A stretch of 31,043 nt of DNA. It comes from a virus. The stretch is from IMG/VR virus record IMGVR_UViG_3300020469_003694, positions 1 to 31,043 of that record; one strand, written 5' to 3'. The notes below the pieces were generated by a model, which worked only from the letters and a program-made list of their open reading frames with translations, did no database searches and was not told where the DNA came from. A program made the translations under genes and the position numbers. This document shows, piece after piece, positions 1 through 31,043 of the stretch. Position 1 is the stretch's first letter. Every line of letters begins with the position of its first letter.

Positions 1-31
1 ACATCTTCCATTGAAATGGTCTGTAAGTCAT
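1..31 (-). CDS. 5' end of an unidentified gene under riboswitch control (partial)
   Basis: Only the first ten codons are inside the window (MTYRPFQWKM, then cut by the edge). The ATG is preceded at 8 bases by a strong GGGAGG ribosome site at about 40-46. It follows the late-type promoter and the glutamine aptamer, so this is the gene that the switch controls. The ten residues do not let me name a family. The start call is good because of the ribosome site; the function is unknown. Confidence 0.6.
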   Translation of the reverse strand, partial: MTYRPFQWKM

Positions 32-60
32 TTTGCCACCCTCCCTAGTTAATAGTTAGA

Positions 61-109
61 GTGCGTTCCTTCAGCGACTGCTTACTTCCGCCCTTTACGG
101 GTGAACGTT
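61..109 (-). promoter_or_regulatory. glnA-type glutamine riboswitch aptamer
   Basis: Read on the minus strand, this is a compact three-way junction. A closing stem CGTTC (107-103) pairs with GAACG (68-64). A CCC/GGG hairpin follows, then the invariant string GGAAGTA, a short AGC/GCT hairpin, and GAAGGAACGC. These blocks, in this order, are the signature of the glnA glutamine-binding RNA known from cyanobacteria and marine metagenomes. The segment is visibly richer in GC than its surroundings. It begins only about 14 bases after a late promoter box and ends about 30 bases before the ATG of the partial gene. Recognition is from memory of the consensus; a covariance-model scan would settle it. 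Confidence 0.88.
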
Positions 110-120
110 TAATGTAATAC

Positions 121-128
121 TATTTATA
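121..128 (-). promoter_or_regulatory. T4-type late promoter box TATAAATA
   Basis: The minus strand reads TATAAATA, exactly the T4 late promoter consensus recognised by the gp55/gp33 sigma system with the sliding clamp. No matching -35 hexamer is visible. It lies just upstream of the glutamine aptamer, so the transcript would begin almost directly with the riboswitch. An 8-base match can occur by chance in AT-rich DNA, but the placement in an intergenic region ahead of a new gene supports it. Confidence 0.65.
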
Positions 129-130
129 CA

Positions 131-478
131 TTAATCAGTGTCATATTTATATTCTTGATCAGAATCTACACTTGCGCATTTATCGAATTCATCCATATCA
201 TGAACATATAACTGAATGATAGCGTAATGTAATACTTTCAGTAAATCTTTACGAGCATCATCACTGGTACCTTTTTTGCCATATCTTTGAGCATACTTCA
301 TAATATTACCGATACAGAAACCTGTACCATGACCGCCATCAATAATAAATTCTGTAGCCTGAAAGTGCTGTCTAGAATAGTGACCAGTGTAAGTCGAGTC
401 AATTACTCTTTGTAACTCTTCTACATAATTATCTTCATTAAACTTATATTCACCTTTCGGTTCTTTTGTTTTATTCAT
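131..478 (-). CDS. DUF3310-like (nucleotide kinase-associated) protein
   Basis: This 115-residue protein has the core seen in DUF3310 proteins of many phages: HFQATEFI, then GFCIGNIMKYAQRYGKKG, then a helix with DLLKVLHYAI. The family is often annotated as a nucleotide-kinase-like protein, but its biochemical role is not established. I chose the second ATG because a GGAGG ribosome site lies 6 bases upstream; a longer reading to 502 has none. The gene overlaps the end of its upstream neighbour by 8 bases (ATGAATAA). It is the last gene of the early unit starting near 1998. Confidence 0.75.
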   Translation of the reverse strand: MNKTKEPKGEYKFNEDNYVEELQRVIDSTYTGHYSRQHFQATEFIIDGGHGTGFCIGNIMKYAQRYGKKGTSDDARKDLLKVLHYAIIQLYVHDMDEFDKCASVDSDQEYKYDTD

Positions 479-842
479 GCTCGCCTCCGGGGTCGTTATC
501 ATCTAATTTAATTCTTTTGCCATTATACCACATGTGTCTTGTTCTGCTTGGTGTATGATATCCATTTGTTCTTTGTTCTAATCTTAAAAAAAACTGTGGA
601 CGTCTTTTTGCAGTTTCAAAAGTAGCGACTGTTACTGCGATAGCCGCTAGTACAAATATATGAGCAACAGTAGTAACGCCAAAAATCCACATGCTACCAA
701 AGTAACTACTAAATACAATGCACCACATCCACGCTAAAACTTGAAGTACCATATGTCTTGTATTTGTATGCGGTATTTTTTTAAGTGGGTTAATATCCGC
801 ATTCATTATACCGTTCCAACTATCGTAAATAAACTGTCTCAT
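471..842 (-). CDS. Small membrane protein of marine T4-like phages, unknown function
   Basis: This 123-residue protein has a polar N-terminus with a MRQFIYDSWNG start and two probable membrane helices at about residues 32-54 and 56-74. The rest is a basic C-terminal tail ending in an acidic DDNDPGGEHE. The profile suggests an inner-membrane protein with both ends on the same side. I recognise it only as the sort of conserved unknown found in marine T4-like phages. Its ATG directly follows the stop of the upstream gene (TAAATG), so the two are probably translationally coupled. Confidence 0.6.
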   Translation of the reverse strand: MRQFIYDSWNGIMNADINPLKKIPHTNTRHMVLQVLAWMWCIVFSSYFGSMWIFGVTTVAHIFVLAAIAVTVATFETAKRRPQFFLRLEQRTNGYHTPSRTRHMWYNGKRIKLDDNDPGGEHE

Positions 843-1007
843 TTAAGACACATTGTATTGCTGTTTAACGACCAATACGTTCCAATCTGGATTTTCTTTC
901 ATCATAGCTGCTGCTTTTTCTTGTAGTTCTTCTTTATTGGTGCTGTATTCTGCTATCCATGTTTTTTGATTAGGAGCTTTTACAACTATTTTAAATTCAT
1001 TTTTCAT
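843..1007 (-). CDS. 54-residue unknown protein
   Basis: The short reading frame begins MKNEFKIVVKAP and ends VVKQQYNVS. It is well supported by position: its ATG overlaps the previous stop (ATGA at 1004-1007), and its stop abuts the next ATG. It therefore fills the only gap in this operon. The predicted pattern is strand, helix (KEELQEKAAAMMKE), strand, suggesting a small alpha/beta fold. No family is recognised. Confidence 0.6.
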   Translation of the reverse strand: MKNEFKIVVKAPNQKTWIAEYSTNKEELQEKAAAMMKENPDWNVLVVKQQYNVS

Positions 1008-1216
1008 TTAATACTACCTATCATTACTAATATTGCAACATAAAAAAATGCAAATACAAAAACTGGTGCCGCGTTTGATATTTTTTTAGTAGTCGGCGGC
1101 TCACGTTTTACGTAATATTGGCCCATGTAATCTCTATCCCAAGCGTCTCTTCTCGTATCTTGCTTTGTCTGGTCAAACTTTATAGACAGTGGATCTACTT
1201 TATAATCTTCTTTCAT
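1004..1216 (-). CDS. Small C-terminally anchored membrane protein
   Basis: This 70-residue protein has a charged, hydrophilic N-terminal half, rich in K, D and R. A single hydrophobic segment lies near the C-terminus (about residues 50-67, APVFVFAFFYVAILVMIG). It would be a tail-anchored inner-membrane protein. I place the start at the ATG that forms an ATGA overlap with the lysin-like gene upstream; a start three codons earlier is possible. Its position directly behind a cell-wall hydrolase makes a helper role in lysis (holin or spanin-like) conceivable, but nothing in the sequence proves it. Confidence 0.5.
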   Translation of the reverse strand: MKEDYKVDPLSIKFDQTKQDTRRDAWDRDYMGQYYVKREPPTTKKISNAAPVFVFAFFYVAILVMIGSIK

Positions 1217-1761
1217 TTTTCCCATCTGTAAAATATATGATCACCTACAATAAGTGTTTTTGTCTTGGTTTTTCTCCATGCTGGAAAAACATAGTTTGCA
1301 TGATAATGTGTTGCGCCTGCTGTTATATCTTCATTATATTGGCCAAAGAATATTATCCTAGCTATCTCAATAGCGATTCTATATACTTGTCTGTCATACA
1401 ATGGTATATCATCGCCTTTACCGTCACAGTACCAACTAAATTGACATCTGTTTTTAACTGGAAATAATATTGTTTTATCTTTCCAAGATGGCCTTGTTGG
1501 ACCTTGCTTTATTACTTCACAATACGTGTCAGGATACCGTTTATCACTAACACGATTATCGACTACAAATGCAACTGCAAACATACCTCTTACTGGTTGA
1601 TTACGTGCTTCCCAATATATATTATCCGCTAAACATGTAATTTGTTCAAATGCAGTACCTTTAATTGTATTTGCTGGTGCAGGTGGACTACAAAAACTTA
1701 AACCAAGGAATGCTAATGCGCCTACTAACATTCCTTTTACGTATGTTTGTGGATTATGCAT
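1213..1761 (-). CDS. SleB-like cell wall hydrolase (putative endolysin) with signal sequence
   Basis: The core matches the SleB/Hydrolase_2 family of peptidoglycan hydrolases: CLADNIYWEARNQPVRG, then VVDNRV, CQFSWYCDGK and finally ATHYHANYVFPAW. The early Glu in YWEAR is the likely catalytic acid. Residues about 10-25 are hydrophobic, followed by PAPA, which could be a signal-peptidase site, so export or membrane-release activation is likely. I chose the ATG at 1761 because GGGGT lies 5 bases upstream; the longer version would need a GTG. The gene overlaps its neighbours on both sides by a few bases. The probable role is host lysis. Confidence 0.8.
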   Translation of the reverse strand: MHNPQTYVKGMLVGALAFLGLSFCSPPAPANTIKGTAFEQITCLADNIYWEARNQPVRGMFAVAFVVDNRVSDKRYPDTYCEVIKQGPTRPSWKDKTILFPVKNRCQFSWYCDGKGDDIPLYDRQVYRIAIEIARIIFFGQYNEDITAGATHYHANYVFPAWRKTKTKTLIVGDHIFYRWEK

Positions 1762-1966
1762 ATCTACCCCAAAATTCACACCAAACTTCTTCTACATAGT
1801 CTTTGGCAATTTTAAGCTGATAAGATGATAGTGTCTTAGATAAAAGACTGCAGACTATGTCTGACGCTATTTCACATGTGTCAGAATCTGTGATAATATC
1901 TTCTAAGTCAACGCTGTTACAAACTGTTTCTTCAACATCCATCATATAATTTTTCATTTTAGCCAT
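1754..1966 (-). CDS. 70-residue acidic unknown protein
   Basis: The protein is acidic at the N-terminus (VEETVCNSVDLEDIITDSD), followed by helices and an aromatic end (VEEVWCEFWGRYA). An AGGGAG ribosome site lies 7 bases before the ATG, and an early promoter lies 32-60 bases upstream, so this is the first gene of the 131-1966 unit. No family is recognised. Confidence 0.6.
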   Translation of the reverse strand: MAKMKNYMMDVEETVCNSVDLEDIITDSDTCEIASDIVCSLLSKTLSSYQLKIAKDYVEEVWCEFWGRYA

Positions 1967-1997
1967 TTTTTAACTCCCTTTTTAATTTTATAATATT

Positions 1998-2026
1998 ATT
2001 ATACCATACTTTTCTATAAATGTAAA
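1998..2026 (-). promoter_or_regulatory. Early-type promoter P1 (TTTACA-17-TATAAT)
   Basis: On the minus strand TTTACA (2026-2021) and TATAAT (2003-1998) are separated by 17 bases, with a TGG extension before the -10 box. It shares the ATGGTATAATA core with the other promoters of this window. It drives the genes from 1966 down to 131. Confidence 0.85.
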
Positions 2027-2038
2027 GGAAAAAATTCA

Positions 2039-2308
2039 TTAAATTGTAACTTCGTACCTAAGATTTTCGGCAACCCAATCAACACCTAGATCGTGTGCAA
2101 TTGCTACAACTGCGTTTTCTCTAGGAAGTGTGTCCATATATTGGATTAACTTCTTTGCACCAGAATAATTCTTATCCTTAATCATATTAAGAATATGCTT
2201 GAAATCTTTAGCATCTTGCTTGTACATATCAGACATATCTTCGCTAATAGCCCAAGGTGCTTTAGAATCTGCGATTGTTCCTTTTATTAGATTATTTAAA
2301 TGCTTCAT
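2039..2308 (-). CDS. 89-residue unknown protein in its own transcription unit
   Basis: This is a mostly helical small protein starting MKHLNNLIKGTIADSKAPWA, with a run of charged residues, and ending in a short strand. AAGGAG sits 7 bases before the ATG, and a perfect early-type promoter lies 35-63 bases upstream. The next promoter begins just after its stop, so it seems to be expressed alone as an early gene. I recognise no family. Independent early expression would suit a protein acting on the host early in infection, but this is inference. Confidence 0.6.
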   Translation of the reverse strand: MKHLNNLIKGTIADSKAPWAISEDMSDMYKQDAKDFKHILNMIKDKNYSGAKKLIQYMDTLPRENAVVAIAHDLGVDWVAENLRYEVTI

Positions 2309-2342
2309 AATTCAACTCCTTAATTTTTTATTTTATAGATAT

Positions 2343-2371
2343 ATTATACCATAAAAAAAAGGAAATGTACA
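2343..2371 (-). promoter_or_regulatory. Early-type promoter P2 (TGTACA-17-TATAAT)
   Basis: On the minus strand TGTACA (2371-2366) and TATAAT (2348-2343) are spaced by 17 bases, with the TGG extended -10. It drives the gene 2039-2308. The -35 box overlaps the arm of an AT-rich hairpin that follows the glycan island. Confidence 0.85.
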
Positions 2372-2401
2372 CCTTTTTTTTCACTTAATTGAAAAAAAGT
2401 G
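2370..2401 (-). terminator. AT-rich hairpin after the glycan operon (possible terminator)
   Basis: An inverted repeat lies just past the stop of the last glycan gene. Nine base pairs (TTTTTTTCA with TGAAAAAAA) and an outer CAC/GTG flank a six-base loop. The stem has few GC pairs, so it is a weak candidate for an intrinsic terminator. It also abuts promoter P2. Confidence 0.35.
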
Positions 2402-2406
2402 TTGAA

Positions 2407-3033
2407 CTAGTTAACTAAATCCATTTTAGCTTTAGAATCATACGTTTTTACTGAAACGTTATCAGGTACTGGAAATTTAACTGCATCATGAATATGGTGC
2501 ATTATGAATTTTGTATTTGAAAATTCTTTAAACATGTTCTGCCAAACTGGTCGCCAATTATTTGCCAGCCTATGATTATTCATGTTACCTCTGTCAGAAT
2601 TAAGGTAGAAGTCAGAACAACTTCTTAGATTAAAATCAAATATAGAATCAAATCCATATAGATGAACTTCATCTGCTTTAATTTTATTTGCTGCATAGTG
2701 AACTGCCATGTGGCCGCAGTTAAAGTCTGTATAGTTTGCCACGTACTTTGGAAGTACTGTATAAAATTCTTTTACTTGGTGAGAGTGTTTTACGTAAAAT
2801 GTAGGCTGTTGATCCATCCATATCTTTGGTCTCATACCTAAGATCCAGTCACCAGGAATTGTAAGTGATCCTTCATGCAGTGCACGCATCATTTTAAAAT
2901 CTACCATGATAGTTCCATAAGCGCCTGCGACTGGCCACGGTGGAATGTTACAGGTTAACTTCATTCCGTTACGTTGTTCCTTATGAAATAAACTGGCTTG
3001 ATCACCGTTTCCTACAATATGAACTACTTTCAT
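2407..3033 (-). CDS. Sialyltransferase-like (GT29/GT42-type) glycosyltransferase, putative
   Basis: This 208-residue protein opens with a Rossmann-like strand and the loop HIVGNGDQASLF. Its second half contains GHMAVHYAANKIKADEVHLYGFDS. That pattern resembles the CDEVHLYGF-type S-motif of sialyltransferase-fold enzymes and the related DUF115 proteins. Family assignment by motif alone is uncertain, so the substrate cannot be named. It is the last gene of the glycan island and overlaps its upstream neighbour by ATGA, which supports a role in glycan assembly. Confidence 0.5.
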   Translation of the reverse strand: MKVVHIVGNGDQASLFHKEQRNGMKLTCNIPPWPVAGAYGTIMVDFKMMRALHEGSLTIPGDWILGMRPKIWMDQQPTFYVKHSHQVKEFYTVLPKYVANYTDFNCGHMAVHYAANKIKADEVHLYGFDSIFDFNLRSCSDFYLNSDRGNMNNHRLANNWRPVWQNMFKEFSNTKFIMHHIHDAVKFPVPDNVSVKTYDSKAKMDLVN

Positions 3034-3680
3034 AACATACTCCTAATCTTCTCTTTACCTTTCCGTCCAGTCCAATGCATTACTTTTATCTTCCCTTGAT
3101 AATCATCGTTTTCTGTTTGTATTCTCATGACGTTATATTCGTTAGGTAAGTCATTAACTGCACCTATCTTTGTAATAGGATTTAGCATTGAGTGTAATAC
3201 TTCTTGATCGCCAACTTTTGGATTTGCTTTCACTTGTTTCGCCCATTGTGTTAGTATTACAGGTTTATCTATAAATCCTACGATGCCTGAATTATGCCAG
3301 ACTTCATTACGTCTTTTAGTCCACGGTTTATCTTCAACCATATTTAATTTTTTTGGTTCTAGTAGACCGAATATATTATCTATATTATCTTTTATTTCAC
3401 AATCCATATCAATCCATACTGTCTTCTTGGCAGGACAACTTAACATTGATAATGGTTTTTTAAACCAGCCTTTCTCAGGTGATTTAGTCATGTCCATTAC
3501 GGCATGCACGTTTTTTCTTACGTACTGAAGAGCTGACTCTGTGACTCCAAAGTTAGCAAAGACAAGTGGCGTCTTGTTATGCTTTTTGTAATTACCTATA
3601 AACCATTCTAAAAACCATTCATGGTTCTTATCACAGCCAGTTAAAAAAGCTTCATTATATAATTTCGTAGGATTCGCCAT
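3030..3680 (-). CDS. GT-A fold glycosyltransferase (GT8-like)
   Basis: This 216-residue protein has a DxD-type metal and nucleotide-sugar motif in VWIDMDCEI at about residues 88-96. It also has WHNSGIVGF in the middle and the late MHWTGRKGK typical of GT8-like hexosyltransferases, where the His completes the metal site. It probably moves a sugar from a nucleotide donor onto a cell-surface or virion glycan. Its start overlaps the upstream gene by 26 bases and has no strong ribosome site, so coupling to upstream translation is likely. Confidence 0.7.
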   Translation of the reverse strand: MANPTKLYNEAFLTGCDKNHEWFLEWFIGNYKKHNKTPLVFANFGVTESALQYVRKNVHAVMDMTKSPEKGWFKKPLSMLSCPAKKTVWIDMDCEIKDNIDNIFGLLEPKKLNMVEDKPWTKRRNEVWHNSGIVGFIDKPVILTQWAKQVKANPKVGDQEVLHSMLNPITKIGAVNDLPNEYNVMRIQTENDDYQGKIKVMHWTGRKGKEKIRSML

Positions 3681-4296
3681 AATTATGTTTTGCGTAGCAA
3701 CCTGCTTTTTGTTGTATTGTAGTAAATGAGTCTCTTGCTTCTACTGGCCAAGGATAGTACTCACCTAAAGTAAACTTGCTTGAATGTATGTATATGTCCG
3801 TAGGACCTGCACTAAATACAGCTTCATCGATAAGTTGTTGTGCACCTTTTGGAGTTACACGATATGCGTGTGCACCAGGAAAGTACGGTTTAGAAACTAA
3901 TGATCCATATCCTATAAAAGATGGAGTATTAAATTTTCCATATGATGGCTTACCTAAGCTTAATATGTCAAACATTGGTAGTGATGGGACGTCTCCTACT
4001 AAAACTGCGTCATGTTCAAATATGTAAACAGGACGTTGTAGTTTAACACATTTCTTCCATAAACTGTGATGACTTAAGAAACCAGCGATACAATTTTCTG
4101 GTCTACTATACTTTTCAACAAAGCCATTTTTATTATACTTTAATTTTTTAAGTTCTTCGTATACATCGCAATTTTGTGGCGTATACGCTTTATGTTTTTT
4201 AATACCATAACCGAACACTTGTCCGCTTTTAATACATCTATTTGCGACTTGAACAGATCTTTCATTGTCCATCATTGTTATTACGTACATTATCAT
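3655..4296 (-). CDS. Glycosyltransferase family 25 (LPS-type), copy A
   Basis: This 213-residue protein has the GT25 hallmarks CIAGFLSHHSLWKKC, followed by VYIFEHDAVL, the acidic metal-binding strand. A later segment, HAYRVTPKGAQQLID, corresponds to the conserved end of the catalytic core. GT25 enzymes act in lipooligosaccharide synthesis, often adding galactose. The gene overlaps the next GT25 gene upstream by ATGA, and the two share the same architecture, which points to a tandem duplication. Start at MIMYV; the third codon is also ATG. Confidence 0.78.
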   Translation of the reverse strand: MIMYVITMMDNERSVQVANRCIKSGQVFGYGIKKHKAYTPQNCDVYEELKKLKYNKNGFVEKYSRPENCIAGFLSHHSLWKKCVKLQRPVYIFEHDAVLVGDVPSLPMFDILSLGKPSYGKFNTPSFIGYGSLVSKPYFPGAHAYRVTPKGAQQLIDEAVFSAGPTDIYIHSSKFTLGEYYPWPVEARDSFTTIQQKAGCYAKHNYGESYEII

Positions 4297-4991
4297 AGTG
4301 TTGTCGTTGACCTCAATCCTTGTACTCTTGTATAAAAGTTACGTGTTACGCCTAATTTTTCTATGAGTTGATAACACATCAATGCATCATTAGGCCACAT
4401 ACCGTGTTCTTGTGCAAGCTGCAGCATCTTAACAGCACCTGCCGGTTTAATTACATATGCAGAATTACCAGCTAATCCTTGCGGAACGTTAAATTCATCG
4501 ATACGAGGCACAGGTTGAAAAAAATCTACTCTTTCAAGTATCATGTCATGATATAGTTTTGATTTTCTTGTAGCCATTGATGGATCATTTATACCTATGA
4601 TATCAAAGTCAGAGTTTCTAAAAGTTCTATCTGAAGGTAGTTTTCTAATGATTCTTGCATCATGTTCAAAAATCATTATCATCTCATCTAGCTGCTTACA
4701 TTTTTGCCACAAGTACCAGTGACTTAAGAAACAAGATATACGTTTATCTTTATTTTGTGTAGGATATGCAGACTTTATCAAACCTGTTTTTAAGTCTGTT
4801 TCTTTACCTTCCCATGGATATTTCCATACGAGACCGTTTCCACCAGAGAAACCTAAAACTTTTTCTGTAGGCAAAGCGTAGTGCGATTCAAGATCATCAT
4901 CATATCCGTACTTAATATAACTTTCCTTAAGTTCTCTGTAACCGGCTTCAGAAAGTTTGTTGTCTTTAACAACTATTGCAAAAGCTTTCAT
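4293..4991 (-). CDS. Glycosyltransferase family 25 (LPS-type), copy B
   Basis: This 232-residue paralogue of the downstream gene carries RISCFLSHWYLWQKC and MIMIFEHDARI in the same order. NSAYVIKPAGAVKML follows near the C-terminus, and the tail ends LRSTTTL. It has an extra segment of about 25 residues near the N-terminus compared with copy A (KVLGFSGGNGLVWKYPWEG). It probably transfers a hexose onto an oligosaccharide. The two copies have diverged strongly outside the motifs, so they probably have different acceptors. Confidence 0.78.
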   Translation of the reverse strand: MKAFAIVVKDNKLSEAGYRELKESYIKYGYDDDLESHYALPTEKVLGFSGGNGLVWKYPWEGKETDLKTGLIKSAYPTQNKDKRISCFLSHWYLWQKCKQLDEMIMIFEHDARIIRKLPSDRTFRNSDFDIIGINDPSMATRKSKLYHDMILERVDFFQPVPRIDEFNVPQGLAGNSAYVIKPAGAVKMLQLAQEHGMWPNDALMCYQLIEKLGVTRNFYTRVQGLRSTTTL

Positions 4992-5413
4992 TTCATCACC
5001 TTTACTTCATCACCGTCTTCGATATAATATTTTCCAATACAGTATCTTTTAAGATACTCGCGTCTTGTATATGCAAAGTTATTAACATTATCTATTATGA
5101 TATCAAACCTAGGCTTGTTCCATACATCTTTCATAATCGCATTTATACTTTTCTGATTACCGGTATCGCACCTTGACCAAAATATTCTTTTATCGTTTAA
5201 GTATTGATATTTATCCGGTTGTTGTTTGTCAAATTCGTCGATACAATAAATGTTAGATCTTTGTAGGAATCTGTGAAACGCTGGTATGCTATTTTCTACA
5301 CCTACTTGTAATATGTTTATTGGTTTGTGCCTGTACTGAAAAAGCTGTTCTTCGTAAAATAAAGAATAGTTTTCTCTATTTGATTTATACCTTTTAAAAA
5401 GAGTGTCAAGCAT
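4988..5413 (-). CDS. Methyltransferase-fold protein, probably degenerate
   Basis: The 141-residue protein follows the plan of small class I methyltransferases from surface-sugar clusters: INILQVGVENS (strand 1 and loop), YCIDEFD (strand 2), FDIIIDNVNNF (strand 4), KYYIEDGDEV (strand 5). The usual glycine-rich loop (GxGxG) is replaced by VGVENSIP, and the DDGSH-like motif is reduced to DNVNN. It may therefore bind SAM poorly or have changed function. The start at 5413 gives an 8-base overlap with the upstream gene; a longer start at 5449 overlaps more. Confidence 0.5.
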   Translation of the reverse strand: MLDTLFKRYKSNRENYSLFYEEQLFQYRHKPINILQVGVENSIPAFHRFLQRSNIYCIDEFDKQQPDKYQYLNDKRIFWSRCDTGNQKSINAIMKDVWNKPRFDIIIDNVNNFAYTRREYLKRYCIGKYYIEDGDEVKVMK

Positions 5414-6137
5414 GAGAAAACTTTTCCAGTGCGGCACCTCCGTAAACACAATGGTGATTATCCATTACACTTAACAGTTGATACCACCCGTACTCAGCAG
5501 GCCAAAGTCTTTTTTCTTTATGCATCTTATGAACTAAGTCGCAGTCATACATGTCTCTTCTATGGAATATTAAATTATCATTTAGCCAATAGGACCAGTC
5601 ACGACTCCAAGTCTGATCAGTTTCAGGTGTAATGTAAACATGTTCTATGTCTTTAAATTTATCAAGTTTAACGTGTCTACCTCCACGGATAGCAAATCCA
5701 ATAGCCATCTTTTCATCATATGATTGATTTAAATACGCATTATAATTTAAATGTTCGGATACTATGGTGTCCCATCGAGTGCGAATTATCATATCATATT
5801 CTTCAGGTAGGTCTGCAACTTGATAAGCATGACCTATAAGCTGTTTTGTAGCATTCATTAATTTTGCCTGATTAGACATACCAGTCTTATTAATAAAATC
5901 TTTTTTATATGCATGATACTTAGGATGAGGATTATCGGTTACGCACTCACACCACGGATTATAATGTATATGTGGTTCAGGATAATATGTTGACTTAAAC
6001 TCTTCGGACATACCATTTTTTGTTTCTGTCCAAGAAGAAAAGAACATTGGTACATCAGGAAAAGCTTTTCTTAAGTGTCTTATATTTCTATTGATATTTC
6101 CTCTGGCTACGCCAGATATACAAATTGCAGGTTTCAT
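5406..6137 (-). CDS. WavE-like glycosyltransferase/LPS synthesis protein
   Basis: The 243-residue protein begins with ICISGVARGNINRNI and continues VPMFFSSWTET. At about residues 114-123 it has MIIRTRWDTI, the R-x-R-x-D motif of WavE-type LPS core enzymes. A late WPAEYGWYQLL is also in keeping with that group. The probable role is adding a sugar to a lipopolysaccharide-like acceptor. Its start overlaps the nucleotidyltransferase stop by one base, so they are probably made together. Substrate unknown. Confidence 0.62.
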   Translation of the reverse strand: MKPAICISGVARGNINRNIRHLRKAFPDVPMFFSSWTETKNGMSEEFKSTYYPEPHIHYNPWCECVTDNPHPKYHAYKKDFINKTGMSNQAKLMNATKQLIGHAYQVADLPEEYDMIIRTRWDTIVSEHLNYNAYLNQSYDEKMAIGFAIRGGRHVKLDKFKDIEHVYITPETDQTWSRDWSYWLNDNLIFHRRDMYDCDLVHKMHKEKRLWPAEYGWYQLLSVMDNHHCVYGGAALEKFSHA

Positions 6138-6871
6138 TATAACGTATCCAGTTTATCCCACCATTCACTATTTTTTAAATCATTTAGTTCTTCTGGTGTT
6201 CCCATACCAATCATTTTTTCTACACGAAATATTCCAACGTCTTCTTCTAAATAATTGTAAGTAGGTGCTAAGTAAAATTCGTTATTAGTTCTATCGTTTA
6301 CAGCCATCTGTTTTTCATGCGCCTTGATCCATTTTACCTCATCACTAAAATAATAGACGCCGACAGTAGCAAGACTACCTATGATTTCTTTTTCTTTAAG
6401 TTGAAGTAATTTATCATACGCATCGACATCAACATAACTGTGTTTAGGTTCTTCATGGTCAGGAATAAAAACTGGTATAAGACCGCCTGGATAAAGATCG
6501 TGTTCAATTATCTTATAAAATTTTTCGTTATTCCATACCATAAGTTGATCACAGTTTGCAACGATCATAGGTTCTCCACCAAACATGGAAGTCGCCAACC
6601 TTACAGTGCAGGCCGCGCCTTCAGTAAGACCGGGCGCTACAATAATGTTTGCGTTATCATAATATGATTTTATTATCTTATCAATTTCATACAGATCGAC
6701 ATGATCTTTTCTTACGATACAATTTAACTGAACGTCATCACCTAATCTTAAGTTGTCAACCACACGCTTAAACATAGGTTTGCCGTTAATGTCTATTAGA
6801 GGCTTAGGTAAAATATATCCATCATCAAAAAAACGTTGGCCGTTTCCAGCCATCGGTAGTATCACTTTCAT
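6137..6871 (-). CDS. Sugar-phosphate nucleotidyltransferase
   Basis: This is the classical NTP-transferase (PF00483-type) N-terminus: MKVILPMAGNGQRF followed by PKPLIDINGKPM, which bind the nucleotide phosphates and the sugar phosphate. IVANCDQL at about residues 102-109 carries the catalytic Asp. At 244 residues it matches the short glucose-1-phosphate-type enzymes. It should activate a sugar phosphate to an NDP-sugar for the surrounding transferases. Base specificity cannot be read by eye. It lies directly downstream of the RuBisCO-like gene with an ATGA overlap, so the RuBisCO-like product may feed it. Confidence 0.8.
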   Translation of the reverse strand: MKVILPMAGNGQRFFDDGYILPKPLIDINGKPMFKRVVDNLRLGDDVQLNCIVRKDHVDLYEIDKIIKSYYDNANIIVAPGLTEGAACTVRLATSMFGGEPMIVANCDQLMVWNNEKFYKIIEHDLYPGGLIPVFIPDHEEPKHSYVDVDAYDKLLQLKEKEIIGSLATVGVYYFSDEVKWIKAHEKQMAVNDRTNNEFYLAPTYNYLEEDVGIFRVEKMIGMGTPEELNDLKNSEWWDKLDTL

Positions 6872-8010
6872 GTGTCCATAGCCTTTCTCATTTCTTGAAC
6901 TTTCTTAATTAAACTATCGCCGGTGTGTAACCAGCCACCAACAGACGCCATAAAATTAGTGCCAATTCTTTCTCTTATTTCTCTTGCTAAGACTGGATTC
7001 ATACCACAACTTAACGAAGGTATGACATTGTATTTTGTACACATGTCTATCGCTTCTAAAGTTTCTTCTTCACTCTCACCTTCAGGATAGTAGCCACCTA
7101 ACATTCCAACATGCATACTATCTACACCAGCTAAACATCCTAACTTAGCGAGCACTGGCCAAGCTATCGAATATTTGTTACTTGGATCTGTAAGAATTCT
7201 TATTCCAGATCTTTGGTAATGCGTGGCGATATCAAATCCTCTTGCTGCAGTATATGCACCTAGGCCTGACCAAAAGTTAATATGGCATCCACCTACAACA
7301 TTATCTGAACATGTATAATAGTGTATAATTTTAATATTTTTTACTAACTCAAGTGGATCAGCATTTATACAGTATGCAAAATATCCTTTCCAACTAGATA
7401 TAGCTTTTAAATGTTCTACAGCTTCGACTCTTTTTTCTAGTGGCAAGTAAAGATTTTGAGCCATGATTTCATCTTCTTTAATGAAATCTGCTCCGCCATA
7501 AATCATACATTTTACGATCTCCATGTATTGTTCCATGTTCAGTCCTGATTTAGGTTTTATAATTGCGCCAAAAAGAGGACGATGCTCTGCATCTAAACGA
7601 TCTTTCCAGCCTGATAATCCTTGAACTGGTTTCATATAATCTACATCTATATCAATATCAATAACTCTGCACTTATCAACACCGATAATATCAGTATGAC
7701 CTCCCATCATAATACACATTAATTGATTTATATTTGGCCATATAAATGCGCTTTTTGGAAATTCTATCTTGACTATATCACCTTCAACTGATTTAATTTG
7801 AGCTTGGTACCTTTTAATGTTTGGCGCATTTTCAATTTCAGACCTGATGTTAGGATTTCCTATGCTTTGGCCAATTGCAATCTCATGTGCAATCTTTGGA
7901 ATATCTGGACCATCAACTTCATATGTGACGGTATATGTTTTCATCGGCTCAATAACCTGAGGTGGCTGCCATGTGTTAGTGACTGGTATATCAAAAGGGT
8001 TTGTGCTCAT
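6868..8010 (-). CDS. RuBisCO-like protein (form IV type)
   Basis: This 380-residue protein is homologous to the RuBisCO large subunit. IIKPKSGL (residues 150-157) holds equivalents of K175 and K177. DFIKEDE (175-181) keeps the carbamylated Lys (K178) and both acidic Mg ligands. H300 matches H327. The loop-6 lysine needed for carboxylation is replaced (K334 to Y307, in VGMLGGYYPEG). E60, T65 and W66 are also changed (IGQSIGNP), while LSCG (333-336) and VGG (357-359) retain much of the phosphate site. It should therefore enolise or isomerise a sugar phosphate rather than fix CO2. It lies between a sugar nucleotidyltransferase and a methyltransferase with ATGA overlaps, implying a role in making an unusual sugar. 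Known form IV enzymes serve methionine salvage and related pathways. Confidence 0.85.
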   Translation of the reverse strand: MSTNPFDIPVTNTWQPPQVIEPMKTYTVTYEVDGPDIPKIAHEIAIGQSIGNPNIRSEIENAPNIKRYQAQIKSVEGDIVKIEFPKSAFIWPNINQLMCIMMGGHTDIIGVDKCRVIDIDIDVDYMKPVQGLSGWKDRLDAEHRPLFGAIIKPKSGLNMEQYMEIVKCMIYGGADFIKEDEIMAQNLYLPLEKRVEAVEHLKAISSWKGYFAYCINADPLELVKNIKIIHYYTCSDNVVGGCHINFWSGLGAYTAARGFDIATHYQRSGIRILTDPSNKYSIAWPVLAKLGCLAGVDSMHVGMLGGYYPEGESEEETLEAIDMCTKYNVIPSLSCGMNPVLAREIRERIGTNFMASVGGWLHTGDSLIKKVQEMRKAMDT

Positions 8011-8627
8011 ATTCTTATCTCGTATTGTGTCATTCCATGTCTAAACATGTTTGTTAATTTATTTTTATTTATAAACTCATTGACTGCCTTGGTAACACCA
8101 GGCTTTTGCCATTTCGCATCTGGCCAACCATAGTCATCACCTATAATTAAACCACCAGCCTTAACAACCTGCAAAGAATTTTCTAAATCTTTAAGGCAGC
8201 CTTCATAAGAGTGGTCTCCATCTACGTAAATCCAGTCTAGCATCTCATCGTTGCCATGACCTTTAGATACGAGATACTGTTCGAACCATTCGTCTGACGT
8301 CATCCTACATATTTCAACTTCGCTATAAGTTCTAAATCTTTCTTTTATTTCAGCATAAACTCTATCGTAAAAAGTTTGAAATCCTGCTGGTGCGATTTCA
8401 CCAGTAATAGGCTGATATTTTGCAAGATACTCTTGATAACTCATTTCACTATTATCTTTGTAAGGTTCTATAGAATAAGCATCGACCATATAAAGTTTTT
8501 TTATCTTATTCTTTAGAAATAAAGTTGATGTATTACCCATCCAAACACCAATTTCTGCGCCTACAGTATCTGGCTTTATTAAGTGTGTAATGTTTCTTGA
8601 ATCTTTATTTGTATGAGTTGCCATCAT
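8007..8627 (-). CDS. Class I SAM-dependent methyltransferase (Methyltransf_24 type)
   Basis: The 206-residue protein has a full SAM-binding core: VGAEIGVWMGNTS (motif I, residues about 22-34), LYMVDAYS (motif II), and LDWIYVDGDHSYEGCLKDL, the VDGxHxYxxxxxD signature of this family. AGGLIIGDDYGWP follows. Such enzymes O-methylate sugars in bacterial surface polysaccharides. Unlike the methyltransferase-like protein at 4988-5413, this one looks intact. It precedes the RuBisCO-like gene with an ATGA overlap, suggesting a shared product. Start: two ATGs in a row; the first is used. Confidence 0.75.
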   Translation of the reverse strand: MMATHTNKDSRNITHLIKPDTVGAEIGVWMGNTSTLFLKNKIKKLYMVDAYSIEPYKDNSEMSYQEYLAKYQPITGEIAPAGFQTFYDRVYAEIKERFRTYSEVEICRMTSDEWFEQYLVSKGHGNDEMLDWIYVDGDHSYEGCLKDLENSLQVVKAGGLIIGDDYGWPDAKWQKPGVTKAVNEFINKNKLTNMFRHGMTQYEIRI

Positions 8628-8632
8628 GATAA

Positions 8633-9403
8633 TTATACCTTAAAATATTTACTTCCATTGCTAATTGCTCTTACTAAGTGGTGAGACCTATATGAACCCG
8701 GACTGTCATATATATGTATGTCTTCATAATTCATATATAATTGAGCTACATGCATCATACCAGAATCACTACCAACATGAAACTTTGCATTTGCCATTGC
8801 TAATCCAATGTGTGGTATTGAACTCTTTAATAATCCTTTACCTTCGCCACCTACGTATAATGCTGGACATCCATACTTATCATGTATTTCTTTTCTCATT
8901 GCTTCTGGTATCGTTCTTTGTGAATCAGTAGAATCCCACTGTACAGTAATAAATTCATCTGGCAACCAACCATTATCAACAATAGGTTTTAACTTAGGTG
9001 ACTCTTTTATATATTGTGACATTTCAATACCGACACGAGTCTCGTTAGGATGCATATGAATTGTATCTGCGTAGTGATAAATGTATGCGTCATATCCTTC
9101 AGATTTTAAATATTTAATCCAATCAACTTCTGATAAGTTTTCTACAGGATGTGGCTCTAAGTATAATGTATCAGAAGGAAACAAGGACAGTATTTCTATC
9201 CAAGATTTTTTCTTTTTACCTGATGGCTTACCACCAGCAATACTCCATTTATCATCAGTGATATGTATCGTAACAGGTGAGTTATGAGCTTTTCCATATT
9301 GATATGCAATCATAGCACTATGAACTCTATCACCTAGACCCGGTGTAGTGTATGGCCTGTCACCACTTCTTACACTTTTTGATCTTAATGCGATGTGTTT
9401 CAA
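8633..9403 (-). CDS. Heptosyltransferase-like (GT9-type) glycosyltransferase
   Basis: The 256-residue protein has the GT-B pattern of GT9 enzymes. An N-terminal TPGLGDRVHSAMIAYQYGKA resembles the GDxL-type acceptor loop. The C-terminal HVGSDSGMMHVAQLY is close to the DSGxMHLA donor-phosphate motif. It is shorter than typical heptosyltransferases (about 320-350 residues). It probably adds a sugar to an LPS-core-like acceptor. It sits in a chain of overlapping glycan genes; its stop lies six bases from the next start. Confidence 0.65.
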   Translation of the reverse strand: MKHIALRSKSVRSGDRPYTTPGLGDRVHSAMIAYQYGKAHNSPVTIHITDDKWSIAGGKPSGKKKKSWIEILSLFPSDTLYLEPHPVENLSEVDWIKYLKSEGYDAYIYHYADTIHMHPNETRVGIEMSQYIKESPKLKPIVDNGWLPDEFITVQWDSTDSQRTIPEAMRKEIHDKYGCPALYVGGEGKGLLKSSIPHIGLAMANAKFHVGSDSGMMHVAQLYMNYEDIHIYDSPGSYRSHHLVRAISNGSKYFKV

Positions 9404-9744
9404 TGGCTTTTCTTTTCTGTAAAATCGCTACCGAAATAGATGTCTATCCGCTTCTTAGTCTCATGTCTTAAATCATTAAGTTGCGTAATTAAAAATGCAG
9501 TATCAGATTCTTTCTTACTGTATCTTTCTACGTCTTTTCTCTTAGCATCTTCTAAATCCCATAGCTGTAAGTTTATGGCTTTTATTACATTTAAATAATA
9601 GTCATGACCATCGTCTAAATCAATTAACCTATGATGATAGTTTGTTAATTCATTCTCAACGTCTAGTCCTTTTTCTTTTTTAATTTTTAGTATCGATAAT
9701 CTATCTAAATAGTCGCCTACGCTTATTGCAGTTGCAATTTTCAT
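9400..9744 (-). CDS. DUF6165-like small protein of glycan clusters
   Basis: The 114-residue, mostly helical protein begins ATAISVGDYLDRLSILKIKKEKG. This resembles the VSxGELIDKxTILEIK opening of a small family often found beside LPS and capsule genes. The rest is charged helices, probably a coiled hairpin. No catalytic motif is visible; it could be a chaperone or scaffold for the flanking transferases. It has ATGA overlaps with both neighbours, so it is translationally coupled within the island. The family name is from memory. Confidence 0.5.
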   Translation of the reverse strand: MKIATAISVGDYLDRLSILKIKKEKGLDVENELTNYHHRLIDLDDGHDYYLNVIKAINLQLWDLEDAKRKDVERYSKKESDTAFLITQLNDLRHETKKRIDIYFGSDFTEKKSH

Positions 9745-10550
9745 TGTACAATCTCCATCAACTCTTGAACATTTTCACCATGATTCGGTAATTTATCTTT
9801 AAGAAAGAAATGTACGAAATATGCTTCTTTAATTTTATCGTTCGGTATCGCAGTAAATAACGCGTTCCATTTCCAACTTAATTCTTGTTGAATCATATTT
9901 TCTTTCTTAATCCAATAGTTTAAAAGAGTCTGATCAGTGCTCCATTTCCATGCGCCTAAACCATCTACAAATCTTTTAAACTCAGGTCTCTCTATAAACT
10001 GCTTTCCAGTTTGACCTTTTAAGTGTTTAATAATATTTCTATCTAATAGCATTAAACCCATGTTATAAAAATGGCCACCGTCATTGTTCCATTTCCAATC
10101 AACGTCATCTAAACTACTATATTGCATTCTTGTATAGCCGGCTAATTTTTGTTTATACCACGGCAATATTGGTGCCGTTCTTTCTATGACACCTGCGAAA
10201 TCTGATTCAAAATTTAACTCGTTAAATATATTAGGAGAATCTGGTCTAATCCAGATATCTGCATCTATGATTGCTATTTGATCGTATTTACTCCAATAAT
10301 CAAATGCGTTTTCTTTTTCATATATCGGTAAGAATCCACCGTATTTTTCATACGATTCTTTACTACGATTTGTAGCAAATACGTCTGGCTTAATCATCAT
10401 TTTTGGAACTGTTTGGACTATGTAGTCTACACGGTTTTGCGGTTTTTCTTTACTGCTTATGTCAGCAGCATATGCTTTAACCGAAGCTGTACAATGATCA
10501 TACAACTTTGACTTCTTTCCGGTATAAACTTGATAAATCAATCTTTTCAT
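9741..10550 (-). CDS. GT-A fold glycosyltransferase with DAD motif
   Basis: This 269-residue protein has the donor and metal-binding strand IAIIDADIWIRP (about residues 92-103). It is preceded by a GT8-like ENAFDYWSKYD helix and followed by GGHFYNMGLMLLDR, the FNxGxM-type motif of the same fold. A late YFVHFFL may supply the metal-binding His. It is the first gene of the glycan island proper and follows the EF-hand membrane gene by 15 bases. The sugar and acceptor are unknown. Confidence 0.68.
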   Translation of the reverse strand: MKRLIYQVYTGKKSKLYDHCTASVKAYAADISSKEKPQNRVDYIVQTVPKMMIKPDVFATNRSKESYEKYGGFLPIYEKENAFDYWSKYDQIAIIDADIWIRPDSPNIFNELNFESDFAGVIERTAPILPWYKQKLAGYTRMQYSSLDDVDWKWNNDGGHFYNMGLMLLDRNIIKHLKGQTGKQFIERPEFKRFVDGLGAWKWSTDQTLLNYWIKKENMIQQELSWKWNALFTAIPNDKIKEAYFVHFFLKDKLPNHGENVQELMEIVQ

Positions 10551-10565
10551 AACAAAACCTTATAA

Positions 10566-10907
10566 TTATTTTTTAATATTATTCTTATTATTCAATGCTT
10601 GTGTACCAAAATATGCTGCTACAATTGCTGCTACAGAAACATAATAAACTGCAGCCATATCACCTAGTATCTTTGCAGCTTGATCTAAGCCTATCAGTAA
10701 AGCAAATACCACACCTGATGGATAAAGTAACATTCCAGCTAAAGCAAACCATGCCATGTATCTTTGTGCATCTTGTCTTTTATCTTCATTTTCTAAGCGC
10801 ATCATTCTTTCATCCATGTCAAGCTCTTCATCTGTAACGATACCATCGCCGTCAATATCTAGGTGCGCGTATTGACTTTCTTTTTCTAGTTTCTTTTGCG
10901 CTGCCAT
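10566..10907 (-). CDS. EF-hand membrane protein
   Basis: The 113-residue protein contains a textbook calcium loop at residues 17-28 (DIDGDGIVTDEE): D17, D19, D21, T25 and E28 occupy the ligand positions. A charged helix (about 31-48) and two hydrophobic helices (about 50-74 and 84-105) follow. A single EF-hand with two membrane spans suggests a cytoplasmic calcium-binding head on an inner-membrane anchor. The start is firm: AGGAG lies 8 bases upstream, although the gene overlaps the previous one by 56 bases. Similar proteins occur in other marine phages; function unknown. Confidence 0.7.
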   Translation of the reverse strand: MAAQKKLEKESQYAHLDIDGDGIVTDEELDMDERMMRLENEDKRQDAQRYMAWFALAGMLLYPSGVVFALLIGLDQAAKILGDMAAVYYVSVAAIVAAYFGTQALNNKNNIKK

Positions 10908-11136
10908 TATAGAACTCCTTTATTATCTTCGCTATTTTTAAAGCGTCTTTAAAACCATTACGAAGAGAATTTGACCTGTGGCCATTTTCTATAAACCATT
11001 CTATGTTATTTATATTAGAACCTTCTGACATATTATAACCCTTAGTAAGTTGCTCAAACTCAAATCTAAGTTGTACAATTCTAGTTAATCCTATTGACAT
11101 GTCAGTGTCCAAATAATTTTCTTTTTCTATATTCAT
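10852..11136 (-). CDS. 94-residue basic unknown protein
   Basis: This predicted helical protein has a basic end (KETRKRKSIRAPRY). The ATG at 11136 has GAGGA 8 bases upstream and overlaps the nuclease gene by 35 bases. A later ATG at 11100 would avoid the overlap but has no ribosome site. Its C-terminal 18 codons overlap the EF-hand gene in another frame, which is unusual but both frames look real. No family is recognised. Confidence 0.5.
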   Translation of the reverse strand: MNIEKENYLDTDMSIGLTRIVQLRFEFEQLTKGYNMSEGSNINNIEWFIENGHRSNSLRNGFKDALKIAKIIKEFYNGSAKETRKRKSIRAPRY

Positions 11137-11791
11137 CAATCGTATCCTCTAATAATTTAGTCCAGTTATCTCTATGTTCTACGAACACACACGGTTTTTC
11201 ATGATCAACATCCATAATGATTACTACATTTGGTATTTTCATTCCCGTTCTTTCTTCGTACATGATGGCATAAGCTGCACCTTGCGCGAAATAGTTTGTG
11301 ATTCTTTCTTTCTTCTTAATATATTTAGAAGTTTTAAAATCAATTATTGAAGGTACACCATTAAACTGTGCAATGCAATCGCATCTTCCAGCTAATTGTA
11401 AATGATGACTAAATAGAGGCACCTCGAGACCGAATATCGTTCCAATACTTTCATCAAGTACAGGTTTGAGATTTGCGAGGCTTTGTCTGATGTGTGGTAA
11501 GAACTCTGTCGTATCTTCATTATTTAAATACTTTTCTACTATACTATGTACTTTTGTACCGCGTCTAGACGCTTTACCACTAATTATATCTGCTTGTTCT
11601 ACGCCTACTCGTTCACGCCATGCTCTTATGGCATCTTCACTGAGTATGCTTAAAACTGTTGTGATACTAGGATAAGACTTACCATCAGGAGTATTATAAG
11701 TTCTCCCTGTGTTTGTAGTTGTAGCAACCAAGTCTTTATATCCGATATCAATTTTGTCATGACTAAATATTTTTCTTTTCCTTCTTATCAT
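11102..11791 (-). CDS. PD-(D/E)XK (RecB/Cas4-like) nuclease
   Basis: All elements of the RecB-type nuclease fold are visible in the 229 residues. There is a helix with KVHSIVEKYL (H82), a strand with GLEVPL (E123), GRCDCI (D138), and IIDFKTSKY (D151 and K153). After these comes the QGAAYAIMYEE helix (Q170, Y174). The enzyme should cut or resect DNA using Mg. Similar single-domain nucleases in T4-like marine phages are annotated as exonucleases. It could act in recombination, packaging or host DNA degradation. The start at 11791 overlaps the upstream gene by 29 bases without a clear ribosome site. Confidence 0.78.
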   Translation of the reverse strand: MIRRKRKIFSHDKIDIGYKDLVATTTNTGRTYNTPDGKSYPSITTVLSILSEDAIRAWRERVGVEQADIISGKASRRGTKVHSIVEKYLNNEDTTEFLPHIRQSLANLKPVLDESIGTIFGLEVPLFSHHLQLAGRCDCIAQFNGVPSIIDFKTSKYIKKKERITNYFAQGAAYAIMYEERTGMKIPNVVIIMDVDHEKPCVFVEHRDNWTKLLEDTIDEYRKRKLFGH

Positions 11792-12026
11792 AATTATATT
11801 GAAATATTTCCTTTACTTCATCGTAAGGTAAGCAATAAATCGATTCAGGCGTATGTTTATAATTATATGATGCGCTGGCCGCTGAATATATTCTTTGATG
11901 CATAACAGCCACATAATTTTTACACTCGTCGGCACTTTCAAAGCTCGGGTTTTGAAATACATAAAGTGGTCTATCTAGTGCTGCAGTATTTGCCATTATA
12001 AAAGATACTATAATAAAAAATTTCAA
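11763..12026 (-). CDS. Small secreted protein, unknown
   Basis: The N-terminus MKFFIIVSFIMANTAALDR is a compact signal peptide with a likely cleavage after NTAA. The mature part, about 70 residues, has two cysteines (DECKNY and IYCLPY) that could form a disulfide in the periplasm. It ends in a lysine-rich tail. No family is recognised. A phage protein sent to the periplasm could act in lysis, in superinfection exclusion or on a host envelope target, but this is inference. Confidence 0.55.
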   Translation of the reverse strand: MKFFIIVSFIMANTAALDRPLYVFQNPSFESADECKNYVAVMHQRIYSAASASYNYKHTPESIYCLPYDEVKEIFQYNYDKKEKKNI

Positions 12027-12035
12027 TTTATTCTC

Positions 12036-12266
12036 CTAAGTTTTTATAGTGTTACCTCTACCAGAGCCTTCTTTTATTCTCTGTAAATTGTCTTTCCAAC
12101 CCTGATCGGTTTTTGACAAGAGACTTCCATGACCACCAATAACACTAGGAAACCTAAGAACTTTTATGCAATTGTGTTTCTTTAAATAGAGTTGTAACTC
12201 TTCTGCGCTACATTGTATATCGTATTCATCGCCTTCTTCTAAAGGCTTTACTGTATATCTAGGCAA
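12036..12266 (-). CDS. Conserved marine T4-like phage protein (FmdB-like neighbourhood), TTG start
   Basis: From the proposed TTG the protein has 76 residues. It reads PRYTVKPLEEGDEYDIQCS, then a helix AEELQLYLKKH, and ends TDQGWKDNLQRIKEGSGRGN. That end resembles the DGFxDxLxxIKxxxxG tail of a small protein common in T4-like cyanophages. The TTG has AAAGGA 7 bases upstream and overlaps the previous stop (TTGCCTAG). The longer frame to 12365 would overlap the upstream gene by over 100 bases and is unlikely. The cysteines of a full zinc ribbon are not all present. Function unknown. Confidence 0.6.
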   Translation of the reverse strand: MPRYTVKPLEEGDEYDIQCSAEELQLYLKKHNCIKVLRFPSVIGGHGSLLSKTDQGWKDNLQRIKEGSGRGNTIKT

Positions 12267-12819
12267 CTTGAAATCCTTTCCACCAGTCAGGTGCCGATCT
12301 TCCCCAATCCCACTTAGCAAAAGGTTTTGCTTTGTGGTAGTAGTTTCTATATGCTTGAACTGCATCGCCAGGAACCATGCAATCAGGATAGTGAGTCATG
12401 GCTTGTACGAATTCGGTAAGACCTATATCTGGTATATTTATAGGAGGAGCAGCTAATATAGGACCTAATTTTTTAAAAGTTATATGATCTTTATTTCTAC
12501 GAAATTTAAATTCTCTAGACATCTCAACAAAATGTGCGTAGTGCCAGTTGTAGTTTGCAAGGCTTGCAGCAGTCCACGTAGTACAAGGGTGATACTTATG
12601 TACTGCAAGATAATATAAGTCATCACGTATATCGCCAAAAGAATAATACGTTTGCATTGTTTTACCAGACTTTGACCTACGTTTTTCTGGTGTACCATCA
12701 AGCATACGATGTACGGTACTTAGCATTTGAGCTGATTCGATAATCATCTTTGGAACGTGCTTGTCACAAAGCATTTGTGCTGCTACATGTGGATCTTCGT
12801 CTAGTATAAAAATATTCAT
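12259..12819 (-). CDS. Conserved phage protein of unknown function (MNIFILDEDP family)
   Basis: The 186-residue protein begins MNIFILDEDPHVAAQMLCDK, followed by HVPKMIIESAQML. It includes HKYHPCTTWTAAS, LAAPPINIPD and AVQAYRNYYHKAK. I recall closely similar proteins in many T4-like and other phages, where they are listed as hypothetical. The strict conservation of His, Cys, Asp and Trp suggests an enzyme, perhaps metal-dependent. It is the first gene after promoter P3 and so heads the long unit that continues through the nuclease into the glycan island. Confidence 0.65.
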   Translation of the reverse strand: MNIFILDEDPHVAAQMLCDKHVPKMIIESAQMLSTVHRMLDGTPEKRRSKSGKTMQTYYSFGDIRDDLYYLAVHKYHPCTTWTAASLANYNWHYAHFVEMSREFKFRRNKDHITFKKLGPILAAPPINIPDIGLTEFVQAMTHYPDCMVPGDAVQAYRNYYHKAKPFAKWDWGRSAPDWWKGFQVA

Positions 12820-12841
12820 ATTTCACCTTTTAAATAATATA

Positions 12842-12870
12842 ATTGTATCATGTTTTTCACAGTTTGTAAA
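12842..12870 (-). promoter_or_regulatory. Early-type promoter P3 (TTTACA-17-TACAAT)
   Basis: On the minus strand TTTACA (12870-12865) and TACAAT (12847-12842) are 17 bases apart, with TGA as an extended -10. It deviates from the others in the -10 box and lacks the ATGG lead, so it may be weaker. It is the only promoter I see for the 10-kb unit from 12819 to 2407. Confidence 0.7.
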
Positions 12871-12881
12871 CAGTTATTCTT

Positions 12882-13034
12882 TTAATTGATTTGAAATTTA
12901 TCCTCCAGTACTTTTAATAACTTGACTTTTTTTCTTATGAAATCTCTTTTCTTATCGATCTTTTCCATACGATTAATTCTACCTCTCTTTTTAAATTTTA
13001 GTCCGTAGTCTTTTTCAAGTTGTTGTAGTACCAT
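12882..13034 (-). CDS. 50-residue highly basic protein
   Basis: The short frame reads MVLQQLEKDYGLKFKKRGR and is about one third Lys or Arg, ending VLEDKFQIN. AGGTAAAGAG directly precedes the ATG and could serve as the ribosome site. It fills the space between the DUF6433-like gene and promoter P3. The charge and helical pattern suggest nucleic-acid binding. No family is recognised, and a chance frame cannot be excluded. Confidence 0.5.
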   Translation of the reverse strand: MVLQQLEKDYGLKFKKRGRINRMEKIDKKRDFIRKKVKLLKVLEDKFQIN

Positions 13035-13061
13035 CTCTTTACCTTTCGTAAGGTTGTAGAG

Positions 13062-13478
13062 TTAGTCCTGTAGTAGTTTTGGAAAGGCCTCCTCTACAAC
13101 TGGTTTGGAAATTCCGGGGATCTTCTTTTTATTAATCATATTAAGTACGAGCTTGGCATCTTCAGGATGTACACCTTCTAGTATACCTATGAATATTTGC
13201 TCTTTCTTATATTTTGGCATCTTATCACCTGGTCCACCTCTAACAAAATACTTGAACTGACCGTTTTGTTTTGTTAGATTAGTAGGATGACTGTGCGCTG
13301 CAGCTGCAGTATATGGTGGTTCGCCTTCAGGTAGATTCCATTTGATTGTAGAATCCATTGAACCTCTTATAATATCTTTTAAAGCCCATGTTTCATTTTC
13401 TTTTAAAACACGAACTTTCTCATCGCGACTTCTTTGCTTTGCCATTTCTTCTAGGACTTCAAAAACATATTGTTTCAT
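13062..13478 (-). CDS. DUF6433-like conserved T4-type phage protein
   Basis: The 138 residues follow a pattern I recall from T4-like cyanophages: YVFEVLEEMAKQRSRDEKV, then LKDIIRGSMDSTIKWNLPEG, PPYTAAAAHSHPTNL, FKYFVRGG, and FIGILEGVHPEDAKLVLNM. The gene often lies beside RNase H, as here, where its start overlaps the rnh stop by one base. Function is not established; the link to rnh suggests DNA metabolism. The family name is from memory. Confidence 0.65.
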   Translation of the reverse strand: MKQYVFEVLEEMAKQRSRDEKVRVLKENETWALKDIIRGSMDSTIKWNLPEGEPPYTAAAAHSHPTNLTKQNGQFKYFVRGGPGDKMPKYKKEQIFIGILEGVHPEDAKLVLNMINKKKIPGISKPVVEEAFPKLLQD

Positions 13479-14347
13479 TAAATAAACTCCTGTACACTTC
13501 CAATTAAATTATTACAACGCTTCTCTACTAAGTAAGGAAAGACTTTACCTTTCTTACTATGTAATGAAGAGAGATCTTGGTCCATAAAATTATTTATAAT
13601 TTCTTTTCTAAGCTCTGTTGGTGTTTCGCTTAGATCGATTAATTTTTTATTTCTACAATAGTTACGATACCAAGACGCTGCATATAACAACTCGCCTTCT
13701 TCTAGATCTTCTATAATATTATCTATCTTCTTTTGAGTTATTGGTGTTTGTCTGAAACCTTCGATAAATACATTATCATCAGATAAAATATTTGGTACGC
13801 CATCGCCTTTATCGCCTTTAATAATGTGTGTTTGTAGATACAGCCTAGGATTTTCTTCTATCAATTCTTTCTTGAGAAGTGGAGAAAACTGTCTTACATA
13901 CTTATACTTTTGTAATTGTAAGAAGTCTCTATCTGAAGATACGATCATAATCTTTTCTGGATTAAAATCATTATTTTGATCTGGATTTCTAGTTACTAAT
14001 GTACCAATAATATCATCGGCTTCACAACCATCAATACGTACAACTTTATATGGAAAGTTTTCTGCAATTTCTTCTCTTACCATGTTAAGTATTCTAAATG
14101 CTTCACCCCAATCAAACGTAGATTCTTTTTGAGTTTTCTTTCTACTTGCTTTGTATTGTGGAAAAGCTTTTCTACGCCAGTTATTTGATGCATCGACAGC
14201 AAGAACTAATTCACCATACTCTTGTTTGTATCTTGTGCGATACATTCTAAGAGAGTTAAGAATCATATGACGAATTAGTTGTTCATCAAACGTTTTATTA
14301 ATTATAATACTTGCTATAGCGATACCACTGTAATCAACAATAATCAT
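13478..14347 (-). CDS. rnh: T4-type RNase H / 5'-3' exonuclease (FEN family)
   Basis: The 289-residue protein has the FEN/5' nuclease acidic centre: IIVDYSG (D4), LAVDASNNWRR, the helical arch KAFPQYKASRKKTQ, RIDGCEADDIIG, and IVSSDRDFLQLQ. GDKGDGVPNILSDDN follows, the helix-hairpin region characteristic of T4 RNase H. It removes RNA primers from Okazaki fragments and trims 5' DNA flaps. Its length is close to that of T4 RNase H (about 305). AAGGA precedes the ATG. It lies downstream of two small genes behind promoter P4. Confidence 0.9.
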   Translation of the reverse strand: MIIVDYSGIAIASIIINKTFDEQLIRHMILNSLRMYRTRYKQEYGELVLAVDASNNWRRKAFPQYKASRKKTQKESTFDWGEAFRILNMVREEIAENFPYKVVRIDGCEADDIIGTLVTRNPDQNNDFNPEKIMIVSSDRDFLQLQKYKYVRQFSPLLKKELIEENPRLYLQTHIIKGDKGDGVPNILSDDNVFIEGFRQTPITQKKIDNIIEDLEEGELLYAASWYRNYCRNKKLIDLSETPTELRKEIINNFMDQDLSSLHSKKGKVFPYLVEKRCNNLIGSVQEFI

Positions 14348-14631
14348 TAACCAATCCTTTTGTTATTATAATAATCATAAGTTCTTTTATAAACATAAAC
14401 ATCCCATAGTGTGGCATTCTTGATACCACCTACGCAATCACCAAAGTAAGTAAAACCGTTAATTGGTTTTCTACCTTTCTTTTCAACTCTAAACTTTACA
14501 GTTTCAGAATTACATGCACGTACGATCGATTTAACCATTGCAAATTCTGCCATGTCTCTAGGATCTTTAGGATCAAACCTACCTATCCATGATGTTGACG
14601 CTCTTTCGTGTTTACCAATGTGTATTCCCAT
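14347..14631 (-). CDS. 94-residue unknown protein
   Basis: The protein starts MGIHIGKHERASTSWIGRFD and has a central helix (MAEFAMVKSIVRACNS) and a basic stretch (VEKKGRKP). It ends in aromatic residues (VYVYKRTYDYYNNKR). A GGGAGC ribosome site precedes the ATG, which overlaps the upstream stop (TAATG). No family is recognised. Co-transcription with rnh suggests a replication-linked role, unproven. Confidence 0.6.
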   Translation of the reverse strand: MGIHIGKHERASTSWIGRFDPKDPRDMAEFAMVKSIVRACNSETVKFRVEKKGRKPINGFTYFGDCVGGIKNATLWDVYVYKRTYDYYNNKRIG

Positions 14632-14831
14632 TATATAGCTCCCTTAATTAACATTGCTTCTACTTCTTTAACCATAACATATCTTTTAAGAAGTTCTTTT
14701 TGAACCTTTGAACCATTGACTTCTTGTCTGATTTGATGAGGTAAGGCTCTGGATAAGACTCTTACCATTTCTTTAGTATCACCTTTTAAGATATGATCCT
14801 TTAATCTTTTAACTGAAATTGGCTTACTCAT
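14631..14831 (-). CDS. 66-residue basic helical unknown protein
   Basis: The protein is short, helical and basic: SVKRLKDHILKGDTKEMV and VQKELLKRYVMVKEVEAML. The leader GCGGAGAATATTATATG, with a GGAGAA ribosome site, is identical to that of the basic protein at 25599-25772. It is the first gene after promoter P4. No family is recognised; the shape would suit a small regulator or a host-protein inhibitor. Confidence 0.6.
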   Translation of the reverse strand: MSKPISVKRLKDHILKGDTKEMVRVLSRALPHQIRQEVNGSKVQKELLKRYVMVKEVEAMLIKGAI

Positions 14832-14866
14832 ATAATATTCTCCGCTTTTTTTATTTTAATAGATAT

Positions 14867-14895
14867 ATTATACCATACTTTTAAGGGAATGTACA
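14867..14895 (-). promoter_or_regulatory. Early-type promoter P4 (TGTACA-17-TATAAT)
   Basis: On the minus strand TGTACA (14895-14890) and TATAAT (14872-14867) are separated by 17 bases with a TGG extended -10. It drives 14831 down to 12882, including rnh. It lies just past the stop of the 14899-15129 gene. Confidence 0.88.
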
Positions 14896-14898
14896 CAG

Positions 14899-15129
14899 TT
14901 AATTGAACTTTTTTTGATCTTTTTTCATTTTTTGTCGTAATGACCATAATATCCAATCATAGTATCGTTCTGGTTCCGGATCATCATCAACTAATCTACG
15001 TTCAGTTTCACCAAAATTTCTTTCATATACAGTTTTACCACCATCTGGCGATTCATATATTTTCTTAGGCTCATCCGGTAATGTTACATGATCACCAGTT
15101 CCGGCCATGTCTTGAGTGTACTTATTCAT
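14899..15129 (-). CDS. 76-residue conserved marine phage protein
   Basis: The protein contains KKIYESPDGGKTVYERNFGETERRLV, a pattern I associate with small hypothetical proteins of T4-like marine phages. It ends with aromatic and basic residues (YYDWILWSLRQKMKK). It overlaps the thyX stop by 8 bases and is the last gene of the uvsX unit. Function unknown. Confidence 0.6.
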   Translation of the reverse strand: MNKYTQDMAGTGDHVTLPDEPKKIYESPDGGKTVYERNFGETERRLVDDDPEPERYYDWILWSLRQKMKKDQKKFN

Positions 15130-15820
15130 GCATGTCTCCTATCATTGGAAATATTTTAGATATGGCTTCAGCACAGGCTCTTGCGACGTCTATGCATTCT
15201 TTTTGTGTACCATTACTTGAACGTAGTTCTATGAAATGAATCCAACTTCTTATTGTACCATTCATATAAAGTCTTGATGAAGTCAATCCTTCAGGTAAAA
15301 CTTTACGTGCAAGTTCTTTAGCGATACCATTATCAACTGCAAACTGATAAGCTTTCTTTGCAGCGATTACAACTTCGCTTTGTGCCTTCATCCAATCTAA
15401 TGATAATGCAGCTTTCTCATCGCTGTCAGTAATTTCAATACTATTTTGTCTATTCTTATCGTCTTGTAATCTGCATTCTGTAGTTACTCTTATATCCAAT
15501 TCTTTAAGAGGATCTGCATATCTTTGACTAAACTCTTGAAAACTAAAACTTCGATGTCTTAGTATCTGTCTTGCAATATCTCTTGTAGTATTAATCTCAA
15601 TACAAGCACTTGCCATCTCGAATGGTGACCAGTGCTGATGCTTAATTAAATAGTTCAATAACTTAGCATTAGTAGCATTACTGGATTGTCCTGATGGATT
15701 AGAAACTCTTGCACAGTATGCTATAAGATCTTCACACCCTTTTGGAGGATCAATATAATCATCATAAGTTTTAAATTCAGATGGTTTACTATATGAAATT
15801 AACTTTGCTGACATTTCCAT
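15122..15820 (-). CDS. thyX: Flavin-dependent thymidylate synthase ThyX
   Basis: The 232-residue protein carries the diagnostic ThyX motif RHRSFSFQEFSQRY at residues 88-101. Upstream are IAYCARVSNP and HWSPFEMA, and SSRLYMNGTIRSWIHF lies toward the C-terminus. The enzyme makes dTMP from dUMP using methylene-tetrahydrofolate, FAD and NADPH as a tetramer. Marine T4-like phages use it instead of the T4 td (ThyA) enzyme. The start overlaps the upstream stop (TAATG). With the dCMP deaminase at 23463, it completes a dCMP-to-dTMP route. Confidence 0.95.
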   Translation of the reverse strand: MEMSAKLISYSKPSEFKTYDDYIDPPKGCEDLIAYCARVSNPSGQSSNATNAKLLNYLIKHQHWSPFEMASACIEINTTRDIARQILRHRSFSFQEFSQRYADPLKELDIRVTTECRLQDDKNRQNSIEITDSDEKAALSLDWMKAQSEVVIAAKKAYQFAVDNGIAKELARKVLPEGLTSSRLYMNGTIRSWIHFIELRSSNGTQKECIDVARACAEAISKIFPMIGDMHE

Positions 15821-16179
15821 TAACTTTTTTCTCCTAACATTGTCCAGTCATCGCCGTATCCAATGATGCATATGCTGTTGTATGATGGATGAAATTCCAA
15901 TATGCTGAATGTTTTTGTATTTATATTAACAAATATCTGTAATGGTACGTGTGCTGGTACATCGCTTAACCCATCTGTATCACGAACTTTAGTGCTCTGT
16001 ATCGCGGTAATCAATGGAATCTCGCCTTTATCTTTTATCGCTTTAAGTGCTATATCTTTTTGTTCACACATAACCGGCTTGTCATTCCATTCACCTGCTT
16101 CTACGTTTTTAAATGTTCCTAGTCCAAAAATAAACAAATAAACTGCTACTAATATTCCTAAAATAAAAAATAATCTCAT
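15820..16179 (-). CDS. Membrane-anchored or exported unknown protein
   Basis: A hydrophobic N-terminus (MRLFFILGILVAVYLFIFGLG) gives a signal anchor or signal peptide. The rest, about 98 residues, is polar with two cysteines (VMCEQKD and SICIIGY) and would lie in the periplasm. No family is recognised. It overlaps the helicase gene by ATGA, which is odd company for a periplasmic protein but common in compact phage operons. Confidence 0.6.
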   Translation of the reverse strand: MRLFFILGILVAVYLFIFGLGTFKNVEAGEWNDKPVMCEQKDIALKAIKDKGEIPLITAIQSTKVRDTDGLSDVPAHVPLQIFVNINTKTFSILEFHPSYNSICIIGYGDDWTMLGEKS

Positions 16180-17543
16180 AATTTAAAATCCTTAAATCTT
16201 TGACCAGTTGGTGTCTTATCAAATACTGGTGTATCATCAGTTAAAGTTTGTTGATTTTCTTCTACATCATATAATCTCATTTTGCTACGGTCAACACCAA
16301 CTACAAATCTTTTGTGCTGAGTTGGATCATTATATCTGTTTTTTAATTGCTTAACCATAAATTGACCTTGCTTTTCAAGTTCTTCGGTAGATATTAATGC
16401 AAACATTAAATCCGCGGTTGCGGGTAATCCAAAAGACTCACTGGTATCTTCCAACCCAACATCTGAGTTACTAAAACCAGAACGAGTCGTTTGCGTTGCA
16501 GAGAAGATCGGTAAGTTAAATTCGACCGCAAGGCCACGTAGTTCTTCAGCAATTGCTTTAATGTAAGTATATGAATTAATTGATCCTCCCATTGCTTTCA
16601 TTCTAGAACTTGAACATATATTTAGATAATCAATAAAGATTAGATCTGGTTCAAATTGTCTTTTTAATTTAAGTTCATTAAGTAAAGCACGAAAATGACC
16701 TGAATGCGCAGAGCCAGTTGGATATTCTTTTATTATTAATTTACCAGTTGTTTTACGTGCAATATCATTTACTTTTGTCGTAAACATATCTTTCGATAAT
16801 TTATCAAGTTGATCAATAGGCACATTAAGTAAGTTAGCATCTATTCTTTCGGCTATACGTTCTTCGGCCATTTCCATTGTAATATATAATACGTTATGGC
16901 CTTGAACTAAAGATGAGGCAGCAACGTGACACATAAACAAAGACTTACCAACACCAGTACCAGCAAGAGCAATGTTAAGAGTTTTACGTGGAACACCACC
17001 TTTAGTGATTGTATTAAAGTATTCTAAATCAAATGGAAGTCTATCTTCTTCAGTATGATAAAACTCATATCGTTCTTCTACGTTTTCTGTGTAATCATGA
17101 CCAACTTTTAAATCAAATCCAACACCAAGAGCTTTACTTAATAAATCAGGTAAAGCACCTTTAGTTAATTGTTCATGCTTACCATCAATAATTGATATTG
17201 ATTCCATAATAGCATTATATATTGCTCTATCTTGACACCACTTTTCAGTAGTATCAAGTAACCATTTTTCATCAACATCATTTTTATTAAATAATTGTGG
17301 AACAATGTCAATTGCCATACTGTATTGCTCTTCACTTAATTTTTCTGATTGATCTAATTCAATTTTAAATGATTCAGCATTTGGCAATTTATTGTATTTA
17401 GCAACAAACTTACCAGCTTCATTAAATAATATCCTGTAAATACCAGCAAAGTAATCAGGTTTAATAAATGGCAATACTTTACGCATATAGTCTTCATCAG
17501 TAAGAAGATTTCTTAATATGGTCTGTTCTAAATTAGTAGGCAT
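16176..17543 (-). CDS. 41: Replicative DNA helicase, DnaB/T4 gp41 family
   Basis: The 455-residue protein has an N-terminal helical region, then Walker A AGTGVGKS (residues 194-201). VLYITMEMAEERIAERID follows (H1a-like), then Walker B DLIFIDYLN (300-308), SATQTTRSG (sensor glutamine), and an arginine-finger region near RYNDPTQHKRF. T4 gp41 has about 475 residues. It unwinds the fork as a hexamer on the lagging strand with the primase. The gene overlaps its small upstream neighbour by 11 bases and lies three genes after uvsX, an order familiar in T4-like genomes. Confidence 0.93.
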   Translation of the reverse strand: MPTNLEQTILRNLLTDEDYMRKVLPFIKPDYFAGIYRILFNEAGKFVAKYNKLPNAESFKIELDQSEKLSEEQYSMAIDIVPQLFNKNDVDEKWLLDTTEKWCQDRAIYNAIMESISIIDGKHEQLTKGALPDLLSKALGVGFDLKVGHDYTENVEERYEFYHTEEDRLPFDLEYFNTITKGGVPRKTLNIALAGTGVGKSLFMCHVAASSLVQGHNVLYITMEMAEERIAERIDANLLNVPIDQLDKLSKDMFTTKVNDIARKTTGKLIIKEYPTGSAHSGHFRALLNELKLKRQFEPDLIFIDYLNICSSSRMKAMGGSINSYTYIKAIAEELRGLAVEFNLPIFSATQTTRSGFSNSDVGLEDTSESFGLPATADLMFALISTEELEKQGQFMVKQLKNRYNDPTQHKRFVVGVDRSKMRLYDVEENQQTLTDDTPVFDKTPTGQRFKDFKL

Positions 17544-17718
17544 ATGCAGCTTTTCTCAAATCTTCGTCTATTTCTTTTTGAATTTCTTCAACTCTACTAG
17601 ACAAATAACTAATTGATGTATGTATATGACCAGTATCTTCCGGCTGTAATTTGCTTTTTGCTATAGCAATTTCGTCCATTATTAATAATAGTCTTGCAGT
17701 TTTACTTATTTCTTTCAT
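17533..17718 (-). CDS. 61-residue helical unknown protein
   Basis: The protein has two long helices (KTARLLLIMDEIAIAKSKL and SYLSSRVEEIQKEIDEDLRKA) joined by a short turn, a likely coiled-coil hairpin. GAGG lies 6 bases before the ATG. It overlaps both neighbours, and sits between the uvsX-linked gene and the helicase. No family is recognised; a helicase or recombination accessory is possible but unproven. Confidence 0.6.
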   Translation of the reverse strand: MKEISKTARLLLIMDEIAIAKSKLQPEDTGHIHTSISYLSSRVEEIQKEIDEDLRKAAYAY

Positions 17719-18004
17719 CTTTTACCTCTTTTGTTATAACACTTCCTTCTTCAATACCTTGAGCCATAATCTTTTCAAGCATATGACCAGCAAAGTCTTG
17801 TAGATTTAAGTCTTCTGTTTTTAGTTCCGTATCTGGTGTATATACGATACTAAAATTAAAAGACATGTTTTTTGGTATCTCATTAAACTTAACGACGCCG
17901 TACTTAAGAACTGTTTCAGTGTATGGTCCTTTGAGTACTCTGACATTCCAAGCCTGGTCATCTGATCGATCTGGAATAATTTGATAGTCGACACCTTCTT
18001 TCAT
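17702..18004 (-). CDS. Conserved protein downstream of uvsX in T4-like phages
   Basis: The 100-residue protein reads VDYQIIPDRSDDQAWNVRVL, then ETVLKYGVVKF, MSFNFSIVYTPD and LQDFAGHMLEKIM. I recall the same architecture in conserved unknown proteins of marine T4-like phages, next to uvsX. It looks like a beta-sandwich followed by a C-terminal helix. I use the ATG at 18004, which overlaps the uvsX stop (TGATG), rather than the TTG before it. Function unknown. Confidence 0.65.
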   Translation of the reverse strand: MKEGVDYQIIPDRSDDQAWNVRVLKGPYTETVLKYGVVKFNEIPKNMSFNFSIVYTPDTELKTEDLNLQDFAGHMLEKIMAQGIEEGSVITKEVKDERNK

Positions 18005-19026
18005 CAACTATCAACATTATTAAGTATTGAGTACCTATTAGTTAGATACTGCTTAAAATCAGTTTCTTCTATTATTGGTGTCCAGAAGTCTTTATTAAGC
18101 GTATCTTTTTCTCTAACTTTAGGATCTACTAATTCACCAGTAGTTTTATCTACTCTACAGTACCAGCCTACACTCGGTTTAGAGACATAGTTACCAGATA
18201 AAGCAGCATCGAGTAAACCAGAGTAATGTTGTACGCCACCGTCCCAACTAACAGATATAGGTATCTTAGACTTTTCTTTAACATACCTAGATTTTTCTAC
18301 GTTAATTACGAAGTGGTAACCCTTAATTTCTGTACCAACTTTGTCTTGTTGACGACCAAGAATCCAAATGTTATCTGCACTATAGTAAATACCAGTGCCA
18401 CCAGAAACTACAGCTTTTGGAAATAAACCAATTTCTTGATACGTATGGTTAACTGCAATAAGTGGAATGTTTTTCATATTTAAATATGGTGTAGTCATTC
18501 TAAACAAACCTTTTAAAGCTTTTGCTCTTGACATATCTGCTACAGATTTTTCATTTATCGCATCATCTAATTCTTTTTTAGAAGCAAGGTTACCAACTGA
18601 ATCAATAACAATAACAACTTTATCGTTTCTGTCGAGTCCTTCAAGCTGAGCAATAATATCAAACTTAAGTTCTTCTACGTTTGTAATCGGTGTATGTAAT
18701 ACTCTAGAGGTATCGATACCAAAGTTTTCAAAGTATGCTTGTGGCGAACCAAACTCTGAATCATAAAATAACAATACAGCATCATCATATTTTTTTAAAT
18801 AAGCACTTGCCATAATTAAAGCAAATGATGTTTTAAAATGTTTAGATGGACCTGCTAATACTGTAAGCCCCGGCGCTAAACCACCGTCCATTGAACCAGA
18901 CAAAGCCACGTTCATCATAGGTACGTCTGTTGGTACCATATCTTTATCATTAAAAAATTTAGAATCAGCAAGTATTGATGTGTAATCAACTTTACTATTC
19001 TTCTTAAGTTTATCCATTATTGACAT
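18004..19026 (-). CDS. uvsX: UvsX recombinase (RecA family)
   Basis: The 340-residue protein has the altered Walker A of T4 UvsX, GPSKHFKTS (residues 59-67), LLFYDSEFG, the Walker B strand VVIVIDSVGNLASKKE, and LIAVNHTYQE. The DNA-binding L2 region follows, with VSGGTGIYYSADNIWILGR. It forms filaments on single-stranded DNA and drives strand exchange and recombination-dependent replication. A good AGGAG ribosome site precedes the ATG. Its promoter lies inside the last codons of the upstream methyltransferase gene. Confidence 0.95.
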   Translation of the reverse strand: MSIMDKLKKNSKVDYTSILADSKFFNDKDMVPTDVPMMNVALSGSMDGGLAPGLTVLAGPSKHFKTSFALIMASAYLKKYDDAVLLFYDSEFGSPQAYFENFGIDTSRVLHTPITNVEELKFDIIAQLEGLDRNDKVVIVIDSVGNLASKKELDDAINEKSVADMSRAKALKGLFRMTTPYLNMKNIPLIAVNHTYQEIGLFPKAVVSGGTGIYYSADNIWILGRQQDKVGTEIKGYHFVINVEKSRYVKEKSKIPISVSWDGGVQHYSGLLDAALSGNYVSKPSVGWYCRVDKTTGELVDPKVREKDTLNKDFWTPIIEETDFKQYLTNRYSILNNVDS

Positions 19027-19052
19027 ATATTTCTCCTACAAATAATAGTATT

Positions 19053-19081
19053 ATTATACCATAAAAGCATCTAATTGTACA
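19053..19081 (-). promoter_or_regulatory. Early-type promoter P5 embedded in the end of the dcm gene
   Basis: On the minus strand TGTACA (19081-19076) and TATAAT (19058-19053) are 17 bases apart with a TGG extended -10. The -35 box lies in the codons for Ser-Val-Gln of the methyltransferase, and its TAA stop (19056-19054) is part of the -10 box. It drives uvsX, the helicase and thyX. Confidence 0.88.
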
Positions 19082-20253
19082 CTACTTTTTTCAAAATTTA
19101 ACTTATGATTAGTATTATCTTGAATTAAAAAATCTGTATCTAGCATTTGATTATCTAATCTGCCGTCAACAAATTTTTCTACATGAGTTGCCATGTCTTC
19201 TGCAGTAGTGACAGGTACATTTTGGCAAATATGATTTAAATTTTTAAGACCACCTTGTAACATAAAGTCATTAGGTAGTTTCATTATTGATAGACACTCT
19301 CTTATCGTAAGATATCTGTCTTCATCAGGATGCGTTAAGTTTTTTGGCATATGTCCTACAAAAGCACCTATAGAGTTTTTTGGAAAGTGGCACACTTTTC
19401 TCATAATGTTACCACCTTCAGAAAGTTTCTTGTGTATCGCATTGCATCTTTCAGATATTTTTGTAAATCCTTGTGACATCATCCATTTGGCAACATCTTT
19501 ATAGTTACCGCCATTCCATTCTATGTAGTCCATAGCATTTTGTGACCTACTAATTTTAGTATCTTGAAACTCTTTATGAGTTATACCACCACACATTTCT
19601 TCAAGTACGTATCTATAATAAGGGTTTTTAGAAGGTATATCATAATTAGTAGGTTTGTCCATAGGATCGTTAGGTTTTGATTTTACGGAACGAATAGTAT
19701 CTTCTATCTTTTCATGTTCTCTTTTTATAAAATCAAATTGAGGAATCTTTTCACCTTGCCAGAAGAAATAAAAAGTTCTATTTCTTACTTGTCCCAACCC
19801 ATGTAGGATAGACTTCGTTTTATATATAGAGAAAGTATATCCAAACTTTTTACCAATTTTTCTGAGTTTTGTGACAACTGGTCTGCCGATGTTTGAAGCA
19901 AGTCCTGGTGCATTTTCGCCCCAGAATACTTGAGGTTTGAGTGTACCCAAAACAAAATTAGAAGTGGTAAGCATCCAATCGTTAGCAGCAGCATCGCTGC
20001 TAGCTGTAGGACTAAGACTACTAAGACCGGCACATGGGCAAACAGTATTAATAACCTCGACACTAGGTAAATCAGGTACCCCATTATCTCCATAAAGATG
20101 ATAGGGAACTGTTCCTTTATAATATTCAACCAAGTGATTATCGTTTCCTTTGAAATCGTCATAGCTTAATATATATTCCGGTTTGCGATTCAACACATTT
20201 TGCATCGCGATTGTGGCACCTCCAATAAGAGGAACTATACTTGCATATTTCAT
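19054..20253 (-). CDS. DNA C5-cytosine methyltransferase with variant PCA motif
   Basis: The 399-residue protein has the C5-methyltransferase motifs in order. Motif I is SIVPLIGGATIAM, motif IV CPCAGLSS with the likely nucleophile C74, motif VI ENAPG (113-117) and motif VIII QVRNRTF (155-161). A C-terminal QNVPVTTAEDMATHV corresponds to motif X. The usual PPCQGFS is CPCAGLS, so the conserved Gln is Ala. It transfers a methyl group to cytosine C5, but in a phage that probably contains hydroxymethylcytosine the true substrate is open. Host DNA, residual cytosine or a sugar-modification step are all possible. It overlaps the epimerase gene by one base. Confidence 0.85.
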   Translation of the reverse strand: MKYASIVPLIGGATIAMQNVLNRKPEYILSYDDFKGNDNHLVEYYKGTVPYHLYGDNGVPDLPSVEVINTVCPCAGLSSLSPTASSDAAANDWMLTTSNFVLGTLKPQVFWGENAPGLASNIGRPVVTKLRKIGKKFGYTFSIYKTKSILHGLGQVRNRTFYFFWQGEKIPQFDFIKREHEKIEDTIRSVKSKPNDPMDKPTNYDIPSKNPYYRYVLEEMCGGITHKEFQDTKISRSQNAMDYIEWNGGNYKDVAKWMMSQGFTKISERCNAIHKKLSEGGNIMRKVCHFPKNSIGAFVGHMPKNLTHPDEDRYLTIRECLSIMKLPNDFMLQGGLKNLNHICQNVPVTTAEDMATHVEKFVDGRLDNQMLDTDFLIQDNTNHKLNFEKSSVQLDAFMV

Positions 20254-21002
20254 TAGTGCGGTACCGTATTTTTAACAATGTACTCATCAACTTTTACCTT
20301 TGGTTCCCATCCTAATTCTTTCATTGCAGTAATATCTGCAGTATTATCTTGTGCTTCACAAGGATCACCATCTTTTATTTCAATGCCTTCCCATCCTGCT
20401 ATAGCGCCTAAATCTTTTACGACGTTACCGTTACCTGTCCCTATGTCGTACGCTGGTTTTAAAGTTTTAATATCTTTTGACATTAATAAAACTATTCCAT
20501 CGACTACATCACTAACATGAACAAAATCTCTTACGTGTCTTGTTAGGTATTCGATACGGCCATCGATTAACTTTCCTATGAGCATAGATTCTCTAGCACC
20601 ATCACCATAGACAGTAGTAAATCTTAATCCAACTTGACCTGGAAAAGCAGTTTCTTCATTTACTTTTTTACTTGTACCGTATGGTGATAACCACCAATTA
20701 TGTATACAAGAAGATGAAGCATATAATAAAGGAATATCATTATATGTACATATTTTTTGTATATGAGTAGTATTTTCTACGTTATTTTTCCAGTAAATAT
20801 CAGGTTCTTGTAAACTTTTTCTCACATCTGCGTATGCAGCAAGATGAATACAATAGTCTATATTATCTGCTTTAAAATCTCTTATACATTTTGGAGGATC
20901 TTGTCTTAAATCCCATTCAATTATTTCATGACCATCATTTTCAAGTCTTGTTTTAAGATGACCACCAATAAAACCTCTTGATCCAGTTATTGCTATTTTC
21001 AT
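20253..21002 (-). CDS. NAD-dependent nucleotide-sugar epimerase/dehydratase (extended SDR)
   Basis: The 249-residue protein has the NAD loop GSRGFIGG (7-14), CIHLAAYADV, the serine strand LLYASSSCI, and catalytic YGTSK (Y108, K112). RDFVHVSDVV follows, as in GalE-type enzymes. It is shorter than E. coli GalE (338). It should interconvert or oxidise a UDP-hexose; UDP-glucose to UDP-galactose is attractive because the next gene is a UDP-galactopyranose mutase. ATGA overlap with glf supports joint production. Confidence 0.82.
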   Translation of the reverse strand: MKIAITGSRGFIGGHLKTRLENDGHEIIEWDLRQDPPKCIRDFKADNIDYCIHLAAYADVRKSLQEPDIYWKNNVENTTHIQKICTYNDIPLLYASSSCIHNWWLSPYGTSKKVNEETAFPGQVGLRFTTVYGDGARESMLIGKLIDGRIEYLTRHVRDFVHVSDVVDGIVLLMSKDIKTLKPAYDIGTGNGNVVKDLGAIAGWEGIEIKDGDPCEAQDNTADITAMKELGWEPKVKVDEYIVKNTVPH

Positions 21003-22009
21003 TTATTATTCTCCAAAAATTTTTCTGATGTTACTAATGCTGAATTGATTGCTTGATGCATATCTACATAGACATACATGCCACAACGACCAATAAATGT
21101 CATGTTCGAGCGAATAAGTTTTTTATACTGTTCGTATTTTTTTCTATTCTCGCCGTTAACATCTTTTACTGGATAATACCTTTGAAAATCGTTTACCATA
21201 TAGTCACAAGGTTCTTCATAGGTTAGTGTTGTATACTGGTTATTTATGCCATGACATGGAAGGTTCTTCCATTCTGTGACTCTTGTATATGGACCGTCAT
21301 GTGTAAAGTTTACTGTGCCAGTTGGCAATACTTTATTCATAGGTAAATCTACATGATGAAACTTAATTGAACGATATGGCAAAGTGCCATATACAAAATT
21401 AAAGTAATCATCTATCGGCATGGCGTTAAATACATGATCAAAATCTTTTTCCATATTTCTACTAAATCTTAACTCTAGATCTACTTTAATATTTTTTTGG
21501 TCTAAGATTAATTCGAATATTCTTGTATAACCATTTTTTGGTAAAACTTGATATGCATCATTAGGAAAGTAATATTCGTTATCATCGTCTCTTACTGGTA
21601 CTCTTTTAAGAATTGATGGATCAAGTTCTTCTATCGTTTTACCCCACATCTTGTATGTATATGGTGCAAAGAAAGTATCAATAATATTTTCTTTACCTAC
21701 GATATCTTTTGTTTCTTTATTAACTGGTAAAGTGACGTACCTTCCATCATCGAGTTGTGCTTTGACTTTATGCTTGTACGGTACCCATTCATCAAACTGC
21801 GTAACCCAGTTATATACTTTCTCATTGTTTGTATGAAATAAATGTGGACCATACTTATGCACTCGAATGCCTTTTTTATTTGTATAATCATAAGCGTTAC
21901 CACCTATATGATTTCTTTCATCTATGACGTGTATGTCATGACCAGCTTTTGCCAATTGATGCGCTATGACTGCACCTGAAAAACCTGCACCTACTACTAA
22001 TATTTTCAT
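20999..22009 (-). CDS. glf: UDP-galactopyranose mutase
   Basis: The 336-residue flavoprotein starts with the FAD-binding ILVVGAGFSGAVIA and has HIGGNAYDYTN and HKYGPHLFHTNNEKVYNW, the signature of Glf. YKMWGKTIEELDPSIL and a late FIGRCGMYVYVDMHQAI complete the family pattern. It converts UDP-galactopyranose to UDP-galactofuranose. Length is slightly under the bacterial enzyme (about 367). It lies between the epimerase and a GT-B transferase, all with ATGA overlaps, so the furanose sugar is probably used by that transferase. Related mutases act on UDP-arabinopyranose, which is an alternative substrate. Confidence 0.9.
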   Translation of the reverse strand: MKILVVGAGFSGAVIAHQLAKAGHDIHVIDERNHIGGNAYDYTNKKGIRVHKYGPHLFHTNNEKVYNWVTQFDEWVPYKHKVKAQLDDGRYVTLPVNKETKDIVGKENIIDTFFAPYTYKMWGKTIEELDPSILKRVPVRDDDNEYYFPNDAYQVLPKNGYTRIFELILDQKNIKVDLELRFSRNMEKDFDHVFNAMPIDDYFNFVYGTLPYRSIKFHHVDLPMNKVLPTGTVNFTHDGPYTRVTEWKNLPCHGINNQYTTLTYEEPCDYMVNDFQRYYPVKDVNGENRKKYEQYKKLIRSNMTFIGRCGMYVYVDMHQAINSALVTSEKFLENNK

Positions 22010-23121
22010 ATGTTTAAAGCTTTCTTCAATTCATTTTTTTGTATATTTTTATTTAACGGATGTTTAATATATATCGACTTTTTTTGGAGTTCAGCTAGAT
22101 CTTGTAGTTGTTGTACACTCATATCTTTAAGATGCGATGCTTTTACTGATGCCGCTTCTTCATTACCATATAATACCATAAGCTCTTCATAATCGCCAAT
22201 CAAAATTGAACCGGCATCAGCAACCTGTAATGGTCTCGCTCTCCACCAGCCTGAACCTGAATGTTCATATCCTGGCATTAAACAACCCCATTGTTCTGAA
22301 TAAACTTTGCACATATCTCCTTCACCAAGTCTTCTTTGATTGTCTTTACGAGAACCAAAGTATTCTATGTCCCATGGTACATCTTGCTTTTTCAACCAGC
22401 TTAATGTCTTACCATGTGCTAGTGATGCAAAGTTAAATTTCTTTTCTTTATTCTCTGGACTTACAAAGTCTTCTTCATAAGTCGGTTGTAGTTGTGCTTC
22501 TAAAAAGTTTAAGTTACTTAATTCTACGTCTCCTCTATCACCAGGTAATCTATTTCTATGATAAGGATTTGGATTATAGTTAAATAATTTATCTTCTGGA
22601 TATTCTGATCTTAAAAGTTTATTCATATCGCCGGTAGCAAATACGGATAATAATACAGGTGCTTCTTTTTTCGAAAGATAGTCGACTGCTTCTAATAAAT
22701 TATCAGTATATGGTTCTAAAAACTCTTTACTAATTTCAGGATCTGTAACATTCTGACCAATTAAAAAATCTTTAAGCAAGCCTTCTTTAGTGTTTGTTTT
22801 TTGTATATCTTTAAATATCCACGGACATTTCCAATCATCAAATGCTAATATCAGTTTGCTTTTGTCGATATTAAATATAGACCATAAACCATTATAAAAA
22901 GTTAATTGTAATCTTTGTGTAGGTGAAGCAAGAAAACAAATCACTCTATCATAATCAGATAAGTCTTCACCAACCTTTACGATCCTTTGCTCAACTTCGT
23001 GACCCATGTCTCTTAAACATCTTAACAAAGAATAATGTGATGGAACAACTCTTAATTGTTGTCTCATATAAAAGTTTTCTGTAACTTGGTTCTTATTCAT
23101 TCCTGTAACGAGTATCTTCAT
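22006..23121 (-). CDS. GT-B glycosyltransferase, T4 beta-glucosyltransferase-like (putative DNA glycosyltransferase)
   Basis: The 371-residue protein has a two-domain GT-B plan that parallels T4 beta-glucosyltransferase (351 residues). The parallels are LSDYDRVICFLAS near residue 55, then KSKLILAFDDWKCPWIF, a central WDIEYFGSRKDNQRR, WWRARPLQVADAGSILIGDYEEL for the donor site, and a helical end KNELKKALNI. The corresponding T4 segments are DYDRLIVV, IEFFGN and TLRVWETMASDAVMLID. It may place a sugar, perhaps galactofuranose from the adjacent Glf, on hydroxymethylcytosine in DNA. A cell-surface acceptor cannot be excluded. The similarity is from memory and should be tested structurally. Confidence 0.62.
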   Translation of the reverse strand: MKILVTGMNKNQVTENFYMRQQLRVVPSHYSLLRCLRDMGHEVEQRIVKVGEDLSDYDRVICFLASPTQRLQLTFYNGLWSIFNIDKSKLILAFDDWKCPWIFKDIQKTNTKEGLLKDFLIGQNVTDPEISKEFLEPYTDNLLEAVDYLSKKEAPVLLSVFATGDMNKLLRSEYPEDKLFNYNPNPYHRNRLPGDRGDVELSNLNFLEAQLQPTYEEDFVSPENKEKKFNFASLAHGKTLSWLKKQDVPWDIEYFGSRKDNQRRLGEGDMCKVYSEQWGCLMPGYEHSGSGWWRARPLQVADAGSILIGDYEELMVLYGNEEAASVKASHLKDMSVQQLQDLAELQKKSIYIKHPLNKNIQKNELKKALNI

Positions 23122-23124
23122 AAT

Positions 23125-23484
23125 TTATCCTTGTAAGTAGTTATAGCATTTACGTATCATAGTTTTTTCAAATTGCTTATCATTAAGTTGTCTGTTGCGT
23201 GGTGATGGATGCGGCATTTTAAAGTGTTCTACCCTTACTTTTTTTAATGAATCAGATGCGATATTACCAAGTGCAATAACTTTATTTGCTTCTTCGCATT
23301 TAACTAATTTGTCAAAGTCAATCGTAAACTTTTCACCAACATCATTACTGCAATTCATAAACTCAAAGTTAGTTAATCCCCATACGGTACACCAGTTTAA
23401 TAACCTATCAATAGTGTCGTTCTTCTTTGGTTTTTCTGCGCCTGAAGGATTTTGACCAACGATTATAACTTTATCCAATCCCAT
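23125..23484 (-). CDS. Small uracil-DNA glycosylase superfamily-like protein
   Basis: The 119-residue protein has IIVGQNPSG near the N-terminus, where UDGs have GxxPG. It has VIALGNIASDSL in the middle and MPHPSPRNRQLN near the end, matching the HPSxxN active-site motif. It lacks the four Fe-S cysteines of family 4 enzymes and is about half normal size, so it is a minimal or regulatory member. It lies between a putative DNA glycosyltransferase and dCMP deaminase, pointing to base modification or repair. Activity on uracil or another base is unproven. Confidence 0.6.
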   Translation of the reverse strand: MGLDKVIIVGQNPSGAEKPKKNDTIDRLLNWCTVWGLTNFEFMNCSNDVGEKFTIDFDKLVKCEEANKVIALGNIASDSLKKVRVEHFKMPHPSPRNRQLNDKQFEKTMIRKCYNYLQG

Positions 23485-23903
23485 ACTACACCTGCCTCTT
23501 TAAACATTGATATTGAACTTGATATTGATTCTTGCCAGTTTTCTGGTATCTCTTGTTCTGGAGTCACAACTCTGGTTATGCCAGCTTGAATTAATCCTTT
23601 TGCACAATCATGACATATTGGTAAACCTATTACATAGATTGTAGAACCTTTTAACGACACTCCATTTTCTGCTGCATTATAAATTGCATTCATTTCTGCA
23701 TGTACTATTCTTTTATATTTTATTGCTCTATTTAAATAATATAGTTCATGATCATCTACACCTCTAGGAAATCCATTATAACCTTGAGCTATAACAGTTC
23801 TATTTCTTACAGCAACTGAACCAACTTGTGTTGAAGGATCTTTTGACCACGTCGCTACAAGCTTTGCCATCTCTAAGAATCTGATATCCCATTTATTTGA
23901 CAA
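23463..23903 (-). CDS. cd: dCMP deaminase
   Basis: The zinc-dependent deaminase motifs are clear: HAEMNAIYNAA supplies one ligand and the catalytic Glu, and PICHDCAKGL supplies two Cys ligands. KDPSTQVGSVAV and GYNGFPRGV are typical of dCMP deaminases. The enzyme makes dUMP from dCMP for ThyX. I place the start at the TTG giving SNKWDIRFLEMAK, which matches the usual N-terminus of the family. The upstream ATG at 23927 adds nine residues and overlaps the hydroxymethylase gene further. It competes with the hydroxymethylase for dCMP. Confidence 0.9.
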   Translation of the reverse strand: MSNKWDIRFLEMAKLVATWSKDPSTQVGSVAVRNRTVIAQGYNGFPRGVDDHELYYLNRAIKYKRIVHAEMNAIYNAAENGVSLKGSTIYVIGLPICHDCAKGLIQAGITRVVTPEQEIPENWQESISSSISMFKEAGVVWDWIKL

Positions 23904-24573
23904 GATGAAAGTGCCTTTCGTAAACATGCAAGTTTTGTACTTGCCACATTATATCACCGCATGAAATTGGTTCTGTAATCTCACTTTTACATTGATTGTA
24001 ATCTTCGGCTAATTCTTCTAAAATAGAAAGCTGCCAAGCATAGTCATTCTTATATCCGAACACGACATCGTTTGAGCGCATTTGTACAACACAGTGTAGT
24101 TTATCATCGCGTATGTAATAAGTAACGGCATTAGTACATATGAAATCGCTCTTACCATTTTCATTATATTCCTCCCATATACTTGGACGATTGTAAATCA
24201 TTGATGCTCTACGACCATCAGGATTTTCTAATAACTCATCAAGAACTCTACCATATTGGTGATAGTATTTATCAGCAAATATTATCTGACCATAATTAGA
24301 ATTAATTTCACCATAATCATTTGCTGCATACTTCCAAGCTTCAGGTACTTTATCACCAATAGCATTTACGTTAGTGATTTGACTTTTGTACCACCGTAAT
24401 TCTTTTTTAATATATTCTTCATTAGGACTACCAAATATTGCAGGCTTATCAGCGTGAAAAGACGCACCAATAATTTCAATAGTTTTTTGACCAGTTCTAT
24501 CGGTAACAAACTTTTCATTAAGAAGTTTAGATTTAAATAAGTTCTTTATATCTTTAGTTTTAGTAGCCAACAT
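23893..24573 (-). CDS. 42: dCMP hydroxymethylase (T4 gp42 family)
   Basis: The 226-residue protein closely follows T4 gp42: TGQKTIEIIGASFHADKPAI, NSNYG, SDFICTN with the nucleophile C146, and QMRSNDVVFG. GYKNDYAW follows, where D177 replaces the Asn of thymidylate synthases and selects cytosine. It makes 5-hydroxymethyl-dCMP from dCMP and methylene-tetrahydrofolate. It ends at HVYERHFHLVK, about 20 residues before the T4 protein. The ATG at 24573 has GAGG 9 bases upstream; a longer frame to 24672 overlaps the previous gene. Its presence strongly suggests hydroxymethylcytosine in the phage DNA. Confidence 0.93.
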   Translation of the reverse strand: MLATKTKDIKNLFKSKLLNEKFVTDRTGQKTIEIIGASFHADKPAIFGSPNEEYIKKELRWYKSQITNVNAIGDKVPEAWKYAANDYGEINSNYGQIIFADKYYHQYGRVLDELLENPDGRRASMIYNRPSIWEEYNENGKSDFICTNAVTYYIRDDKLHCVVQMRSNDVVFGYKNDYAWQLSILEELAEDYNQCKSEITEPISCGDIMWQVQNLHVYERHFHLVK

Positions 24574-24913
24574 ATTTTTTATCCTCTTTAAGTGGATGAT
24601 CGGTTGGTTTATTATACATATCACGATCAGTTGTTTGACCGTCCATCTTACCACGCATGTATGATACTGCAAAAGAGCAATAGTTAATAATATCTTTATA
24701 AGTATCTTCTAATGATTCAAAGTTTGGATTACCATTACTTTCAAGTAACGACTGCGCACGATAGCACTTACCTTGAATAATATCATGGATGCTATCAACA
24801 CCACGACGATAATGCATTGCTTGAGTTACATTCGAATCTTTATTCTGATAATCATCAGACTTTTTATTCTGTAACTCAATACATTCTTTTAAAACTTTAA
24901 CCGATTCTTTCAA
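24560..24913 (-). CDS. DUF1599 / nucleotide modification associated domain 1 (Nmad1)-like protein
   Basis: The helical protein reads LKECIELQNKKSDDYQNKDS, then HDIIQGKCYRAQSLLE, and ESLEDTYKDIINYCSFAVSY. This matches the plan of DUF1599 proteins, called nucleotide modification associated domain 1: a K-x-DY motif, a K-xx-R helix and a DtxxDxxNY helix. The fold is related to all-alpha NTP pyrophosphatases. Its location directly upstream of dCMP hydroxymethylase fits. The best ribosome site (GGAG) serves a TTG at 24913; ATGs at 24919 and 24931 are alternatives. Confidence 0.6.
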   Translation of the reverse strand: MKESVKVLKECIELQNKKSDDYQNKDSNVTQAMHYRRGVDSIHDIIQGKCYRAQSLLESNGNPNFESLEDTYKDIINYCSFAVSYMRGKMDGQTTDRDMYNKPTDHPLKEDKKYVGY

Positions 24914-25142
24914 TTTCATCTCCATATACAAAATGTCTGTTATCTAGATCTATTATACAATAATCTATCATACTTGTAAACATTTTATTTACATTTATTC
25001 CACACTTAGACCAATGTCTTGGTTCAGGCATGAGCTCTATCTTTTTAATCTTACAAGCGCCAAACTTAGTTTCAACTAAATCACCTACGTAAATAATATT
25101 GTCAAACTTTACAACATCTTCGATTATTTCTTTTTTAGCCAT
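24897..25142 (-). CDS. 81-residue unknown protein, possible SH3-like fold
   Basis: The protein contains IIYVGDLVETKFGACKIKKI and DYCIIDLDNRHFVYGDEIERI. These two strand-rich segments could form a small SH3-like barrel. It abuts the upstream gene (stop and start share one base) and overlaps the Nmad1-like gene by a few codons. No family is recognised. Confidence 0.55.
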   Translation of the reverse strand: MAKKEIIEDVVKFDNIIYVGDLVETKFGACKIKKIELMPEPRHWSKCGINVNKMFTSMIDYCIIDLDNRHFVYGDEIERIG

Positions 25143-25498
25143 TACTGTACTCCCTGCTCTTTAGCTGCTGCTTGAATGATTGGTGTCATAACTTCTTCGA
25201 CCATGTTTTCCCAATGTGACCATGTATCTTTATTAGAATAATATACGTTGTTTTGAGTTGGTGCGAAACCAAATATGTTATTGAAGAGACCTCTTTTATT
25301 ACAAAGGCCATTATTAAAAAGATCGTAAGCTGCATTTTGAGCTCTTCTGAACTTATCTAAATGTTTATTCTTTGACTGCGAAAATTCACACTTACCGTGG
25401 AAAGGTAATAGACTATTTAGCTCATCTGCTAACCTTTTAAAACCTGAGTTGATACCCCAATCATTTGAAAATAATTCGAACTGATAACCTTTATACAT
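25142..25498 (-). CDS. 118-residue unknown protein, first in the modification unit
   Basis: The protein starts MYKGYQFELFSNDWGINSG, is rich in Asn and aromatics, and ends in a helix (VMTPIIQAAAKEQG). GAGGAG precedes the ATG, and promoter P6 lies 33-61 bases upstream, so it heads the nucleotide and DNA-modification unit. No family is recognised. Confidence 0.6.
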   Translation of the reverse strand: MYKGYQFELFSNDWGINSGFKRLADELNSLLPFHGKCEFSQSKNKHLDKFRRAQNAAYDLFNNGLCNKRGLFNNIFGFAPTQNNVYYSNKDTWSHWENMVEEVMTPIIQAAAKEQGVQ

Positions 25499-25530
25499 AA
25501 AAAACTCCTCTTTTTTAATTTTATAGATAT

Positions 25531-25559
25531 ATTATACCATACTTTTTTGTAAATGTACA
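25531..25559 (-). promoter_or_regulatory. Early-type promoter P6 (TGTACA-17-TATAAT)
   Basis: On the minus strand TGTACA (25559-25554) and TATAAT (25536-25531) are 17 bases apart with a TGG extended -10. It drives the modification unit from 25498 to 19054, with dCMP hydroxymethylase, dCMP deaminase, glf and dcm. Confidence 0.9.
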
Positions 25560-25589
25560 CACTTTTTTTCACTTATTTTAAAGTTTGTT

Positions 25590-25603
25590 GTTAACATGTT
25601 AAC
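25590..25603. repeat. 14-bp perfect palindrome GTTAACATGTTAAC
   Basis: The palindrome overlaps the stop of the 57-residue basic gene and lies 31 bases upstream of the P6 -35 box. A 12-base version (TTAACATGTTAA) occurs at 29905-29916 upstream of P8. It could be an operator or an RNA hairpin; no binding protein is known. Confidence 0.6.
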
Positions 25604-25772
25604 TGTATCTCCTAAAAGGATATGCAAGCAAACCAAATCTAGGTGACTTGATTCCATAATCAGATGGAAATTTTTGAAAAAATCTCGGTTGTAATCCAAG
25701 TTTTCTAGGTGATTTGTTAGCATTAGATCTGGAAGGTGATGTATTTTTATTTGTATTAAATTTAGTAGACAT
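25599..25772 (-). CDS. 57-residue basic protein with its own promoter
   Basis: The frame starts MSTKFNTNKNTSPSRSNANK and is rich in Ser, Asn, Lys and Arg, ending in an aromatic, basic tail (FGLLAYPFRRYS). SPRK and SPRF repeat the same short motif. GGAGAA lies 6-7 bases before the ATG. A longer frame in another phase (25532-25795) runs through this ribosome site and is rejected. It resembles small DNA- or RNA-binding proteins. The family is unknown. Confidence 0.6.
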   Translation of the reverse strand: MSTKFNTNKNTSPSRSNANKSPRKLGLQPRFFQKFPSDYGIKSPRFGLLAYPFRRYS

Positions 25773-25806
25773 ATAATATTCTCCGCTTTTTTCATTTTAT
25801 AAGTAT

Positions 25807-25835
25807 ATTATACCATACTTTTCTCTAAAAGTAAA
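25807..25835 (-). promoter_or_regulatory. Early-type promoter P7 (TTTACT-17-TATAAT)
   Basis: On the minus strand TTTACT (25835-25830) and TATAAT (25812-25807) are 17 bases apart with a TGG extended -10. It directly drives the 57-residue basic protein. The -10 region and leader are nearly the same as in P4. Confidence 0.82.
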
Positions 25836-25853
25836 GGAAAAAATGCATTTATT

Positions 25854-26783
25854 TTAAATATTTTTATATACATACTCAAGTGCACGATCAGCTTCTTTTT
25901 CTAATGGGCGTGACTTGTACCAGTTACCAGTTTCTACATCAAGTTCTCTACATAAATTAGTAATCTCTTGTGCAGTAATAGGATATTTGTTTTTAACTGC
26001 ATTACCAGCTGTTGCCACCATTATCTGATACATCTTATGATACCAACCTGTACTGCTTATCATTCTATATTCTTTTTCTAATTGCCTTGGAAAGAACGGA
26101 CAATTTTTATATGACGACCAGTTTATATTTGTATTATCAAGTTTAGATTTACGATGCTCGATAATTTCTTTTTGCATATCTTCTGGTAACCTATCAAAGA
26201 AATTATTACCATTAGACTTTTCTCGATAGGGATGTTTATTCATTAAGATATCAGGATCAAGATAATCCCCAGCACCACTAAAAATAAAATTATAAGCATT
26301 ACTATATTTTGCTGGTATATAATACATCCTAGAAAGGTCTTTGGTTTGCTTATCTCCCATATCTCCAAGGGTTGTTTGGAGAGAAAACCAAAAGTGTCGA
26401 ATTTTTTCAGCTTTGACTGTTTTGGTAAGCGGGAAGACAAGACGAAATTTAGGTACAGAATGTGTACTACTAGCAGTACTGTAACACACAAACCGAGTAC
26501 CAATAAACTTATTATCAATGGCGGCATGTAAATCTCCATTAAATTCAAAATCATCAACATCGACTGCACACCAAGCTGACCACATTGTAACGTTATCATT
26601 AGCACGTGTAGTGTTAGGCTTGTATTGTGCAGGTGACATTAAAGGTGCATCTTTCTTTGACTTCATAGCACGATTTGATAAGCCGTACAATGCTTTTTCA
26701 AAGCTATCAAAGTTTTCAAATGTTAGTTTTTGATTAGTCTTATTATCAAATATACTATTAAAAAGAGTCAGTGATATTTCCAT
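25854..26783 (-). CDS. AEP-type primase/primase-polymerase-like protein
   Basis: The 309-residue protein has the hallmarks of archaeo-eukaryotic primase domains of phages and plasmids. There is an acidic pair in CAVDVDDFE (D75, D77), then FVCYSTASSTHSVPKFRLVF with a Ser/His basic strand, and KDLSRMYYIPA (D149, R152). The C-terminal third is helical (ITAQEITNLCRELD) and may be a primase C-terminal domain. T4 uses the unrelated gp61 primase, so this could be a substitute working with gp41 helicase. AAGGA precedes the ATG; 26-base overlap with the upstream gene. Confidence 0.65.
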   Translation of the reverse strand: MEISLTLFNSIFDNKTNQKLTFENFDSFEKALYGLSNRAMKSKKDAPLMSPAQYKPNTTRANDNVTMWSAWCAVDVDDFEFNGDLHAAIDNKFIGTRFVCYSTASSTHSVPKFRLVFPLTKTVKAEKIRHFWFSLQTTLGDMGDKQTKDLSRMYYIPAKYSNAYNFIFSGAGDYLDPDILMNKHPYREKSNGNNFFDRLPEDMQKEIIEHRKSKLDNTNINWSSYKNCPFFPRQLEKEYRMISSTGWYHKMYQIMVATAGNAVKNKYPITAQEITNLCRELDVETGNWYKSRPLEKEADRALEYVYKNI

Positions 26784-27180
26784 GATTATCCTTATGTGAC
26801 GGACCTTTCCAATTTTCTGGCTTTACCAGATCTGGTAATCCTAGTGGATTAGGTCTACCTTCTTTTATTCCAACTTCTTTATTCATATTGGCTTTATATA
26901 CTTCATCCCATGCTTTATTAGCGTCAACACCAAATACTTCTAAAGTGCCAATAGCAAATACGCATAGATCAATAATACCATCAACAACTTCTTCAGCATC
27001 TTTGTTAACAAATGCATTTTGTGTTTCATCAAGTTCTTCTTGCATCATGTTAAGTCTAAATTGCATGTATTGATTAAATCTTTTAATATCTACATCACTT
27101 TGCTTTTCGGCTTGCACCCATTTGTTAACTCCATACTTTATATGCATGTCTTGCATGTCTTTAAACCAGTTTGTACTCAT
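26758..27180 (-). CDS. MazG-like all-alpha NTP pyrophosphatase (candidate dCTPase)
   Basis: The 140-residue protein has the EExxE...ExxD metal cluster of all-alpha NTP pyrophosphatases: QEELDET (E48, E49, E52), then DAEEVVDGIIDLCVF (E63, E64, D67, D71). KAWDEVYKANMNK helps bind the nucleotide. In T4 the dCTPase gp56 keeps cytosine out of DNA; here, beside dCMP hydroxymethylase genes, the same job is plausible but the fold is MazG-like. Its start overlaps the polymerase stop by ATGA. Confidence 0.72.
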   Translation of the reverse strand: MSTNWFKDMQDMHIKYGVNKWVQAEKQSDVDIKRFNQYMQFRLNMMQEELDETQNAFVNKDAEEVVDGIIDLCVFAIGTLEVFGVDANKAWDEVYKANMNKEVGIKEGRPNPLGLPDLVKPENWKGPSHKDNHGNITDSF

Positions 27181-29648
27181 ACGAAAAAATCCTCCAAGGT
27201 TGCTTGTTCTTCGGCAGTCCAGCCAATAGGGTTAAGTATTAGATTTAGTGGCTCGATAAAAGTCTTTTCGAACTGTAAATCATAGTTAATATAATTATGT
27301 AATTTTAATTCTTTAGGCAGCACGTCTTTAAATGCCACAACGTTTTGTTTTATTGAGTTTGGTAGTTTTAAATACACAAACTTTATTCTATCACCGTTTG
27401 TAATAAGTTCATACTTGTTATCTAGTTTATTTTGTTTTAAATAATAATTATGAAGTAGTGAACCACGTACATGTATTGGACAGCTTTTCTTAAATATAGT
27501 TTTTCTGTCTTGCCAATCAGTAATATTAGTAACTCTACGAGGAAATGCTACATCTTCTGGTTGCAAGTTTTTAAACTGTCCTTTAAATTCTGCAATGAAT
27601 CTTTGTGCTTCGCTTTCAGTGCCTGATATTATTAGTTTAAATGCTTCTTTAAATTTATTACGTACAACTTCTGGAGTAGAAGACTTAATAGCTTCAATAC
27701 CCATGATCTTAAGTTTTGGTTCTGCATATTGTACACCTTCATTATTATGTACGTTAAGTATATATCGTTTCTTTGCAGTCCAGATACCAATATCTGATAT
27801 TGCTTCTCTTGCCATAACCATTCTGTTTTTATATGCGTTATGCATTTTATAAAATTCTTCGTAAGCTTTGGCAATGGCCGGCTCAAAGTGTTCCTTACAA
27901 ATTTGGTCTAAGAATAAAACTGGATTATTTGGTGTAAATTTTTCTATAAGCGGACCAAAGTTAACATATAAAGAATCTGTATCTATAGCAATAACATAAT
28001 CTTCATCAGTCTTAAGTAACTTATTTAGTTCTTTATTCATAGTTTCTTGTGACCATTTGATTGCTTTTTGACCAGTAATTGTAACGCCTTCGGCAAGGCC
28101 TGTACTAAAATATAAGAAATGTTTATTTGCAAGAGCACCATATAAACTGTTAAGTAGAATCTTAATAGCCATTTGTCTGTTTTCTAGATTACTTATTTCT
28201 TTATCAAGTTCAAACGTATAACCTTTTTGCATCTGAGACTTAGCAGCTAACATCATACTTTTTATAGACACACGTTCATCATAATATTCTTCTATTATTT
28301 GTGGAAGTATACCTTGAAAGTCTTTACGATAATATGTTTCATTAGCAGCTCTTACAAATTTATTTGGATCATCAATATGTTTCATTCTTGTTTCTGGTGA
28401 CATATTGTTTTGAACTATGATGTTAGGATATAGAGAGTTTAAATCAAATGATACTACCCATTGGTATTTACCAGGAATTGGATCTTTAACGTAACCACCA
28501 GCTATATGACTTTTGTTATCTTGAATAATGTAATCATCTTCGACTTGTGTAAGTGGCGTAATAATGTTGTTTTGATATAGCTTTCTACAAATAATTGATT
28601 CCCATATTGCAGTTACGCCAAATGTGTCTTGATAGTTAACACCACCTTTGTACGCCATAGTAATGGCCAAAGTAATTAAACCAAGTTTTTCTTCAAGTCT
28701 ATCTACAAGTTGTACATCTTTCATATTATAATCAATGTACTTTTGATAATCATCTTTGTATAAGTTTTTAAGAGAACCTGATTCTTCATATGAAAGTTTC
28801 TTTTCACCAAGTACGACATAAGCAATATGATTTAATGCATATGATTCTTGAGGACCGTACGTATATCCAAACTTTTGAAATAATTCCATATAATCTAGTG
28901 TTTGAATACCTGGTATTTCATACACCATATTTTCTCTACCACGAGTTACAATAGGTCTTGGTGCTGGTATTTGTAAACCATAAGGAGAAAACTTGTGTAA
29001 TACTTCAATGCCTAATACTTTAGATGTACGATTAATAATATAAGGTATGTCAAAGAACCTAGTGTTCCAACCGGTTATAACATCGGGTATAATTTCTGGA
29101 TGTGACCAGAATTCTATGAACTTAGTAAGAAGCTCTTCTTCACTATTACATCGAGTGTATTTAACGTCGCTTATAAGCGCGGTCTTAGTATCAAAGTCGC
29201 CATAACCCCATACATGATATGTAGAGAACTTACTAGACTTATATGATATCGATAGTATCGTATGAGCAGCTTGATCAGGATATGGAAAGCCATCATCATA
29301 ATCTGTTTCGATATCGAAAGTGCCAACATTAATCATACTACGATCAAATTCGATGTCTTGCTGAAATTTATCCATAGCGTATTGTGTAATAAATCTTTTG
29401 TTACCATATATCTTACGACCAGAAACTTCAAGATTGTCTTTTAAATATTGTCCAGCCTCATACATACTATCTCTTTCAGTAGGTTCAACATAATTGCCGT
29501 CAATACTTTTATAAGAAGTTGGTGTATTAGAAGTTATATAAAATCTAGGTTTGTAATGTTCTTTTTTAATAACTCTATCGCCGTTGTTTGAATAACCGCG
29601 ATAGAAGATATTATTTTTAAACCGATATAGGTTTGTGTAGAATGCCAT
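27177..29648 (-). CDS. 43: Family B DNA polymerase (T4 gp43 type)
   Basis: The 823-residue enzyme has an N-terminal gp43-like domain and the 3'-5' exonuclease. Exo I is FDIETD (111-116), Exo II DVITGWNTRFFDIPY (189-203) and Exo III YNMKDVQL (307-314). The polymerase has motif A FDLNSLYPNI (401-410), motif B NRQMAIKILLNSLYGA (490-505) and motif C IDTDSLY (555-561). The C-terminus ends TLEDFFV, probably the clamp-binding tail. T4 gp43 has 898 residues; marine T4-like versions are nearer this length. It is the phage replicase, coupled to the pyrophosphatase gene. Confidence 0.96.
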   Translation of the reverse strand: MAFYTNLYRFKNNIFYRGYSNNGDRVIKKEHYKPRFYITSNTPTSYKSIDGNYVEPTERDSMYEAGQYLKDNLEVSGRKIYGNKRFITQYAMDKFQQDIEFDRSMINVGTFDIETDYDDGFPYPDQAAHTILSISYKSSKFSTYHVWGYGDFDTKTALISDVKYTRCNSEEELLTKFIEFWSHPEIIPDVITGWNTRFFDIPYIINRTSKVLGIEVLHKFSPYGLQIPAPRPIVTRGRENMVYEIPGIQTLDYMELFQKFGYTYGPQESYALNHIAYVVLGEKKLSYEESGSLKNLYKDDYQKYIDYNMKDVQLVDRLEEKLGLITLAITMAYKGGVNYQDTFGVTAIWESIICRKLYQNNIITPLTQVEDDYIIQDNKSHIAGGYVKDPIPGKYQWVVSFDLNSLYPNIIVQNNMSPETRMKHIDDPNKFVRAANETYYRKDFQGILPQIIEEYYDERVSIKSMMLAAKSQMQKGYTFELDKEISNLENRQMAIKILLNSLYGALANKHFLYFSTGLAEGVTITGQKAIKWSQETMNKELNKLLKTDEDYVIAIDTDSLYVNFGPLIEKFTPNNPVLFLDQICKEHFEPAIAKAYEEFYKMHNAYKNRMVMAREAISDIGIWTAKKRYILNVHNNEGVQYAEPKLKIMGIEAIKSSTPEVVRNKFKEAFKLIISGTESEAQRFIAEFKGQFKNLQPEDVAFPRRVTNITDWQDRKTIFKKSCPIHVRGSLLHNYYLKQNKLDNKYELITNGDRIKFVYLKLPNSIKQNVVAFKDVLPKELKLHNYINYDLQFEKTFIEPLNLILNPIGWTAEEQATLEDFFV

Positions 29649-29658
29649 TATGATCCTT

Positions 29659-29838
29659 TTAATTTGTAATCCATACAGGACCGTGTTTTAATTGTATATT
29701 ATTCCAATGTGATATTAGGTTTGGAATGTTTATATTGTATTGTGATAATTCTTTTTGGTTTTGTTGTAAGTAAATAATTTTTTGTGGAATTGTTGGTTCT
29801 GATTGAAAATTTATGTAGTGTTGTTGTAATTTAGACAT
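29659..29838 (-). CDS. 59-residue unknown protein ahead of DNA polymerase
   Basis: The frame reads MSKLQQHYINFQSEPTIPQK and is rich in Gln and Asn, ending HGPVWITN. GAGGAG lies 6 bases before the ATG, and promoter P8 is 27-55 bases upstream. Its stop is 10 bases before the polymerase start. No family is recognised; it may be a leader gene for polymerase translation. Confidence 0.6.
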   Translation of the reverse strand: MSKLQQHYINFQSEPTIPQKIIYLQQNQKELSQYNINIPNLISHWNNIQLKHGPVWITN

Positions 29839-29864
29839 ATGATACTCCTCAATTTTATAGTATT

Positions 29865-29893
29865 ATTATACACTATTTTTGAGTAAATGTACA
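29865..29893 (-). promoter_or_regulatory. Early-type promoter P8 (TGTACA-17-TATAAT)
   Basis: On the minus strand TGTACA (29893-29888) and TATAAT (29870-29865) are 17 bases apart. Unlike the others it has GTG instead of the TGG extension. It drives the 59-residue gene, DNA polymerase, the pyrophosphatase and the primase. Confidence 0.87.
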
Positions 29894-29904
29894 CAGTTTT
29901 GTTA

Positions 29905-29916
29905 TTAACATGTTAA
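29905..29916. repeat. 12-bp palindrome TTAACATGTTAA
   Basis: This perfect palindrome directly follows the stop of the Fe-S carrier gene and lies 11 bases upstream of the P8 -35 box. It shares its core with the palindrome at 25590-25603. It may be a shared operator or transcript end. Confidence 0.55.
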
Positions 29917-30222
29917 TTAAACAGCGAATGATTCTCCGCAACCACATTGCGCGGTAGCGTTAGGGTTTATAACCTTAAGATAAGAGCCGCCGAACTCTTC
30001 TACATAATCTACTGTACAACCAATGACAAACATCTCTGCAGTTTTATCTAAGAGTAAAATGTTTTCTATTAGTGTACCTTTTTCTAAGTTGTTAGTCATG
30101 TTCCATTCATACTGGAAACCAGAACAGCCACCACCATTGACTGCGAGATAAGCATACTTCTTATCATGTGCTTTGGTGGTGGTGCTTAAGTAGTTTTTAG
30201 CATTTTCTGTTAAAGTTATCAT
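29917..30222 (-). CDS. A-type iron-sulfur carrier protein (IscA/ErpA/HesB family)
   Basis: The 101-residue protein is a complete A-type carrier. The three conserved cysteines are C33 in NGGGCSGFQYEW and C93 and C95 in QCGCGESF. A-type proteins hand Fe-S clusters to target enzymes. They are known in marine T4-like phages, where they may support clusters in host or phage enzymes during infection. The ATG overlaps the stop of the BMP-type gene (ATGA), so the two are co-translated. Confidence 0.92.
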   Translation of the reverse strand: MITLTENAKNYLSTTTKAHDKKYAYLAVNGGGCSGFQYEWNMTNNLEKGTLIENILLLDKTAEMFVIGCTVDYVEEFGGSYLKVINPNATAQCGCGESFAV

Positions 30223-31043
30223 TCTGGTAATGAAGCATCTATTCCTTTAACATATTTATTCATGCCTAGTAGTTCTCCAACAGAGTATTTACCATTAAAT
30301 GGATCAATTTCTCCGTTCATAACTTTCTTTTCGATATCTTTAGCGATAAGAGCAATGTTGTCTGGCATGTTAGTATACGGTGCCATCTTTACCATTCCAC
30401 TCTTCATATCACCCCAAGTATCTGTCTTCTTCCAAGAACCGTCCATAACTTGTCCAACTCTCTTAATGTAATATGGAGCCCAGTCATCAATTATAGCTGT
30501 AAGCTGTGCCTTAGGAGCAAACTGATACATGTTACTTGCCTGTCCAAATGCATATACACCTTGCTTTTCAGCAACTTGTAGTGCAGCGGGGCTGTCAGTA
30601 TGTTGCGTAATAATATCAGCACCTTCACTAATTAGAACCTTAGCAGCATTACCTTCTTTAACTGGATCATACCAGCTGTTAACCCATATGACATCAATGT
30701 CAAAGTCAGGATTTACACTCTTTGCACCTAAGTAAAAAGAATTGATACCTCTCACAACTTCAGGTATTGGAAATGAAGCAATGTAACCTGCCTTACCAGA
30801 TTTACTCATATGACCTGCAATTACTCCTTGAACATATCTACCTTGATAAAACATTCCAGAATAAACTGACATGTTATCATTTGTCTTATAACCTGTAGCA
30901 TGCTCAAATTTTATATTTGGAAACTCTTTAGCAACTTTCAACATTGGTTCCATGTAACCAAATGATGTAGCAAATATAATGTCCATACCTTCATTAGCTA
31001 AACCTCTTATAGCTCTTTCAGCATCTGGACCATATTTAACACT
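30219..31043 (-). CDS. BMP-family ABC transporter solute-binding protein (5' end outside window)
   Basis: The frame is open to the window edge, giving 274 residues of the C-terminal part. The residues before the first Met (YGPDAERAIRGLANEG) continue the family pattern. Further motifs are IIFATSFGYMEPM, MFYQGRYVQGVIAGHM, YIASFPIPEVVRGIN, VIWVNSWYDP, ADIITQHTDSPAALQVAE, and WGDMKSGMV. BMP/PnrA proteins bind purine nucleosides or similar ligands in the periplasm and pass them to an ABC transporter. The N-terminal 50-60 residues with the signal peptide would lie beyond the edge. In a phage this is an auxiliary gene, probably taken from a host. Confidence 0.88.
   Translation of the reverse strand, partial: SVKYGPDAERAIRGLANEGMDIIFATSFGYMEPMLKVAKEFPNIKFEHATGYKTNDNMSVYSGMFYQGRYVQGVIAGHMSKSGKAGYIASFPIPEVVRGINSFYLGAKSVNPDFDIDVIWVNSWYDPVKEGNAAKVLISEGADIITQHTDSPAALQVAEKQGVYAFGQASNMYQFAPKAQLTAIIDDWAPYYIKRVGQVMDGSWKKTDTWGDMKSGMVKMAPYTNMPDNIALIAKDIEKKVMNGEIDPFNGKYSVGELLGMNKYVKGIDASLPE

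Follow-up and report, generated by a model that had tools for sequence, protein, structure and literature searches.

A type-1 glutamine riboswitch directly behind a putative T4-type late promoter in a marine T4-like phage

To our knowledge, few riboswitches have been described in phages, and in the only detailed report a glutamine riboswitch is linked to a tmRNA. Glutamine riboswitches of both type 1 and type 2 act as ON switches in cyanobacteria, where the known partners, among them IF17 (an inhibitor of glutamine synthetase) and DUF4278 proteins, are small and basic (PMC6316151). The roles of G22, G23 and C60 in the glutamine-bound aptamer have been described (PMC11477058), and the G23-C60 pair is the linchpin of the bound form (PMC11477058, PMC5393176). 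Phage carriage of these RNAs has already been reported for Mosig and Melnitz, and the glutamine riboswitch of Methylophilales phage Melnitz was published as controlling tmRNA (PMC9004378). An earlier survey described no riboswitches in pelagimyophages (PMC7029224).

The locus described here lies at the start of IMG/VR virus record IMGVR_UViG_3300020469_003694 (hereafter the window, i.e. the whole stretch of 31,043 nucleotides that was analyzed). With the cyanobacterial type-1 riboswitch (RF01739, e.g. the gifB/IF17 leader of Synechocystis) it shares the aptamer, an identical ligand-binding junction, a small basic protein downstream and a probable ON logic. Unlike that system, the window version is phage-encoded, is apparently driven by a late promoter, has a compact phage-specific hairpin around the Shine-Dalgarno (SD) sequence and precedes an unrelated protein of 31-37 aa. 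The picocyanobacterial type-2 riboswitch (RF01704) is a glutamine aptamer before ORFs of 17-100 aa, comparable to the small ORF of the window, but the window scores 11.6 bits against an RF01704 cut-off of 33 bits and window-type peptides lack DUF4278. Among phages, the Mosig riboswitch resembles the window in having a late-like CATAAATA box, then an aptamer, an SD and a small basic protein of 51 aa (Mosig_00116), although this protein comes from a different small-protein family. Melnitz, a Kyanoviridae myophage, has an RF01739 aptamer and a hairpin of the same shape followed by a basic ORF of 32 aa; it differs in having been published as a case of tmRNA control, in lacking a late-type box in the last 32 upstream bases and in a peptide that is distantly alike. 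The RNA class and its carriage by phages are therefore known; what is new relative to the open-access literature is the recurrent late-promoter architecture, the covarying SD platform and the constant micropeptide partner.

A covariance-model search placed a type-1 glutamine (glnA) riboswitch aptamer on the minus strand of the window at 109-60, with a score of 54.7 bits against the RF01739 gathering cut-off of 35 bits (E = 1.4e-9 over the whole window and 6.7e-11 when the first 1.5 kb was searched). The alignment spans the full model (1-53) without truncation and is the sole Rfam match at gathering level within the window. This confirms the glutamine aptamer, which the original prediction had recognized from conserved glnA blocks in order on the minus strand and had proposed to check with the Rfam glnA and Downstream-peptide models. 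The latter (type 2, RF01704) gave no meaningful match, and type-2 identity was rejected. The glutamine-bound crystal construct (sequence: PMC5393176) has exactly the same junction strands: A, CGGAAGUAA, UGAAG and C60, the C that follows P1. Assignment to type 1 is based on this conserved ligand-binding junction, including G22/G23 and C60, and on a 5' UTR position with an expression platform, namely an SD-masking hairpin before the ATG of an ORF under selection. We infer from the sequence that the window RNA binds glutamine. The covariance-model match, the identity of the binding junction with that of the crystallized aptamer and a conserved promoter spacing together support reading the locus as a glutamine riboswitch that comes immediately after a T4-type late promoter.

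The putative T4-type late promoter box, TATAAATA, is located at 128-121 on the minus strand, 13 bases ahead of P1 (CGTTC at 107), in agreement with the roughly 14 bases first estimated. The upstream gene (131-502, minus strand) encodes a DUF3310 protein of 123 aa (PF11753; Pfam E = 1.1e-9), and its stop codon falls just before the box; because this gene ends at 131, the promoter and riboswitch occupy the whole intergenic gap. Nearby long ORFs lie on the same strand as the riboswitch. The box was rejected as evidence on its own, since the bare string is no commoner than chance in the AT-rich window (7 found, 7.46 expected). All seven copies (window 121-15925) are on the minus (coding) strand, though their number is that of chance. 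The significance of the box comes instead from its fixed position across relatives. A pattern scan of IMG/VR for the aptamer found at least 119 loci, and a second one, across 84,980 species genomes of bacteria and archaea, found at least 120 stretches with the aptamer. Among the matches listed, TATAAATA occurred within 30 nt of P1 in 54 of 87 distinct phage loci (shuffled control: mean 0.69, maximum 4), and a relaxed form of the box within 30 nt of the aptamer in 78 of the 87, so that part of the phage loci lack the strict string. Only 4 of 173 cellular copies listed had TATAAATA within this distance of P1. Box positions in the phage loci cluster 14-21 bases ahead of P1 (-14 to -21), a constant short distance which, together with the difference between phage and cellular copies, marks late-promoter placement as a conserved, phage-specific feature. 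T4-type late transcription takes place late in infection and depends on gp55, gp33 and gp45. The box and the type of phage suggest such late use here, with late timing of expression; if T4 is a guide, transcription would begin at about position 115-117.

Between the aptamer and the start codon lies the expression platform. The SD (GGGAGGG; 45-39, minus strand) is 7 bases before the ATG (31-29, minus strand), and the original description of a strong ribosome site and an ATG about 30 bases beyond the aptamer holds. The SD is masked by a hairpin, CACUCU-AA-CUA...UAG-GG-AGGGUG (63-37, minus strand), with a predicted energy of -8.8 kcal/mol, a stability reached by 0.8% of shuffles. Nearly all phage leaders have a hairpin of this kind, (G)CACCU-AA-CUU...AAG-GA-GGGUG(U), likewise masking the SD between aptamer and ATG, whereas cellular aptamer leaders carry downstream structures that differ from it. 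Double changes, with both partners altered, occur at two of its pairs: 14 cells are of this type against 5.6 in shuffles, and none of 500 shuffles reached that number. Sliding the hairpin partners weakened the covariation signal; two covarying pairs provide limited evidence for the hairpin. In the ligand-free leader of the window, both the MFE and centroid folds contain the hairpin and lack P1, while the folding energy of the whole leader was modestly but not significantly more stable than that of shuffles (z = -1.19). The first base of the hairpin, a cytosine at position 63 on the minus strand, is the equivalent of C60, the partner of G23 in bound aptamers, and at many loci the last P1 base also pairs in the hairpin. 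Since the hairpin uses C60, it would compete with the bound aptamer, which predicts a glutamine ON switch, the polarity known for both types in cyanobacteria. When C60 and the last P1 base are kept from pairing in the hairpin, the mean penalty is 3.9 kcal/mol. In the nearest-neighbor model, however, the hairpin core stays folded without C60 and the SD has an unpaired probability of about 0.49 in both states, so that the ribosome or tertiary structure would have to assist full opening.

The gene behind the platform starts at 31 on the minus strand (MTYRPFQWKM...) and runs off the window edge at position 1, and ten of its codons are present, as had been noted from the outset. In relatives that share this start the gene is complete and encodes a very basic peptide of 31-37 aa, e.g. 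MTYRPFQWKMFVKARKRALVHKILNYRLLLKAA (locus L081; net charge +9, pI 11.6), which is predicted to fold as one helix (residues 5-32, mean pLDDT 88). A pN/pS of 0.36 indicates purifying selection on the peptide, and differences by codon position show an excess at the third position (941/959/1558), these counts being pairwise sums and hence not independent. A peptide-only scan, which used a degenerate DNA pattern for the peptide start and was independent of the aptamer, yielded 42 loci. Every one has the aptamer immediately ahead of the peptide gene: the aptamer scan had already found 26, and the 16 that are new have it without exception. Two of the new loci (L271, L284) have two glutamine aptamers in tandem ahead of the same micropeptide. 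Twelve loci extend more than 600 nt downstream; in 11 of them the gene after the peptide is convergent, and this gene differs between phages. The peptide is thus probably the only target of the riboswitch, and the unit most likely consists of one promoter, one riboswitch and one micropeptide. The same grounds led us to reject control of a large operon or virion gene; in place of the virion function originally envisaged, the relatives carry the basic micropeptide, probably as a unit of its own.

Pfam and NCBIfam searches with 24 peptides of the family returned no match, and the family matches neither the IF7/IF17 glutamine synthetase inactivating factors nor DUF4278 in these databases. Searches of PHROGs and PDB families were equally negative, and tblastn against isolated phages gave chance matches alone, in Weissella phages. 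The micropeptide has been overlooked in annotations. One candidate role is to act on the host's nitrogen enzymes, as suggested by the small basic proteins known as glutamine riboswitch partners in cyanobacteria (IF17, DUF4278); a function in late lysis or packaging is another candidate.

Aptamer identity, promoter-aptamer spacing, peptide linkage, purifying selection, and a covarying hairpin that overlaps C60 are directly supported. We consider it probable that they belong to a single-gene late unit of a marine T4-like phage, in which a late promoter, an aptamer, an SD-masking hairpin and a micropeptide gene form an ON switch. Late RNA polymerase would start just ahead of the aptamer. At low glutamine the aptamer's 3' end would pair with the SD region and leave the micropeptide untranslated. 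At high glutamine the aptamer would fold round its ligand, C60 would pair with G23 and leave the hairpin, and the loosened hairpin would allow the basic helical peptide of 31-37 aa to be made.

The opposite polarity, in which glutamine stabilizes the aptamer together with an SD-masking hairpin stacked on P1 and the peptide is made only under nitrogen shortage, would be compatible with a hairpin that directly abuts P1 and whose core survives without C60 in the energy model. Cellular relatives moreover precede glutamine synthetase and similar genes, where repression by glutamine is the expected logic. Those cellular leaders have other downstream structures, though, and the first pair of the phage hairpin takes C60, while at many loci a further pair takes the last P1 base, both of them bases that the bound aptamer needs; the studied glutamine riboswitches of both types, too, activate expression (PMC6316151). 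An OFF switch therefore appears unlikely. Less likely again is that TATAAATA is no late promoter but arose by coincidence in AT-rich sequence, and that early or middle transcripts of the upstream gene carry the riboswitch. The chance frequency of the string in the window would fit this, as would the failure of an attempt to predict late promoters in pelagimyophages (PMC7029224), but neither accounts for the position-specific enrichment among the phage matches listed (54/87 against 0.69 expected) or for the near absence of the box ahead of the cellular aptamers listed (4/173).

The tmRNA control published for Melnitz (PMC9004378) invites the reading that the riboswitch governs a neighboring tmRNA or a larger downstream operon and that the short ORF is incidental. 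In the Melnitz genome (MZ577097.1) the RF01739 aptamer (52.8 bits) is at 46398-46446 and does overlap the end of the annotated tmRNA (45984-46436), but the tmRNA lies upstream of the aptamer, and what comes directly after it is an SD and a basic 32 aa ORF at 46469-46564 on the plus strand (L150 1970-2068). This ORF is unannotated in the GenBank record, which lists an antisense ORF (46492-46593) instead. In Mosig (MT647606) the aptamer (92197-92250, minus strand) follows the CATAAATA box and precedes an SD and the 51 aa Mosig_00116; tRNAs but no tmRNA are found within 3 kb around it. The order of aptamer, SD and small basic ORF is therefore common to both isolated phages, which suggests that the published reading is mistaken and that a micropeptide target probably fits Melnitz better; relative to the open-access literature, this likely correction is new. 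The window itself contains neither tRNA nor tmRNA, its relatives have a convergent and variable neighbor behind a constant peptide, and the peptide is under purifying selection, all of which makes control of a tmRNA or operon very improbable. Harder still to credit is that the aptamer derives from a host riboswitch and has decayed to a functionless state. RF01739-type aptamers are numerous in marine bacteria, Pelagibacteraceae among them, and these could have been the source, but the binding junction is identical to that of the crystallized aptamer, P3 pairing is kept by compensatory changes (GGC/GCC, AGC/GCT, CAC/GTG, TGC/GCA, AAC/GTT), the phage-specific platform covaries and the peptide is linked to the aptamer in 42 of 42 loci.

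Other phage aptamers precede the 51 aa family, a 63-69 aa family (PHROG 32989, of unknown function) and further short proteins. At four loci (L012, L077, L023 and L037) viral riboswitches precede small proteins with YRG repeats; the L012 protein matches DUF4278 above the Pfam cut-off, that of L077 matches it weakly, and those of L023 and L037 look alike. Relatives of 65 aa and 51 aa in Pelagibacter podophages and siphophages have no riboswitch upstream, and the switch is thus not tied to these proteins everywhere. Members of the 51 aa family and of a 54-65 aa family, both small and basic but unrelated, occupy the same slot beside the same neighbor in different Pelagibacter phages, again without a riboswitch (L147 1471-1997; L292 601-1124), near a DNA maturase B gene or, in HTVC023P, a peptidase M15 gene. 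Their shared slot hints that the two families may be interchangeable late proteins.

The cellular aptamers, among the matches listed, are mostly from marine Alphaproteobacteria (including a Pelagibacteraceae genome), SAR86 and other Gammaproteobacteria. Judged by sequence recognition and not by family search, the genes behind them resemble those for glutamine synthetase, an ammonium transporter, GOGAT and others. These genes often stand behind two tandem aptamers, while the phage version usually has a single aptamer and has a promoter, platform and target that are new relative to the cellular one. A 2018 review called glutamine riboswitches restricted to cyanobacteria; loci L151-L270 show that they are common, and often tandem, in these marine groups. 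Some of those in SAR86 precede outer-membrane-like proteins.

The data point to a far more widespread arrangement than that reported to date, in which glutamine level would decide whether late transcripts of a single micropeptide are read. SAR11 and OM43 are two abundant marine bacterial groups; if the reading is true, relatives of their phages sense a metabolite directly late in infection, and a late infection step may be gated by host nitrogen state. A broader proposal, which we regard as possible but doubtful, is a glutamine-gated late checkpoint common to marine T4-like phages of heterotrophs. In this scheme a host-type aptamer, rewired behind late promoters, would respond to plentiful glutamine by turning on very small, interchangeable basic proteins, whose targets would be nitrogen enzymes of the host or the timing of lysis or packaging. 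Mosig and Melnitz carry a similar design and are in culture, on HTCC1062 and H5P1 respectively, so these ideas can already be put to the test.

The DNA polymerase of the window phage is closest to that of Phage C48C1 (49.6% identity; Kyanoviridae). The window also encodes a RuBisCO-like protein (PF00016, E = 9.4e-21; 6868-8010, minus strand), an unusual phage cargo, within a cluster of glycosyltransferase-like, methyltransferase and nucleotidyltransferase genes. Two neighboring genes beside that of the DNA polymerase encode a PnrA/Bmp-type ABC transporter substrate-binding protein (PF02608, E = 4.8e-44; 30219-31043, minus strand) and an IscA-like Fe-S assembly protein (PF01521; 29917-30222, minus strand).

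Follow-up and report, generated by a model that had tools for sequence, protein, structure and literature searches.

Predicted modification of cytosine in a marine T4-like phage

Which modified base would a marine T4-like phage carry when a gp42-like gene lies beside a dCMP deaminase gene among its replication genes, and does the modification end with hydroxymethylcytosine (hmC)? The DNA analysed here, referred to as the window, is a virus record of 31,043 bases that represents a fragment. The preliminary description had taken it for a marine T4-like phage, and the identity of its DNA polymerase to that of C48C1 (49.6%) and to those of cyanophages (45-47%) bears this out. The main genes of the window lie on the minus strand in the T4 replication order. 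The DNA polymerase gene (27177-29648) forms the high-coordinate end of the row and is followed by the genes for a MazG-like NTP pyrophosphohydrolase (26758-27180; Pfam PRA-PH, 43.5 bits) and a primase-like protein (25854), several small ORFs, and the gene for an Nmad1/DUF1599 protein of 123 aa (24560-24931; PF07659, 29.4 bits). Next come the genes for the gp42-like dCMP hydroxymethylase (226 aa, 23893-24573), a dCMP deaminase (154 aa, 23463-23927; PF00383 dCMP_cyt_deam_1, 76.6 bits), and a UDG-superfamily/DUF1643-like protein (119 aa, 23125-23484; Pfam UDG 27.3 bits, DUF1643 26.2 bits). They are followed by g371, which encodes a predicted beta-glucosyltransferase-like DNA glycosyltransferase of 371 aa (22006-23121), and by the genes for a UDP-galactopyranose mutase (UGM, GLF; 336 aa, 20999-22009), a short GalE-like nucleotide-sugar epimerase (249 aa, 20253-21002; Pfam Epimerase, 81.4 bits), and a C5-cytosine-methyltransferase-like protein (399 aa, 19054-20253; PF00145, 51.5 bits). 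UvsX (18004), a gp41-like helicase (16176), and the thymidylate synthase ThyX (15122-15820; Pfam Thy1, 142.3 bits) complete the row.

The interval 23463-24573, described earlier as a dCMP hydroxymethylase locus, consists of two minus-strand genes, those of the dCMP deaminase and the gp42-like protein, which overlap by 35 bases; the deaminase and Nmad1-like neighbours named in that description are indeed present. The gp42 start at 24573 is an ATG with AGAGG ahead of it, and a longer frame with a TTG start reaches 24672. All the way from gp42 to the gene of the methyltransferase-like protein, neighbouring ORFs share bases (4 in the case of UGM and g371) or are separated by a few, in an operon-like arrangement, of which the genes at 19054-23121 lie downstream of the interval described earlier.

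We infer a pathway in which gp42 would convert dCMP to 5-hydroxymethyl-dCMP, which would then be phosphorylated and incorporated by the phage polymerase. The GalE-like epimerase would convert UDP-Glc to UDP-Gal, UGM would convert UDP-Galp to UDP-Galf, and g371, with its predicted BGT fold, would transfer the sugar onto the hydroxyl of hmC in DNA. The decorated virion DNA would be shielded from host nucleases. The logic of this pathway would be that of T4 with a different sugar. We assign a probability of roughly 60% to the reading that the operon makes hmC and then decorates it with galactofuranose; the sugar could also be another hexose or a pentofuranose.

g371 is predicted to adopt the fold of T4 beta-glucosyltransferase

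Like bgt in T4, g371 lies after gene 42 and before uvsX. In T4, gene 42 is followed by the gene for beta-glucosyltransferase (BGT), segA, and uvsX; in the window, four genes fill the interval of bgt, namely g371 and those of UGM, the epimerase, and the methyltransferase-like protein. An AlphaFold (AF2) model of g371, computed with 45 relatives as input, has a mean pLDDT of 89.4 and a pTM of 0.88. A Foldseek search of this model against 350,542 PDB chains placed T4 BGT at ranks 1-3 and T4 AGT at rank 4. Alignment with BGT (1nzd) by VIA-align gave a Z of 17.4 with an rmsd of 3.9 Å over 299 residues, and other GT-B enzymes scored from 16.3 downward, so that the lead of BGT over generic GT-B enzymes is modest.

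At the sequence level, MAFFT aligned g371 colinearly with BGT over the N-terminal and the C-terminal part. The hhalign comparison gave a probability of 21.6 and covered the first 62 columns only, and this sequence-profile link was set aside as weak. A search of the PDB with the g371 sequence returned no match, and searches against Pfam (E 0.1) and NCBIfam assigned no family, with the PF09198 profile not matched. In PHROGs the protein falls into the unnamed phrog_14998, which is annotated as hypothetical. When the strands are matched by eye, the invariant FDDW motif of g371 (94-97) comes after the strand that matches in BGT and may hold the counterpart of the catalytic base Asp100, but the motif is out of register in the MAFFT alignment. 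By its modelled fold, g371 is classed as BGT-like, and it is not assigned to PF09198.

g371 is paired with a UDP-galactopyranose mutase

Homology clearly identifies the 336-aa protein as a UDP-galactopyranose mutase: it scores 172.9 bits against Pfam GLF (cut-off 26.3) and 251 bits against the solved UGM 3hdq, and reaches 277.3 bits against TIGR00031, below the cut-off of 303.75. The best NCBIfam match of the epimerase is galE, at 71.2 bits and below the cut-off. A scan with a g371 profile found 80 viral loci, and the 77 with a full-length g371 were counted. GLF accompanies g371 at 74 of these 77 loci and in all seven lineages defined at 60% identity, and gp42 does so at 58, the absences of partners falling mainly at contig ends. 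Seven of the 17 g371 records examined showed no visible gp42, all of them below 36 kb; long contigs with g371 and GLF and no gp42 nearby mostly carry a gp42-superfamily gene elsewhere.

The pairing extends to cultured phages, with g371 adjoining GLF in Erwinia phage FBB1, Aeromonas phage 25, and Actinomycetia phage DSL-LC01; tblastn returned 19 Aeromonas records in the g371 list and likewise 19 in the GLF list. In C48C1, three overlapping ORFs encode a Tet_JBP dioxygenase (62.6 bits), a g371 homologue, and GLF (L191, 2584-6031), while searches of C48C1 showed gp42 to be absent and found no C5 methyltransferase. TET enzymes are the other known route to hydroxymethylated bases, and the base in C48C1 may be hmC or hmU. 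As a separate feature of some g371 loci, a cytidylyltransferase-like gene (PF01467; L130, 4064-4486, and relatives) and a small gene, n18, lie just upstream of gp42 and perhaps provide a further sugar or alditol donor.

These neighbourhoods also bear on the sugar itself. g371 might place galactopyranose, arabinofuranose, or glucose on hmC, with UGM serving another donor or purpose; at two loci (L077 and L079) a g371-like protein is indeed found with UDP-glucose dehydrogenase replacing GLF, and distant g371 homologues sit with arabinose-5-phosphate isomerase. Because distant relatives of g371 lie in arabinose clusters or beside UDP-glucose dehydrogenase, the donor appears to vary within the family. 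Against a different sugar in the window, no other gene accompanies g371 across distant lineages as constantly as GLF does, and the epimerase is most GalE-like; we regard this alternative as unlikely, if worth keeping in view.

It is also conceivable that hmC is made while the three sugar-related proteins (GLF, the epimerase, and g371) produce a glycan of the cell surface, as in O-antigen remodelling, and do not modify DNA. UGM is usually a surface-polysaccharide enzyme, and a separate set of LPS-like genes occurs in the window (3655-9403). Pelagimyophage glycosyltransferases have been interpreted as LPS genes (PMC7029224), and a role in the cell wall has been given to the UGM of Agrobacterium phage Atu_ph04 (PMC6630229). 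This view is countered by the structural matches of g371, the best of which are DNA glucosyltransferases, by the location of the genes in a replication operon at the position of T4 bgt, by the presence of gp42 or a TET dioxygenase alongside them in unrelated phages, and by the other occupants of the same slot, which are DNA-modifying genes. A surface glycan is thus a rather improbable product, and galactofuranose on hmC is retained as the preferred reading of these genes.

The gp42-like protein is predicted to be a T4-type dCMP hydroxymethylase

The gp42-like protein matches T4 dCMP hydroxymethylase (1b49) in phmmer at 7e-71 and 241.6 bits, with the next group at 39 bits, and its identity is 51% to T4 gp42, 29% to the RB69 homologue, and 25% to E. 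coli ThyA. The catalytic Cys (C146) and the Asp (D177) named in the preliminary description are correct when residues are counted along the 226-aa protein, and they correspond to C148 and D179 of T4; E58 and W80, the counterparts of T4 E60 and W82, are kept as well. Both the nucleophile C146 and the specificity residue D177 are invariant among 46 marine sequences, and T4 E60, W82, N170, and Y218 are kept in the window and in 45 marine relatives. In the RB69 type, these four positions hold F, A, Q, and F, with the Cys and Asp retained, and the E60/W82 positions are F and A in three RB69-type sequences. The Asp had been read as the mark of a cytosine enzyme. This holds with respect to E. coli ThyA, which has Asn, but the Asp alone does not prove hmC, as RB69-type enzymes share it.

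Trees of gp42, computed without G009 (wrong frame) and very long branches, separate the RB69-type 5-hydroxy-dCMP group by a 100/100 branch. The phylogenetic check proposed earlier thus comes out for T4: T4 gp42 is a closer relative of the window protein than the thymidylate synthases or the 5-hydroxy-dCMP synthases are. The sequence marks the protein as a dCMP hydroxymethylase of the T4 type, as opposed to a thymidylate synthase, and hydroxymethyl-dCMP is its best-supported and likely product. In thymidylate synthase, the corresponding Glu and Trp are part of the folate-dependent one-carbon step. What favours hydroxymethyl-dCMP over 5-hydroxy-dCMP is the way the protein clusters, together with the conservation of E58 and W80.

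Production of 5-hydroxy-dCMP would place the sugar directly on 5-hydroxycytosine. In RB69 and its relatives, arabinosylated 5-hydroxycytosine arises through a 5-hydroxy-dCMP synthase of the same superfamily as gp42, a homologue with the same Cys and Asp (PMC13390438), and Shewanella phage Thanatos is a related case (PMC12838424). A distant g371 homologue also lies within the arabinose cluster of Morganella phage Rgz1. The clustering and the residues nevertheless disfavour such a product in the window: the identities (29% versus 51%) and the separate clade set RB69 apart, E58 and W80 are lost in its type, and the closest relatives of the window carry an alpha-glucosyltransferase whose T4 homologue has hmC as its substrate. 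We consider it very improbable. The reading of the protein as a thymidylate synthase in a phage with unmodified DNA, a label given to gp42 homologues by PHROGs and many GenBank records, is rejected as hardly tenable in view of the bit scores, the identities, D177 in place of the ThyA Asn, and ThyX elsewhere in the window, which covers dTMP, so that gp42 need not be a thymidylate synthase. With a predicted T4-type hydroxymethylase, the earlier proposal of an hmC genome stands insofar as hmC is likely to be made; it probably does not stand for the end product, as the sugar genes point to a further step beyond hmC.

gp42 is widespread in an uncultured phage group

Relatives of gp42 are encoded in 551 IMG/VR stretches matched by the scan. 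Most of the 80 gp42 loci that were fetched are syntenic, in the order Nmad1, gp42, dCMP deaminase, the UDG-like gene (at some loci), variable genes, epimerase, the methyltransferase-like gene (at some loci), and UvsX. The dCMP deaminase was found in 80 loci and the Nmad1 protein in 74. Matches of gp42 in cultured phages (n = 1228) are all below 60% identity and mainly enterobacterial. Synechococcus is not among the ten most frequent names in these 1228 matches, outside which each named genus accounts for at most 15; the polymerase, by comparison, matches 376 Synechococcus records. gp42 therefore looks rare in cultured T4-like cyanophages, as had been supposed. The further claim that the gene sets this phage apart applies in relation to cultured cyanophages but not more broadly, since the sequence matches and the syntenic operon place the phage in a common uncultured group. 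In a published survey, one group of pelagimyophages was described as having a dCMP deaminase as well as two thymidylate synthases (PMC7029224). The genes so described are perhaps those treated here, differently named.

Cassettes are exchanged beside a nearly constant gp42

Comparison of the relatives revealed at least five gene sets between the dCMP deaminase and UvsX genes. Cassette A, the type found in the window, contains g371 and GLF, and cassette B contains a T4-type alpha-glucosyltransferase (PF11440, 118.4 bits). Cassette C encodes an unknown protein, a cupin-like protein, and a nucleotidyltransferase; the structure model of its protein c11, with a pLDDT of 40.5, was too poor for use. 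Cassette D (L049, 11540-15617; L038, 11540-15354) encodes a protein resembling myo-inositol-phosphate synthase, one that contains the helical domain of 5-hmdU DNA kinase (PF18723, 39.7 bits), and one that is SGNH-like; lying next to gp42, this set hints at a hypermodification of hmC other than glycosylation. Cassette E (L051, L057, L070, and L073; for example L070, 1940-6584) lies downstream of gp42 and the dCMP deaminase gene and encodes an SGNH-like protein, a protein with a PLP-like fold, the unknown c8, a UDP-glucose dehydrogenase, and an epimerase. Protein c4 of cassettes D and E was considered as a BGT relative and rejected: the Pfam match is weak (E 0.11), and its GDSH and RHH motifs are more like those of an SGNH hydrolase.

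The cassette types require 16 changes on the gp42 tree, against a minimum of 6. The gp42 proteins of L022 (cassette A) and L021 (cassette B) are nearly identical, and the nearest relative of the window gp42, at 87%, belongs to a type B phage (L003). A DNA glucosyltransferase gene also lies directly after gp42 in CC31 and in Klebsiella phages. As judged from these gene contents, the predicted decorating genes are swapped and the base-making gp42 is retained. We hold it somewhat better than an even chance that marine T4-like phages and several unrelated phages have galactofuranosyl-hmC DNA, made by a BGT-like transferase and their own UGM, and that the slot after gp42 swaps whole galactofuranosyl, alpha-glucosyl, and kinase- and inositol-phosphate-synthase-like cassettes beside a nearly constant gp42.

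Supply of the modified nucleotide and remaining operon genes

The T4 gp1 hmdCMP kinase (PF21448) is present in T4, RB69, FBB1, and Aeromonas phage 25, and none was found in 12 viral contigs, which are possibly fragments. Neither MazG nor Nmad1 gave an alignment with the T4 gp56 profile, so orthology of either protein to gp56 is unsupported by profile comparison; MazG is a candidate for dCTP removal by function only. The dCMP deaminase would feed dUMP to ThyX.

The C5-methyltransferase-like protein is co-conserved with gp42, and its catalytic motifs (PC, EN, QxRxR, and QN) are all retained across 86 relatives. Such a gene is hard to square with full hydroxymethylation of cytosine, and it may act with partial replacement, on the other strand or at another time, or in a different C5 reaction. 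The UDG/DUF1643-like gene lies next to the dCMP deaminase gene in 53 loci, and its product could act on modified bases or uracil.

Comparison with known systems

The window resembles the gene 42/BGT operon of T4 (Tequatrovirus) in the type of gp42, in the order of polymerase, gene 42, glycosyltransferase, uvsX, and gene 41, and in the predicted fold of the transferase. It differs in adding UGM and an epimerase, whereas T4 uses host UDP-glucose alone, and in having an adjacent dCMP deaminase gene and a C5-methyltransferase-like gene, with the gp1 kinase and gp56 not found. The arabinosyl-5-hydroxycytosine clusters of Mosigvirus RB69 and Morganella phage Rgz1 likewise join a phage-made nucleotide sugar to a cytosine derivative, and Rgz1 shares a distant g371 homologue with the window, but their precursor enzyme is a 5-hydroxy-dCMP synthase with 26-29% identity to the window gp42.

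In phage clusters of a C5-methyltransferase, TET, and a glycosyltransferase, hmC is made and then decorated by the linked glycosyltransferase, as relayed from Pyle 2024 in PMC13216743. C48C1 resembles these clusters in combining TET with g371 and GLF; in the window, unlike in these clusters, hmC would be made at the nucleotide level by gp42, and the window proteins scanned include no TET homologue. Agrobacterium phage Atu_ph04 has a dCMP hydroxymethylase, UGM, and a GT1 glycosyltransferase, and its DNA is refractory to nine restriction enzymes (PMC6630229). It differs from the window in that its UGM does not lie beside gp42, and because tblastn detected no g371 homologue in Atu_ph04, this phage indirectly supports the gene combination and not the g371 transferase.

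Significance and further observations in the window

To our knowledge, furanose galactose has not been reported on DNA, and none was found in the literature searched. If the proposed decoration is correct, it would enlarge the set of known bases, allow Type IV restriction enzymes and base-excising defences to be challenged with a new sugar, and give phrog_14998 a function. The cassette swaps beside gp42 would allow the arms race between DNA-decorating sugars and the defences specific to them to be followed directly in marine phages, and the analysis suggests that DNA may be the target of some marine-phage glycosyltransferases and UGMs that have been labelled as LPS genes.

Two further genes of the window lie on the minus strand. 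A gene for a PnrA/BMP-like substrate-binding protein (30219-31043), truncated by the window end, adjoins the gene for an IscA-like protein, and both recur in relatives. The PnrA-like gene was uninformative as a guide to the host, the closest genomes being Cohnella and Paenibacillus at no more than 46%. At 6868-8010, within a cluster of nucleotidyltransferase, methyltransferase, and GT25 genes, lies a gene for a RuBisCO large-chain-like protein of 380 aa with IIKPK and GADFIKEDE motifs, whose best NCBIfam match is type III (108 bits, below the cut-off) and which scores 75 bits against a solved form III enzyme.
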